This document shows, one piece after another, positions 1 to 64,000 of a DNA stretch of 64,000 nucleotides. The notes under the pieces were generated by a model. It ran no database searches and had not been told where the DNA came from. It saw only the letters and a program-made list of their open reading frames with translations. Source of the DNA: Prostheceraeus crozeri (taxonomy: Eukaryota > Platyhelminthes > Polycladida > Euryleptidae); assembly GCA_907163375.1 (NCBI GenBank), contig CAJQUW010014401.1, forward strand, positions 1 to 64,000. The letters run 5' to 3'. Position 1 is the stretch's first letter. The number at the start of each line of letters is the position of its first letter. Position numbers and translations under genes: made by a program.

Positions 1-1209
1 AAATAGATAAAATTATCAACCAGCACTTGAAAATTGAGATTTTGTTATATTATTCGTTTGTCGCCTAGAAATCTGTTTAGTTCTTTCAGAAACCACTAAA
101 TTTCTCAAAAAATTAGAGTGAGGCAAGACTATGTAAGGCGATGAAAGACAAAGAGGCGAGCCTAGTCACTTTCTGATACAAAGACCTCTTCTTGTTACAT
201 TGAGTGATTCTGTTATCTGATATAGCTGAGAAATACGATGCGGGATAATATAGATAAAAGAATATTGCAACGGATCAGCCGGTGTAATAGCCAAGAGACC
301 AAACTTGTGCCGGTTCAGCCGATGTCATAGCCATTGCCATAGATTTTTGCTATTACTATTTTCAGCTGGTAAAATTTGAAATATTTGGGTACTGCGTCAC
401 TATGACGAAACATCCACTCTTGCTTCCGCATTTAAACACTAGAATTATTTTTAGTCATTAAAGTCTGTGCGAAATCCCATTGGTGTAATGCATTTCAGGG
501 AGACGTAAATGCAGAAATTCAGAAAGAGATACATATCAGGAATTGTTCATAGGATGAAAATTAAGATATAGGCAAAAATCTGGCCCTCTACCCTCAATTT
601 GCACGGTTTTAGAGTTATCACCCCCACTACAGATGGTGAGAGAAGCACAACCGTTACGAACGAAACAATACGAATTCAATCTTCATCGGCATGATTTCAT
701 GATTCACTAAATTTATGCTTCATTTTTTTGAATGTGAATAGTAACGTGGAGCCATTAACATTATAATCATTGCCTTTGATAATGACATTTTGCCCTTTCA
801 GTGGTAAGTACATGTATTTTGTGATATGATCACGCTTAACAAAATGCTTTAATTATCAATAAGGCTGAGCATATAGACCATTAACCCATCGAATTGCTAA
901 TTTGATAAACATTACGTCTCCAAGGCGGTCATGACTCGGAGAATTTGCAAAATGCCATTGCTCCTTCTGAATTTTGATCAGTAAATTCCGCGAATTTTTT
1001 TTGAAAACTATGAAAATTTGCATATTTTATATGTGGTACTGGGTCGCAACTCGATTTCATCTGATTAAATCGAAACTGGATGCGCGGTTGGGATTTGATT
1101 AATACTGAGTTGCCATACTTACTCTATGGACTCTATGGCATTGTGCATGATGTCATCGAAAATCATATGATCCTCTTCAAGAAACAACGTGACTCCTTTT
1201 TTTCGGAGA
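1..1209. other. gene-free stretch
   Basis: No coding region, RNA gene or clear repeat was recognised. The sequence is AT-rich with short unrelated open frames only. A small duplicated phrase containing 'gccggt...atagcc' occurs near 277-335 and is too short to classify. Confidence 0.5.
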
Positions 1210-1545
1210 AAACAGACTTTGATTTACCAACAAGACGGAGCTCCGGAATGAGAACACGTCTGAACGAAAATCCTCAAGATCACTGGATAGGTAGGGGCGG
1301 CTATCGGAATTGACCATCTTGAAGTCCTGACCTGGCGATGAGCCATTTTTGGTTATGGGGATGCACACGGGATCAGATCTGCAAATTTTGAGACCAGAAT
1401 CCACTCATGAGGTGAGAGATAGAATTGTAGCAGTGTTGAATTCCATTGACAATCCTACTGCAAGGCACGTGTAAATTTCTTCAAGCGATGTGAAGCATGT
1501 GTATCAGCGCACAGGTCTCATTTTGAACAATTGTTGTGACTGGGT
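1210..1545 (+). pseudogene. decayed Tc1/mariner-type transposase fragment
   Basis: Scattered frames read like the C-terminal catalytic half of an IS630/Tc1/mariner transposase: a 'YQQDGAP'-type second-aspartate block near 1220, an 'IGRGG' block near 1290, then a degenerate 'SPDLA...WLWG' third-aspartate block near 1320-1360. Stops and frame changes separate the blocks, so nothing functional is encoded. No inverted repeat ends were found, so this is a dead fragment rather than an element with borders. Assignment rests on motif order only. Confidence 0.6.
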
Positions 1546-1571
1546 TAGTAGAAAACAACTTTCAATTTTTT

Positions 1572-2912
1572 AATACATTCTCCAATCCCCAAATCTAGTC
1601 CTGCAAGTATCAATAGTGTACGACCTATTACTTTGTTGAGTGTATCAAGTAAGATCCTCGAGAAGGTGGTCTTAATTCAGTTAGAAGCACCATGATTTCT
1701 TGCTTCCCTGCATCTCAATTTGCTTACAAGCCTAAGTTGATTACCGCATCTGCATTGATTTCTTTACATGACCGTATCACAAAATCTTTGGATGATCCCC
1801 TAATATCCTCCTGTTTGCTTCTTAGCTATGGTTTCAGCAAAGCGTTTGATTCTATTCCACATGACATCCTCCTTAAGAAACTTGTTGCTCTTGACTTTCC
1901 TTCCGGCTTTATTGTCTAGCTGCACGATTATTTTTGTGGCAGAAACCAAAGAGTCAAATCTAAAGGTGCTCTCAGTGACTTACTTCGAGTTAGCAGTGGT
2001 GTGCCACAAGATTCCCTTTTGGGTCCTTATCTTTTTGGGCTTTAGTGCTATGACCTACAAGCGCCATGCACAGATACGTTTTTGATACAATACACTGATG
2101 ATGGCTGCGAAGTTATTGAAATAGGACATGATGAATTCTCAAACATTTTTTCGACAATAAGAAAAGAACATGTCTGTATTCGTCGTTGGTCCTCAGCGAA
2201 TAAGTTGACGTTAAATGAGTCACAGTGTTTCACTGTGAGTTTCATAAAGAAGACATCTCCAAATTTTTCATGTGGTTTGCCTTTTCCCTTAAAGATAGAA
2301 TTCAAGTTTCTTGGAGCAACTTGGTCTGATAATCTACACGTAACATGGACAAAACATTTTCAGCAAATTGAGGCACGCTGCTCACGACGGTTGAATTTTT
2401 TGCGAGTTCTGAAACCGGTCCTATCTCATAGCGAATTATGGCTGCTGTACGTACAATGCTATGATAGAAAGTATATTTCTGCACTGTGCACCTATCTTTG
2501 GTCATTTAAATTTTAAATGCTTTCATATTGTGTACAAAACTTTTCGTCGTGCACGACGTATCATCTGTTTTTCAGATTGTTCGTGTGCCTTTGCTAGCTG
2601 TAACCATTTCTTTGATAAGTACAAGTCATCCTACAGGAAGCTACTGTGGTCAGCGAATTCACTTGACCATCCCTCACACTCATTAGTTCCATCAATTAAA
2701 GACAATCGAGTTTCTGTTCCTACAGCTTTAACGAACAGGAGGAGGAATTGATTTACGTGTATTCAAGTATTATTTACAATGGACTTGGGTCAATTTTATA
2801 AGTTGTTATTCTACTGAGAATTTGTATCTTGCATAGTCTATTTTTACTGTTTTTTTATTTCCATTTCATTGAATAAAGGAACATATAAAGGAATTATTAT
2901 TATTATTATTAC
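1572..2912 (+). pseudogene. 5'-truncated LINE reverse transcriptase remnant (CR1/jockey-like)
   Basis: Conserved non-LTR reverse transcriptase blocks appear in order but in changing frames: 'RPITLLSVSSKILEKV' near 1630, 'FAYKPKLITASAL' near 1715, 'SKAFDSIPHDILLKKL' near 1840, a 'SGVPQDSLLGPYLF' equivalent near 2000, a 'YTDDG' box in place of YADD near 2088, then the C-terminal 'WSSANKLTLNESQC', 'FKFLGATWSDNL' and 'RRLNFLRVLKPVLS' segments to about 2510. The 5' end is missing, frameshifts are frequent, and the 3' end finishes in an (ATT) run after AATAAA-like sequence, as in CR1/jockey-type LINEs. The copy is dead. Confidence 0.85.
2893..2911 (+). repeat. (ATT)n LINE 3' tail
   Basis: A short ATT microsatellite directly ends the LINE remnant. 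Such short tandem tails are typical of 3' termini of CR1/L2-like LINEs and mark the insertion border. Confidence 0.7.
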
Positions 2913-3550
2913 TATCTAGTCTCATTTAGACTCTCATCTGCCCAGTTTTACATGATCTACGTCTCTTCCAATTTTTGTGATAATTAAAGCCCGCTACTTG
3001 CCAAGGCTTTGGAGAGCAGAACATTTACCTCTAAAGGTGATTGAGTTACAGATTATGGTTTCACAAACAATGATTTCACTTCCTAGTGGGAAGAAAAGGC
3101 AATACTTTTGATTAAACAGCCTATGGATGGAACAATAATGATGTGCAAAACATTAGTTACACATGCTACTTTCCATTTACTTTTAAATTATATGGTGTTG
3201 CTTAATTCAGACTGTCATTATAATTTTGAGTTGTTCAATGCCTATGGCGCCACCTGTTGTTCAAAAACAAATAACTAAGCTGATATAGTAATTATCCATC
3301 ACATTGACTATATGACAATGAAGCAATCGATGGCTGTGGCAGCATCTAGTATCACTGCTTTTGTTAACAAAAAATGTTTGATTAAACCATCTATACGTGA
3401 CATCCATCACATCTATATAATTTAATTTTGCATAGACTCACTTCCCAGGACATTGAGATTGAAGATTCTATTTGGAATTAGGGCGTCATTGTGTAATTTC
3501 TCCTTGTTTGTCATTCTCAATGTAATAAACATGTTGACCATTGACATGAA
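2912..3550. other. gene-free stretch
   Basis: No gene or recognisable repeat was found. It is ordinary AT-rich intergenic sequence between the LINE tail and the tandem duplication. Confidence 0.5.
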
Positions 3551-3740
3551 GTTCATTTGTTTCACGCTGTCTAAGCAAGATAATAGAGCTTCATTTAGCA
3601 AGATAATGCAACTTCCCGGCGAAATCAAGCATAATAAACGAAAAAATGAGCCACATTCAAACAATCATTATCCTGATTAAAACATTTTTTAATCAAACTA
3701 CATTTGTATATTCAATGCGATCAATCCTTCTTGTCAAATA
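3551..3740. repeat. tandem duplication, copy 1, part A
   Basis: About 190 bp starting at 'gttcatttgt' is repeated almost exactly at 5933-6122. In copy 1 this block is separated from its partner block B (5872-5934) by the mariner at 3741-5869. In copy 2 blocks A and B are contiguous. Confidence 0.85.
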
Positions 3741-3981
3741 CAGGGTGAGTCAAAAAAAACGTTATTTGAAGTTTGTGAAAAATCTATCTGAATTGTCATT
3801 ATGATTTCTTTCTCAAGTTGACTGATTGAATTTCTATGGTTTTATTTTCCATATCCAAGCACCAAATCAATGCTCTAAGTTCAAAAAATTCGAATTCATA
3901 TCATCGAACGAATGGCTTCTGTAAATAATTTATACAAGTGTATGTACAAGTATTCATTTAGTGCTTCATTCATGCCAAACT

Positions 3982-5752
3982 ATGATGGAAAGGAAGGCAA
4001 GGCTTGTTGTATGGGCGGTTACATTCAACAATGTGTCCGAAGCAATGAGAAAATACATGGATGAATTTCATGAGGAAGCCCCACCTCCACCGACAGTCCA
4101 TCGTTGGATGAAGAAATTCCTTACGTATGGGGATATGAATAAGCGTGAAAATGGAAGTGGTCGTCCAGTGACGGCTACAGGTGACGATATCTTTACCTCT
4201 ATCAAGCCGATAATTGAAGATGACCCGAACGTTTCTACGCGTCGCATAAGCAACACGCTTGGAGTCTCGCAAAGTAGCGTCGTTCGCTGTCTTCATAAGA
4301 AAAAGTATCATCCCTATTAGTCCGGCAGCCAGAACGAGTTTCTGCAGGGAACGAGGCCGAAAGTGAGACCTTCACAAAATGATGTACACCCTATGCCCAC
4401 TACGAATTCACGCGTCTGCCGAGTTCTAGTGAGTTCCTATTCTTGTCAGACAGGATCAAAGAAAAACACATGTAAATCCAATGGGACGCAGATTGCAGTT
4501 TTTGGCAAAAATGAAATGTTCTATGTTTTCGTTTATAAACTGGAAAGTATTAAGTCTACAGTCATAATTTTTGACAAGGAGTGTCTTCAGGTCATTCCCT
4601 ATCATGTGCATGTGCTGTTATCATGCATCTGATCAGGAATGTATGTGAGAATGTGGTTGAATGTGGAAAAAGCTGTTAAAAATGTTTATGGTTGCCGGCA
4701 TTTAGAGGCTCGCCAAATCTGTATATGTAAAGCTTTATAGACAGGGTTGCATGAACATGATAGGAAATGACCTGAAGACATTCCTTGTCAAAAATTATGA
4801 CTGTAGACTTAATACTTTCCAGTTTATAAACGAAAACATAGAACATTTCATTTTTGCCAAAAACTGCAATCTGCGTCCCATTGGATTTACATGTGTTTTT
4901 CTTTGATCCTGTCTGACAAGAAGAGGAACTCACTAGAACTCGGCAGACGCATGAATTCGTAGTAGGCATAGGGTGTGCATCATCCTGTGAAAGTCTCACT
5001 TTTGGCCTCGTTCCCTTCAGAAACTCGTTCTGGCTGCCGGACTATATAAGCCAACCTTCGTCCAGGAACTCTCAGATGACGATCACGACCGACGTCTCGA
5101 ATTCTGTCAATGGATCCTCAATTCCTCACTTCAGCATCCTCAATTCCATCTCCGAATAGTTTTTTCCGACGAAGCTGTCTTTCATTTGAATGGAACTGTA
5201 AATAAGCACAATCTGCACTACTGGAGCACTGAGAACCCTAAAGCTTTCGTCGAAAAGCTTCATGACCGGAGATCTGTCACTGTATGGGCCATGATAGACC
5301 ATACTGGAGTGCTGAGTTACGACATCAGTGAACTAACGATGAACAGCGATCGGTACTGCAATGTTCTGAAACAGCATGTTATTCCCTTCTTGCGACGAAA
5401 CGAAAACCAGAGCAGATTCTATCAACAGGATGGAGCCCCTCCCCACTACAGCAACGCAAGTCGAAGAATCCTCGACGAAAATCTGACGGGTCGAAGGATT
5501 GGTCGAAGAGGACCAGTTGAGTGGCCACCCCGTTCTCCAGACCTTACTGTTTGCGACTTCTTCCTGTGGGGAGCGTTAAGAGACCGAGTGTATGCGCGAC
5601 TGCCAAGAAATACGAGAGAACTGACAGCCTGCATTCGAGAGGAAATTACTTCTTTCACATCTAACGCTTGCATGAAGGCCTATGACTCATTTGTTCGACG
5701 ATGCTCTCTTTGCATTCAGCAGGAAGGTGCTCAGTTTGAGTCGCTGTTGTAA
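3982..5752 (+). pseudogene. mariner transposase split by a foldback insertion
   Basis: The N-terminal piece (3982-4317) has the two helix-turn-helix regions of mariner transposases ('PTVHRWMKKFL', then 'STRRISNTLGVSQSSV'), and stops in the foldback element just after 'KKKYHPY'. The catalytic piece resumes at 5045 and runs to 5752, with 'VFSDEAVFHLNG' (first Asp, near 5165), 'YQQDGAPPHY' (second Asp, near 5425) and 'SPDLTVCDFFLWG' (third Asp, near 5540). The three aspartates are present, and apart from the insertion the two halves look undamaged, so the inactivation seems due to one event. The start is taken at the ATG at 3982; the frame is also open upstream. Confidence 0.85.
4318..5044. mobile_element. 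foldback/MITE-like element with ~295-bp inverted arms
   Basis: The left arm (4318-about 4612, starting TAGTCCGGCAGCC) and right arm (about 4750-5044) are near-identical inverted copies around a ~135-bp spacer. The flanks TAT (4315-4317) and TAT (5045-5047) fit a 3-bp target duplication, and removing one copy leaves the host mariner codons in frame. The arms contain mirrored open frames starting MRPSQNDV and MRLSQDDA, which are by-products of the palindrome. No transposase is encoded, so it is non-autonomous. TWA-like 3-bp duplications are known for PIF/Harbinger elements; family assignment is uncertain. Confidence 0.8.
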
Positions 5753-5869
5753 CCACAGCTTGTGAGGAGCAGCTTTTTCAATGTTCATAACCGCCTGTTG
5801 TTGCATTTTATTGTAACTTATAATAGATATCCCACAAAAGGTAAATAACGTTTTTTTTTACTCACCCTG

Positions 5870-6183
5870 TATATTCTTGAACAAAACATGCCGAAAATCA
5901 TTTAGAAAATCATCCTGAAATTTTCTCACTAGGTTCATTTGTTTTACGCTGTCTAAGCAAGATAATAGAGCTTCATTTAGCAAGATAGTGCAACTTCCCG
6001 GCGAAATCAAGCATAATAAACGAAAAAATGAGTCACATTCAAACAATCATTATCCTGATTAAAACATTTTTTAATCAAACTACATTTGTATATTCAATGC
6101 GATCAATCCTTCTTGTCAAATATATTCTTGAACAAACATGCCGAAAATCATTTAGAAAATCATCCTGAAATTTTCTCACTAGG
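5870..6183. repeat. tandem duplication: part B of copy 1 plus uninterrupted copy 2
   Basis: Block B (5872-5934, 'tattcttgaacaaa...') is followed by A' (5933-6122) and B' (6123-6183). The junction A'-B' at 6121-6122 is an unoccupied TA and serves as an empty-site control for the mariner insertion in copy 1. Confidence 0.85.
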
Positions 6184-6478
6184 TACTCGCCATATATGCA
6201 TGATTAATGGCGATTCATCATTGGTCACGTGGAAGTCACATGTGTGTACATACATGTATGTGACCAGATGTGACCGATGTGACGGATATGCGTCGAGCAC
6301 ATTATTGATTTAATGGGGCAATAATTCATTGATATCAAGCTATGATGTCCTTGAGTTTTATCAGGGACTCCAATGTCTTCTGACTCTGGACACAGACATT
6401 AATGAAGCGACCTGTCTATGAAATGACTCAAATCCAAGATATCTACTTGTCGATGAAATGACCCTGTGAACCACAATT

Positions 6479-6500
6479 ATATATATATATATATATATAT
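6479..6500. repeat. (AT)n microsatellite
   Basis: Uninterrupted AT dinucleotide run. Confidence 0.9.
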
Positions 6501-7636
6501 GATGTTTTAAAAAAAAGAATGACACGGTCAATAAATAAGATCCTATAGTTGCTGGACTGCATAGTCGAATGTCTCTTTTATGAGTCCGATGTTATAGAGT
6601 TTGATTCGCTCAAACTAAATGTACGATATACACGTATAAACATAGGCACTTACTTTCTTTAACTCAGCATAATTCAGAGAAACTAGATAGAGCTATACTT
6701 GGACATTTATAGCTATGATTACATTATCGTATCATGTATTACTGATTTTTGATGCGAAAATCACCTCATCGGTTCCCTAGTGGACAAAGATGTTTAGTAA
6801 TTGAAAAAAATTGTCGAACGGAAATTCAAAAAATGTGTCTAATTGCTAAAAAGCACAAGCGTTGATGATATCTAACGTAGAAGTGCAGATGCATAATCTA
6901 TTTCCATCGTATCAACCTGCTTTTTCCAAAAATCATAAAATCAATAGTTATGTTTACGAGAAATAACTCAAGCTGACTAAATTTAAGAAAAATGCCTACA
7001 TGTAGCATATGTACAAATTAACACTGTGACTGCAAATCGTGATGGCTCTGCAGTGCTGCAGATATTGCATGTCAGGGTTGGAACCGGCCGGCCTGTCATT
7101 CTAATAAGACTTATGTCGGCTTTACGACATTCATTCTAGAATTAATTGTCTAGTCAGTTAAATTAGCATTGCAACATTGTACGAATATGAGAACATATTT
7201 TTTTATGACGCAAACATTGCGAACCGTTTCTTGAAAATTATCCTTCAAATCATTATTCAAAGCGGCTGACAGAACGTTGAATATCATTAAAAGTTGGCGG
7301 TGATAAAGAAGTTTAGGTGCTTGGGATGCTTAGAATAAACGTTGCAACGCATGAGGAAAATTTATTAATTTTTGTTGTTTTTCTGCTTTGTCAGGAATAA
7401 GATTCAAGGACACAACTATTTGGAGGTACATTAGTAAGTTTTGGTAATAAGTCAATTCATCACTAAATTCACGGCTGTTTTTGCTCGAGGATTCTAATTG
7501 TAGCTTAAGTTTGTCTCCTCGGAACTCTTGCTTATCGGAAAACCGGCAAACTTACCATGTGCTACATAGAGATCGAGAAATCGAATGATGTCTATAGCGG
7601 TCTAAGTTGAGCAGCTGTCAGTCTGAAGTAGTAGGA

Positions 7637-7765
7637 CACAGAGACGCCGGTTTTATAGCTTCGGCCGGTTTTCAATGCACCGGCCCCGGCCGGCCTGTTT
7701 TGATTACGCTGGCCGCCGGCCCGGTCGGCTCCAACTCTGTTACATATGCGCCAAATTGCACCGGT
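7637..7765. repeat. GC-rich CCGGCCGG palindromic patch
   Basis: Within AT-rich DNA, this stretch has repeated ccggcc and ggccgg words ('cggccggtttt', 'ggccccggccggcctg', 'ggccgccggcccggtcgg'). A related phrase occurs at 7080 on the same strand. It could be the remnant of a GC-rich terminal repeat; no element borders are visible. Confidence 0.4.
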
Positions 7766-9364
7766 ACCTGTATGGAAGAAATCACTACTCCTATGTTCAG
7801 TTTTGTACAAAACAACAATTCGAACATTTTGAAATTTTTTCATAGTCAAATATAAAAAGTGTGATTTTGAAAAAGCATAGCTTCTGAAGAATTCTTTCAA
7901 TCTCTCTGAAATTTTCTCAACACAAAATCAGCGTATTTCAGTTTGCGTCCTCTTATTCATTGAAAGCATGCACTTAAAGAAATACACTTTGCGGACAAAT
8001 TATCATTAAGTTAATAATTTGAGATGCACGAAAATCGTCGTCTTGCCTCTTGATCCAGATTCATGAATATTGGACCGCAGTTCAAAAGTATAACGTCGGC
8101 GTCATGACTCAACATTCGGTAAAACTCTCAAAAAAATCTTTTACAAAATTGCCTAATCTAACTTTAAAGCCATGAAAAGCTAAAGTGCAAAGCATATTTT
8201 GCTGAAAGTCAGTCATCAGAAAAAATCGTGTTCGACGTCGTATTTCGATGGAGCGTCAAATTTGGTATTATTATATCTTTTCAATTACATTTTCTAACTA
8301 GAATAATATGACAATCATCATTTCACATCAACATATCTGAGACAATGTCTGTAGGCCAATTACTAGCCTATACAAATACAACCTCCTAGTGAAAAAAGTA
8401 GCTAAACAACACAGTCAACCAAAATTCAGTAGTGAATATAGAAAACTAATAAATTTTTGTCAGAGATCTGCACTGCAGTATCTCTCCACGATGTTGTTTG
8501 AAACATTAACTTCTGTTTCAAAAGTGCGTGGCTTGAAGAACGAATGCACTCTTTCATATTCATGTGCGCAAACATGTTGTTTTAGCCGATAACTCATGCA
8601 TTATTAGAACCTGATAAAGCCTTATATTTGTGTTTGCTGATATATGCTGTGTACATTAACTGATATCATACAAAGATCAGATATCATATGCACTTAAAAA
8701 CAATTGAAAATTTTCATGATTTACATTCCCATAATAGTATGAGGAAATCACAAAGATGGTCAGTGGGCTCGGTCTCATCGGCCGGTGTTTTGCGACATCA
8801 ATTTGAATATCGATGTATAAAATATATTATTTGAGTGTATTTTTTCGACATTTTTAATGTTTAAAACTATCGGTTTAGCAAGCTTTTCAATCCGAGACAC
8901 TAGTGGATCTTATTAAAACATTCACCGCAAATGCTGAAGTTTATCTTCAGATCAGTCAAACACAGCCAATCGCAACCAAATTTAATATTTCAGCTAATGA
9001 ACATATTGGACCTGTTTTGACTGCAAGCGATATTTTGCTCCAATAAGACTCCCAGTTTATACATTAGAGACGATAGTGAAAATGTAGTCAATACATTCAT
9101 CATTCTAATGCTACTCGAATTTTCATGTGAATTGCAGCTTGAAGGGAAAGCTTACGCGAACGCTCACTTTTGACGGGCATCTATGCATGTAGAGTGGGCA
9201 ACTAAGATAATGTCCTCATTTACCCGCATCTCAATTTATGTGACGATCGTTTTAAGTTAAGTGCTCCTCAAACAAAAATCCTAAACAACGGTTTTCAGCA
9301 GTTTGATAATAATAAATCATGAGTATTATCTGCATGATGAATTATAAAATCATGAATCACACCT

Positions 9365-9600
9365 ACCACAGAGTTGATCATAAAAACCGGACCACATGAA
9401 TTTCACTGAGATTCAATCGATTTTCATGTCTTTCAATCTTGATGCACATCAACGTGCCATACATCATTTGAGAGTTTGTATTCTCAGTTTTGAAATGAAC
9501 TATGACAAACTTGTATCCGCTATTGCATTTGCTCAAAATATGAAAATCTCTAAATTTGCAAATTGCAAATTTTCAATAGGAAAACATGTGAGTATGATAA
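9365..9600 (+). repeat. dispersed repeat, uninterrupted copy
   Basis: The segment beginning 'acagagttgatcataaaa' matches, in inverted orientation, 36846-37010 and then 16440-16567. Shared blocks include 'ttgatcataaaa', 'ttcaatcgatt', 'tttcaatc', and further on 'caaattttcaat...gaaaacatgt'. No protein is encoded. The copies are diverged, so this is an old dispersed repeat. It is the reference for the copy that was split by the mariner and Polinton 1. Confidence 0.65.
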
Positions 9601-12600
9601 TGAATCAGGCACGGGGAGAGTGAGCATTTTCCTAGCTCTCCTTTGACACGTTAGTCATCAAAATCGGTGAACTAGGAAAAATAGTGATATCGTGAAGTTG
9701 TCACAAAATAATGACTCTTTTGACTGAAAGTGTTGTATTCTCGCTATTTCATCAAAAATGTTCATGTTTGGTGTCTTCAGAATCCTTCAGATGTAAGTAG
9801 TGTGCGAATATTTAAGTTTTATTCAGACAAGTTCAATAGTTCTTTTTCAGACATCTTCAACATGTTTTCTCACTACCGGTAAAGTAGGCCTACACAGACG
9901 TACAAGGTGAACAATCTGCAGTCATCGTGACAGAGCAAAGACACGCCTTGGCTTATTGCTTTGTTTTGAACCTTCTTTCACCTTACATGTTGTTTGTTTG
10001 TATTATTCTGCAGCGCCCGCGAGAGCAACAAAGACGGTAAATACGAGTATAGTTTTTATGTTTGCAAAACTAGAAGGAGAGCACATTTTTACGTGTACAT
10101 GAAGTCCTCCCATTTAAGCAATTAACTACAACCAAGGGTTTCCAAAAATTAGCTGCAATCTATTTTGAGCAACCAATCAATTAATTCCAATTGTTAATAA
10201 TCATCGTTTGAATAGACTATAATTCTTGATTTTGAATTTTTCACTCTGATATTTCAATTTAGCGAATTAAGCTAGACATGCTTCACAAGTCGCAAAATAG
10301 CCTTACTTGTATATTAATGGCAGTTGTCAATTTGCATAGATACCTTAGTAGACCCAATAAGGCCTATGCATAAAACTATATTCTTAATTGGATGTGAATT
10401 CAAAACTGAATTCCTTTCCTGCCTGCATATCGAAGTGGGTACAATGAAACAATAAATGATCCTGCGAAGCAACCTGCGACATTTTATCGATTTGCTCTTA
10501 ATGAACCTAGACATCAATTTGGATCAAAAGCATCCTCCCCGGCTGCACTTTCAGTCCTGTCAACGTTTTCCATCATCTCCGACTGCGCTTTGAGTCTTGT
10601 GCCTATTTTATTTTTTATTGATCTAAATGCACTTGTGTTTAATTGCCAAAGCAGTTATGAGATGGATGCGCGTATGTGATACAGAGGTTCAGATATTCCG
10701 CTTGGCATTTTTCGATATAGTGATGGTGCTTGCCCCATGCAACTCATTACACAGTACTAGAATGAGCGCAAATTGAGCATGCTGTGCTTTCGAACCTAAA
10801 GAATTCTAAAATAAGTACTAATATTTTCGAGCTGAAAGAGCACTAGATTCTGAGACTCATTTCTTAGTCGTAGTTAGTACCAAGGTTCAGTGCTCTTTCT
10901 AGTACTCATTTGGGACTTTATGAATAACATTGAGGCTGTTCATTTGTAAATGACTGATTGAAGTCCGTGGGGCCGTGGGATTCAAATTGATCGGAAATTC
11001 ATAAAGCCCGTGGGATAGGATCGACCTGAGAATAAAGAACCCTCGTCCCATGAACATCCCTGAGAAATCGAAGCACAAGGCTATCGAAAGATCTGTGAGA
11101 ATGTTTCTATTAAATAGAAATTCAACTTCAATTCAAATTCAAGCATTGTGTATGAGCAATTATGACGAGAGCTTGCATATGATGAAGTGCATGTTAAATG
11201 AAAGATAATATCAAAAATAGAAATGTAGCAGAAATTAGCTCAGCAAATGGACTGAGTCGAAAATTGCTGAAAGCAATGTAGAATGATATCAACTTGTCAG
11301 CAACCGGCAGTTTGACATTTTGGCCTAGAAACATAAGATTTAGTGATTGAGTTTCGCTATCATGACAATCCTTGCTTTGTGTGAGTACTTTCTCTACACA
11401 GAATGTTTATTCATTTTCTATCAACTGAAAATTCATCTTTTCCTTCCCTAATTGGCTCAAAGCTTAGTATCATCTGATTTCAATAGTGCTACGCAAGCTG
11501 AGGCAAGTTTCTTTTACTACACCTCTCAAATTAAGGGTGATATTTTGACACCAGTTTCTGTCTTGACCTCGAAAATCGAAAGAGGCTGATAATGAGACTT
11601 TCCCAGAATAGACGGACAGAAAACAGAAAACCGAACCTGTATAATAATAAAGGACTAGGACTGACAAGCGCATCAAAAACAATGTCACGCCATGGACATG
11701 CGCCGTCATGACAGTGGTACCCAGACTATGGCGGCTTCCAATGGCTAACAATGGTAAGTTAGCGGCACGTTGTCAGAGTATATTTTGTAAATATTCAAGA
11801 TGTTGTAATTTCTCTTTCAAATATATGACGAAACATTAGCGTAATCATTCACATTTTCAATATCAATGCATGCATTTTGAATATTTGGGCCAGGGACTTC
11901 TCGACATATCAATGGGATAAAAAAGATATGCCAAAAATATACATCGAGAAGTCAGAGATGAGGGGGTTTGTAAATCGCATCACAAGCATTTATTGCTGTA
12001 AAAGCAACTGAGATAAATCTCCTAGTCTCTGATTCCAAAGTTCTACGCTAAAAAATACAATGATTATACATCTCAGTGAGAAATTATTTCCCGGAATGCC
12101 GTGTTGATTTACCGGGAAACGGGATTCCCGAAATTGTGCAATTTCCGGGCTTGAGATTCGTGCAGGGGAGAGCCTAAATGGGCATCACCTCACGAGCTAT
12201 GCGGTAACGCCGGTAAGGAAATTTGCAAGCAAATTAAGGAATCAGCATTAGAAATAGATGTCACGGGATACTCAGTAGGATTGTACGTCTTTCATCAAGT
12301 TCTACATCGTGCTTCTATATAGACTTCTATTCATTTTGGCGTCCTTCATATGGGTTCAAATTAGATAGTGGGCCTCCATTGGAAAGATGGCTTCAATTGG
12401 AGAGAACACAGTAAATGGTTGAGGGTCCGTGTAGATTCCACATTTAAGTCATATTTCATGGCATAGTTGTAAATAAATTGAACTCGCGTCAATTTCGCTG
12501 TTTCAAACAAAAATATCACGAATAGTTTTATCATGAGAGTGTGTTTCCTCTGATAGAACAGAAATATTTAATCCAATGAGATTTTTTCGATAATGTTTTA

Positions 12601-13090
12601 TCGTTTTAGAACACGACTAATCTATGCAACAGACATTCGGCCGGGTGGGTGACTGTTTGCATTGAAGTCGAATATATTTATTTCTGGAGAAGAGGACGAC
12701 AGTCTAATGCTTTCCTTTCGATTCTGAGAAAGGTTGTTCAGTCTGGTTTTATCCTTCAGTCGTAACTCGACTGTAGCGGACGAGCGCTCATTTGACGTAA
12801 TACGATGCGTTTTTTGATGCGCCTGTTCAGAACCGGCTTCGCATGAATATATTTCAGAAAAACTTCGCTTTACTTGTATATTTGAGATAAAATCAACATT
12901 AGTCAAAAGTTTAATAAAGCAGTAAGGTTTCGATTTCGATTTGAATAGGAAAATGATAATGAGATGATTGAATTTGTTTTGGACATGAAAAACATAAAGA
13001 GTGAGATCAGGAGTTGTTCTATTTCGGGCACACTTTGTTCCAGCGTTTGCTATTATAACGCGCAACACTGCAGAAAGCTGATTATTTTGT
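9601..13090. other. gene-free stretch
   Basis: No gene is supported. A weak inverted repeat ('aaagagcacta'/'tagtgctctt'-like) lies near 10830-10915. A frame at 12622-13068 (minus) has no recognisable domain. Confidence 0.5.
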
Positions 13091-13109
13091 CTTAAATGCC
13101 CTGCTGCAA

Positions 13110-13520
13110 GTATACAAACTTAAACCTCGCATCTACAGGCGCTACATTGACGACATTCAAATCGGCCCGTTGGAAAGAGATAATAGCCTTTTCAGACTAT
13201 TCTGAAAGTTTTTAATGCAGTCAATAAGAGCATTCATTTCACCATCGAAGTACCGAAGCAGGCCACCAGTCTGAGTTTCCTTGATTGGCAGATAAAGATT
13301 GCTGAAAATAGAATTGATTAAGGATGGTGAACCAATCCATGTCATTCGACATTACTTTGAGAAGTGACAGTTGGCTCCCTCGTCACTTCAAAGCGAATTT
13401 TGTAAATAAATGCGTCAACAGTAAAAAGACAATGCGTTTCAACAAGAGAAATGAGATAGTAGCTATGAAGAGATCTCATAAGAGACTTGGCTTTCGAAAC
13501 GTGAGTTTTAAAAAATAGCA
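13110..13520 (+). pseudogene. Penelope-like reverse transcriptase remnant
   Basis: Translations in changing frames show 'RRYIDDIQIG' (the YxDD catalytic box context of Penelope-like elements) near 13145, then 'FTIEVPKQ...SLSFLDWQIKI' near 13240-13300 and 'SDSWLPRHFKANFVNKC' near 13370, the order expected downstream of the RT active site in this class. Stops and frame changes show decay. It may belong with the GIY-YIG remnant at 44390-44676 as the same family, but the two are 31 kb apart. Confidence 0.6.
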
Positions 13521-13529
13521 AACACGGAT

Positions 13530-16439
13530 TCGAAAACCATTGAGCCAAATAAAGTATTCTTCTCTATGAAATTCATCAATGACGGAGTTATGCGAAGAGA
13601 ACAACTGCGATCATCAAGGAATTTCCTGTAATTTTTTCCTGTGCGACTTTCCTGTAAAAATGGGAAGCCAGCCCGCCTGCAGCCTAAAACAGTGTCTGAG
13701 CAACAAAAGTATAAAAGTCACAAAAGACCGAAGAGAAAGCACATCAAATGTGAAGTCTGCGATCATTTGGGGTATGCACTTTGTGTCTCTTTTTACCACA
13801 TATCCGCAGGTTTCAATGGGCATACGTAGACGTAGGTCTGTCTACATTTTGTTTTATTGCATTACAAAATTGCAATATTGCTGATGCAACCTAAGTGAAA
13901 ATCTAATACATTTGGTACTTTATATTGAATGACATCGATGTCTGGAATCACCTCATGCACTCGCCAGACAAGCATGAATACTTTATTGTGCTTTATGGTG
14001 TCATCCAGGTTACAACTGTTTTCAAATCGTGGTCAAATGGTAAAATTGAAAATCAGCCGGAAAAGTTGGACTTCAGTTATTGCTACATGATTCTTTGAGA
14101 GGACTATTTCTCATTTCAGCTTCGTCTGTGAATGCCGCCAAAGGCATCTCATTCCTTACAGTTTTCATGAAAGAATTAAATACACAGTAGTATTGAAACG
14201 TTGTCAGTGCTCTGATCACAACATAAACACACTGATAAGCAAAATAGTCCGTTTTGAAGGCACGAAAGGGTCCGTATCCATAGGTTCGGAGAGTCACTAT
14301 ATACGGACAATGTGGTCCGTATTTAGAAAGGGTTCATATTACTATGGGGTCCGCTTTGAAGGTCCAAAACGGTCCGTATAGTGACCGTATAAGTCAAAAT
14401 GACTTTAGTATTATGGACCGATTAGATGATCCTACAATTTAGTACTTACCTTCAGATGCTTACTCATGCTGTACTAGACTGTCTTCATCTTCTACCAAAT
14501 TTGCTAGAAGGACAAGTTGTCTTACAACTCTTCGGTTGATTTGTCGAAATTTCCAATAAAAATAATAACTTTCTATTTTTTCCAGAGATTTTTCCAATTC
14601 TGATAATGATTTGATGATATAAATAGGCCTTAATAGAAAGATGACTTTGTCCGTCATTGTTTATTTGTGCCATTTAAATACGGACCTTATCTAGATTTTA
14701 TTCGAAAGTGCATCTTTCTAGCAATATGTTTTTGCATTGCACTACATAATTAGTTATTTTTCGGTTTTTCTGGACAAATCATTCACAATGAAGATGCTAT
14801 TTAGAAACTTTGTCTGAACAATTCGGACCCTTACTTTACGCGCCCTTCCATACTCTTAATAAGGACCATTTTGCCAAACATTTCAGTAAAGCCAAAGCAA
14901 GCAGAGCTTTATCTCATGCAATACCCATGCTCTTCTGCATAATAAATCAAATGTTCCATCCACAAGAAGTAAAGACAGAAATTGGCACACGATGTTTAAT
15001 AGCGCATCGCACATTAGATTTATTCAATGCATAGTAACATGATGAATAGCTGTTATTGATAGATGAACGAAAAGTTGAATGTCCACACCTCCTTAGTTAA
15101 ATTTAGTACAAAAATATCTCGTGATTCGTAGCCTATATGCGCAAGCCTGTTATTGCGCAAAGTATGTTTCTCTACTTTGCGAATGTGGCTCTCTAAGTTC
15201 TCTGTAGTTTTCTCTTACGTTCTATTCTAGTTCTCTACGCTTCTCTCTGTTATCACACCTCCTTTTGCACAATCACTGTCCAGCTAATACATGTGCATAG
15301 AATAACATTAAAGCTCATTATCATCTCAATCGTGCCCTGAAATATCAAGCAGAGAAATGTTTAACACTACTATCTTATCTCAAGCCAACCAGTACTATTC
15401 AATTTTTTAATGATTACCAGCTGCACGGCAGAACTAGGGTAAAGAAACCCATAGTAGGTTGTTAAGAACTGTGCTTGCGTGACATTCAGTTTTGTCATTT
15501 TTCAAACTTTCCCTGAAAATCGTTTGATGTGACCTACTGAAAGGTCAAATTTATTATCTGTCTTGAAAAGCAGTTTTTTCAAATGTTTGAATTTTGCCTT
15601 TTAACAATATTTTGTGAAAACTGTTTATGAAACGCATCGATTTTCTAATTCATGATCATCTATTATTCCATGGACATCGAATACAGTTTTCAGAGTTTCA
15701 AAGTTATGCAAATACTTCTTATCAAATATTATTGAATGCACAGAAATAAATTATTTAAATATAAAGCCTAATTATTCATCAATGACACAATTACAAATCT
15801 TTTGTGTCATTTCCTTATCACAGGAACTTTGGATTTCTTTAAATCGTCTTTAACTTCTGCAATATTTTCTGAAAGTGCTCAAAATTCTCTGAGAGTCTCT
15901 GAAAATTTGAAAGTTCATGAAAGTATCTTTTTCGTTGCACTCCATCCTCCAATCAATCATGTCAATCTGTTTTCGTATTCATAAGTAACCTTTCAGTGTA
16001 TTGAACTATATTAACATCATGTACAAGAATCTTTATTGTTTTCATCGCCAAAATTCGCTAAACTGTCAAACAATAAATTTTCAGATAATGTTGGTAAGTA
16101 GTGTGTATTTCGACTAATGAAAATCCGCATTTGCAGATCAGAATTACTGCCTACTTTTAGCCTCAGATATAAAACGTATCTGGGCAATGTGAAATAGTAA
16201 TCACAGCATATTCAGCAACTACCGTACACTGCATTGTGAATACATGCCGCTGGATTATAATCAAATGAGTATATACGAATGGGATGAATAAAAACCATAG
16301 TTTCATGGATGAGCAAGGTATGATAAGACGGGTTTTCTTTGATATTCCGTAAAGCAAATTAACTCAAATTAGTGGTTGACAGCATCAAAATAGTGTACCT
16401 GCAGATAAAGGATATTGCAATTACATATCATCATTATAC
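13530..16439. other. gene-free stretch with small palindromes
   Basis: No gene is supported. 14240-14410 contains several copies of gtccgtat and its complement atacggac (again at 14678), suggesting a small MITE-like palindromic insertion. A reading frame at 13641-13829 has a short Cys-rich stretch only. Confidence 0.45.
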
Positions 16440-16567
16440 ACGTACATCAAAAAATACAGTATTTGATGCAATTATGAAGAAACATGTTTTCAGATTGAAA
16501 ATTTGAGATTTGTAAAAGTGGCGATTTTTACATTTTGACCTCTGTCCACCTTAAACAATGACGAATA
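16440..16567 (-). repeat. dispersed repeat copy 2, distal part
   Basis: The reverse complement matches the distal half of the 9365-9600 repeat ('caaaat.t.aaaatc', 'caaattttcaat...gaaaacatgt'). It directly abuts the left end of the outer mariner, whose other flank (36846 onward) carries the proximal half. Confidence 0.6.
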
Positions 16568-16990
16568 CAAATGTGATTTTAAAGTCCTTACCTGGTTTTA
16601 AATCAATGTCACGGACGCTAAATTTATCGGATCGCCAATTATTTTACACCAAAATGTACCTGAAACTCCAAAGTTTTATGTGGTATATTGATTATTATGT
16701 ATACGCGTTGTTATTTAGAAGACTAGCGTCACAAATCAAAAATGACAAATTGAGTATATTAAGTTCTTTAACCTCGACTACGAAACTGGCATAACGTTAC
16801 TTCACTTTATCCTAACATGAGAATTCAACATTCAAATTGATGTGCGTCACTGGAAGGAATTCAAATAATTTATTTCGTTGTGTATGGAATTACACCATTG
16901 CTAAATGAAAATAGAACTCATAGATATCTTAACTCACAAATCACATTATCGATTGAATATGCAAACATCGTCAACTTAATCATTTAATAA

Positions 16991-16996
16991 TGCAAA
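16991..16996. repeat. P1 target-site duplication, left
   Basis: tgcaaa, identical to 35533-35538. Confidence 0.95.
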
Positions 16997-17645
16997 AGTA
17001 ATGGGCAAAAGACCGTTCCAGGACACCATAAAATTCAAAAAAATAGTATCTTTAAAAACGACATAAATTCATGAATTTAGACCCTTTTTCAGGTTTTTAA
17101 GACCTAAATACATGGATTTAGTCCATTCAAAAAGTACCATTTTTTCAAAAATGGTACTTTTTAAAAACGACATAAATTCATGAATTTGAACCCTTTTTCA
17201 GGTAATGAAGACCTAAATTCACAAATTTGGGCGTTTTTAAAAATACCCAATTTTCAAATTTTTCAAAATCTCAAATTTGAGAATTACAATCGGGCGAAGC
17301 CCTAGAACCTTCGGTTCGATTTTCACCCCCCGCCAAAATCATGACCGTTCCAGGACACCGAAAATCATAAAAGTTGAGAATTTCAAATTTGAGATTAAGA
17401 TCATTTTTTTACTTTGAAAATCATGACCGTTCAAGGACACCGAAAAAATCATAAAAGTTAAGAATCTCAAAATTTGAGAATTACAATCGGGCGAAGCCCT
17501 AGAACCTTCGGTTCGATTTTCATTGCTTAAATCATGACCGTTCAAGGACACCAAAAATCATAAAAGTTGAGAATTTCAAATTCATGAATTTTATCCATCT
17601 TTCAGGTTTTTAAAATATATCATGTGACTAATAATATTTCTTTAA
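16997..17645 (+). repeat. P1 left terminal inverted repeat
   Basis: Mirror of 35077-35532 at well over 90 percent identity by eye. The left copy is longer because a unit around 'atcatgaccgttc(c/a)aggacacc...aaaatcataaaagtt' is present three times (near 17340, 17421 and 17531) against once on the right. The mini-hairpin tcgggcgaagccctagaacc with its partner ggttcga lies inside (17290-17319, again 17487-17516). Confidence 0.95.
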
Positions 17646-17765
17646 CAGGTAGCGGTTAATGCAAAATGAAAACACATTCTTTTTTCTTTTTGAAATATTT
17701 TATTCACATATATGTGCAAGTAGTTTAAATTACAAAGTAAATATATGACATCTAGAAAAATGTTA

Positions 17766-18085
17766 CATTCATAAACTGGGAATGGCATTCCCATTTTTCT
17801 ATTGTTACATAAAATGATTGACAATACACACCAGTACGTCAAATAATATGCTAGAGGACACACAGTATAAGAAAAAATAAAGAATGTTTCATTTATAAGC
17901 TGCGAATGCTCATTCCCATTCTCTTATTCCGTCTCACAAAATAAAATGTTAATGCATGCTACTCACATAATATAGCAAAGTCTTACAATATAAGAAAAAG
18001 CAACCACTGTTTCATTTATAAGCTGCGAATGCTCATTCCCATTTTTCTATTCTGTTACATAAAATGATTGACAATACATACTACT
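17766..18085. repeat. threefold tandem repeat, ~115-125 bp unit
   Basis: Three units start near 17766, 17892 and 18013, each with 'cat(t)tata(a)gct/act...gaatg...cattcccat' followed by 'taaaatgattgacaatac' or a variant. The unit includes small gaatg/cattc palindromes. It lies just downstream of the minus-strand gene in the insert. Confidence 0.75.
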
Positions 18086-18762
18086 CATTTTGTGTTTGGC
18101 GCTCCTGTATATGTTGTGTCTCTAATTGCTGCGTTAGTCCAGTTGTCATATCAGATGTTTGATTGGATTCTTGGGAAGAAAATATCCCTGAGCTAATTTG
18201 AAGCAACTGTTCCTCTTTTTCAAATTCAAAATAATCTTCAAAATACTTAAAGTTTTTGAAAACAAAGAATATACTTAAAGTACATGTTTGAAGCTTTGTG
18301 TTAGCTTGAGAAAGGCGATATAATTTTATCAAAAACGTTACATACCTTCTTGAGAATTTAATGTTATATTCACTCTCCAACTTTTGAGTAAAGGCTACCA
18401 TTGACAAATGTTCCATTGATTTTAATTTAGATATCACAAATCCTTGGCAAATAGCAATTGATAAGGAAGAATTATTGTGTACTTTTTCTTGATAAATTAG
18501 AGAATGTAGAGTTGTAACACAGTTTTGGATAGTGCATGTCGCCTGTGCACTCACGTCGAGCTGTCGTTGGATTAGTTGTCCTGATGAAAATGAGTTTCTT
18601 ATTTCAGAAAAAATCTCATTTTTCTTGTCCTCTTTTTCTGGTTTTATCTTCTTTTGAAAATAGAATTCATGATTTACAAGAAGAGTTTTGAAAAAATCTA
18701 TCTATTACTGGAAGTACTTGATCACAAAATTTGAGGAATTCGCGATGAATAGAAGCACTCAT
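18081..18762 (-). pseudogene. unknown gene in the P1 insert, frame break near 18690
   Basis: A hydrophilic, mainly helical protein with no recognised family. One frame starts at ATG 18762 ('MSASIHREFLKFCDQV') and closes near 18665; an overlapping frame is open from about 18695 to 18081 and ends 'QERQTQNE'. The two overlap around 18665-18695, so a frameshift or small intron is likely. The C-terminal 30 residues are rich in Q, S and T. Base composition is less AT-rich than the rest of P1, in keeping with an origin outside the element. Confidence 0.45.
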
Positions 18763-19414
18763 TTTTGACACAGCTTCGATATTTTGGGTCTCGGATAAAT
18801 TGTAAACAGTCAACAGTCTCGTAGAACGCTCACAGAATGAATGCACGCAGTAATTAGAGCACGCAGTAAGACTAAAATTGTAATACTTGGAATAATGGCA
18901 GCAGCTGTTTCTGAGAGAGAGAGAATCTTTATGACCTTTGCCCCAACGAAGCGACTAAATCATACCCGCATTGGCGCTATTGTCTGCCACAAGCCGCCGC
19001 AGCTGTCACCACTTCAATGTTCAAAGGTCAAACCAAGTCAAGCGAAACAAAACTAAGATTCGCGACTTCTTCTGCAAAAACTAATTAAAATGTGCATTAA
19101 GATGCATTTCTTCCCAAAAAGGATATTTTTCGTGGAATGAAGAGTAGTTTTTTATCCTCATAACATGTACGATTGCATCGGTATTGGGCAGTAGAGCTAT
19201 ACTGGAGTAAACAAAAAATTCAATTGCTAATCTACGATTCATACTGGCAAACAATTCCTTTGTTCTCTCTCCCTCTTCGTCTCATCCTCTCCCAGAGCTT
19301 TTGGTCTGACTGTGTTCTTAGAAATATACGGCAAACAAACAACTGCGTATTTCTATTTAAATCAAAATTCAGAAGATTGTATTCAAAATATTTATTCAAA
19401 ATATTTCTTTAAAA

Positions 19415-20107
19415 ATGGAAGAAACCGCAAGAATATATCCTTCAATATCATATGAACGTAGTTCTACTTTAATGGACATTGAAAAGATTAACATTGAAAA
19501 AATGAACATTGAAAAACACAAAGATAGAGTTAGGTATATGAAAGATAAGGAATCTCAATTATTATTTAAAATAGAACATTATAAAAAGTTAAGAAAGAGA
19601 TGGTCTAAAGTTAAGAATGTAACACAAGGAATTGGTATATTCTTAACAATAAGTTTAGGTACGTTAACAATTGTTATATCTTCAGGTGTTTTAGTAATTC
19701 CAGTAGTTGCTACAGCTTTAACAGGTACGGGTGTTTTTGCAACTTCACTTGTTACAATGTTAGATAAATCTTTAATAACTAAGAAACGAAAATCATTAAA
19801 AACTAAGCATTTACATATTAAAGAAGTCTATGATAAACTACATTACTACTTTCAAAGAGTATGTGATGATAATGTTATTACGTTAGATGAGATTGAAAAA
19901 TTTGATCTAATAGCTAATGAAGTAAATCAAACCTTTCAATTACAGTCCGAAAAAGTTGATGATAAGAATAGACAGGATGGCAAAATTTCTAGTGATGGTA
20001 AAATTTCTAATGAAGAAAATGACAAAATTTTTTTAGAAGAGCTAAAAACTTTAAGCGAAAATTTAAGCAAAACTTTATTAAACAAAACTTTATTAAACAA
20101 AACTTAA
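19415..20107 (+). CDS. P1 membrane protein with paired transmembrane helices
   Basis: 230 residues. Residues about 20-70 are charged and likely coiled coil. Residues about 75-125 form two adjacent hydrophobic helices ('GIFLTISLGTLTIVISSGVL' and 'VIPVVATALTGTGVFA'). Then comes another charged helical region ending in repeated 'LLNKT'. The layout resembles small two-helix membrane proteins of viruses, but no family is recognised. The start is supported by the aaaaATG context shared by P1 genes. Its first ~20 codons are duplicated, inverted, at 35006-35070 beside the right terminal repeat. It is the first gene after the left end. Confidence 0.75.
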   Translation: MEETARIYPSISYERSSTLMDIEKINIEKMNIEKHKDRVRYMKDKESQLLFKIEHYKKLRKRWSKVKNVTQGIGIFLTISLGTLTIVISSGVLVIPVVATALTGTGVFATSLVTMLDKSLITKKRKSLKTKHLHIKEVYDKLHYYFQRVCDDNVITLDEIEKFDLIANEVNQTFQLQSEKVDDKNRQDGKISSDGKISNEENDKIFLEELKTLSENLSKTLLNKTLLNKT

Positions 20108-20228
20108 AACGAGAAAACTTTAAACGAAAAGACGTCAAACAACAAAGCAATAAAAAAATAATTTGTTCAGTAAAATGTTTTTGCTGTATTCCAATGTTAC
20201 CACAAAATTCAAATATTATATTTTAAAA

Positions 20229-21050
20229 ATGGATAAAATTAGAGCTGATAATTTTAAAAGAATAAAACAATTAGAAGAGTTAATAAAACAAAGAAATATT
20301 ATGAAAGAAAATCATCTTCAACATAGAATGATAAAAGCTGGTATTCAATCTGATATGTTTGAAAAAATGCAGCAAACCGAGCAAGTAAAAACTGATTTTG
20401 AAAAAACTATGAAACCATTTAAAACTCTTGAAAAGGAACTTACAAATAATGATAAACAAATTGATATAACAGATCCAGAGCACAAAACTATATTAGATGA
20501 CTATGGATTACTAGAATCAAACATTAATAAGAAATTACCAAAATCTATGCAATTTGAACATTCTATTTCATTTATAGATGGAAAAACAATACCTAGATTT
20601 TATCTCGGACAAAAAGAAATATTTCCACAACCTTTTCGAGGTATAATTTTTTCACCAGATAAATCTCCTTTTAATTTAGATAGAAATTTTGTTAATCTTT
20701 TAAGAGGAGCAGATTTAAATAATTATGCTGTAGAAGATCTCATAAAATATAAAGCTATGTTAGACAGAGTTGGTGCAGTAAAATCTCTTAGACGTTATAA
20801 ACAATTAGAAAATTTATTATCAACGGGAGTTAAAGTAGGGAAAGGTTTATCTGAAAAACAGAAAACTGAAACAACTGTATTTTTACCAGATGATCCACAA
20901 GAATTACTAAATAGATTAAATATTTTAATATCTGCAATAAAAGAAGGACATAATTCTAGTTTCAATGAAATTCATGCTATATTGAAAAGACTGTTAGAAA
21001 AGAAGATTCTAAATGAAGAGGATTATAAAAGTATAACCGGACATCTCTGA
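20229..21050 (+). CDS. P1 hypothetical structural/PX-type protein
   Basis: About 273 residues from the ATG at 20229 ('MDKIRADNFKRIKQLEE'), chosen because tttaaaaATG is the start context of most P1 genes; the frame is open upstream to 20163. The protein is hydrophilic and helical: an N-terminal coiled coil (1-60), a central segment with 'FIDGKTIPRFYLGQKEIF', and a helical C-terminal third. No enzymatic motif is visible. It precedes the penton and ATPase genes, much as the 50110-50769 gene follows the ATPase in P2, but sequence similarity to that gene is not evident. The last codons lie inside a mini-hairpin (21037-21072), which supplies the stop. Confidence 0.7.
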   Translation: MDKIRADNFKRIKQLEELIKQRNIMKENHLQHRMIKAGIQSDMFEKMQQTEQVKTDFEKTMKPFKTLEKELTNNDKQIDITDPEHKTILDDYGLLESNINKKLPKSMQFEHSISFIDGKTIPRFYLGQKEIFPQPFRGIIFSPDKSPFNLDRNFVNLLRGADLNNYAVEDLIKYKAMLDRVGAVKSLRRYKQLENLLSTGVKVGKGLSEKQKTETTVFLPDDPQELLNRLNILISAIKEGHNSSFNEIHAILKRLLEKKILNEEDYKSITGHL

Positions 21051-21072
21051 TGTCCTCCAGGGCTTCGCCCGT
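21037..21072. repeat. double mini-hairpin at a gene end
   Basis: ggacatc-tct-gatgtcc followed by gggc-ttc-gccc: two stems with 3-nt loops. It encodes the last residues and stop of the preceding gene. Confidence 0.75.
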
Positions 21073-21138
21073 AGCTGAAATATGTTGTTGTTTTACTTTT
21101 TTCATAAAAAAATATTTATTTAATTTTTTAGTTTAAAA

Positions 21139-21927
21139 ATGTGTTCAGCAGATTTAGACAAAATTAATAATCATTTAGAAAATTTGATAGAGATTTTGGG
21201 TTCATCAAAATTTAGTACGACGTTAAAAATTATAACAACTACTTCATCACACACTTGTAATTTAGAACCCATTCTACATTTGGAACAAAATAAAAATTAT
21301 CAAATTGCATTGACTAGTTTCTCCACATTTAACACTATTCAAAACGTTATCAAAGATGTGAATGATCAATTTAGATATTCTACTGATACAGGCAAAACGT
21401 GGAAAATATTAACTTTTCTTCCTGGTTCTTACGAAGTTGAATCAATATCAAATGAAATTAAGAGACATTTAGGTATATCATTTAAAGATAAGAAACAATT
21501 ACATTTTGCAGTCGAACCGGCAGTTAATAAATTTTCTCTTACTTTAGACGAAAATCATCAAGTTGATTTTAATCATGATAGATCATTGTCAAAGCTATTA
21601 GGATTTAATAAACAAACCTATAGTCAAGGTTATCATTTAGGTGAGAAGATTCCAAAAATAACTGAAATAAATTCAATTGTTGTACATTGTGACATTATTG
21701 AAGGAGGATATATAAATGGTAAATTATCAAATTTAATATTCAGTTTTCCAGCTTTTACTGTACCCATTGGTTATAGATTAAATGTAATTCCACAAACATT
21801 AATATATTTTCCTATTACAAGAAAAACTATTAACAACATTGGCATTAGAATCACTGATGAGAAAGGACAAGAAATAAATTTTGGAGGTGAAGAGATTATG
21901 ATAGATCTTTTGGTTCGGGAGGTATAA
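21139..21927 (+). CDS. P1 penton / minor capsid protein (single jelly roll)
   Basis: 262 residues, beta-rich. The opening 'FSTTLKIITTTSSHTCN' then 'LEQNKNYQIALTSFSTFNT' matches the family pattern where the minor capsid protein starts with a short strand followed by 'yeVALtei'. The C-terminal half ('LSKLLGFNKQTYSQGYHLGEK', 'IVVHCDIIEGGYINGKL', 'PQTLIYFPITRK', 'IGIRITDEKGQEI') aligns by eye with the C-terminal part of the P2 penton at 53250-53630. It should form the pentameric vertex of the icosahedral capsid. It lies directly upstream of the packaging ATPase and looks intact. Confidence 0.85.
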   Translation: MCSADLDKINNHLENLIEILGSSKFSTTLKIITTTSSHTCNLEPILHLEQNKNYQIALTSFSTFNTIQNVIKDVNDQFRYSTDTGKTWKILTFLPGSYEVESISNEIKRHLGISFKDKKQLHFAVEPAVNKFSLTLDENHQVDFNHDRSLSKLLGFNKQTYSQGYHLGEKIPKITEINSIVVHCDIIEGGYINGKLSNLIFSFPAFTVPIGYRLNVIPQTLIYFPITRKTINNIGIRITDEKGQEINFGGEEIMIDLLVREV

Positions 21928-22013
21928 ACTCCCACGCGAAGCTAGAGAAGTTTAATTTTCTTCTTCTTCTTTAAAAACAAAAATAAAATAAAAATAAATT
22001 TTTTTATTAAAAA

Positions 22014-22781
22014 ATGAGTGAAGTGCTACCATTAAATAAAAAAAAACTTAAATTTAATCATCATCCAAATTTATCTAATAAAGTTTTGTCAGTTATTTGT
22101 GGAAGATCAGGTTGCGGAAAAACGTATCTATTATTTAAAATTTTAACGACTCCAAATTTTTTGGATTATAACAATCTTATAATTTATACAACAACGGCAG
22201 AACAACCCGTCTATCAATTTTTAAAATATGGATTTGAAAATAATCTTAAAAAAACAGCAATTGCTTCATTATTCAAAGAATATGAAAAATCTGAAGATGA
22301 AGAAGAAATAAGTTCGTGGTGTGAAGAAGCAGCAAAAAATAATCAGTTAGTAGAATCTAATAAAAATAACCATATAAAGATACAATTAATAGATGATAGT
22401 GGTAATATGCAAGATCCTAGTAAACTAGATAAAACAATGAAACATTGTGTAAATTTTGATGATTGTGTTAATGATAGAAATCAGTCAGTTCAGAGAAATT
22501 ATTTCACAAGAGGTAGACATAATAACTGTAGTGTATTTTATTTAACACAAAGTATGTATTCATTAGACGGAAGTGTTATTAGAAAGAATGCAAATATATT
22601 TATACTATTTGAAATAAATGCAAGAAACTTAAGTGATTTGTTAAGAGATTTATGCGTAAGAAATAAAGATGAATTTAAACAATCGTGTAATAATGCTTGG
22701 TCAAAAGATTATGGCTTCATTACAATTAATATTGATAAAAAAATTCATGAAAGAGTTATCGAAAATATTTTCGCGGAGTGA
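22014..22781 (+). CDS. P1 genome-packaging ATPase (FtsK/HerA, A32-like)
   Basis: 255 residues. The Walker A motif 'GRSGCGKT' is at residues 30-37 and a Walker B-like 'IQLIDDSG' is near 124-131. A conserved glutamine-bearing strand 'NNCSVFYLTQSMYSL' near 175 corresponds to the sensor region of viral packaging ATPases. The family pumps DNA into preformed capsids. The frame is complete, the start has the aaaaaATG context, and the gene converges on the minus-strand PolB. Confidence 0.92.
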   Translation: MSEVLPLNKKKLKFNHHPNLSNKVLSVICGRSGCGKTYLLFKILTTPNFLDYNNLIIYTTTAEQPVYQFLKYGFENNLKKTAIASLFKEYEKSEDEEEISSWCEEAAKNNQLVESNKNNHIKIQLIDDSGNMQDPSKLDKTMKHCVNFDDCVNDRNQSVQRNYFTRGRHNNCSVFYLTQSMYSLDGSVIRKNANIFILFEINARNLSDLLRDLCVRNKDEFKQSCNNAWSKDYGFITINIDKKIHERVIENIFAE

Positions 22782-23996
22782 TAAAAATATACAAATATAG
22801 TGTTACAATATTTTTTTTTATTTTTTATATATATCAAATTTGTCTATCTTAGAAATTAGAAAATTAAAAAGGTTCAGTAGTTATTCCATCAGGTAAAATT
22901 TTTCTTTTATCATCAAATGGATCTAATGCTAATTTATGTTCTTCTTTTAAATACATGTTATGTTTTTTTGAATTAAGTCTATAATTACATGCTGTTTTTA
23001 TTTCATTATTAAATAATACATTTTTATAATCTTGAAATGTTATTTGATTAGCCACTGATGCCTTTGAAATTCCTTTTAATGTTTTATGTGTTTTAATATT
23101 ATTAGTTGTATCATAACAGTAACATTTAGATTTTAAAAATATAGCTTCTGTTATGAAATCTTCATTTCCTTCTAATTCATCTTTTACTTTACATAAATCA
23201 GAAGGATGAATGATATCTTTTATTTTATTAATTTCTTCATCAAGTGTAGAATTATACGGTATTGTTAATTCTAAGAAAACAGAATCGGTATCTGTAAAGT
23301 GTAATTTATAGTTTTTGCCATAAGCAGGTGCTAAATAATCATATATAAATCTATACATAAATAGTTTAGCTAATTCTAATATAGTGAAACCAATAAAATT
23401 AAACTTATCATGTTTTACGCTAATTCGACGTAAATGTACAGCACATAGTTCATCACTAAATCTAGTAGTTCTTTTATATGTAGGTTTCCTTGTTAAATTT
23501 TGAAATCTATCTTTATCATAAACTATTTCAATATTTTGTCTATTACGCACATTTTCTAAAGTCTTACCATAAAATGCATTATTCATTAATTTGAAGAACA
23601 CGTTTCCAAAATCATCTTTATTTCTTTTAGCTATTTTGCGTTTTTCAATATTGAACTCTATATAATTTTTTAACCACCTAGATTTTTGATAAAATAGTTT
23701 TCGATGTATTTTGGTGAGAATCATTCCATGATCTAAATACCAATCTAGCATTCTTCCTTCAACAACTTACTTTCCTTTATTGCTTTGTGTTAACATAAGT
23801 TTTTTTGTTGGTCTGTATTTTTTAGGAATCAAAGATTTTTGATAATCTGAAAAATCTTCTATATTAGGAATTTTGTTTTCGGGACAGAAAGGAAAATATT
23901 TTGTTTTATCTTTTATATAATCAGGGTATACTAAATCAACTTCATATACATAACCAAAATTATTTTCACCATCATATGTTCTTTGATAATCTAGAA

Positions 23997-24033
23997 CGGG
24001 CGAAGCCCTAGTAGACATCTCTGATGTCGTACG
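23997..24033. repeat. mini-hairpin pair inside PolB
   Basis: cgggc-gaa-gccc followed by gacatc-tct-gatgtc. Encodes the in-frame insert 'TSEMSTRASPV' between conserved polymerase segments. Confidence 0.8.
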
Positions 24034-24372
24034 AATATTACACCATGACATTTCACCTGTTGGTAATTCTTGTATCATGCAAGAAGAATATAAGCTATTA
24101 AAATCATAATATAACAAATAGTTTTCTCTCATGAATTCATCAATTGCTTTTTCACGTTCTACTCCTTCTCGTTTCGTTCGAAAAATTTCTAATATTTTTT
24201 CTTTTTCTTCTGGAGATAAAGGTTTCATTATTCCATATTCTTGTGGATTTACTTTCTTATTATAACATTTAACATATCTATTACCTAAAACTGATGAAAC
24301 TCCACCTCTAATTCCAGATTCAAAAAATAATAATTTATCATATGTATTTTCTTTATAATGTTTAAGTTTAAC

Positions 24373-24383
24373 GGACTTTGTCC
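24373..24383. repeat. mini-hairpin inside PolB
   Basis: ggac-ttt-gtcc, next to agccatcggct. Encodes part of 'DGSRTKSVK', in frame. Confidence 0.65.
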
Positions 24384-25151
24384 TAGAGCCATCGGCTTGA
24401 ACACCAGTATGTTTTAATCCTGCTAGCCATGTTAAACCTGGTGTAGAATAACAATAACATGGATCTATTCCGTAATATTCTAAACACATATCACGAAAGT
24501 TTTCAAAAAGATCAGCTAGTATTAATACATCTATCTGAAGATATTTCATTGTATAATCATACATTGTTTTACAATTTAACTCTCTCCAATTTTTTTCAGC
24601 TTCTGCATAGTCTTCGTCAGATAATTGTGATTGTTTTAATGTTGATTTAAATTTATTTATTGGAGGAAGTTGTTCTTCTTCCATAATTTTATTCACAGAA
24701 TTAAAATCAGTCTTCGACTGTGGACCGCAGGTTTTATCTCCAGTTATATCAGTCATCGACTGTGTGCCGCAGGCTATATACTCATACGGAAATATTCCTT
24801 TTAAAGGTTTTAAATTATATTTATTTAATATTTTACATTGTTCAGATTTCAAAGTTTTTGCCATAACATCTAATGAATAAGGAGTAAAAAATCTAAATGC
24901 ATCTAAAATTCTAATGCAACCTAATTGCATTGAAAAATATTCTTCCTCTGTTTTACATAGTACATTTATTTGTTGTTGTTGTAATTTTTCAGATGAAAAT
25001 AAATCTTTCATTACTAGATGGAAATCATATTTAGAACCATTGTAGAAATATAGAGGAACAAAGTTATATTTAAATTTATTAGCATTAAGATTACAAGAAT
25101 TATGTGCTGCACCATTATATATAATCCATTTAGATGATCATGATCTTTTAC

Positions 25152-25184
25152 CTTGACGGCAGAGCCGTCGCTTCGCTTGTCAAG
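25152..25184. repeat. nested mini-hairpin inside PolB
   Basis: cttgacggc-aga-gccgtc followed by gcttcgcttgtcaag; the outer cttgac/gtcaag also pair. Encodes 'LDKRSDGSAVK' within the exonuclease region. Confidence 0.7.
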
Positions 25185-25532
25185 ATATCTACCTTTGCCA
25201 TTTTTATAATTTTTTGTAAATTCTCTTCCACAGTAATAACATTTTGTTTCATTAATAAAATTTAATTTTTCTTTTTCTGTTAATGGCATCATTGGAATAT
25301 TTGTTTCAAGCAATTGTGAAAAACGTCCTTGTAATTCTTCTACTTTCTTTGTAAACATTTCTGAACTATCTTCACCATAGTATTGAAAATATTCTGATTT
25401 AAATAATTCAGGATAATTTGAATGAATGTACATTCCCCAACATAATGGTTTTTGTTCAAATAAATATTTTTCTTTACTTTGTTCAGCTGAACTTTTTCCA
25501 GGTGCACTTTTTTCAGAATTATAATTTTCAGA

Positions 25533-25563
25533 ATCGGGTGAAGCCCTGGAACTTTCCGTTCGA
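25533..25563. repeat. mini-hairpin pair inside PolB
   Basis: tcgggtgaagccc then ggaactttccgttcga; a diverged copy of the terminal-repeat hairpin. Encodes 'NRTESSRASPDSE'. Confidence 0.7.
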
Positions 25564-26039
25564 TTTTGTGTCATATTAACATTATATGCTTCAAAATCAC
25601 AATAAATAATAAAGGGTACTTTATTTTTAAAATACCATTTATTATATTCTAAATAATCATCTTTAGGAAAAGTATTTTGAACTGCTTCATTTTGTTGGCA
25701 ATTCTCCAAATGTCTATTCATTTCTTCTAAAGTTCTAAAACTTGTCATACATTGAAGACAAGGAAAATTTTTATTATCTGAAGTTTTTGTAAATATAGAA
25801 ACATCTTTACACAATATAAAATGACCCTGATAATATAATATATTCGCTTGTGCTGGTTGTTTTGACTGTTCTAGTTTTTCAAATTTATCTTGATATATTT
25901 CATGTGTTTCATTAATTTCTTTTGTAATATTAAATGTATTTTGATGATAATTTTGATTTAATATTTGTAGCTGATAAATATATTCTTTATCATATTGTTC
26001 TTTATATTGTTGTAGACATTTTTTTAAACATTCATTTAA

Positions 26040-26070
26040 TCAGAGCGAAGCTCCTCTGGCTTTAGCCGAT
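26040..26070. repeat. mini-hairpin carrying a stop into PolB
   Basis: gagc-gaa-gctc next to ggctttagcc. Read on the minus strand it adds about ten codons and the in-frame TGA that ends the N-terminal piece of PolB. The frame continues unchanged on the other side. Confidence 0.75.
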
Positions 26071-27106
26071 TCTTTATTTTCTTCATTATTTAATTCTTTA
26101 TTATTTTCTTCATTTAATTTTTGAATTGTTTCTATCTCATTTTGATATTTATGGTGATATTCTTGTAGCAACATTTTTATTTGTTGTTGATAATCTATTT
26201 TACATTTTTGTAAACTTTTATTTAAATTTTCTAATTTTTGTTGATATTCTGAAGATAAAGATGAATATTTGTAATTATAATCATCAGTACGTCCTTTATA
26301 ATTATTATGATTAATCATTATTGGTGATAGTGTTTTAACAAGTTCAAATTTTTCAGTACATATTATTTTTCCTTGGTAAAAAATATTATGATGCATGTAA
26401 TTTCCTCTATCATTATTTACTATTTCTGATTGACATAAATTTTTATTATTCAAATAAAATTTTTTTGAATCTGAGTAAAGTGGAATAATTTTACCAATAG
26501 AAACATAATTCACATTTAATTCAAAAACATTTACTTCAATTAAATTTTTATTCTTTTTATGAAACTTTATTAATCTATTATAATCATATGGAAATTCATC
26601 TAAGCCATCAGAAAGATCAAATTCATTTATGTATTCTTCTTTATTATAATGACTTAGTCTTTCTTTATGATATTCTGCAGGATGTAAATGTGCTATAATA
26701 CTCCACAGAAAACAATAATCATCTTCATTTTTTATGTTGATTATTTGTGGTGAACTGAAAGGTAAAGAAACATAACTACCACCAGTATTATTTTTATATT
26801 TATCAATTACTATTTTCTTAGATAGTATTTTAACAAATCTCCAACCAGATTCACGTAACTGGGCTTCAATTATACAATTTTCTAATTTAAGTATCATCGA
26901 TTCAAATATGGGTTGTATATCATTTACATTATGAATTTCTTGTGAATTTGTAAAATGTCCTTGTATTATTTCTTCAGGAATTCCATCAGGTCCATTTTTT
27001 GTATAAAGTACTTCTACATTCATATAACATTTGAAAGATTTCTTAAATATATTATAAAAGTTGGTTAGAATATCAGAAAAAGTGTTATCGGTTTCATTAT
27101 ATTCAA

Positions 27107-27142
27107 CGGGCGAAGCCCTGGAAGACATCTCCGATGTCCCGC
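27107..27142. repeat. mini-hairpin pair inside PolB
   Basis: cgggc-gaa-gccc followed by gacatc-tcc-gatgtc. Encodes 'RGTSEMSSRASPV', and is nearly identical to 27248-27281. Confidence 0.85.
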
Positions 27143-27247
27143 GAACCGATTCATTAAATAAATATTTTATATCTGTTACGGCTTCATCAAATTCATCTAT
27201 TTCGTTAAATTCATCAGTATCGCTAAATAAATATCTTCCATCTGGTA

Positions 27248-27281
27248 CGGGCGAAGCCCTGGAAGACATCTCCGATGTCCC
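27248..27281. repeat. mini-hairpin pair inside PolB
   Basis: Second copy of the 27107-27142 unit, 141 bp away in the same gene and same frame, encoding 'GTSEMSSRASPVPDG'. Confidence 0.85.
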
Positions 27282-27706
27282 ATGTATGGTCTCATCTTCA
27301 CTATTAAAAACTTTTTTATATTCCGAATGTGAATAATCATCAAACATTTTTTTAACTTTTATATCAGTAGGCAATGTTTCTAGATAGTTTTTATAACTAT
27401 TTAATTTTAATATATTTCCTTCATCAACTCGTTCTACATTTTGTAAATGCAATTTACTATTTAAATGAGATTGATAACTTCTTTTTGTTTGCAACTTTTT
27501 TTTACATAAGACACAATAAAACTTGGTATTTTCCATTTTTTTAATTTTTTTAGAGAAAATTTAAGAAAAAATTTGTGTTTTAATTTTAGATATAAACATT
27601 CTAATATGAAGGACTTGAGTGTTATTTTATATTATTATATATTTCACGTTCTTTAGTTATTTTTTTCTTTATCACATTAAGTTTTATCATATTAAGTTTT
27701 ATCTTA

Positions 27707-29011
27707 TTAAGTTTCATCATATAATGTTTTATCAAAAGATAATTTAAATTTATTTTCACTAACTATTGATTCTTCATCATCATAAATTGTTTCTTCATCA
27801 TCATCATAAATTGTTTCTTCATCATCATAAATTACACTTTTTGGTATAGGATGCCCTTCCATGATAGGATACCATTCCCTGATAGGAATATCTAATTCTA
27901 AATTACATCTTTTATCTGATAATAATATAATAGAGAAAAATATTGGTCTTTGATCTCTTTTGGAAAATTTAATTACACCACCATAATCTGAATCACTTTT
28001 AGTTTTTGTTAAAGATGATAAAATTTTAAATTGATTAGATGTAAATCCTAATTTAAATTTTGTAGACCCGACACATAGTTGTCTAACAGTATCTTCAACT
28101 ATACCATCATTATTATTTTCAATTGTAAGAAAATGAAATTTAGATAAATTTTTATAATTACTAATATTTTTATAATCTTTTTTACCATTTACACCTTTTT
28201 CAGATGTTACAGAATCATCATTATTATCATAAGATTCTCTAAGATCGGGCAAAGCCCTAGAACCTTCAGTTCGTTTATTATGAATATGATTATGGTCATT
28301 GTTAATAGTATAAGGTGTAGTCCACATATAAATTTTCTCTTGTTGAGCTAAACCATTTATATAAGATTTTAATAAATTAATATTTAAGTTGGAATATAAT
28401 CCTATATACGTATCATCATCATATCTTTGGGGCATTTCTAATGTTTCTTGTTTATAAATTGTGTCTCTATAATAAACTTGACATAATAATTCTTCATTAT
28501 GTTTTTTACTCTCTATGTGAATGTTATATTGATTTTGATCGTCAACAAATAATCTAATTTTTTCTTTCGAAAAAGATTTTAATTTTTTAACTAATTCTTT
28601 AATATTGATATAATTAATAATTTTAGTTTCTATCCAATCAGTATTACTAATTGGTAACACTGCTCTAATAAATCCATAAACATTATTATGACCTATTATA
28701 ACCATATTTTCTTTATTTAATTCAACATAAGCTACATCATTATATTTACTTACAATCTCCATAAATTTAATAAATGGATCACCTGGAAATAAACAATAAT
28801 TAGTTTCTATAGAAGGTAAACCTTTAGTCTGTTCTCTAAATATTTCGGCTTGTAATTCAAACAAAAGATTAACATCTATACATGGATTTGTAATAGTATT
28901 ATTATTATTATTATTAACAAAACATTTATTTTCAAATCCCGTTGATCTCGTCGAATAAGAAGAACAGGATGATGCGGGCGAATATAATTTTTTTAAATTT
29001 GGATTTTCCAT
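27707..29011 (-). CDS. P1 probable PCNA-like sliding clamp
   Basis: 434 residues. After a low-complexity N-terminus (about 1-55, poly-N), residues 75-185 resemble a clamp half: helix 'DPFIKFMEIVSKYNDVAYVEL', strands, then 'INIKELVKKLKSFSKEKIRL' and 'QNQYNIHIES'. A second half follows from about residue 195 ('LEMPQRYDDDTYIGLYSNL'), and the C-terminus has 'FKLGFTSNQFKILSSL' and 'DQRPIFFSIILLSDKRCNLE', matching the 'dkPlv..y.l' ending of PCNA. Two halves with that order suggest a processivity clamp for the neighbouring polymerase, transcribed in the same direction. Similarity is by pattern only. An in-frame mini-hairpin (28245-28273) separates parts of the second half. Confidence 0.45.
   Translation of the reverse strand: MENPNLKKLYSPASSCSSYSTRSTGFENKCFVNNNNNNTITNPCIDVNLLFELQAEIFREQTKGLPSIETNYCLFPGDPFIKFMEIVSKYNDVAYVELNKENMVIIGHNNVYGFIRAVLPISNTDWIETKIINYINIKELVKKLKSFSKEKIRLFVDDQNQYNIHIESKKHNEELLCQVYYRDTIYKQETLEMPQRYDDDTYIGLYSNLNINLLKSYINGLAQQEKIYMWTTPYTINNDHNHIHNKRTEGSRALPDLRESYDNNDDSVTSEKGVNGKKDYKNISNYKNLSKFHFLTIENNNDGIVEDTVRQLCVGSTKFKLGFTSNQFKILSSLTKTKSDSDYGGVIKFSKRDQRPIFFSIILLSDKRCNLELDIPIREWYPIMEGHPIPKSVIYDDEETIYDDDEETIYDDEESIVSENKFKLSFDKTLYDET
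28245..28273. repeat. mini-hairpin inside the clamp-like gene
   Basis: tcgggc-aaa-gccc then agaaccttcagttcg. Encodes 'NKRTEGSRALPDLRES', inserted in a poorly conserved loop. Confidence 0.75.
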
Positions 29012-29014
29012 TTT

Positions 29015-29143
29015 TTTATTTTTATTAGAAAAAATTTTATTTTTTTATTTTTATTAGAAAAAATTTTATTTTTTTATTGTTATTAGAAAAAATTTTATTT
29101 TTTTATTGTTATTAGAAAAAGTTTTACTTTTTTATTGTTTTAA
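29015..29143. repeat. ~35-bp tandem repeat between divergent genes
   Basis: About four units of 'ttttttattgttattagaaaaaatttta' lie exactly between the divergent clamp-like and fibre-like genes, so they must contain both start regions and probably the two promoters. Confidence 0.75.
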
Positions 29144-29145
29144 AA

Positions 29146-30033
29146 ATGATGTTACCAAATGTTGTTGGAGGTGCATATATCCCGAATAATCGTGAATTAG
29201 AAATAGAGATAGAAAATTATATCATGAAAACTGGAGACGTTTTATCTGGTCCATTGCATCTTTCTATTCTTCCGCAACAAAATACAGAGTTGACAAATAA
29301 ACAATATGTTGATACACAAATCAATGACTTAAAGGAAAAATATATAAACGATGTTTTGGTTCCACTGATGAACGAATTAAAGTTGCTTAAACTTAATGAC
29401 AAATCATTAAACGAAAAATTATTAAAACTTGATAAAAAGGATAGAGAGCTAGAAGCAGATATAGCAAAACTTTTTAAAAAGATTTCTGAACAATCAAAAA
29501 TTTTAATATTACTTTCTTTAAATTTAAAATCTGCTGTAATTAAAAATAAACATCAGATAAAAATGTTAAAAGAACAATTAGAAGATGAAATAGAAAAACT
29601 ACCTGAAAGAATTAAAAAAAATTTAAAGCAGTTACAAACTACATTCCAAAAAAGTGTTGATGAATTAAGTTCTAAAATTACTCAACAAATGAAAAAGATG
29701 AATAGAATAATAAATGAAGTAAACTCACTTAATGAAAAAAGTGATAAAATGAAAACTCTTAAAATCAATTTAGAAAATGAATTAAAGAAAAATTTACAAG
29801 AAAACTCTAAAGAAAATAAAGAACAGTTAGATTCTGTTAAAAGACAATTAGATGTTCTTAAAATTAAGTTAAATGCACTTAAAACGGCGTTGAAGATGAA
29901 TCAGGTGAAAATGCAAGTTAATAGAAAAGAAATTAAAGTACATCACACGCTGCTTGACGCAATAGATAAAGTGCAACAGTCAATTAATAAAGTTATCTCG
30001 AAGTTGCTGTCCATTCACAAACGTAAATCTTGA
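29146..30033 (+). CDS. P1 fibre-like protein: head-binding motif plus long coiled coil
   Basis: 295 residues. The N-terminal segment 'MKTGDVLSGPLHLSILPQQN' followed by 'ELTNKQYVDTQI' (about residues 26-60) is the pattern found in phage and viral tail-fibre modules, where 'G.L.G...l..lP....eltnK.YVD' precedes a trimeric shaft. From about residue 60 to the end the protein is almost entirely charged heptad-repeat helix (K, E, L, N). No globular receptor-binding head is evident. A spike or fibre attached to the penton is a reasonable inference. Start context is ttttaaaaATG. It precedes the hairpin tandem array and other virion genes. Confidence 0.6.
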   Translation: MMLPNVVGGAYIPNNRELEIEIENYIMKTGDVLSGPLHLSILPQQNTELTNKQYVDTQINDLKEKYINDVLVPLMNELKLLKLNDKSLNEKLLKLDKKDRELEADIAKLFKKISEQSKILILLSLNLKSAVIKNKHQIKMLKEQLEDEIEKLPERIKKNLKQLQTTFQKSVDELSSKITQQMKKMNRIINEVNSLNEKSDKMKTLKINLENELKKNLQENSKENKEQLDSVKRQLDVLKIKLNALKTALKMNQVKMQVNRKEIKVHHTLLDAIDKVQQSINKVISKLLSIHKRKS

Positions 30034-30043
30034 TAGAACCTTG

Positions 30044-30287
30044 TTCAGAGGCTTTAGCCGATCGGACCAAAGCTCCTCAGGTTACTAACCAATCGGAGCG
30101 AAGCTCCTCGAGGCTTTAGCCGATCGGACCAAAGGTCCTCAGGTTACTAACCAATCGGAGCGAAGCTCCTCGAGGCTTTAGCCGATCGGACCAAAGGTCC
30201 TCAGGTTACTAACCAATCGGAGCGAAGCTCCTCGAGGCTTTAGCCGATCGGACCAAAGGTCCTCAGGTTTCTAACCAATCGTAAATA
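30044..30287. repeat. tandem array of mini-hairpins (~68-bp unit)
   Basis: Three full units and a partial one, each containing ggagc-gaa-gctcc, ggctttagcc and ggacc-aaa-ggtcc separated by 'caggttactaaccaatc'. It is the densest cluster of the hairpin family in P1 and fills the gap between two genes. Confidence 0.9.
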
Positions 30288-30320
30288 TTTTTTCTCAAAA
30301 GTCAAATTTAATCCTAAAAA

Positions 30321-30866
30321 ATGCCTATAATTTATAAACACAATCTTAAACATTTTGCTTCAAATCAAAAAATTGCTCATGAACCACGTATGAATCCTGT
30401 TTATCATTATGATAATAGAGAAACAGTCGGAACAGAAAAGTTCCTAGGCACCGCAGGTGCCGTTCACACGGAAGGAGCTGGGATCTTCTCTGGTATTGGT
30501 AGTATCGTTAACTTAATTAAAAATAATAAAGATTTGATTACATCTGCTGCAAAAGGAGCAGCTGCTATAGGTAGTACAGCTAGTGCAATATCAAATGCTG
30601 TCAAGTCTCAAAACGAATTAAAACAACTAGAAGCTATTCGTAAACTTAGGAATGATTCCGAAGAACTAAAAAAATTAAAAAAACTTTCAGAAGAAACAAA
30701 GAACAAAATTGCTAACATTGCTGTTGGGGAAACCTTGAGGAGCGGAGCTCCGTCTGATAGTAAACATAATGAAAAAACAATTGAAGAAATAAGAGGTAAT
30801 GGCGTGAGCAGCAACCTTCGGTTTAACCAGCAAAGCTGTAGCGGAGCTGGTCTAGCAAAATTCTAA
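30321..30866 (+). CDS. P1 small virion protein with amphipathic/membrane-active segment
   Basis: 181 residues. After a hydrophilic N-terminus there is 'TEGAGIFSGIGSIVNLIKNN' and then 'AAKGAAAIGSTASAISNAV' (about residues 50-95), a Gly/Ala-rich amphipathic region, followed by a charged coiled coil (95-145). This layout recalls adenovirus capsid proteins VI and X and their Polinton counterparts, in which a Gly-Gly-type site is cut by the adenain protease; a weak candidate site is 'VHTEGAG'. The position next to the capsid gene fits. Several mini-hairpins lie inside (30447-30463, 30737-30754, 30820-30852), the last forming the C-terminus. Confidence 0.5.
   Translation: MPIIYKHNLKHFASNQKIAHEPRMNPVYHYDNRETVGTEKFLGTAGAVHTEGAGIFSGIGSIVNLIKNNKDLITSAAKGAAAIGSTASAISNAVKSQNELKQLEAIRKLRNDSEELKKLKKLSEETKNKIANIAVGETLRSGAPSDSKHNEKTIEEIRGNGVSSNLRFNQQSCSGAGLAKF
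30737..30754. repeat. mini-hairpin in virion protein gene
   Basis: gaggagc-gga-gctccgtc-type palindrome encoding 'LRSGAPSD' in frame. Confidence 0.6.
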
Positions 30867-30959
30867 AATTATATTTTAGTAAAATTTTTTAGTAATTTTT
30901 TTAGTAAAATTTTTTTCTATCTGTGAGAAAAACAAAAAGTCAAATTATTTTTTATAAAA

Positions 30960-32294
30960 ATGTCTTCGCTTATCGAAAATAAATTTAGATTAGACGATCC
31001 TCCGTTCGTCAGTTATAATCAAAAAAAGAATGACTATATAAGAATTGCTATGAATCCCGGATCTTCCAGTAGAGTAAATACTGGAGGTGATTTAATTTTT
31101 GAAGTTGATAATCAGCAGAGTTATTTATATCTACCTGATTCATTTTTACACTGTGAATATTCTTTGTATAGTGATGCCAATTTTCCAACACCATTACCAG
31201 AAACCGATAATATTGCACTAGAGAATAATTTCTTTCCAAGATTATTTACACAAATGCGTTTAGATGTTGCAACTCAAAATATAGAAACAATAAGTGATTC
31301 TCCAGGTGTAATTGATACAATGCTTAGATTCATAACAATTGGTGAAAATAATAAAAAGTATGAAATCGAAGGTTGGTTTCCTGATACTAATGATGGTATA
31401 ATTGTTGATGATTTAACTCACGCTGGAACAGATGCAGCAGGAATTGCGAAAGATGTAGAAAATATTGCAAAACATTTAAATAAAACAAATAATGAAGCAT
31501 ATAAAGAAAGACGTGAATTTAACAAGAAAAGTAAACAGACAGTTAATTGGTCATTGTCTCCATTATTCGGATATTTAGATTATGATAAAATATCATATCA
31601 ATTAAAATTTAAATTAATAATTCATCGTACAGCAAATAATGAATTAATCTTTTTTGGTAAGACTGGGAAAAAAGCATATTTAAAAATTGATAGACTTGAA
31701 TGGTGGATTAAGCATATTACTCCTAGTTTAGAGGTTGAAACAGCTATTGCAAAAAGATTAAATACTAACAAACCAATTCAAGTAAATTTTCTAAAGCGTA
31801 CTGCTAGTTCAGTAACTTTTTCCGAACAAAGATTTAACTGGCATTTTACTAGAACTGCGAATACTCCAAGATATTTATTACTAACATTTCAAAGAAATAA
31901 TTCTCCAAGTTTTGATAAGAACAACAATATTTTTCATATTAATACAATTCGAAGTTTACAAGTTTCATTAAATCAAACCCGATATCCAATTGATCCATTA
32001 AGATTCGATGATACCAATAATCAATTTATGGAAGGATATGATTGTTATCGAAATCTTTGTACAGAATTTGGAGTTGAACCACAATTAACTCCTGGAGATT
32101 GGAGACATTTATATCCAATTTTCTGTTTCGATTTAAGTGCACAATCTGAAGATATTATTAAAAATGGTTGTGATGTAACAATTAATATTGAAAAGAAAGA
32201 TTCCACAACTTCATTGATGGCTTATGGTTTATTGCTAGAAGATGTAAAATATTCTATTGAAATTCTTAATGGGAAGATGACTAGAATAAATTAA
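30960..32294 (+). CDS. P1 major capsid protein (double jelly roll)
   Basis: 444 residues, the length of Polinton major capsid proteins. Features typical of the family: an N-terminal 'GGDLIFEVDNQQSYLYLPDS' first strand block (about 40-60), 'ALENNFFPRLFTQMRLDVAT', a middle block 'VNWSLSPLFGYLDYDKISYQ' (about 195-215), a second jelly roll beginning near 'LKIDRLEWWIKHITPS', and the C-terminal 'DLSAQSEDIIKNGCDVTINI'. The equivalent P2 gene is 54170-55453. It forms trimeric capsomers of an icosahedral particle. Intact, with start context tataaaaATG. Confidence 0.9.
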   Translation: MSSLIENKFRLDDPPFVSYNQKKNDYIRIAMNPGSSSRVNTGGDLIFEVDNQQSYLYLPDSFLHCEYSLYSDANFPTPLPETDNIALENNFFPRLFTQMRLDVATQNIETISDSPGVIDTMLRFITIGENNKKYEIEGWFPDTNDGIIVDDLTHAGTDAAGIAKDVENIAKHLNKTNNEAYKERREFNKKSKQTVNWSLSPLFGYLDYDKISYQLKFKLIIHRTANNELIFFGKTGKKAYLKIDRLEWWIKHITPSLEVETAIAKRLNTNKPIQVNFLKRTASSVTFSEQRFNWHFTRTANTPRYLLLTFQRNNSPSFDKNNNIFHINTIRSLQVSLNQTRYPIDPLRFDDTNNQFMEGYDCYRNLCTEFGVEPQLTPGDWRHLYPIFCFDLSAQSEDIIKNGCDVTINIEKKDSTTSLMAYGLLLEDVKYSIEILNGKMTRIN

Positions 32295-32307
32295 TTAAAA
32301 TTTTTTC

Positions 32308-32470
32308 ATAACTAGAATAGATTAAAAATTCTTAACTTAAAAATTTTTCATAACTAGAATAGATTAAAAATTTTGGTTACTTAAAATTTTTGGTAACTAG
32401 AATAGATTAAAAATTTTCATAACTTAAAATTTTTCATAACTAGAATAGATTTAAATTTTTGATAACTTTA
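32308..32470. repeat. tandem AT-rich repeat downstream of the capsid gene
   Basis: Four to five units of 'aactagaatagattaaaaatttt...' (about 35-45 bp). It is non-coding and fills the capsid-to-next-gene interval. Confidence 0.8.
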
Positions 32471-32500
32471 AATTCTTAACTTTAAATTTTTTTATTAAAA

Positions 32501-32986
32501 ATGTCGCAAGCGAAAAGTAATATTAATAATAAAACTGTTGAATTAAAATTACGTAATATTGTTGACAAAAATACCCCTAAAACTATTACGATTAACAAAA
32601 AAAAGTATTACATAAGTAAACCAATGATAGAGAATATTCAATTACAAGAAGAAAAGAATGGCGGGATTCTCCCATTAATTCCACTAATAGTAGGAGGCAT
32701 AGCAGCAGCAGGAAGTGTTGCAGGTGGGACAGCTGGTATTGTCCAAGCAGTAAATAAAAATAAATCAGAGAAGGCAGCATTAGAAGAACAAAAACGTCAT
32801 AATAGAGAGTTAGAGAAAGTTGCTAGGGGTGACGGAATAGTAGATAATTTTATTAGTAAATTAAAATTAGTTGATGAAGGAAAACGAGTTCTTAAAAATA
32901 TTCTCCACAATGTTGATGATTTAATTGAAATTAAAGAAACTAAAGATGGTTCTGGAATATATCTAAGTCCTAGTATGATTCGGTAA
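32501..32986 (+). CDS. P1 small virion protein with hydrophobic Gly/Ala segment
   Basis: 161 residues: basic N-terminus, then 'EEKNGGILPLIPLIVGGIAA' and 'AGSVAGGTAGIVQAV' (about residues 50-86), then a charged helix. A Gly-Gly followed by a hydrophobic segment is the layout expected of adenain-cleaved membrane-active capsid proteins. The P2 gene at 48015 ends in a comparable 'RGGGGFLSMVNDIGN' segment, and the two may be functional counterparts. No family can be named with confidence. Confidence 0.5.
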   Translation: MSQAKSNINNKTVELKLRNIVDKNTPKTITINKKKYYISKPMIENIQLQEEKNGGILPLIPLIVGGIAAAGSVAGGTAGIVQAVNKNKSEKAALEEQKRHNRELEKVARGDGIVDNFISKLKLVDEGKRVLKNILHNVDDLIEIKETKDGSGIYLSPSMIR

Positions 32987-33056
32987 TAACCTCAGGACCT
33001 TTGGTCCATAAGGTAAAACATTTATTTTATCTTTTTAATTTTTTTTATCTTTTAAA

Positions 33057-33565
33057 ATGAATTCTACAAATTCCGAAAATTTAATTAAATTAAAAATTGT
33101 TAATTTAGATTTATTGAATTATCTATTAAACAAAAATAAAAACTCAAACTGTCAGCATATTGGAGGTGACAAGAACAAAGTTCCATACCACTTCGGTGGT
33201 GATATACAAAAAACATTAGAAAACTTTCCTGGATTTATTTGGAGTAAATATTCGAAAAAAAACATCTTCCTGGTCATTCATATACCGGTCCAGGAACTCG
33301 ATTAGATATAAGACTAGATGAGAATAATAATCCGAAACCAGGTGAAGAACCAATAAATAGAGTAGATGCCGCAGCTTACAGGCATGATTTAGCTTATCGA
33401 AATCATGATCTAAGTTCTCGACATGCAGCTGATAAGAAGATGATTCAAGAATTAGATAGTATTCAAAATCCTACATTTAGAGAAAAAATTGAAAGAATGT
33501 TTGTTAAGAAAGCTTTACAAGCTAAAATATTATTCGGTCAGGGTTTAAATGAAACGACAGCAAAG
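33057..33565 (+). pseudogene. P1 phospholipase A2-domain protein, frameshifted at an A8 run
   Basis: The first frame (33057-33305) encodes a Gly-rich lead ('HIGGDKNKVPYHFGGDI', 'LENFPGFIWSKYS') and closes soon after an eight-A run at 33255-33262. The neighbouring frame, open from 33248, encodes 'LPGHSYTGPGTRLD' then 'NRVDAAAYRHDLAYRNHD': the Ca-binding loop (YxGPG) and the His-Asp catalytic pair with following Tyr of parvovirus VP1-type phospholipase A2. In parvoviruses this domain opens endosomal membranes during entry. Whether the frame change is a mutation, a base-calling slip or programmed slippage cannot be decided here. The second frame continues without a stop into the integrase. Confidence 0.8.
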
Positions 33566-34462
33566 CTGTCTGAGAGCAACGCTCGAACTAATAACTCTGA
33601 GAGCAACGTTCGAACCTACGCGTCCGAAATGACGAATGACCCAAGCCGCTATGCGTCTGAAATTCATAAAGAATACAGAAGGCCTAAATATTTATTGAAA
33701 GTAAAAGTATTTAATAAAGATGATATTTGGAGTGCTGATCTTATTCATATGCCGAATGAAAGGGACTACAAATACGCATTGACCGTTATAGATTTATATA
33801 CACGATATGCTTGGGTAAAGCCTTTAAAAAATAAAAGTGGTCTATCAGTTAAATATGCGTTTGAAGAAATCTTTAAAGAAAGTAATAGAAAGCCAAGGAA
33901 ATTGTTTGTTGATAAAGGGTCGGAATTTTATAACAGAAACGTTCAGCCACTATTTGAAACAGACGAAAGTCATCGCCAAGGCTCAGTTTATTCAACTGAA
34001 AACGCAGGAAAAACTGTAGTGATAGAAAGATTCAATCGGACGTTAAAAAATAAATTATTCAAGAAATTTACTGAGCAAAGAAATCAGAAATGGTTGAAGA
34101 TATTACCAGGAATTGTAGAAGAGTACAATAATAAAGTTCATTCTGGTATTGAAGAAACTCCAAAGAATGCTTCTGTCGACCCTGATTTGATAAGAAAAAA
34201 AATATTCGAGAATAATAATTTGAATGAGAGTAATCCGAATTTGCAGAAACTTAAGCCGAAATTTAAAATTGGAGATAGAGTTAGAATATTTAAATATAAG
34301 AATAAATTTGAAAAAGGCTTTGTTGGCTATTGGACTAAAGAAATATTTGAAATTTGTAAAATAAATCAAACTTATCCGTTTACTTATGAAATTAAAGATT
34401 TAGATAATGAGGATATCAGAGGCCGTTTTTATCAAAATGAATTACAACGAACTGAGCTTTAG
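33440..34462 (+). CDS. P1 integrase (retroviral/Ginger-like, DDE)
   Basis: 340 residues from the first ATG. The catalytic triad is visible: 'DIWSADLIHM' (D1, about residue 97), 'KLFVDKGSEFYN' (D2, about 157) and 'VVIERFNRTLKNKL' (E, about 195). The C-terminal 'FKIGDRVRIFKYKNKFEKGF' is the SH3-like domain; unlike P2 there is no chromodomain. The frame is open upstream to 33248 and includes the phospholipase domain, joined by a linker (33557-33665) made largely of mini-hairpins. The usual integrase N-terminal region is thus reduced or replaced. It generates the 6-bp target duplication seen around P1. Confidence 0.9.
   Translation: MIQELDSIQNPTFREKIERMFVKKALQAKILFGQGLNETTAKLSESNARTNNSESNVRTYASEMTNDPSRYASEIHKEYRRPKYLLKVKVFNKDDIWSADLIHMPNERDYKYALTVIDLYTRYAWVKPLKNKSGLSVKYAFEEIFKESNRKPRKLFVDKGSEFYNRNVQPLFETDESHRQGSVYSTENAGKTVVIERFNRTLKNKLFKKFTEQRNQKWLKILPGIVEEYNNKVHSGIEETPKNASVDPDLIRKKIFENNNLNESNPNLQKLKPKFKIGDRVRIFKYKNKFEKGFVGYWTKEIFEICKINQTYPFTYEIKDLDNEDIRGRFYQNELQRTEL
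33557..33617. repeat. mini-hairpins forming the phospholipase-integrase linker
   Basis: acagc-aaa-gctgt followed by two copies of gagagcaacg(c/t)tcgaac. They encode 'TTAKLSESNARTNNSESNVR', low-complexity sequence between the two domains. Confidence 0.65.
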
Positions 34463-34466
34463 CTTT

Positions 34467-34952
34467 TTAATTATCATTATTATTATTATTATTTTTATTA
34501 TTCAATTCTAACATAATATCAAGAAATGATACTCCTTTTTGTAATTTAAATAAAACATAAAGACATAATTGACCACAGTAAGTAGTTCCCGGTTTTTGAA
34601 TTTGAAATGTATTATAAGTTCCATTTTCAAGTAATTTTTTAACTTCGTTTGTAGGTGGAAGACCGTATGAGTCAAAATAGTAATTATCTCCATTTTTATT
34701 AGACATACCTGCTGACCAATGTACGCCTTTTTCATCTGACGTATGGAGATTGGTTACGAAATTTACAGTTATTGATGGAACTTTGTTCCGGGAACTGAAG
34801 GTTCCTGTTGGCTTATTTTTTAGGAATTGTAATTCGTCTCTCATTAGAACATGAAAATTCTTTATTCCTAATTCATTTGCGATTTTCTTTAGGTCGAAAT
34901 TTGTCGTAGTTTGCGTTCCATATAATTTAAAAAACTTATTTATGTTGCTCAT
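34467..34952 (-). CDS. P1 adenain-like cysteine protease (Ulp1/C5 type)
   Basis: 161 residues. Catalytic residues in family order: His78 in 'KGVHWSAGM', Asp94 in 'YYFDSYG', Cys126 in 'TTYCGQLCLYVL'. This protease matures capsid precursors in Polintons and adenoviruses, probably cutting at Gly-Gly sites in the small virion proteins. The C-terminus is a poly-N tail. A mini-hairpin pair (34777-34807) encodes 'PTGTFSSRNKV' near residue 48-58 without disrupting the frame. It converges on the integrase gene, with only 4 bp between stop codons. Confidence 0.9.
   Translation of the reverse strand: MSNINKFFKLYGTQTTTNFDLKKIANELGIKNFHVLMRDELQFLKNKPTGTFSSRNKVPSITVNFVTNLHTSDEKGVHWSAGMSNKNGDNYYFDSYGLPPTNEVKKLLENGTYNTFQIQKPGTTYCGQLCLYVLFKLQKGVSFLDIMLELNNKNNNNNNDN
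34777..34807. repeat. mini-hairpin pair inside the protease gene
   Basis: ggaac-ttt-gttcc then ggaac-tgaa-ggttcc. In frame, located in a loop before the catalytic His. Confidence 0.75.
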
Positions 34953-35005
34953 TTTATAATAAAAAAATTTCTTAAGGGACCCCTAGAAGACAGAAGGGAG
35001 GGGGT

Positions 35006-35076
35006 AGCAGAACTACGTTCATATGATATTGAAGGATATATTCTTGCTGTTTCTTCAACTTTTGTTTCTTCCACTT
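35006..35076 (-). repeat. inverted partial copy of the 19415 gene start
   Basis: Minus-strand translation reads 'EETARIYPSISYERSS', identical to residues 2-17 of the membrane protein at 19415, and is contiguous with the right terminal repeat. It shows that the terminal repeats once extended into this gene. Confidence 0.85.
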
Positions 35077-35532
35077 TTAAAGAAATATTTTTAGACACAT
35101 GATATATTTTAAAAACCTGAAAAACGTCTAAACTCATGAATTTGAAATTCTCAACTTTTATGATTTTCGGTGTCCTGGAACGGTCATGATTTTGGCGGGG
35201 GGTGAAAATCGAACCGAAGGTTCTAGGGCTTCGCCCGATTGTATTTCTCAAATTTTGAGATTTTGAAAAATTTGAAAATTGGGTATTTTTAAAAACGCCC
35301 AAATTTGTGAATTTAGGTCTTCATCACCTGAAAAAGGGTTCAAATTCATGAATTTATGTCGTTTTTAAAAAGTACCATTTTTGAAAAAATGGTACTTTTT
35401 GAATGGACTAAATCCATGTATTTAGGTCTTAAAAACCTGAAAAAGGGTCTAAATTCATGAATTTATGTCGTTTTTAAAGATACTATTTTTTTGAATTTTA
35501 TGGTGTCCTGGAACGGTCTTTTGCCCATTACT
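35077..35532 (-). repeat. P1 right terminal inverted repeat
   Basis: 456 bp inverted relative to 16997-17645, with the same hairpin at about 35215-35244. Homology to the left side continues inward: 35006-35076 matches the start of the membrane-protein gene at 19413-19472, not the sequence next to the left repeat. Confidence 0.95.
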
Positions 35533-35538
35533 TGCAAA
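35533..35538. repeat. P1 target-site duplication, right
   Basis: tgcaaa, identical to 16991-16996. Confidence 0.95.
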
Positions 35539-35579
35539 CGGTTGTGGTCAAAACACAGCGTGATTGCATGTTAACAGAA

Positions 35580-36582
35580 TGGTGACTGTCGAAGGTCATA
35601 TTGAAGTTGTTCTTCTTATGGCAAAATTTGATTCAGTGACATTAGTTGAAAGACATCTTAGAAATGAAGAGGTATCAAGCATTCCGACTCGTACGACCAT
35701 GAGATCAATCTTCAACAATTTAAGGAGACTGGTTCAGTTTTGGACGCACCCCGATGTGTTAGACCTCGCCGCTCTGACGACAAGATCGACGAAATTAAAG
35801 ACATGTTCGAAGAAGAGATATCCTTCTATGACGATCCGGCAAGCAGCTGCAGTTGCTGACACTTCCTTCTCTACGGTTCGGAACGTGTTGCGGGACGATT
35901 TGAAGATGAAACTGTATAGACTTTCATTTTTTCAGCAACTGTTCGCCGATGATGAAGCCGCGATAGCAACCATGTGCAGTGAATTCCAACGACTGATTGC
36001 CGCCGATGAGAATTTTTTGAGCAGACCATGTTTCTCTGACGAGGCTACGTTCCATCTAAGTGGACGAGTCAACCGTCATAATTGTGTGACATGGGATTCG
36101 GGCAATCCTCATACTGTTCAACAAGCACCGATCAAGTCTCCCGGAATTACTGTTTGGTGCGGTTCATTCTGTAATGAAGTCATAGATCCTTTTTTCTCTG
36201 ATTCGACTGTGACCTCCAAGTCGTACAAAAACATGTTAGTGGACTTCTTCACTCCTCAAAACTGAAAATTAGAAGAAAATTTTTTACGACCATCTTTCAG
36301 CAGGATGGAGTCCTTCCCTATTGGTCCCTCGAGGTTAGATCTCTATTGCACCAAAAGTTCCCAAGAAGGTGGATTGGAAGAGACGGTCCATTCCACTGGG
36401 CTGCTCGCAGTCATGATTTGACTCCTCTTGACTTTTACTTTTGGGGAGCTGTCAAACACAAAATGTATCATAGACAACCAGCAAGTCTGGTAAAATTACG
36501 AAATTTTACCATCGAAGAAATCTCTCAGATTTCATCACAAAAAATTTCTGCTGAGTTCAATAGTTTTGAAAGCCGGTAAGTC
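35580..36582 (+). pseudogene. frameshifted IS630/mariner transposase of the outer element
   Basis: The main frame begins 'MVTVEGHIEVVLLMAKF' and includes a helix-turn-helix ('MTIRQAAAVADTSFSTVRNVL'-type, near 35830) and the first catalytic block 'CFSDEATFHLSGRVNRHN' near 36030. The frame closes at 36265. The second block, 'QQDGVLPY' type, lies near 36300 in another frame, and the third, 'SHDLTPLDFYFWGAV', near 36410 in the frame ending 36579. At least one frameshift therefore separates the catalytic residues. Polinton 1 sits in the 5' untranslated part of this element, not in the transposase. Confidence 0.8.
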
Positions 36583-36845
36583 CTGCACGAGATAATGTAG
36601 ACAATGTATTGATTTAAATTTTGTGATGATCTCATTTTAATGATAAAAATTATTGGAAGACAATTGACGTTTTTTGCATAGTAAATACAGATAAAATTCT
36701 ATGCTAATCATTACGGAAATGCATTATAATCAATATACCATATAAAAGCTTCATGTACATTTTGGTGCAAAATAATTGGCGATCCGATAAATGCAGCGCC
36801 CGTGACATTGATTTAAAACCAGATAAGGACTTTAAAATCACCCTG

Positions 36846-37010
36846 TATAGTGGCTCATTGAAAAGCTGAGAACTTAAGCTCTCGAATGGTGTGTAGCTTA
36901 TGAATGTAAAATGTGATTGAAAGTCAGGAGAATCGATTGAAGTTTGACGCAATTTAGGTGGTCCGTTTTTTTATGATCAACTGTGTAGAAGCTCGTAAGC
37001 ATGTTCCATT
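36846..37010 (-). repeat. dispersed repeat copy 2, proximal part
   Basis: The reverse complement starts like 9365 ('agttgatcataaaaa', 'ggaccacc', 'caatcgatt', 'gactttcaatc', 'ttctcagctttt') and ends at the TA beside the outer mariner's right terminus. Confidence 0.65.
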
Positions 37011-39530
37011 TCCGACTATCATGATGGAATTAGCTTCAAGCATTGCATGCATATCAGAGCAAGTGCGGAAAACAGATATCTTGGATGTACGGGGCTAAAA
37101 GATGCACTAAAATGTTGTTTCTTTAACAGTTATTAGAAAAATCAAGTCAAAAATGCCTCAACATCAAGAAGACAAAGAAACATAGGATTGACAGAACTGG
37201 TGGCGGTGTGCTATGTTATGTCTCATGTGCTGCTCCCATTTCACCAATTGACGAATTCGATGACGATCATGTGCACCTATGGCTTTCAATGCAATTAGTC
37301 CGCCTGATGGAAGCACTCGTATGAAACCTTTGTGTTCTGGACAGATGCAGTAGCTCCCTTATACTACTATATTTCAAACTTTTTGTAGAGCTCTGTTTTT
37401 GTGCTTTGATGAACTATTGTTGAACTTTCCTTTATGTATTACAATCAGCTATGGCTGTTTAATCCAAATAAATGCATATCATCATCATAAGAAGGGTAGC
37501 ACCGGTGAATGCTGCTACATGGCTAAGTCAGGATAAATAAAAGCAGAGCAGCCTATTGTGCAGTCCATCAGCCTGTTCATAGGGATGCTCAGTGATATTG
37601 TTTGGATATGATGAAATAGATCTATACATACAGTAAGTGCCCAAGCCGACCTGATGTATCATTGTAGTACGAAGCACCGCGTCTGTGGATACCGCTGAAC
37701 TTATTGCTTAGAAGTCTGAGTACATCCTTCTATCCTAATTAGATAGTAGGCCTGCTATCCTACTTAGGATGGAAATGATGTTCTAAAACTTCTTAGGATA
37801 TCCTAAAAATCGCTCTATCACAAAGGAGTTGTTCAGCATTTTTACATGCTATGGGAAGAGAGTACGCTGTCTCTTTGACGCAGCACTAAAAGTGGCACAT
37901 TCTGCATAATTTCATTATGGCATATTTCTGCAATTCTCATGATTCAATTCAAAATTCTGTATTTTGCTTCACAGAAGCGGTGAACGCATTGACAAATTCT
38001 ATGCATATTTACACATGATATAAAATATTAATCGAAGTGTAAAGAGAGAGTGCACAGATCAGTCATTTACAATATTCAATAAAAGAATTTAAAAAACGCT
38101 TAGTCTTGGTCGTAGGTCGTTTCAAAGCACATCGATTTCGACACATCACTGCAGCTCGCTCATCAAAGAAAATTCTCAATGGGTGGTCCTCAAATTTCAA
38201 CACTTCTTTGAACAAATTAGTACACTGCTTGTCGGCAACTTCTAATAGAGACGGACGCTTAAGACCAGAGACCGAGTCACCAATAATTTTAAAGACTCTT
38301 CTCTCAAGTCGAAGAAGCCTGTTGCACAGATAGTTAGGAATATTGCAAAATAATCCTAATCACATCAACATAATCAAGCTTGATTATTCATATTAACTAA
38401 AGAAATTGAAACTCACGATTCTTCGATTTTTAATAATTTCTATCACCAAAATAGTGCACTAAACTAGTTTTTCCAAATTAAGTGGATTGAGTCTCTCAAA
38501 AATAGAATTTAGAAACGAGCAAGTGGTATGTGCTCAGCTAACTTCAAGCGGCGATTAGCAAAAGCTAATGTAATTTTCAACGAAGAACTACAAGTGAACT
38601 TTATACACATGGGTAAATTTTTAGAAGCTTGATGCTACAGTCCAGTTTAGAGAATTGGAAGAACAAATGTTGCAAATGCAGTTATTTATGCTTTCATTGA
38701 ATGGACTTTTGATGATTTTCCAGGTATATATATATATATATCATTCACGTATTACGTTAGGTAAATGGTGCTGGGCTTCCCAAACAGTTAAGACTAAGAA
38801 CGTCAATAACACATCTGAATACATCAAAAACACATATAGAGAGATGTAAATACACAAATCAATGTCATGACAATCAATCTGAACCAAAGCTCGCAGAAAT
38901 TTTCTGACAAATAAATATCTAGTAGTTTTTAGATCAACAAACGTAGAATTTTCTTTAAAAATCTAACTTTCAAAAGGCTGGCACCAAAGGTGAAATAAAT
39001 AACCTGTGCCTTCAAATACGCATGTCATTATTCTATATCAGTCAGGTAAAATATTTCATGTCAAAGTAAAATATCAGTCCCATCAAAGTACAACTAAATT
39101 TGATTTTATACTTTAAGACAGAACCAGATACAAAAACATTAATGTTTAAAGTGACTAGGACAGCCTCTCTTTTCGTAGCTCAGTTTCACTCCTACTCGGG
39201 CAATTTGCGAGATATTACGTGCATAGTAAGCACTTAGTTTTAAAAGCCTTGAAAGCTATTGTACTAAGGATAGCATTCAGTAATTTAAAGATGCGATCAG
39301 TGAATGAATGAGTCATTCTTACAACATGATCATTCATAAAGTCTAAAGTCTTATTGAATACCAAACGTAATAAGACCCATTTAATGAAGTCTCTGGCCAT
39401 CAGCGAATCAAAATCCATTGAATCACAATGAGATGAACTCGAATGATGTTATAAATGAACTCAACGAAGGTGTGGTCAATTCTTACAATACACCACTTCG
39501 TCATTAATCTTTCCAAACCGTAAATAGTGC
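37011..39530. other. gene-free stretch
   Basis: No gene is supported. Minor items: a possible LINE 3' end with a short (ATC) tail near 37465-37485, clustered 'tatcctaa/ttaggata' words at 37730-37810, and a TA run at 38725-38742. The sequence upstream of the transporter contains no recognisable promoter element. Confidence 0.45.
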
Positions 39531-40904
39531 ATGTTCTGTTTGAACAAACACTGTAAAACGGAGATTGTCTGTGTTGAAATGTCTGCATTTTGTTCATTTC
39601 GAAAAAATATTAATTGGTTAATTTTTGTGGTTTCATTAACTTTATTTATTGAATCGTTTTTGTGGAATTTTATATTTTCATTTCAACCCATATATTTATG
39701 GGATTTCGGAGTGAAATGGAGAGCTATGTTAAATTGCTCTGACGTGGATGACTGTAAAGACTATCGGTACGATAGGTTCTCGAATATTGCAGCCTTCTCA
39801 TGCTTGGTATTCACTGCTGGATATCTGATGCAGTTAATAGTCTTTCTTCTTGCTCGGCATATTCCCTATACTACAGCTACGTCAACTATAGTGATGTTCA
39901 TTGGTACACTGTTGGTTGTTGGTGCATTTGCCGCACTATTGGCTTTTAATGCCAGTGTTTTCAAATTCTCGATAAGTCGAGTTCTACATGGTGCTGGGTC
40001 TACGCTAGTCATTGGAAGTGGACTTTCCAGGCTGTCTATTGCAATCAAAGATGACAAAACCCGACAAATAGCGTTTAGCTTTACAACATTGGGAATGACA
40101 GCGGGTATTGTTGCAGGACCAGTGCTTGGGGGAATTGTCTACACTATCAAAAGTGACGTGATTTTGATAGTATTGATATACGGTCCCATTCTCATTGAAA
40201 TCATCATACAACCAACGATTATGGGTTGTGACAAAGAAACAAAGGAGGTTGAACCCCCATCACCTAAATGGTCTTTGATATTACATCGCGAAGTATTTAT
40301 CGGCCTCATTTCAAACATTTTGACAACAGCATGTATTGTTGTTGTGAATATTACAATACCTCTATGGATTCTCCATTTTGATGTTTCCATACACCCCTGG
40401 CTTGTGGGATTGATATTTCTGCCTGGAGCCCTTGGCAATACACTAACGAGCTTTTTATCGTCATGCATCTCCAGTAGAATTGGACAATGCTCGGCAATCA
40501 CAGCTTCACTAGCTTCAATAGCTCTCTCCCTTTTTTCAATGCCGTACATACATCGCTTCAGCCTTAATTTGTACTTTCTACCAATGGCTTGTATTGGCCT
40601 TGGACAGGGTTTCATATCGAGCTTGATTGTACAAATGTTAGGAAAGCATTTATCAAACACTGAGAGTGAGCCGGAGTCAACATTCTTTCTATTTATTGAA
40701 GTTGCTGAAAAATTAGGATGTGTGCTGGGACCTGGTTTGTGTGCTATCTTGCTTTTGTTCGTTCGCTTTGAGATTCTGATGATAGTATTTGCGTCCCTTC
40801 TGTCGGTGGTCATACCTTTTCAATTATTTCTGTCTCAGAGTTCTATGAATCCACAAGGAGAATCTGAAAAATTGTTGCAAAGAAGCAGCTTAAGTGATAC
40901 ATAA
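39531..40904 (+). CDS. MFS transporter, SLC18 (vesicular amine transporter)-like
   Basis: 457 residues with about twelve hydrophobic helices. The N-terminal 'RKNINWLIFVVSLTLFIES' helix and luminal loop, 'RVLHGAGSTLVIGSGLSRLS' (about residues 150-170), 'LGMTAGIVAGPVLGGIVYTI' (about 190-210), and the second-half 'HPWLVGLIFLPGALGNTL' are laid out like the DHA1/SLC18 branch of proton-driven transporters. The acidic residue of helix 1 is Glu here rather than Asp. It has no introns, unlike the spliced gene at 61290, so a retrocopy is possible. Either Met1 or Met17 (39579) could be the start. An AATAAA lies at 41002, about 100 bp after the stop. The substrate is unknown. Confidence 0.75.
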   Translation: MFCLNKHCKTEIVCVEMSAFCSFRKNINWLIFVVSLTLFIESFLWNFIFSFQPIYLWDFGVKWRAMLNCSDVDDCKDYRYDRFSNIAAFSCLVFTAGYLMQLIVFLLARHIPYTTATSTIVMFIGTLLVVGAFAALLAFNASVFKFSISRVLHGAGSTLVIGSGLSRLSIAIKDDKTRQIAFSFTTLGMTAGIVAGPVLGGIVYTIKSDVILIVLIYGPILIEIIIQPTIMGCDKETKEVEPPSPKWSLILHREVFIGLISNILTTACIVVVNITIPLWILHFDVSIHPWLVGLIFLPGALGNTLTSFLSSCISSRIGQCSAITASLASIALSLFSMPYIHRFSLNLYFLPMACIGLGQGFISSLIVQMLGKHLSNTESEPESTFFLFIEVAEKLGCVLGPGLCAILLLFVRFEILMIVFASLLSVVIPFQLFLSQSSMNPQGESEKLLQRSSLSDT

Positions 40905-43650
40905 TGAATTGAAGTCGTAGTTGACCAGGTGACGGGAGATCATCTTTCTGAGAAAGTTATGCAAGGTAATTAAAACTCCCCTTTTTAGTTTAGGCCAATA
41001 TAATAAAGTTAAAGTTAAAAGTATGGCAGACAGGCCTTCGACGTCCAGCGCCTTCAATGGTCGATGTTTGGATGGCCTATGAATTGAAGTCATTCAATAT
41101 TTTGAAGTACATGAGTTTGCTCGTGATCAGCTCGGTAAATCGTTGAGCCTGTAGTTCCGGAGGAACTTCATTGAAGAAAGATAGAGCCAAATCTCATTAT
41201 CGATAGCGTATATAGAAGCACACAGTTCATACGAGATGTTTTCTTGTGTGTACCTTCAAGCCCCGAATTTCGTAAAAACACCTAAGAATGAGGCTGAGGA
41301 TATTTTTCGATAATCAACAGTATTCTTTTGATAAGAGGGTCGCTCAAGCTTCAATGCATTGTATTTAAAGGGTTTTGCCTTTCTTCCGAAGAAACTGAAT
41401 AAGTTAATGTTGTAGCGATCTGGAAGTCAAAAACGAAGTATAGGCAAACGAAATTTGTTTTTAATGCAAAGTTTCCATCAAAAAATATCACATTTTCCGC
41501 ACAAATAGTTTTGAAGAACATTTAACAATTTTCTCAAGAAGAATTTGAATTCTGGTTTCAGCATAGGACAAGAGATAGAATTTCGGGACATAACTTGCAC
41601 AAATTTTTATCATTTAAAATTTGTGGCACAACTGGTGCAAGTGTGCTGCAGTTTACTTCTACAGACCGCCACAAATGTTTTTGAACTACATAGAGACATA
41701 GGAAATCCAACTGTTTGAACAGGAGGCAATTCAGAAAACACCACCAGAAAATTAAAAATGCTCCATTGACTAGATTTTCCTAGATTTTGATGCTAATCAG
41801 AAAGATAAATAAGACAAAAATCTCTGCAAAATGAGCCCTCTCTTGAAACGAAAATGAAGCCCACCCTTGCAATTTGTGATGGTTTGAGATGTATATTGCT
41901 TATACACTAAAGTCCGTTGCTTTAAGTTTATCTGTATTCATTAAGATTCACCTTTCTGTGCTATTATTGTGTCATTCTGACGACAACTGTCAATGAGACC
42001 GAGTGAATTCAGGTTGAAAAAATTTCCATGATGAACTTCCGTGCTCTCAAAGCGTGAAAAAAGTAAATAAATGTCTTTGAAAATTAAAATAAGAAACAAA
42101 AAGTTTTAATAAATATTTTGCCGCAAACTGTCATCGATTGACACGCAAATACATGCATTGGTGACTTGGCATAAAATTTCATGTAATTTTGAACAATACA
42201 TAGGGAATCAAACAGAAAGCCGAATCGCAAAGATGACATTTCGAGCGATATTAAGATCATTTTCGAACTATTTCGTGGAGTCAACCATGACCAACCATGG
42301 CCATGAGTTAGCTCTGTCAGTGGATGTTCGATGCGGAATGCTACTAAATGTTAATTATTAAGTAACATAAGGCAAAAAATAATTATGAATTTAAAAGTGA
42401 TATTTGGACTATAGAGTTTATTGTCATCATTTAAATGCCTATCTATAGTACTACTCCATGTAATTCATAGTTTTCGCAACAATGCACCGAACCAAGAAGT
42501 AACTACGCTTCGATTAGCTCTAAAAACAATACATTAAACGATAATGCATTCTTACTGCATTTAAATTATGACTAGCTTACGGGGCGAAAATTTTCGCTAC
42601 AATTTTTTTAAAACCCGTCCACTTAAGCAGTGTTGATTGCTATACTAAAACTAATGATACATTCATGGAAATTCAGTGATGTGGGAAGCATTTGCAGGAG
42701 TTCTTTTAAAGAGAAGGTATATTGTTGAGGTAATTTATTTATCAAGATTGAAGATGGGGTTTTGAATATAGTAAATATCTTGAACAAATCTTTTTTTTTT
42801 GATTTTCAGTAGATCAGTAGATATAGGAAGAGAAGCAAGTACAAAACTACGGCGGGCGCATGTCAATCAAACTTGCATTGAATTAAAGATGAGCAGTTTG
42901 CTTCATATCGATGATCTGCTTCGTCATCAGGCAATAAATAGTAAAATATATAGTAATATATATACAATAATAAAATGAAGAAAATTGACAGTATCAATAT
43001 CGACATGACATGGAAATTTGAGAGATCTGATCAAATTCACACGCTGACGACGTCAAAACACTACCTGCGTTGCGAATTTTCTTGTATTGTACACCTACAC
43101 GTTGAAACCATGGCGTGAACAGACACATGCAGCATGTTCTTTGTTTTTGAAGTCATTTTATTATTTTAGATTTGTTCAAATGATGACATGCTTTTGCATG
43201 TATAAAATCTGACTATGCTAATTAATGAATATTGGCTTTGACGACATGGTGCCAGTTTCTCAAGTATCATCTGCTGGAGTTTAGATTAATTTGATGGTCA
43301 CTCATCATACAATAAAGTTTGCTAATTCATGGTGAATCCCTGTAATATCAAATGAATCTCTGCATTAAATGGGGAGAAAGAACAGCTATTTTGTATTAAC
43401 CCAAATATTTAAACATGGATTTTGTGTTTGCGTTTTCAAAATTGTGTTTTGAAACGTGTTTTTAAGACAAGAAATAGCTTTGAACTAGGCCTGCTTCGAA
43501 CCCTAGGTGAGAATTTAATAACTGATTAGTATGTAAAATAAAAATTATGCGCATGCAGGCTAGTTGATGGGCACATGAAATTTACATTCTCAGCTAAGCA
43601 GGTTTGGTACTTCTATTCTTCCCCCACCCCACTCACACACTTGGGTCACA
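40905..43650. other. gene-free stretch
   Basis: After the transporter's polyadenylation signal there is no supported gene or clear repeat; sequence is AT-rich and contains only short open frames. Confidence 0.5.
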
Positions 43651-43803
43651 TAGGTAAGTCACATTGTTTGGCAAGTTTTTTCAATTTGCGATTACAGCGA
43701 TCGCTGACATAATTCAGTTTACATGCGACGTTCTTTTGACTGGTGTTCCTACATGTATGTTTACTTTTATTTTTCTGTTTAATTTTGGAGATATCGCTAG
43801 AGG
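43651..43803 (+). repeat. long inverted repeat, left arm
   Basis: About 153 bp, from 'taggtaagtcacattgttt' to 'ggagatatcgctagagg', mirrored at 44110-44262 with few mismatches. The ~306-bp spacer encodes nothing convincing. Confidence 0.85.
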
Positions 43804-44109
43804 AAATCGCTCTCTACAGTGAATTTTACATCATCAGAACTCTTCATTCACTGTAGAGATACATAAAAACTAATTTTCTCAACTTTCTAAACAATAGCCT
43901 TGAAATATAAAATGGTCATTTAAACCACAAGTGGTTTGTCAAGAGTCATCACTCGGATATATCCCTCAACAAAAATAGTTGGATGCCGAATCATATTAAA
44001 ACTAACTACCCCAAAAATAGCATTAACTGCGTCACCAATCGGTTTTTTAAGTAAATCAGAACAAAACGAATCTTTAAAAACCCTCACCACCGCTTTAGGC
44101 AAAATGGTT

Positions 44110-44262
44110 TCTCTAGCGATATCTCCAAAATTAAACAGAAAAATAAAAGCAAACATACATGTAGGAACGCCAGTCAAAAGAGCTTCGCATGTAAACTGAA
44201 TTATTTCAGCGATCGCTGTAATCGCAAATTAAAAAAACTTGACAAACAATGTGACTTACCTA
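44110..44262 (-). repeat. long inverted repeat, right arm
   Basis: Inverted copy of 43651-43803. The reading frames at 43920-44199 on both strands are by-products of this palindrome. It abuts the Penelope remnant. Confidence 0.85.
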
Positions 44263-44389
44263 TTCGAATAGTTAATAGGCTAGGTCCTACTATATCCCAA
44301 GTCACCAACACTAAAAAGCAAGACAGAAAGCACGAGGATTGTACCATCTGCACTAAACTACCTAAAAGTGTTCTAGCTCTGACCGGTTT

Positions 44390-44676
44390 TTAATTTATGA
44401 ATTGGCCTGCTTATTGTGTGGTGATTTCTACATCGGTCAAACTAACTGACCGTTCACTAATAGGCATAAAGAACACCAGCGTGATGTCACCAATAAGAAC
44501 AAGAAAAATGCTTTGTACAGTATGAGTACTTCTGGTAATTTCATGCAGGCGAGCACGTTCCGTCAATAGACGACCTGACCATAGATATCTTGGACAAAAG
44601 TGACAATGCCGTTGATGGCCGAATTAGTGAAGCTCGTCAAATTGACAGATTAAGGCCCGTTATGAACCGCAAGTAA
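44390..44676 (+). pseudogene. Penelope-like element GIY-YIG endonuclease remnant
   Basis: One frame reads 'CGDFYIGQTN', an in-frame stop, then 'PFTNRHKEHQRDVTNKNKK': the GIY-YIG core with the R...H..H block. After a frame change it continues 'LTIDILDKSDNAVDGRISEA' and ends 'RQIDRLRPVMNRK' plus stop, which matches the end of Penelope-like polyproteins. One stop and one frameshift show decay. The reverse transcriptase part is missing; the inverted repeat lies immediately upstream. Confidence 0.75.
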
Positions 44677-44679
44677 GAA

Positions 44680-45339
44680 TTACCAAACTTCTAATGGTAT
44701 CAACACATCTCGGTCTCATTGTTGCTTAATGCGTTGTTTTGATGACAGCACGGTCCCATCATTTGATGTCTGTGACACGAAGCGCCGTGGTTTTTACCTA
44801 TTCAATTTTATTTTGTACATAACTTCACAAAGGCAAATAAAAAGAAGGAGTGACCCGCCTGTTTTCAGCACAATTCCAGGAAAATTGAGTTACCTCTGTT
44901 CCTAGCCTTCAACATCATTTTGCATGATAAACTCAAAATTCTTAAACCCTTGCAAACAAAAAGTATTAAATTTATCAAATCCTTTTGTCACAGTAAGTGT
45001 ATTCGAGCGACCAGAATATGAGCACGGGCAGAACGAATAATACTTTAGTTGCACTGACATTCTAGGCAGCCATCGCACACGGTTTGACTTGCATGGCAAA
45101 GTCCTTCGTCCAACTTCCTATATCCCGATTCGCTCCAAGCAATATGGAAGAGCAAAAATTCTTGTGTTATGATGTGCAGGTAAGACCAAAATCTTTTTCA
45201 TCTTTTGCGTTTCCTTCAAAATTATAAATTATTTGCAGCAAGTGACTTATTCTGAAATTGTCGGTAATGCAGAAAGAGGATAATCACATTCGACTCTTTG
45301 ATGGCGTTCTTGAAGATTATTAGAACAATAACAGAAAGT
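44680..45339. other. gene-free stretch
   Basis: Likely includes the 3' end of the Penelope remnant (to about 44850, with 'caaataaaaagaagg'). Nothing else is recognised. Confidence 0.4.
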
Positions 45340-45990
45340 GATGATAGCAGACTACATGTATGTACAAGTGCATCACAATAAAGGTTCAAAAATGATCTCA
45401 TTTATTTTCGGTGACAAGTTGAAGTCTCGAACAAGATCCGACACAACAGCAGAGAACTCGGTAGCTGTCAGCATGGAAATCTCCGATCGAATCCTGTCTT
45501 TGAATTCTTCAATCCTTCACGGTTTACTCATATACTACACGCGAGATTTAAGCATTCCCCGTAGCAGTAATACGGGGGTTGAAAAATCAGGATATCTCGC
45601 TGCCCATATCCACGACCAATGACTCTTTTTGGTGGAAAATGCTAGAACAACACTTGTGTCCTCCTAGAATAATGCGGCGGTGCACCGTCATGCTGAAAAT
45701 GACTGAGTTCATCCTTCGCTTTCTTCTTAGGTCACATGATCGGAGAGCATAGCACGGCTACTTCCACCAATGACAATGCCATCGAAGAAAAACTGAGCTA
45801 GATGATAGGTTTCTGAGAATGCCATCCATAAACAAACCTTCGATGAACGAAAACTTTCTGTTATCGAAGCATGTGGATTGTGGTAAGCCCGTATATTGTA
45901 CCTGTTGACTGCACAATATAGGCTAAGAAAGGGCTCATCACTCCATAACACGTTGCTCAACATACCAGGATTTTGTAACATCCAATTCGC
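45340..45990 (-). pseudogene. decayed mariner/IS630 transposase
   Basis: Minus-strand reading gives the first catalytic block 'VLWSDEPFLSLYCAVNRYN' (near 45940) and 'SSKVCLWMAFSETYH' (near 45830), then in another frame 'LSHFQHDGAPPHYSRRTQ' (second Asp, near 45700) and 'VIGRGYGQRDI' (near 45620). Further remnants continue to about 45340. Multiple frame changes and stops. No inverted ends were identified. Confidence 0.7.
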
Positions 45991-46197
45991 TTTGGAATAT
46001 ATATGATTTTATCACTTTCTGCTATTTTTCTACAGATCTTCAAAAAAGCTGCTAGTGTCCCTGATACGCCGTCCTATGCAAAATGTTGCGTAATAAGAAA
46101 AGAACAGCTGATTTATATTTTACGCTACTTTTGGTCAGCCTTGCATGCGTTGTTCATTATTACATGCAAGTAGTGAAAACTGTGCCCTACTTGCCAC

Positions 46198-46400
46198 GGA
46201 TAGGTACATGGATAGGTACATGTAAAGTTTAGTGTTATCAATAGGTACATGGATAGGTACATGTAAAGTTTAGTGTTATCAATAGGTACATGGATAGGTA
46301 CATGGATAGCTACATGGATAGGTACATGTATACTTTAGTTATCGATAGGCACACGGATAGGTACATGTATAATTCAGTGTTATCAATAGGAACTTGTATG
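46198..46400. repeat. 'aggtacatggat' tandem repeat
   Basis: A 58-bp unit with 'ataggtacatggataggtacatgtaaagtttagtgttatca' is repeated, then degrades into 12-bp 'ggtacatggata' repeats. It lies about 200-400 bp left of the first P2 gene. No inverted partner occurs on the right side of P2, so it is not a terminal repeat. Confidence 0.85.
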
Positions 46401-46617
46401 AGATCTGTTTTACTGGATAGGTACATGTGTTTGGTACACTGTGTTTCGGAACGTCTATGATCGAACTTGTGTGGTTTGGTTCTGAGCACTTGGATACGTA
46501 CCGATAGACGTCCGTTGTTTGATTTTGAATGGGTTTGCTCAATTGCGACTATTGTGACTATTGCAACCATTGTAATCAATATGACACATTGATTTTCCTT
46601 TTACGTAGACAAACTAT

Positions 46618-46626
46618 GCTATAAAT
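46618..46626 (+). promoter_or_regulatory. possible TATA box (CTATAAATA)
   Basis: Lies about 20-30 bp upstream of candidate start codons of the UBA-RING gene. That spacing is short for the first ATGs, so either initiation uses a later ATG or this box is not the functional one. Confidence 0.35.
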
Positions 46627-46639
46627 ATGAGATAGTTTT

Positions 46640-47152
46640 TTGATGACATACATAATGATGACTAGTATCCCAACGTCGTGGGTTGTCGCAAGAGACCTTG
46701 GATATTCGTTCAAAGCCATAGAAACTGTAACAAATCTCAGTGAAAATATCAACGCTGGTGATTTAGTTGATCGACTAATGGATCTAGATGAGCATGCTAT
46801 GAATCACAATTTGGATCGTAGGTGGATAGAGGATTTCTCCATGCTACACTGCAATGATAGTGAAATTAGGAGGATCAAATTGGAACGATATGGAAAGAAG
46901 GAGACATCTGACAGTGTTTTAATAAAAAGTTCTCCCAATAAAAGTGACTTCAGAAGGAAATTAGAACAAGAGACATTTAAATTATTATGTGAACGGAACT
47001 GCGTTAAATGTTTTAAACAGGAACGATCCCTTCTCTTTTTGCCATATTCTCATAGCGTTATGTGTTCTACATGTTATGTACCCTTTGAAACTTCATCTTG
47101 TCCCCTTTGCGATGAAGAAATATCTTCAACAGTCACTGTATATCGTGCATGA
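46640..47152 (+). CDS. P2 UBA-RING protein, IAP-type E3 ligase without BIR domains
   Basis: 170 residues. Residues about 18-55 ('VARDLGYSFKAIETV...NINAGDLVDRLMDLDE') resemble the UBA domain of IAP proteins. The C-terminal 55 residues form a C3HC4 RING of the IAP type: 'CVKCFKQERSLLFLPYSH', 'MCSTCYVPFE', 'CPLCDEEI', then the short hydrophobic tail 'SSTVTVYRA' that in IAP RINGs supports dimerisation. No BIR domain is present. IAP-family ligases restrain cell death; a virus-like element carrying one suggests control of host apoptosis or ubiquitin signalling, by inference. Several early Met codons make the start uncertain (46640, 46655 or 46658). Confidence 0.75.
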   Translation: MMTYIMMTSIPTSWVVARDLGYSFKAIETVTNLSENINAGDLVDRLMDLDEHAMNHNLDRRWIEDFSMLHCNDSEIRRIKLERYGKKETSDSVLIKSSPNKSDFRRKLEQETFKLLCERNCVKCFKQERSLLFLPYSHSVMCSTCYVPFETSSCPLCDEEISSTVTVYRA

Positions 47153-47216
47153 TGAGTCATCATGCAGGTCTGTGATTGGTCACTATTGTGTCTTTGTTTG
47201 ACTTTTCTATATAAGG
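47153..47216 (+). promoter_or_regulatory. P2 promoter: AP-1 site, CCAAT (inverted), TATATAAGG
   Basis: TGAGTCA at 47153-47159 overlaps the end of the UBA-RING gene; ATTGG at 47175-47179; TATATAAGG at 47208-47216, 47 bp before the ATG at 47263. The nonamer is identical to those at 48466-48474 and (minus) 61169-61161. It is a classical RNA polymerase II layout. Confidence 0.75.
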
Positions 47217-47262
47217 AGGACATTGTACCGTTCTATTTCAAGCATAATTTGAGGCTAATACA

Positions 47263-47886
47263 ATGTCAATCAGTATGTCGTTCACTACCAACATTCCCAT
47301 TTCAATAATTTACCGAAGTCAACTCTTCACGGGCAATATATTTTATTCTGCCGTGAATATAACTGGCTATAAAGCGGATTTGGTGGATCTGATGGAGGAA
47401 ATAGTGAAGTATTTCCGCTGCGGAGAGGACGTTGTGGTGCAGAGAATGCTAATGAGAGTCGTGAACAACGCTCTTACACGAGTTGCAAGATTTTGGCTCA
47501 ATGAAGTATTTCGCCCACTATCTCAAACGGAGATTGTACCGGAATACTCTCGCTGTTGGTGCAGCAGTATCCAACGGAAACTCAACACATGTCTCCATGA
47601 CATTATCACCTCCAGCTACTATGACGAGAAGGGTGAGAAGTGCAAACTGGACTTGTTCAGTGGACCGCCATCAGTAAGCATCAATGTGGCTGCTCAAGGA
47701 CATTCTGAGGTAATCAGTTTGCGGGCATACTATGCCAATATTTTAAAGACTTTCCATTTAAAGCCTTGCTGTATGTGCTGTCCTATTTCAAAACATCTAA
47801 TGAAAGACATTGAGCAGCTCATAACTGCTACAAATGAGACTCTAGCCGATGTGAGTGTATATCAGTTTCCCTCTACAACTTGTTAA
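47263..47886 (+). CDS. P2 unknown TATA-driven gene (207 aa, Cys-rich C-terminus)
   Basis: No family is recognised. Residues about 35-90 are helical ('VDLMEEIVKYFRCGEDVVVQ', 'RVVNNALTRVARFWLNEVF'). The middle carries 'EYSRCWCSSIQRKLNTC', the C-terminal third has 'LKPCCMCCPISKHL'. Cysteine pairs suggest metal binding. It has its own promoter and sits beside the UBA-RING gene at the left end, where accessory host-interaction genes would be expected. A second ATG lies at 47275 and could be used. Confidence 0.65.
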   Translation: MSISMSFTTNIPISIIYRSQLFTGNIFYSAVNITGYKADLVDLMEEIVKYFRCGEDVVVQRMLMRVVNNALTRVARFWLNEVFRPLSQTEIVPEYSRCWCSSIQRKLNTCLHDIITSSYYDEKGEKCKLDLFSGPPSVSINVAAQGHSEVISLRAYYANILKTFHLKPCCMCCPISKHLMKDIEQLITATNETLADVSVYQFPSTTC

Positions 47887-48014
47887 GTGTTTTATGTAAT
47901 TTTATACGTACCAGCAACAAACTCTGTGTGAATGCTTGTAAACTTTTGTGTATAATGTTGTAAGTACTAAGCAAAAATTGTAATTGTATTATCTATTTCC
48001 ATATTAGAATAAAA

Positions 48015-48407
48015 ATGTCTGTAAAACGGAAGGCATCTTCTCGTCAATCGAAACGGTCCTTCAAACCTTCAAGTCAGTTTAAAAAGGCGTTGCGAAAGTT
48101 AAACAGGATACATGATAATAAGAAGAAGTGTAAATTGATTCAAAATTCAAGTGATGATTTCAGTCGTGATTTAGCTTTTGCAATACACAAATGTCTACCT
48201 ATTTACAAGCCTCTATTGAATGCTGGCTCTTTGAATAGCATAAAAAAGTTTTCAAATCCAAGGAGTAGTGATAAGAAAAGGCGAAACTTAATTCAGCGCG
48301 GTGGTGGTGGGTTTCTAAGTATGGTAAATGATATCGGAAACAGTATTAATGGTGTAATCAATAGTCCGCTTGGAAGGATTGCAGCAACTGCTGCAATGTT
48401 AATATAA
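48015..48407 (+). CDS. P2 small basic virion protein with Gly-rich membrane-active tail
   Basis: 130 residues. Residues 1-45 are strongly basic ('MSVKRKASSRQSKRSFKPSS'), the middle is mixed, and residues about 90-130 read 'RRNLIQRGGGGFLSMVNDIG' then 'SINGVINSPLGRIAATAAML'. The L-x-x-x-GG/G pattern followed by an amphipathic helix is what the adenain-type protease and protein VI-like substrates of adenoviruses show. The P1 gene at 32501 has a similar plan. No enzymatic role is suggested. Confidence 0.55.
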   Translation: MSVKRKASSRQSKRSFKPSSQFKKALRKLNRIHDNKKKCKLIQNSSDDFSRDLAFAIHKCLPIYKPLLNAGSLNSIKKFSNPRSSDKKRRNLIQRGGGGFLSMVNDIGNSINGVINSPLGRIAATAAMLI

Positions 48408-48448
48408 GGTTACCGAATCATAAAGTAACACGTCATCACTTTGATTGA

Positions 48449-48474
48449 TGAGTCATATATAGGTGTATATAAGG
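48449..48474 (+). promoter_or_regulatory. P2 promoter: AP-1 site plus TATATAAGG
   Basis: TGAGTCA at 48449-48455 and TATATAAGG at 48466-48474, 85 bp before the ATG at 48559; a cgtcatca half site lies at 48431. Same nonamer and same site type as the 47153 promoter. Confidence 0.75.
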
Positions 48475-48558
48475 AAGACGCTTTAATGATATTTTACCAC
48501 TTTCAAGTGACAATTCATTTGCGCTGGTTGAAAGCTCCGAATTAGTACTTGTTGAAAC

Positions 48559-49293
48559 ATGACTCAGAAAATGTATACAATCAGAGAGGAAGGTGACGCT
48601 TTTGAGCAAGATCTCTTGAAGCTTCGTCCGACACGAAAGGTGCAAGGGATTGGAAATACATTCTACTTTCAAACCTTGAATTATGGTGATGATGGCTTTT
48701 ATCTTCAAGTTCCATTCTTCCACAGTAATGGTATGTCTACATCAGGGTACAGCAATATGAGACAAATGCGAGTGACTTTTCCAAAATGCCAACAGGTGAT
48801 TCTTAAAACTATTGACTCTTTCGCGAAAGAATGTGTTGAGCTGCCTGAAAGTGCTCCCACTCATTGGAGAAAGGCATTAGAGGAAGGAGTTGGTTATAAG
48901 GAATTGCCGGAATTCGATACACTGTTTTTAAAACTATCGGATCATTTTCAAGCATTCGATCTCTTTACAAACGCGATGGAATGTGAGGATCTCAAACGGG
49001 GCCGCTATATGGGCTTAGTGCACGTTACCGGACTTTATATTGGCTCACATGGTTCGACTGGTAAAGTCCCATCTTTACAAATGAAGGTTCTTCAACTAGT
49101 CTATGAACCACTACCAATTGATAAATGTTTAATTAACATTGATAAGACTGCTTCAAGTGATGGGAAGGAAGAGAGCAAAAAGCGAGGTCGGAAATCTAAA
49201 GATGGGAATCCTAAATTGAAGTTGAAGCGCCAAGATGCTGACTTGAAAACTTTCTATAATCCTAATTGTGATGAGGAAACACAAATGTTTTAA
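48559..49293 (+). CDS. P2 unknown TATA-driven gene, possible ssDNA-binding protein
   Basis: 244 residues, no firm family. Residues about 30-190 are a mixed alpha/beta domain ('GIGNTFYFQTLNYGDDGFYL', 'MRQMRVTFPKCQQVILKTID', 'GRYMGLVHVTGLYIGSHGST', 'LQMKVLQLVYEPLP'), followed by a basic, disordered tail ('KEESKKRGRKSKDGNPKLKL'). A compact beta domain with an acidic or basic tail and an early-type promoter fits a replication accessory such as a single-strand DNA-binding protein, but this is inference only. An AATAAA follows at about 49348. Confidence 0.6.
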   Translation: MTQKMYTIREEGDAFEQDLLKLRPTRKVQGIGNTFYFQTLNYGDDGFYLQVPFFHSNGMSTSGYSNMRQMRVTFPKCQQVILKTIDSFAKECVELPESAPTHWRKALEEGVGYKELPEFDTLFLKLSDHFQAFDLFTNAMECEDLKRGRYMGLVHVTGLYIGSHGSTGKVPSLQMKVLQLVYEPLPIDKCLINIDKTASSDGKEESKKRGRKSKDGNPKLKLKRQDADLKTFYNPNCDEETQMF

Positions 49294-49434
49294 TTTGTAA
49301 ATGTTTTAATTTGTAAATGTAACTTGAAAGTTTCTATTCTGAATGTAAATAAACTTGATCTGGAACATGTGTCTGTTTTGTTGTTCTAAGCAAAATTAGC
49401 GGGATGATGAGTTTAATGTTAATGGAATTATAAG

Positions 49435-50070
49435 ATGACAGATTTTCGTCTATTCACTGATCGCACAATGTGTGTCGCTGGACCAAGTCAGTCCGGTAAA
49501 ACTACATTTGTAACTGAATTGCTACAATATAGAAATGAAATGTTTAACAAGGAAATTAAGAGAGTCAAATGGTATTATGGAATATTTCAACCACAACTAC
49601 ATTCTGCACTTCGCCAGAAAGGTTATGAGGTGAAGCAAGGGTTGCCATCAACTGAGGATATCAAAGCAGGTGACTTACTAGTATTAGATGATCTATTACG
49701 AGAAAGCAAATCTTCAAAGGATGTAACTGAAATGTTCATTCAAACTGCACATCATAGGGAAGCTTTTATTATCTACATCACCCAAAACATCTTCGATGGA
49801 GGGAAAGAGCAAAGAACTAGAAGTTTGAATACACATTATTTGACAATATTTAAAAATCCAAGAGATAGCAGTCAGATACATCATCTCAGTAGACAGATAT
49901 TACCTCAACAACCTAAAGTACTTTCAAAAATATATGAAGATGTAACAAAGAAACCACATGGTTATCTATTTATTGATCTAACCCAGGAATGTCCGGAACG
50001 ACTTCGATTTCGAACAAATATCATACCTAATTCCGCTGAACCAATGACAGTTTTCTGGGTTCACAGTTAG
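49435..50070 (+). CDS. P2 genome-packaging ATPase (FtsK/HerA, A32-like)
   Basis: 211 residues. Walker A 'GPSQSGKTT' at residues 16-24, Walker B 'LLVLDDLL' at 81-88, and the sensor strand 'EAFIIYITQNIF' near 105-116. Shorter than the P1 ATPase but with the same motif order. It should drive DNA into the capsid. Followed after 39 bp by the 50110 gene on the same strand. Confidence 0.93.
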   Translation: MTDFRLFTDRTMCVAGPSQSGKTTFVTELLQYRNEMFNKEIKRVKWYYGIFQPQLHSALRQKGYEVKQGLPSTEDIKAGDLLVLDDLLRESKSSKDVTEMFIQTAHHREAFIIYITQNIFDGGKEQRTRSLNTHYLTIFKNPRDSSQIHHLSRQILPQQPKVLSKIYEDVTKKPHGYLFIDLTQECPERLRFRTNIIPNSAEPMTVFWVHS

Positions 50071-50109
50071 TTTTAAGCAATGTACTTTGTTGCCTTATTA
50101 TTTTCAAAC

Positions 50110-50769
50110 ATGTCGTATTCAAAGATGGTAGTCATTCCTCAAGAGGTGTATGTACAATTGACTACATTACAAAGTGCACAGGAAGTCAAAAATATAGATC
50201 AACCTATTACGAATCAACTTAAGGAACTAACACAAAAGGATATGGAAATTCAGAAGATTAAGGATCCCTATCGACGAATGCAGTTAGCAGCTGAAAACAT
50301 TGACGAGAGGCGACAGATTCGTGACAAGTTGCGACGATTTATAACCTTGTCAACACCTCGACCATATCGTGTGCGCGCTGAGCGATTATTTGACTTCATT
50401 GATCCACATGTGAAGTTCAATGAGAGAGGGGAGATAATAGATGAAACAACTGGTAATGTTATTAGAAATAGTCGCATAGATGACCTTCTACAATATGCTG
50501 TCAGAGATGTAAGGCGAAAACTAGGTGCACCACAAGGGTGGTCATATTTTCAGAAAATTTTATCTGATCAAAATGTACCTCACAATATTATTGGAGGACC
50601 GACTGTGAATGAATTGGATAAGGGTCACTTACAAGATGGATCAAAGAGTAAAAACCCACGATGGCGGTCAAGCGAGAGCTTGCAGATCCCGATGATCTGC
50701 AACCAAAAAGAGCTACTAGGCGCTCAATGCGTGTTACGAAGGAGTATAGTAAATATTAAGCAAATATGA
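50110..50769 (+). CDS. P2 hypothetical virion-associated (PX-type) protein
   Basis: About 219 residues from the ATG at 50110 ('MSYSKMVVIPQEVYVQL'); the frame is also open from 50080. Hydrophilic, helical, with 'IDDLLQYAVRDVRRKLGAPQ' then 'GWSYFQKILSDQNVP' near residues 130-165, a region often seen in Polinton proteins encoded beside the ATPase. No catalytic motif. The last 35 residues overlap an alternative short basic reading frame (50661-50759) in another register, so the true C-terminus is uncertain. Confidence 0.65.
   Translation: MSYSKMVVIPQEVYVQLTTLQSAQEVKNIDQPITNQLKELTQKDMEIQKIKDPYRRMQLAAENIDERRQIRDKLRRFITLSTPRPYRVRAERLFDFIDPHVKFNERGEIIDETTGNVIRNSRIDDLLQYAVRDVRRKLGAPQGWSYFQKILSDQNVPHNIIGGPTVNELDKGHLQDGSKSKNPRWRSSESLQIPMICNQKELLGAQCVLRRSIVNIKQI
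50661..50759 (+). CDS. possible overlapping small basic peptide
   Basis: 32 codons from ATG, beginning 'MAVKRELADPDDLQPK' and ending 'TKEYSKY', overlapping the 3' end of the 50110 gene in another frame. Its composition (Lys/Arg rich, ending in aromatic residues) looks as protein-like as the main frame. It could be a separate peptide or the original C-terminus after a frameshift. Confidence 0.25.
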   Translation: MAVKRELADPDDLQPKRATRRSMRVTKEYSKY

Positions 50770-50793
50770 ATTAAGCCTTACCTCTCTCATATC

Positions 50794-51120
50794 ATGTCGT
50801 TACAAAAATTTTGCTGTTGTTTGAAATCTGCGCTCGAAGGTAAAGGAGAAGAGGGCATAGAGGTTGATATCAATTGTGTTAGCAGTTGCTGTGCGAGTAA
50901 TACGCGTGCAAATCAGAACAAAGACGATGAGTACAGCAGTGAAACTGAGAAAGATTTATTACGACTTAAATCATCCCGCAAGTTTCAGTCGTCCGGAGGT
51001 TCTAGCTCGTGGAGCAGGTGTGGGAATAGAGAAAGTCAAGAAGTGGTTGAGGAGTCAACCGACTTACATTCTTCACAAAAATGCGAGAAAGCGGTTTCCA
51101 ACAAGAAAATATGTTGTTAA
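50794..51120 (+). CDS. possible Cys-rich protein overlapping the integrase start
   Basis: 108 residues beginning 'MSLQKFCCCLKSALEGKGEE' with two CC clusters in the first 35 residues, then Ser/Glu-rich sequence overlapping the integrase N-terminus in another frame. Only the first ~45 codons lie outside the integrase. It may be a real small gene or chance; no homolog is recognised. Confidence 0.3.
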   Translation: MSLQKFCCCLKSALEGKGEEGIEVDINCVSSCCASNTRANQNKDDEYSSETEKDLLRLKSSRKFQSSGGSSSWSRCGNRESQEVVEESTDLHSSQKCEKAVSNKKICC

Positions 51121-52015
51121 CAATATAGATAGTCAATGGCAAGCGGACTTGGCTGACATGCAACAGATATCACAGTACAATGATGGCTATAAATGCATCT
51201 TAACCGTAATAGATATTTTATCTCGCTATGCTTGGGCACGTGCGCTGAAATCTAAACGAGGACCAGAAGTTGAAGCAGCTCTTCAGAGCATTTTCGATGA
51301 GGGGCGTGTTCCGCAAAGAATACAGACCGATCAAGGGAAGGAATTCGAAAACTCTCATGTTCGAAGTCTCCTTAAAAGTCATAATGTGGAATTATTTAGT
51401 GTCAAAAGTGCTTATAAAGCTGCCATGGTTGAGAGGTTCAATCGCACACTGAAGACAAAAATATGGCGCTATTTCACTGCAAAAAATACACATGTTTGGG
51501 TAGGTGAGCTGCAGAAATTTGTTAAGAATTACAATGATAGCTACCATCGAATCATTAAGATGAAACCAGTTGATGTTACCCCAGATAATGCGATGGATGT
51601 ATGGCTTCGATTGTATGATAAGAAAGCGAAAAACATTTCCAATGAAAAGAAAATTAATGTTGGTGATAGAGTTCGGATTTCAAAGGTTAAGTCTACATTT
51701 CAGAAGGGGTATCTACCTAATTGGACTGAAGAAGAGTTTTTTGTGGATGAAGTAAATACAAAATTTATACCCACCATGTATAAATTAATAGATTACCATG
51801 GCAATCCAATTGAAGGAAAATTTTACTCTTATGAATTGCAAGTAGTAGACAGAAGTGAAGAGGTGTATATGATTGATAAAATAATTAGGAGGAAAGGTCA
51901 TGGCAATCAAAGGAAATATCTAGTTAAATGGAAAGGATATCCTGATTCATTCAATAGCTGGATAACGCACCAGGATCTACAAAATGTGGAGATGGGAGAC
52001 ACTCGTAACTTTTAA
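50927..52015 (+). CDS. P2 integrase with C-terminal chromodomain
   Basis: About 362 residues from the ATG at 50927; an upstream in-frame extension to 50864 is possible. The N-terminus is helical ('KLRKIYYDLNHPASFSRPEV'). Catalytic triad: 'SQWQADLADM' (D1), 'RIQTDQGKEFEN' (D2), 'AAMVERFNRTLKTKI' (E). An SH3-like region 'INVGDRVRISKVKSTFQKGY' follows. The C-terminus is a chromodomain: 'VYMIDKIIRRKGHGNQ', 'YLVKWKGYPDSFNSWI', with the aromatic-cage positions (Y, W, W) present. Chromodomains read methylated histone tails, so insertion could be steered to marked chromatin. P1's integrase lacks this domain. Confidence 0.93.
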   Translation: MSTAVKLRKIYYDLNHPASFSRPEVLARGAGVGIEKVKKWLRSQPTYILHKNARKRFPTRKYVVNNIDSQWQADLADMQQISQYNDGYKCILTVIDILSRYAWARALKSKRGPEVEAALQSIFDEGRVPQRIQTDQGKEFENSHVRSLLKSHNVELFSVKSAYKAAMVERFNRTLKTKIWRYFTAKNTHVWVGELQKFVKNYNDSYHRIIKMKPVDVTPDNAMDVWLRLYDKKAKNISNEKKINVGDRVRISKVKSTFQKGYLPNWTEEEFFVDEVNTKFIPTMYKLIDYHGNPIEGKFYSYELQVVDRSEEVYMIDKIIRRKGHGNQRKYLVKWKGYPDSFNSWITHQDLQNVEMGDTRNF

Positions 52016-52055
52016 GCTAATATAGCATGTGACTTCTTCCATATATGACTTTAAC

Positions 52056-53633
52056 ATGTCTACTAACTTCAATATCATTCTTCCAAGCAATAGCAACCCC
52101 AAGATATTCCCAAGTAACAAACCATCTCTATACTCTGTTGAATTCGCTAATCCAATTACTCTGCATGGACCCCATGAAGTTGCTCTAACTGAAATTACTT
52201 ATTACAACGATATCAGTTTGCTAAAGAACAACTATTTTGAATTACATAAAGAAGTGCGAGAGAAGGATGATTGCTTTCGCATATTTCAAAATAGTCTACA
52301 TGGTACATGGGCTTTTCATCATCTAACTTTACATCCTTTTTCAACATCTTTACCATCTGTCCAAAACATGATTAAAATTCAAACGGCATTTGCAACGTCA
52401 ACTTTTAATTCTAAGGTTCCCACAATGAGCTTGCAAGATACAGAAAAGGAAATCGGTAGAATGTTTGAACGAATAAATGATCTCTTCAAGCTGACTTTGA
52501 ATAAATTCTACAAACCAGTCATAAAGGGGTCAACAAAATTGATGAAGGAAGGGAAGCATGTTCTTCTTGTATTAGGTAAGGATTTGAGTCATACTTTTGG
52601 GTATTCCAGAACAACTTTCTCATCAAGGTATTGGTACAATGGACGTGGGTGGAATTCGGAGAGGAAAGTCACTGATTTTAAATGTAGAATTGTGCCATTG
52701 TATGCATTACAAAAAAGGAGCATCCGAGTAAAAAATAAATTTGAGGTCATTAGAAGTGTTGAAGACTTTGCAAGAAAGTTTCAAGGATCAGTGCCAGAAA
52801 CGTTAATGACTTGTGAATATAAGAAAGAGAAAGTAACTTTATTTACTGTTGAAACGGAGGCAGAATTTATTGTTTTTACTAAAAAGACACCATTGGAAAA
52901 GTCTGAGTCCGCTGTTATTGAATTTGGATCTGAAATGATTGGGATGTTAAAGGGCCGTGAAAGCGCACCTTGGTTGACAGAATTAAATGATACATTCAAG
53001 GTTCAATTGTCCTCTTCTAAACTGAAAGCATCAACAAATGCTTCATGGGATATCCACGTATACAGCAAAGACATATCGGGTGATGAATTGTCTACTTCCA
53101 GTGAACTTGTAAAAAGAGTTAATTTGAACATTGAAAGCTTGAAAACGCCATCTGAATTGTGTACAAAGTTAAATGAGTTTGGTGTAGATTACCTTGATGC
53201 AGATGAATATCACTTTTCTTATGACCCACATAAGAAACGCATGATTCTAAAGGTAGGGAAGAACTCTCTTATCAAGCTGGATAGCGTGTTAACTACCACA
53301 TTGGGATTCTCAAAATCAACTATTTATGAAGGTACATCAATAGGCGATACAGCCCCATCACTAGAGCGTGATATAAGTAACTTATACGTCTATTGTAACA
53401 TTATTGAATATACAAGGGTTGGCGACATTGAGGCCCCACTTCTGCGCACATTTCCTCTCTCATCCGTAAGGAAGCAACTAATCAATCGAGAATTTTTTAA
53501 CATAATGTATCTACCAATCAGCCGAAATTTCATCAATAGAATTGACATATCAATTCATGATGATGCAGGAGAAGTAGTACCGTTCTGTGGTGGTGTTACT
53601 GTTTTGACCCTACATATTAGGTCACGAGAATAA
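52056..53633 (+). CDS. P2 penton / minor capsid protein with long internal insertion
   Basis: About 525 residues from ATG 52056 ('MSTNFNIILPSNSNPKIFP'). The N-terminal pattern 'PSLYSVEFANPITLHGPHEV' then 'ALTEITYYNDI' and the C-terminal 'VLTTTLGFSKSTIYEGTSIG', 'LYVYCNIIEYTRVGD', 'FFNIMYLPISRNFINRIDI' are those of the Polinton minor capsid protein. It is twice the length of the P1 homolog (262 aa): roughly residues 65-390 have no counterpart there, and include a beta-rich part ('LLVLGKDLSHTFGYSRTTFS') that itself resembles the GFSKST-type block, so a domain duplication is possible. It forms capsid vertices. Confidence 0.82.
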   Translation: MSTNFNIILPSNSNPKIFPSNKPSLYSVEFANPITLHGPHEVALTEITYYNDISLLKNNYFELHKEVREKDDCFRIFQNSLHGTWAFHHLTLHPFSTSLPSVQNMIKIQTAFATSTFNSKVPTMSLQDTEKEIGRMFERINDLFKLTLNKFYKPVIKGSTKLMKEGKHVLLVLGKDLSHTFGYSRTTFSSRYWYNGRGWNSERKVTDFKCRIVPLYALQKRSIRVKNKFEVIRSVEDFARKFQGSVPETLMTCEYKKEKVTLFTVETEAEFIVFTKKTPLEKSESAVIEFGSEMIGMLKGRESAPWLTELNDTFKVQLSSSKLKASTNASWDIHVYSKDISGDELSTSSELVKRVNLNIESLKTPSELCTKLNEFGVDYLDADEYHFSYDPHKKRMILKVGKNSLIKLDSVLTTTLGFSKSTIYEGTSIGDTAPSLERDISNLYVYCNIIEYTRVGDIEAPLLRTFPLSSVRKQLINREFFNIMYLPISRNFINRIDISIHDDAGEVVPFCGGVTVLTLHIRSRE

Positions 53634-53676
53634 GGCTTTACGCTATTGTGACTTCCATAGTTATTCAATAGTCATA

Positions 53677-54159
53677 ATGACAGGCATTTACAGTAGACCA
53701 TCATATCAGAGCGGTTATCCCGTGTTTGTTGGAGGTAGACGACAAGTTGGAGGAGGCATATTTGGTGCACTAAGACGTATGGTTCTTCCAACACTCAAAA
53801 AGTATGGCGTACCAATCATGAAGCGTGTTGGAAGCAGGGCTTTAGATTTTGGTGCAAATGTTGCAGCTGATGCGCTTCAAGGTGAGGATATCGGTGAATC
53901 TATGAAAATGCGCGCGCAGCAATCTGCCATAGACGCATTAGATGATTTAACAAAGACGAGACGTACAGTTCGGAAGAAGCGTAGGAAGTCAAGACAAGTT
54001 GGATCAGGCCGAGTTACTAAGCAAAGACGCAGGAAAAGTAAAAAGCCGACTAGAGCAGCACGTTCTAAATCTAGACGTCGAGTGAAAACAAGAAAGCGCA
54101 AACGAAATTCCACAGCTACTAGAAACAAGTCAAAACGAAGGAAGACAACATATTTGTAG
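53677..54159 (+). CDS. P2 basic core / DNA-condensing protein
   Basis: 160 residues in two parts. Residues 1-90: 'FVGGRRQVGGGIFGALRRMV', 'YGVPIMKRVGSRALDFGANV', with Gly-Gly sites that suit adenain cleavage and an amphipathic helix. Residues 95-160 are almost entirely Arg, Lys, Ser and Thr ('KKRRKSRQVG', 'KRKRNSTATRNKSKRRKTT'), as in adenovirus core proteins that condense DNA. It is encoded between penton and capsid genes, consistent with a virion component. Confidence 0.75.
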   Translation: MTGIYSRPSYQSGYPVFVGGRRQVGGGIFGALRRMVLPTLKKYGVPIMKRVGSRALDFGANVAADALQGEDIGESMKMRAQQSAIDALDDLTKTRRTVRKKRRKSRQVGSGRVTKQRRRKSKKPTRAARSKSRRRVKTRKRKRNSTATRNKSKRRKTTYL

Positions 54160-54169
54160 AGCTAATACG

Positions 54170-55453
54170 ATGCAGAGTATCAATTCGGCTTTGTGTTTCT
54201 TCGATTCTCCCCCTCATCAGACAGACATCATCTCCTCAACAATTGTAGACATAGTCCCCACAACAAATATCGATGGCAACCAGCAGCCTATTCAGTTTGA
54301 TATACCTGCCAATCCTCAAGATTATATTGACTGTCAATCCATTGATTTAGAGTTGTGTATACAAATTAAGAAGACTGATGGTACAAATATCGATTCATCC
54401 AAGGATAAAGTGGGATTAGCAAATCTTCCTATTGCCAGTCTGTTCTCAGATGTGTATCTAATATTGAAAGACAAACAGATTGAAGGAGGGGATCGAGCAT
54501 ATCCATATGTAGCATATATACATACAATGACTCAATTTCAAAAGCAAGCTAAACAGTCACACTTGCAAGTTTCTGGGTGGTATGATGATCAGCAAGGGAA
54601 ATTTGATGATGTCTCAAATATAGGGTTGAAAAGACGAATGGATTTAACAGCGGATTCAAAGGAATTATACTTGAAAGGACCCGTCTATCTTGATTTCCTT
54701 CGTCAATCTAGATATCTGCTATCACAGGTTAAAATGCAAATAAAATTTATTCGTGCAAATCCTGAGTTCGCGTTAATGGCTTTTGGAGCTACAAACTATC
54801 AAGTCAACATAAGTAATGCCGTGCTCAATGTAAGGCGAGTAACAATGAACCCGTCAGTCATCAACGAGCATGCGACAGGATTGAGGAAAAACAATGCAAT
54901 ATATCCAGTTAATCACAGTGCGTTGACAAACTTCACAATTGGTGCGGGATCATCCTCACATGCCTACCCAAATCTTTTTCCCACTGCAATGCCAAAGGCG
55001 GTGTATATCACATTTGTGGAAAATGAGGCATTCATTGGTGCTTTTGAAAAGAATCCATTCAATTTCCAACACTTTAATGTTAGCAAACTAGCACTCTATC
55101 AGGATGGGAAATTTGTATCTTGCAAAGCATATGAGCCTAATTTCAAAGATGGCAAATTCGCACGTGAATATGGTTCTATTTTCACCGCCCTCAACATGTT
55201 TAATACAGACGATTCAAATGGAATTACAATGGATATGTACAAGAATGGCTACTTCTTCATTATGTACAACCTCACAGCAGATGCAGATCTAGGTGGTGAA
55301 AGCGTAGGAGTTACAAAGCCTGGAAATCTACGACTGGAGGTATCATTTGAGTCACCTTTGAAGAAAACAATTACTTGTCTCATTTATCCTATCTATGATA
55401 GGAAAGTTGAGATAACAAGAATGAGAGACGTGACTGTCAGCTATCAGAGATGA
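54170..55453 (+). CDS. P2 major capsid protein (double jelly roll)
   Basis: 427 residues. Starts 'MQSINSALCFFDSPPHQTDI', followed by 'QPIQFDIPANPQDYIDCQSI', the first-strand block of the family. 'PIASLFSDVYLILKDKQIEG', 'RAYPYVAYIHTMTQF', 'LDFLRQSRYLLSQVKMQIKF' follow in order, then the second jelly roll ('NAVLNVRRVTMNPSVI...AIYPVNHSALTNFTIGAG'). The C-terminus 'LRLEVSFESPLKKTITCLIY' is typical. The stop overlaps the start of the protease gene by 4 bp (ATGA). Intact. Confidence 0.93.
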   Translation: MQSINSALCFFDSPPHQTDIISSTIVDIVPTTNIDGNQQPIQFDIPANPQDYIDCQSIDLELCIQIKKTDGTNIDSSKDKVGLANLPIASLFSDVYLILKDKQIEGGDRAYPYVAYIHTMTQFQKQAKQSHLQVSGWYDDQQGKFDDVSNIGLKRRMDLTADSKELYLKGPVYLDFLRQSRYLLSQVKMQIKFIRANPEFALMAFGATNYQVNISNAVLNVRRVTMNPSVINEHATGLRKNNAIYPVNHSALTNFTIGAGSSSHAYPNLFPTAMPKAVYITFVENEAFIGAFEKNPFNFQHFNVSKLALYQDGKFVSCKAYEPNFKDGKFAREYGSIFTALNMFNTDDSNGITMDMYKNGYFFIMYNLTADADLGGESVGVTKPGNLRLEVSFESPLKKTITCLIYPIYDRKVEITRMRDVTVSYQR

Positions 55454-55914
55454 GTAACTTAAGCAACATAGAAATCTTGAGGAAAATGAGGAAAGCTCAT
55501 CCCTACTCCAAGACAATATTTCTCAATGTCTTTTCTAGAGATAATTTACCTGATTCAATTCCTTTCTATCCTTGTTCGCTTATCATCAATACGGATACCA
55601 ACAATCTTCCCGGAAAACATTGGATTGCTGTATACATCAATCGTTATAAAGTTGCCGAATATTTTGACTCTCTTAATCAACCTCGTTTACATGATATCGC
55701 ATTATGGATGAACAGATTTTCCTGGACTGTTAGGAAAGTGACATCGTTCCCACTTCAAAGTAATACATCTCTAATGTGCGGTGGCTATGTACTCTATTTT
55801 GTCAACGAGAGACCATTGAAAAATAACTGTAAAAGTGCTTTAGAACTATTTTCAAAAAACTGTGATAAAAATGATGTAATTCTTACTAAATATGTTGAAA
55901 CAGTTTTGAAATAA
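55450..55914 (+). CDS. P2 adenain-like cysteine protease
   Basis: 154 residues. Catalytic residues: His57 in 'PGKHWIAVYI', Asp73 in 'AEYFDSLNQP', Gln103 and Cys110 in 'LQSNTSLMCGGYVLYF', the C5/adenain arrangement. Translationally coupled to the capsid gene. The stop codon lies inside an AATAAA (55911-55916), so stop and polyadenylation signal are merged. Likely processes the small virion proteins of P2. Confidence 0.93.
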   Translation: MSNLSNIEILRKMRKAHPYSKTIFLNVFSRDNLPDSIPFYPCSLIINTDTNNLPGKHWIAVYINRYKVAEYFDSLNQPRLHDIALWMNRFSWTVRKVTSFPLQSNTSLMCGGYVLYFVNERPLKNNCKSALELFSKNCDKNDVILTKYVETVLK

Positions 55915-55979
55915 AGTTTTATGTTGTATCATTAACTTGCTCTCTTTTTTCCAAAACAAGGGTTTATAAGGAAAACAAA

Positions 55980-56062
55980 AACATGCTCATATTTCATTAT
56001 CTATTCACATATATACAAAAAACATGTTCACATTTCATTATCTATCCACATATATACAAAAT
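55980..56062. repeat. twofold tandem repeat between converging genes
   Basis: Two ~48-bp copies of 'acatg(c/t)tca(t/c)atttcattatctat(t/c)cacatatatac' between the converging protease and TBP-like genes. Probably a shared 3' region. Confidence 0.8.
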
Positions 56063-56068
56063 CTACAA

Positions 56069-56632
56069 TTAGGTTTTCATGAAACATTTTTTCAAATCAC
56101 ATATGATGGGAGGCACATCACTTATGTCTTTAATGCCGGTTATCACAATCTTTCCATTATGGAACACATGAACATGATATGGATGCCAGTTAGTCAATTG
56201 AGCTGTTGGAAATAACTCCACTTCATAAGTTAGATTATGTGATGATGTAACTTTACGGAAATCATAGTGATAGTGTAATTCACATAACACGGTCATTGTC
56301 TTCACTTTCCAATCAGATAATGAATCACCAAGTAAATGTTCCAAAGTTAAGTGTAAATATGAGAGATCACCCTCCATGACCCTTCCAATACATTGGATTG
56401 TTCCATTTGGAAAGAATAGGATAGTGAGAGATCTATCCTTCCTCTGAATTCTCCATGTTAACATTGAGGGTCTTCCAAGATGTAAGCTCGTTGTCGGCTT
56501 CAATTTGCGTTTTATCAGTAACCATTGTTTTCGGTTGGGTATATTCCTCTCGATCTCTTGTAGATTGAGTTTTGACTTTGCTTTTGTAGTTAACATCCGA
56601 TTTACAACTTCCAACCGTTTGATGTCCTCCAT
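56069..56632 (-). CDS. P2 TATA-binding-protein-like protein (complete two-repeat core)
   Basis: 187 residues, the length of a TBP core. Two internal repeats: 8-101 and 105-184. Repeat 1 has 'VVNRMLTT', 'KLNLQEIERN', 'PSMLTWRIQRKDRSLTILFF' and 'PNGTIQCIG'. Repeat 2 has 'WKVKTMTVLCEL', 'YEVELFP' (136-142) and 'VFHNGKIVITG' (156-166), matching 'YEPELFP' and 'IFVSGKVVLTG' of TBP. By eye three of the four DNA-kinking Phe positions are kept (F74, F141, F157) and the first repeat's DNA-contacting Asn is N11; the second Asn is Thr112. TBP binds TATA boxes in the minor groove and nucleates transcription complexes. P2 has identical TATATAAGG boxes. Its ATG overlaps the 3' part of the upstream gene. TBP-like genes are known from giant viruses; I know of none described in Polintons. 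Confidence 0.8.
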   Translation of the reverse strand: MEDIKRLEVVNRMLTTKAKSKLNLQEIERNIPNRKQWLLIKRKLKPTTSLHLGRPSMLTWRIQRKDRSLTILFFPNGTIQCIGRVMEGDLSYLHLTLEHLLGDSLSDWKVKTMTVLCELHYHYDFRKVTSSHNLTYEVELFPTAQLTNWHPYHVHVFHNGKIVITGIKDISDVPPIICDLKKCFMKT

Positions 56633-57014
56633 CTTTAATGAATGACGTTATCTGTGGTAGTATCTCCCTTGTAAAGGTTTCCCATGTAACGTCACTGAAA
56701 CGAAAAAATCGATATTCAACATCTTCACGTTTTGGTGAACAGACGTATAGTTTGACTGATGAATCACACTTTATCCATACCTTGTCATCGAGAGGAATCT
56801 TGATCCGAGTCTTATGGTTGTCAATGAGATCCGCAAAGTCTTTCAGTGAAGGCAATGAGTCAATACTAATGCAAACGCCACGATGTTTTCGATCACTATT
56901 TGCTATTGAATGACGAAATGCTATTCTTTTAGAATTTGTTATGTGAACGTTTTGAACGTCACTAAGTTTCCATGTTCTAATGTAATGAGGCATGTTCCGA
57001 AAGCTATGTTTCAA
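56433..57014 (-). CDS. P2 probable PC4-like (p15) ssDNA-binding/coactivator protein
   Basis: 193 residues. Residues 28-66 read 'SKRIAFRHSIANSDRKHRGV' then 'CISIDSLPSLKDFADLIDNH', echoing the 'R....KGIsLs.eqW..Lk..id' C-terminal half of the PC4 domain. Residues 79-126 repeat the plan ('VWIKCDSSVKLYVCSPKRED', 'FRFSDVTWETFTREILPQIT'), so two tandem PC4-like units are plausible. The last ~65 residues are hydrophilic and overlap the TBP-like gene by 200 bp in another frame. PC4 proteins bind single-stranded DNA and act at promoters. Assignment is by pattern; an unrelated fold is possible. Confidence 0.45.
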   Translation of the reverse strand: MKHSFRNMPHYIRTWKLSDVQNVHITNSKRIAFRHSIANSDRKHRGVCISIDSLPSLKDFADLIDNHKTRIKIPLDDKVWIKCDSSVKLYVCSPKREDVEYRFFRFSDVTWETFTREILPQITSFIKDGGHQTVGSCKSDVNYKSKVKTQSTRDREEYTQPKTMVTDKTQIEADNELTSWKTLNVNMENSEEG

Positions 57015-57057
57015 ATTTAGGTTTAATGTTTGCCTAAAGTTTGTTATTTTATTAGCT

Positions 57058-57225
57058 CAACATATCGGAATGATGTTGAGTACAAATTCTTCACATATTC
57101 ATTCACATTAGGACTACCTATTTATTAGTAATCATTTCTACATATCGGAAAGATGTAGAAATTTCAATTTTAGTAAGACTACTTATGTATTAGTAAGTGT
57201 TGCTACATGTCGGAAGATGCAGCAA
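57058..57225. repeat. threefold 'acat.tcggaa.gatg' repeat upstream of the TBP/PC4-like genes
   Basis: Copies at about 57060, 57139 and 57207, spaced ~70-79 bp, each an imperfect palindrome (tacat.tcggaa.gatgta). They lie between PolB's 3' end and the start of the PC4-like gene, i.e. in its upstream region. Operator-like, or 3' hairpins of PolB. Confidence 0.7.
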
Positions 57226-57272
57226 TCGCAAGATCTATTACAAGTGGAATATTATATTGTTTTTATTTAGAC

Positions 57273-60200
57273 TTACTCTACATCACCTGTGACAGGAAGG
57301 CATCTCCTTCTCTTCGACGGTGGGGGAAGACCTAGGCTGTAGTGTCCATATGGTAATGATAAATTTTTATCCAGCCAACAGCGCTTATCCTCCCAAAGTG
57401 AAAGACCTCGCTTCCTAAATGATTTTGTGCTAACTATGTGATTTTTTGAATTTATAATTGTCATATCTTCAGTTGTATCATTCTCACTATAATAGACACT
57501 CCTATAGTCATCATGTTTCAATTTTTTAACTGCTGCTCTCTGAATTCCTTTTGCACGTTTGATGCTATGATTCGTAGAGTCTAGATATTTCATGGAATAC
57601 ATTTTCGGTTTTAGTAGGATCATTTCCTCAAGCAACTTTCCAGCACACTCATCCTTAAAACAACCTAATCTAGCTTTGTTTGTAGTTGAGTATAGTCGGT
57701 GATGACTGTCATAGTTTGAAGAGTCAAACTTTTCGCCGAAGTATAGAAGTATATCTTCTAGACGGACGGATGGTGATGTGTATAAACATAGGAAGAAACT
57801 GTCAATATCACCTCCACAAAGCCGCGTTCTATTTATCAGTGGACACCCTTTTAGATCATTGTAATATAATTGATACATTTCCAACTTACTATAGTCAAGT
57901 ACTGCTTGACCAACATATATTAATTTATTTAAAACTATTGAAGGTTTGTACATTTCCATACCAACCAGATCTTCATCAAATATTTTGTGTTGAACATAGA
58001 GAGGATGATTTGACAATTTCAGTAGTTGTTTCTCATTGTTGACTAGTTTAAATTTTTTCCTTCTCCTTACATTTTCCATTGTTTTACCATATAAAGAATT
58101 ATTTTTCAATTTGTAGAATGACTTTTCGAAGTCAGTGTTTGATTGAGCCCTCTTTTGAGAGTTCATATCAATGTATGTTTTTAACCAAGGCTTTTGTGTG
58201 AATTTTATGCCACTATGAATCTTCTTGATTCTCATGCCCATGGTCAAGTAAAATTTTAAAATTGAGTAGTGGACTACATAATTTTCCCTATCAAATTGAT
58301 GGAGCAGAAGTTTCTTGATAGAAGAAAAATGTGTATTTGGTCTTACTTTTTCATATAGATTTTTCATATAGTGTGAAAACATTTTCTTTTCAATCATCTG
58401 CATTTCTGGAGCTAATGGGAAATCGGCAGTGTCATCATGAATGGCTGCAGGATACTCTAAATCTAAATCAAAAATGTAGCCGATTTCACCATCATCATCT
58501 ATATTTTGAACATTTTCTTCATTTAAAAAATTATCTAATTCACTTTCATTCAACCATTTGAAATTTGAGTGGGGTAGATTTCTACTGAGTGAAGAACCAT
58601 AAAGGTTATTAACATCTGAGTAGGTCAAATGTCGACTTTCATGTGTATTATTTCCTAATTCTTCAATGCGTGCACGCGCTCGGTGAATGTTGGTGAAAGT
58701 CATACCCCCTCTAATTCCTCGTTCAAATAGATTGTACATATTTTCATCTTGTATGTAGTGTGGGGGATCATTGGAAGAGAAATTTAGTGCTGAGGTAAAG
58801 CTAAGATGTGGGAGACTGACAAAATGTACAGGGTCGACTTCATCCTCACGTTGACTCAATGCTCTAAACACTTCAAATATGTCTGCCAACAATAAAACAT
58901 CTAACTTCAGATATACCAGCATGTAATCACCAAATGTGCTACAATCAAATTCAATCCACGCCTTGCTAGCGTGTTCATATTCACTATCGGAACAGTGCTC
59001 ACGAGTAAGATCATTATAGAATTCAAATTGTGGTGGTAGACAGTCTTCCGTCAACGTGTTTAAGTTTTTGAAGTATGAATATGGAAACACTCCCTTCTGA
59101 TATAAAACATTATCACTTAATTGTGGAAATTCTACCCTTAATGTCTCTACATGCTCATACGTTTGCAAGCCCTTGGCTAATTCACTCAAGGATGCACTTA
59201 GAAATTGATATGAGTCCAAGAATTTTAGTTTAAAGTATACTGTCTTCCCTTTGTATTCATTTACAGGGACACTGGCGGATAAAGTTATATATTTTTCAGC
59301 AGTTGCTGCTACAACATCTAATTTCCAAGACTTCATTCTTCCAATCGCTTTATAGCAAACGATGTGGCTATCATAATTTTTAAAATTGTGGAAAAATATG
59401 GGGAGCTCCCGTCTGTTAAGTCTTAACCGGAGATTGCATTTCCTACATAATGTTTGCCTATATCGTCCGGTGATATGATCATGATCACGAACTTTTATGA
59501 CTTCATCGCTGAATTTCGATTTACATTTGTTGCAACATTCTGCATTCTCGTGGCGTGCTTTTTCATCCACTGACAGTGACATTGGCTGCCTAGTTGGTGC
59601 ACATTGGTTGTCATATAAGTCTTGGGCTACAGTTTCTAAGTGGTGCAAGAAACTAATAATGCAATTTTCTCCCTCAAAGAGGTAATACTTGTTTTCAAAT
59701 TTTGATTGAAGGGCATTATGCCAGACATGATAAGCTCCAATGGCCGCAGGTTTATGTATTTTATTATCAATGTAGCACTCTATATCTGCATAAATTACTA
59801 AAGGAGGACTTAGTTGATATTCCATGCTACTTGTTAGTACTTTTAGATCCGATGGCATTTTTTCTATTTGTGCTTTTCCTCGAATACAAAACTGGAAGTG
59901 TCGTTCTAGTGTTGTTTTATATGTGAATGACTGAGTGCATCTTTCGCAGAAGTATTTATGTCTTTTTAAAGTTCTCCTATACAATCTTGACAGCTTTGGA
60001 ATTCCACAATGGTGTGCTGCTCCATTGTTTAGAATTAGCAAAATATTAACCGTTTGCCTACCAGTAAAGTTACTATTATAACGAACACCTTTGAGTCCAT
60101 TTTCATAAAAGTGAATGTTAATTTTAATATCATTATTTTTCTCAAATTTTGGAATATCTTTGATTGATACTGGTGTGGAAATGCCTTCCATATTTAGCTT

Positions 60201-61130
60201 AGATGTCCACTCACTATATGATTTTACTTCATTCCTTGAATAAGGTACTTCATTATAATGCAATATTGATAAAACTGCATATAGGAAGCAATCATTTGCA
60301 TTTGAATTAACACTAATGACAGCTTCAGAATTTTTTAACTTCTTTGGTAGAGGAAATGATTGTCCACCTGACAGTATTGGACTTGTTATTACATTGAACT
60401 CTATATTTTGTACATCATCTATAATCCAATTGCTACCCTTTTTTGTGAAGGCTTCAATATGATTTATTAGACTATTTAGATGATCCTGAAACCAAGCATC
60501 ATAGTCATAAATATAGTTTGAGGATGATGAGGTAAAGTGTGCGAGAAAAGTTTCTTCTTCTTGAGGATTAGAACGGACATAACGAATTTGTGCAATCAGA
60601 CGACCGCGCAATTGATAGCTCCTTAGTAAGTCAGACACTAAATTCCCTAACATGGAACGCATGTTTTCTAAGAATGATGTTATGTCCACAGTAGGTGTTG
60701 TTGGCGTGATATCATACACACGTGCATGGCCATTGAGTGCGCTTTCGCTGAGACTAACAGTTCCATAGTTATTATGCATATTCATCTCACTATTTGTGTT
60801 ATGTACATTCATATGCTGTCGAAATCTACTTATAGAGTTATACGTTTTGCCACACCGAGAGCAGTATTGCATAAAGTTTTGTATGTTAGTTGAAGCGCTG
60901 GTTGTTGGCTTAGAAGTAGATCTATTTTGATTATTTGAATTTGACTCTGTTATGCTATCATTCGGTTTATTATTACATACAAGTTTATGCCTCTTAAGAT
61001 TATCCATCCTATTCGTCTTATATGGACACTTGCTACATTGATACGTTTTTCCTAACTTACAAAATTTTTCATGTCGTTGCAAATTGCCTATGAGAGTGAA
61101 CACTTTTCCACACTTGGTACAGACAACCAT
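57273..61130 (-). CDS. P2 protein-primed DNA polymerase B, intact
   Basis: 1285 residues in one frame. N-terminal C2H2 fingers at about 4-24, 31-52, 90-110 and 395-415. Residues 277-290 ('NSNANDCFLYAVLSIL') and 368-376 ('NNGAAHHCG') look like a cysteine-protease-type Cys/His pair. Exonuclease motifs: 'YADIECY' 447-453, 'HNFKNYDSH' 581-589, 'YLKLDVLLLAD' 740-750. Polymerase motifs: 'YSDVNNLYG' 837-845 (A), 'KLKNNSLYGKT' 1007-1017 (B), 'GDIDSFF' 1107-1113 (C, DID instead of DTD). All acidic residues needed for both activities are present. It replicates the element from a protein primer. Its promoter is at 61161-61209. Confidence 0.96.
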   Translation of the reverse strand: MVVCTKCGKVFTLIGNLQRHEKFCKLGKTYQCSKCPYKTNRMDNLKRHKLVCNNKPNDSITESNSNNQNRSTSKPTTSASTNIQNFMQYCSRCGKTYNSISRFRQHMNVHNTNSEMNMHNNYGTVSLSESALNGHARVYDITPTTPTVDITSFLENMRSMLGNLVSDLLRSYQLRGRLIAQIRYVRSNPQEEETFLAHFTSSSSNYIYDYDAWFQDHLNSLINHIEAFTKKGSNWIIDDVQNIEFNVITSPILSGGQSFPLPKKLKNSEAVISVNSNANDCFLYAVLSILHYNEVPYSRNEVKSYSEWTSKLNMEGISTPVSIKDIPKFEKNNDIKINIHFYENGLKGVRYNSNFTGRQTVNILLILNNGAAHHCGIPKLSRLYRRTLKRHKYFCERCTQSFTYKTTLERHFQFCIRGKAQIEKMPSDLKVLTSSMEYQLSPPLVIYADIECYIDNKIHKPAAIGAYHVWHNALQSKFENKYYLFEGENCIISFLHHLETVAQDLYDNQCAPTRQPMSLSVDEKARHENAECCNKCKSKFSDEVIKVRDHDHITGRYRQTLCRKCNLRLRLNRRELPIFFHNFKNYDSHIVCYKAIGRMKSWKLDVVAATAEKYITLSASVPVNEYKGKTVYFKLKFLDSYQFLSASLSELAKGLQTYEHVETLRVEFPQLSDNVLYQKGVFPYSYFKNLNTLTEDCLPPQFEFYNDLTREHCSDSEYEHASKAWIEFDCSTFGDYMLVYLKLDVLLLADIFEVFRALSQREDEVDPVHFVSLPHLSFTSALNFSSNDPPHYIQDENMYNLFERGIRGGMTFTNIHRARARIEELGNNTHESRHLTYSDVNNLYGSSLSRNLPHSNFKWLNESELDNFLNEENVQNIDDDGEIGYIFDLDLEYPAAIHDDTADFPLAPEMQMIEKKMFSHYMKNLYEKVRPNTHFSSIKKLLLHQFDRENYVVHYSILKFYLTMGMRIKKIHSGIKFTQKPWLKTYIDMNSQKRAQSNTDFEKSFYKLKNNSLYGKTMENVRRRKKFKLVNNEKQLLKLSNHPLYVQHKIFDEDLVGMEMYKPSIVLNKLIYVGQAVLDYSKLEMYQLYYNDLKGCPLINRTRLCGGDIDSFFLCLYTSPSVRLEDILLYFGEKFDSSNYDSHHRLYSTTNKARLGCFKDECAGKLLEEMILLKPKMYSMKYLDSTNHSIKRAKGIQRAAVKKLKHDDYRSVYYSENDTTEDMTIINSKNHIVSTKSFRKRGLSLWEDKRCWLDKNLSLPYGHYSLGLPPPSKRRRCLPVTGDVE

Positions 61131-61160
61131 GATTATTGATGAGGATTGAAATTAGCATGC

Positions 61161-61209
61161 CCTTATATACATCTACCATCTAATGACGTCAGCGTCATCA
61201 CCAGCCAAT
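61161..61209 (-). promoter_or_regulatory. PolB promoter: CCAAT (inverted), CRE, TATATAAGG
   Basis: Read on the minus strand: ATTGG (61209-61205), TGACGTCA (61191-61184) and TATATAAGG (61169-61161), 31 bp before the ATG at 61130. The box is identical to those at 47208 and 48466, and CRE and AP-1 sites are bound by related bZIP factors. Confidence 0.8.
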
Positions 61210-61289
61210 ACCATATGTTCCGATCTGTTGTAAAGAGAAAACATAAAATACTTGATAATTTCTTTTTCTTAAATGAAGAAAGTTAAAAG

Positions 61290-63433
61290 TTAAAGTTTGA
61301 CACACTTTACAATACCGCTGTGATTCAGCTTCAAATGACTGCATCCTTTTGTGCAGACGCTGAAATCGTTCATGTGAGTCAGTCTCACTTTTCTAATTAC
61401 ATTGTTCATGCAGTCAATGTGCATTAAAGTTTCCTTTTCATTAATACGACTGTTTGAAACCTGGGAGGCCAACAGGAGATTGGATTGTGTTAGGTTCCTC
61501 ACAGATTCAATCAAGCCTCTGTTCTCCTCCTTCATTTTCTTCTCCCGCTCCTCTGCCTGCTGTAGGCGCTCCTGGCAGAGACGCAACTTGTTCTGTACAT
61601 CCTCTTCTGTCGAGGTTGCGTCCAAGTCGACGTTATAATCCCGCACTGGGAGAGGAGCCGTCACATCCGACGTTGGTAGAGCTGCAACTGGGGGAGGTGT
61701 TGTGGGAAGTAGTACCGGGGAGGAAGGAGCTGCACCTGGTTTCGGTAATGGGTTCGGAGGAGATAGCGACAAGGGAAGACGTGCAGGGGATGATGGAGCC
61801 AAGCAGATCATTGGGGACGGCGGCAGGCGGACACTCCAGCTCGGGGATGCCCGGATGTTGCTGAAGGAGACCTCCTGTGATGCATGCATCACGGAGTCCT
61901 GCAAACGAAAAGAAACAATTGTTTATGAACTATTTGCAATTGTTAACATTTATCAAAATTAAAATTAACACTATGTAAATTCAATTACATAAATTAAAAT
62001 TAACTTGTTGACATTTATTAACTCCAAATGTGAATTTCACATACCTTCAGCTCGATTGTCCCTCGATTTGATCCACCTTCGTCCTCCGAAAGAACCATCG
62101 AATCATTCTAGAAGATAAATTGATCTATTACAGATTAATAAATTTTTACTCAAGTGGGTTTCTAAATTACAATGGAAAAGTTCTCTGCTGATGCAGTCAT
62201 CTAAGCATTAAACTTACATTTGCAACCGAATTATCGTCATCGGATGAGGATGTTGGAGACGACGTGGTGGAGACGTCGTCATCAGATGACGAGGAATCGC
62301 CCGATGATTCATGGATGGAGTAGGGCCTCTCCTCGTTATCCTCTATAGATGTGGTGGTCGCCGGCGTAGACAGAAAGCTCCGCTGATGTCTTTTAAGGGA
62401 CAAAGATCGTACAGCCTGCAGCGAAAATGTGATAATGTTTTTATAACTAGATAGATATTAATGAGAATTAATATAGACATAGACTATATACATGTAAAGT
62501 TTTTTTCCAGGTATTGTTGTCTGATATTGAATCGTAGACCATGAAAATCACACTTACGGGACTTGAAATGGTTTTCTTTTCCGGTGAATTCAACCGAGGT
62601 ATTGCAGGATACCTTTGGACACTTGGAAACAGCTGAAAATAAAAATTCATGTTCAATTTCACATTAAGAAGTAACAAGCAAATTAATTTCTTACCTTTCG
62701 CAAGTTTTCCACCGCATTATTGTCTTCGAAACTGACTTTCAGCGGTCGAGGCACCTCACACTGAAATATTTATGAAATATTGATTTAGTTTATGCACACG
62801 ATTACTAACCTGAGTAAATAGAATCTCACATCTTGAACGACCAGTTTCTTCTGCACCAACACCTTGGCTTTCTTCGGTGGGGGCATCACCATGTCCTGAA
62901 ATGTGTTAACAACAAATTTATTTTAATCTAAAGGAAGCAGTACTTTTTGTCAACTGTGAGTCAGTTGTCCGTTCAAGTTAGCATTTAGAATTGACTGCAC
63001 TTACCTCAAAATCACTCAAAGTCTCATCAATAAATTCTCGAGACTTGGGGACTTTCTTAGGTGCTCGGGACTTGGGGGCTTTCTTTGCCTCAGGCTCGTC
63101 CACCTGTGAGAGCACGCCTTCAGTCGGCCTTTCCTTATTAAAAAGCCTCTCCAATTTCCTTTTCTCTGACTTGGAGGTAAGGTTGATGCCTTTCCGGCCA
63201 TTCTGTTGGGCACAGGGCGTGTGTTTGACAATGAAGGCTTTTGCTGAGTCGCTGTTGACCTTGTCGTTGCTCCTCTCATATGTCTTGCAGGTTAAGCAAT
63301 AGAGGTACGTGAAATCCTCTTTGAATATGCAGTCTTTGTGGCCACTCTTGTTGCCATGACAAACAGGCAGTCGGCATGTTTCACAGTAGTGAAAGATCAG
63401 CCGTTGTCGCGCAATACTTTCTTGTCGGACCAT
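61290..63433 (-). CDS. seven-exon gene, unknown nuclear protein
   Basis: Exons (minus): 63433-63005, 62895-62830, 62760-62695, 62632-62558, 62415-62218, 62107-62045, 61898-61290. All junctions are GT-AG and every exon ends in phase 0, giving a ~500-residue protein. Exon 1 has Cys/His-rich metal-binding-like sequence ('HYCETCRLPVCHGNKSGHKD', 'YLYCLTCKTY'). Exon 2 has 'MPPPKKAKVL', a classical nuclear-localisation-like stretch. Exon 5 is Ser/Asp-rich ('SSSDDDVSTTSSP'). The last exon is Pro-rich and then a coiled coil ('ERLQQAEEREKKMKEENRGL'). Introns are 62-146 bp. No family is recognised. Its stop is only 160 bp from the PolB ATG; it could be host sequence flanking P2 or cargo of an element extending further right. 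Confidence 0.75.
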
Positions 63434-64000
63434 TTCTATATAGGAAAAAAATTGATTATAATTTAATCTCTTGTTAAACGAGAACGCATTTATATACCAT
63501 CAACAAAGGTCTATTAAGTGCTACTTTCATATTGGAGAAATCTGAGAAAGAAATAAAATTTGAAGTTGAAATTGAAACCGAAAGTCGAAAATTAGATATT
63601 TATTCGAAAAGGGTTAGCTCATAAGAAGAGTTGAAATTTGGAAACAGCTGATTTACTATTATTTAATTTCGAAATTAATATAATAGAATGAAAGTGAAAT
63701 TTCGAAATTTCAACCAATCCTCAATTTGTTTAATTAAACAAGCTTGAATTTCATACATCTGTTAGCAGATGACAGACTGAATATTTAAAATGGATGAAGG
63801 CTTTATTTAGGTATCTTTTTATTTATTTACAAACTGTGCAAATCTTGTTGATTCAAATACACTTACATTTAAACTGATATATTATGTCTCTCGCTCAGTG
63901 ACTTAATATAGGATGAAAAATTAAAAAAAAACATGGTTAATAATATAACAAAGTGTTCCTATCCTAAAAACCCAAGCTTCTATATTTAAAGCTATTTGGT
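63434..64000. other. gene-free stretch, upstream of the spliced gene
   Basis: AT-rich, with 'gaaatttcgaaatttc'-type short palindromes near 63660-63710. No gene, terminal repeat or promoter motif is recognised. Confidence 0.4.

Follow-up and report, generated by a model that had tools for sequence, protein, structure and literature searches.

A TATA-binding-protein-like gene inside a Polinton of the flatworm Prostheceraeus crozeri

In a 64,000-nt stretch of contig CAJQUW010014401.1 from Prostheceraeus crozeri (assembly GCA_907163375.1; hereafter, the window), a gene with two TATA-binding protein (TBP) lobes lies at 56069..56632 on the minus strand, with its ATG at 56632 and its stop codon ending at 56069; the plus strand of the same interval holds many stops, and the real frame is the minus-strand one. 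An earlier note, made from the letters alone, had described this frame as 187 residues with two TBP-type repeats, each ending in F-x-x-G-x5-G, and with YEVELFP in the second, and all of this is present: the repeats end in F74-G77-G83 and F157-G160-G166, and YEVELFP occupies residues 136-142. Directly upstream, and overlapping the gene by 200 nt, is a 193-aa frame (56433..57014, minus strand; TTG start, first ATG at 56993) that matches no Pfam family and that remains open, in a different frame, across the 200 nt at the start of that gene (56433-56632).

The neighbouring genes are those of a Polinton. To the left, all on the plus strand, lie in order a RING-finger protein (46640..47152; zf-C3HC4_3, 9.2e-9), a weakly matched packaging ATPase (49435..50070; AAA_14 6.2e-5 and Pox_A32 0.057, both below cut-off), an integrase with a chromodomain (50864..52015; rve 9.2e-13, Chromo 1.2e-9), what we take to be a penton-like protein (52029..53633; first in-frame ATG 52056), a very basic protein of 160 aa (53677..54159), which we assume to be a possible core protein, a presumed capsid protein (54170..55453), with a weak profile match behind the name, and a protease-like protein of the Ulp1 type (55450..55914; a weak Peptidase_C48 match at E=0.033, below cut-off). 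To the right, on the minus strand, is a DNA polymerase B of 1285 aa (57273..61130) with N-terminal C2H2 zinc fingers (zf-C2H2, 1.4e-8) and an endonuclease-VII-like domain (Endonuclease_7, 4.5e-6). Several of these names are tentative, the matches behind them being weak or indirect.

Two very different Polintons lie close together in the window. The second, Polinton-like and AT-rich, spans 16996-35533 and has 283-nt terminal inverted repeats that are 99% alike. It lacks a TBP and encodes a capsid protein of the double-jelly-roll type (PF21738, 1.1e-18), an integrase (rve), an ATPase that resembles Pox_A32 at a score just under the cut-off, and a polymerase broken up into several frames. The 1285-aa protein, which has no direct Pfam polymerase match, matches two of these polymerase pieces by BLASTP (9e-35 and 2e-32), one of which matches DNA_pol_B_2. 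By the same method the penton-like protein matches 21139-21927 of the second element (2e-17) and the ATPase matches its ATPase (7e-4), while the family of our capsid protein, itself without a Pfam match, reaches an hhalign probability of 81% with the double-jelly-roll protein. Of the genes expected in a Polinton or Maverick, the TBP-bearing element has the rve-type integrase and, by way of the second element's pieces, the family B polymerase; its penton-like, capsid, ATPase and protease genes are candidates, the Pfam matches of the last two being below cut-off.

No terminal inverted repeats of the TBP-bearing element were recognised among the 25 pairs listed of 54 inverted pairs in 38000-64000, and its right end may lie beyond base 64000. 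With element genes on both sides of it, the TBP gene is inside the element wherever the ends lie; the location given in the earlier note agrees with these flanking genes, and co-occurrence with a capsid gene on other contigs (below) adds indirect support. Imperfect tandem repeats around GGTACATGGATA occupy 46193-46399, just left of the first element gene and possibly near the element's left end. On the minus strand at 61290-63433, frames resemble the exons of a spliced gene, with an acceptor-like TTGCAG at 61904, found by eye, and a TATATAAA box before a 151-aa frame.

The TBP resemblance of the 187-aa frame is far beyond chance. PF00352 (TBP) is the sole Pfam family above cut-off, matched in two stretches at E=9.7e-13 and 48.2 bits against a curated cut-off of 22.9 bits. 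When compared with solved structures, the single sequence finds TBPs at E of about 4e-4, and a profile built from 38 sequences (A2) finds the TBP of M. jannaschii at 2e-23, the match covering positions 1-174 of the 176 in the profile. The predicted structure is a high-confidence TBP model with a two-lobe saddle across the whole chain, a bare TBP core without an N-terminal extension. Profile searches and predicted fold thus agree with the identity proposed earlier and support homology to TBP; the protein would presumably recognise TATA DNA. The gene is the only TBP found in six frames of the window. A PHROGs search with the protein gave no match, nor did a search of Rfam.

A search with the single sequence returned 15 relatives among 36 candidates, and one with an alignment (A1) returned 191 of 2079 candidates at an E of no more than 0.01. 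Of the 38 members of A2, 37 match PF00352. The capsid protein, searched likewise, has 150 homologues. Counts per relative given below are from the best 120 of the 191 TBP relatives, and the capsid comparison is from the best 120 of the 150 homologues. We paired the two sets by exact equality, in bases, of the longest contig together with at least one common source. Contigs of at least 5 kb carry 36 of the 120 TBP relatives listed and 66 of the capsid homologues listed, and at least 7 of these 36 share exact contig size and source with a capsid homologue among the matches listed, the remaining 29 being without a partner among them; when sizes were shifted by 1-60 bases either way as a chance control, the mean was 0.14 pairs and the maximum 2. 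For the pairs at 15093, 10033 and 9861 bases, identity to the window proteins runs in parallel, at 71, 64 and 48% for TBP and 71, 65 and 54% for the capsid. An eighth pair of equal size (3433 bases) was counted as chance, since its sources differ. These coincidences are indirect evidence of a TBP gene that moves, at least partly, together with this type of capsid. Neither IMG/VR (single sequence, A1 or A2 as query) nor the GTDB contigs yielded a TBP-like homologue, and so the linkage in relatives rests on equal contig sizes; in IMG/VR the capsid and the ATPase, as single queries, had no match either. A separate observation concerns P0121, a protein 99% identical to the element's capsid protein, which two public sources have on a contig of 11,374 bases; it belongs either to a near-copy or to this very element, sampled in a different data set.

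Residues were mapped onto yeast TBP through the 38 rows of A2 and then counted in the best 120 of the 191 relatives, which include 37 of those 38. Three of the four DNA-kinking Phe are kept, as had been claimed: F74, F141 and F157 align with yeast F116, F190 and F207, of which F190 and F207 are kept in 120/120 relatives listed and F116 in 112/112 aligned. The fourth, F99, is Pro in the window protein and in 91 of the 92 aligned relatives listed (Leu in the other). V122 is replaced by Gln in all 112 aligned relatives listed and T124 by Leu, Val, Ile, Phe or Met in the same number (Ile in the window protein), while N69, the central Asn of lobe 1, is kept in 76/76. Position N159 is Asn in 88, Thr in 19 and Ser in 9 of 116 aligned relatives listed; in the window protein both N159 and V161 are Thr, and of the basic residues of yeast TBP, K97, K110, K120, R196 and K201 are lost and R98, R105 and K211 retained, so that its contact with DNA may be weaker or different. 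The residue at E186 is Glu in 117/120 relatives listed and that at E188 is Glu in 114/120 and Asp in 6/120, the window protein reading E-V-E. From the alignment, we take these two acidic residues, two positions apart, to be the TFIIB contacts labelled C.L3.2 and C.L3.4 in a survey of viral TBPs, and E184 and E188 in the work on ORF24 of KSHV. Compared with a canonical cellular TBP, there are thus three kinking Phe instead of four, with the TFIIB-contact acidic residues in place; the earlier note mentions neither of the two, the Pro in place of the fourth Phe or the retained contacts. A Pfam scan of the 16 ORF proteins of the element region, the TBP included and short alternative frames and spliced genes lying outside it, found no TFIIB family, and a TFIIB-like gene may be hidden in the spliced right-end genes at 61290-63433. 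Judged from its sequences, the Polinton TBP family has its own pattern: the C-lobe signature and the TFIIB contacts are retained, the former largely, the N-lobe is altered, and the scanned ORFs include no TFIIB family.

Candidate promoters for such a protein are found in the element itself. The box TATATAAG occurs three times, always in sense and upstream of an ORF: at 47208..47215 (plus), 55 nt before a 207-aa ORF (47263); at 48466..48473 (plus), 93 nt before a 244-aa ORF (48559); and at 61162..61169 (minus), 39 nt before the polymerase. A TATATAAA box lies at 63489..63496 (minus), 63 nt before the 151-aa ORF (63433), and a TATAAATA box at 46620..46627 (plus), just 20 nt before the RING ORF as listed. 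With ORF starts as listed, TATATAA[A/G] or TATAAATA is present within 120 nt upstream of 5 of 15 element ORFs, against a mean of 0.22 in 2000 simulations drawn at the composition of the whole element and not of its intergenic DNA, none of which reached at least five. The shorter TATATAA has five sites, four of them noncoding, and all four fall in the sense 100-nt upstream windows, which make up 12.9% of noncoding strand positions (probability under random placement, 2.8e-4); at least four of 15 random 100-nt windows contained it in 0/5000 placements, the windows being drawn from coding and noncoding DNA alike. For the 100-nt and 7-mer tests the starts of the RING, penton and 193-aa frames were set at the first ATG, with 56994 used for the last, a base away from its ATG at 56993. 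The 204-aa frame at 61904, which resembles an inner exon, was excluded from all upstream counts. The TBP gene, the 193-aa frame and the ORFs for capsid, penton, ATPase, integrase and protease have no canonical TATA box within 120 nt upstream. TATA-type promoters therefore exist in the element and may be served by its own TBP or by that of the host; the TATATAAG boxes could simply serve host TBP.

Two further motifs were seen in upstream DNA. GCTAATA occurs four times in the element (47254, 52016 and 54161 on the plus strand, 57056 on the minus), always in noncoding DNA, in sense and with a start codon 9-63 nt downstream (that of the 207-aa ORF, the penton, the capsid and the 193-aa frame, with the first ATG taken for the penton and the 193-aa frame). 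It was considered as a promoter element of capsid genes and set aside as a lead only: it is the top 7-mer, but an equal best value arose in 46/2000 random placements, and its distance to the start codon varies. The stretch 57058-57222 (minus), a short way ahead of the 193-aa frame and the TBP gene, contains three short palindrome-like sites that share the core TTCCGAYATGT, a core with no other occurrence on either strand of 45-64 kb. In two of them the 6-nt arms pair perfectly and, from one copy to the other, change in step on both sides; the third has one mismatch. They are possibly an operator or regulatory site.

With this gene the element may be able to turn on its own genes by way of the host transcription machinery, which would be an unusual mode. 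As our main reading, with a probability of roughly 0.6, we propose that the Polinton-borne TBP places its two-lobe saddle in the DNA minor groove at the element's promoter sites and drives them through recruitment of TFIIB and RNA polymerase II. The largely intact C-lobe would kink the DNA and dock host TFIIB, as the two-residue signature together with the fold suggests, and the docked TFIIB would bring in host RNA polymerase II. The N-lobe of TBP reads the 3' half of the TATA box, and its alteration here would loosen or change recognition of that half and may let the protein escape host factors that act on the N-lobe of TBP. The gene lies near the polymerase gene and shares its orientation, opposite to that of the capsid genes, which hints at early expression, and the protein is probably made early and then used on the element's own promoters. 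By analogy with late transcription in herpesviruses, a role on the TATA-less capsid promoters is possible as well.

The same residues bear on other functions. It is doubtful that the protein is a factor of DNA architecture in replication, packaging or integration, bending the termini or guiding the integrase to host promoters through TFIIB, for the conserved TFIIB-contact signature indicates transcription and the integrase already has a chromodomain. Kept TFIIB contacts and an altered N-lobe would suit a decoy that competes with host TBP, tying up TFIIB or host TATA boxes and dampening host transcription; this we consider unlikely, as the relatives listed retain three kinking Phe as well as the central Asn in lobe 1, residues that a pure decoy could do without, and broad shut-off would presumably gain an integrated element little. 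Service to RNA polymerase III or I through Brf- or TAF1B-like paralogues of TFIIB is quite improbable: TBP does work with these paralogues, and according to PMC7221094 both Brf1 and Brf2 have the conserved Arg that faces one of the acidic residues, but the element's ORFs are protein-coding and several have TATA-type boxes before them.

As to origin, the window protein is identical to yeast TBP at 34/167 positions (20%) and to M. jannaschii TBP at 35/168, while yeast and M. jannaschii TBP share 65/177 (37%). In a tree of 54 rows (the window protein, 49 relatives and a thin sample of four cellular TBPs, with host TBP and TRFs outside the set and the bootstrap not fully settled), the cellular TBPs split from the family at 100/100 on a branch of 3.67. 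These values uphold the earlier view that the gene is not a recent host copy, and a recently caught host TBP or TBP-related gene, or a relic, which the shared fold alone would favour, is very unlikely beside such divergence, the open frame, the conserved family signature and the link to capsid genes elsewhere.

Like the cellular TBPs of archaea and eukaryotes (PF00352), the Polinton TBP has a full-length two-lobe saddle, three of the four Phe, the TFIIB acidic pair and the first central Asn; unlike them, it is a bare core at about 20% identity, with Pro for F99, Gln for V122, and Leu or another of the residues given above for T124. With giant-virus TBP-like proteins (e.g. those of Heterosigma akashiwo virus 01 and Terrestrivirus in the viral structure library BFVD) it has in common that they are viral genes with a TBP fold, and identities are 6-21% among the 50 BFVD matches listed. 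In the portions of PMC7221094 available, the TFIIB contacts are variable among viral TBPs (about 40% conserved at C.L3.2), a viral TFIIB is present in almost all TBP-bearing viruses but was not found in poxviruses, and use of host TFIIB by viral TBPs is inferred to be unlikely; excerpts of two algal-virus papers (PMC12085832, PMC4602308) list TBP together with TFIIB genes. Unlike the giant viruses, the Polinton TBP family keeps the TFIIB contacts with no TFIIB among the 16 scanned ORF proteins of the element. ORF24 of KSHV is, as described in the accessible text of PMC12529657, a viral TBP-like factor that works with host RNA polymerase II, needs all four Phe, lacks the TFIIB-contact acidic residues, has extra domains and acts with five other viral activators; compared by this description only, its residue pattern is the opposite of that of the bare-core Polinton protein. 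A TBP is also common in mirusviruses (59% of genomes, in the available text of PMC10132985), a group of eukaryotic DNA viruses of another phylum, likened here by description.

The earlier note had further claimed that a TBP would be new for Polintons or adintoviruses. The TBPs named in the available portions of PMC10675990, PMC10132985, PMC11464507, PMC12085832 and PMC4602308 belong to mirusviruses or giant viruses, and in PMC12220804 and PMC11640650 the matching word is an author name or a primer. Searches for TBP and TATA within four papers about Polintons, Mavericks and related viruses (PMC11071308, PMC10120064, PMC8097293, PMC4028283) gave nothing. With no Polinton TBP found in the open-licence literature on Polintons and adintoviruses, novelty is supported so far, within that literature only. 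BFVD also holds unnamed proteins with a TBP-like fold (e.g. A0A5P9U4S6, 189 aa, TM 0.73), among which a Polinton or adintovirus TBP may have been deposited earlier.

Taken further, and at somewhat less than even odds, these findings would describe an old Polinton lineage in which a separate class of TBP is a regular gene. Such a TBP would be changed chiefly in a single lobe, where Pro replaces a kinking Phe and Gln a groove Val, and would dock host TFIIB directly. If so, it would be a third viral solution beside that of the giant viruses, with their own TBP and their own TFIIB, and that of the herpesviruses, with a TBP mimic lacking the TFIIB contacts, and Polintons would gain element-specific control of promoters, for example an early-to-late switch. 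To our knowledge, the way in which Polintons initiate the transcription of their genes is unstudied, and a dedicated TBP would make that start testable, with one small protein, defined candidate promoters and one candidate host partner.
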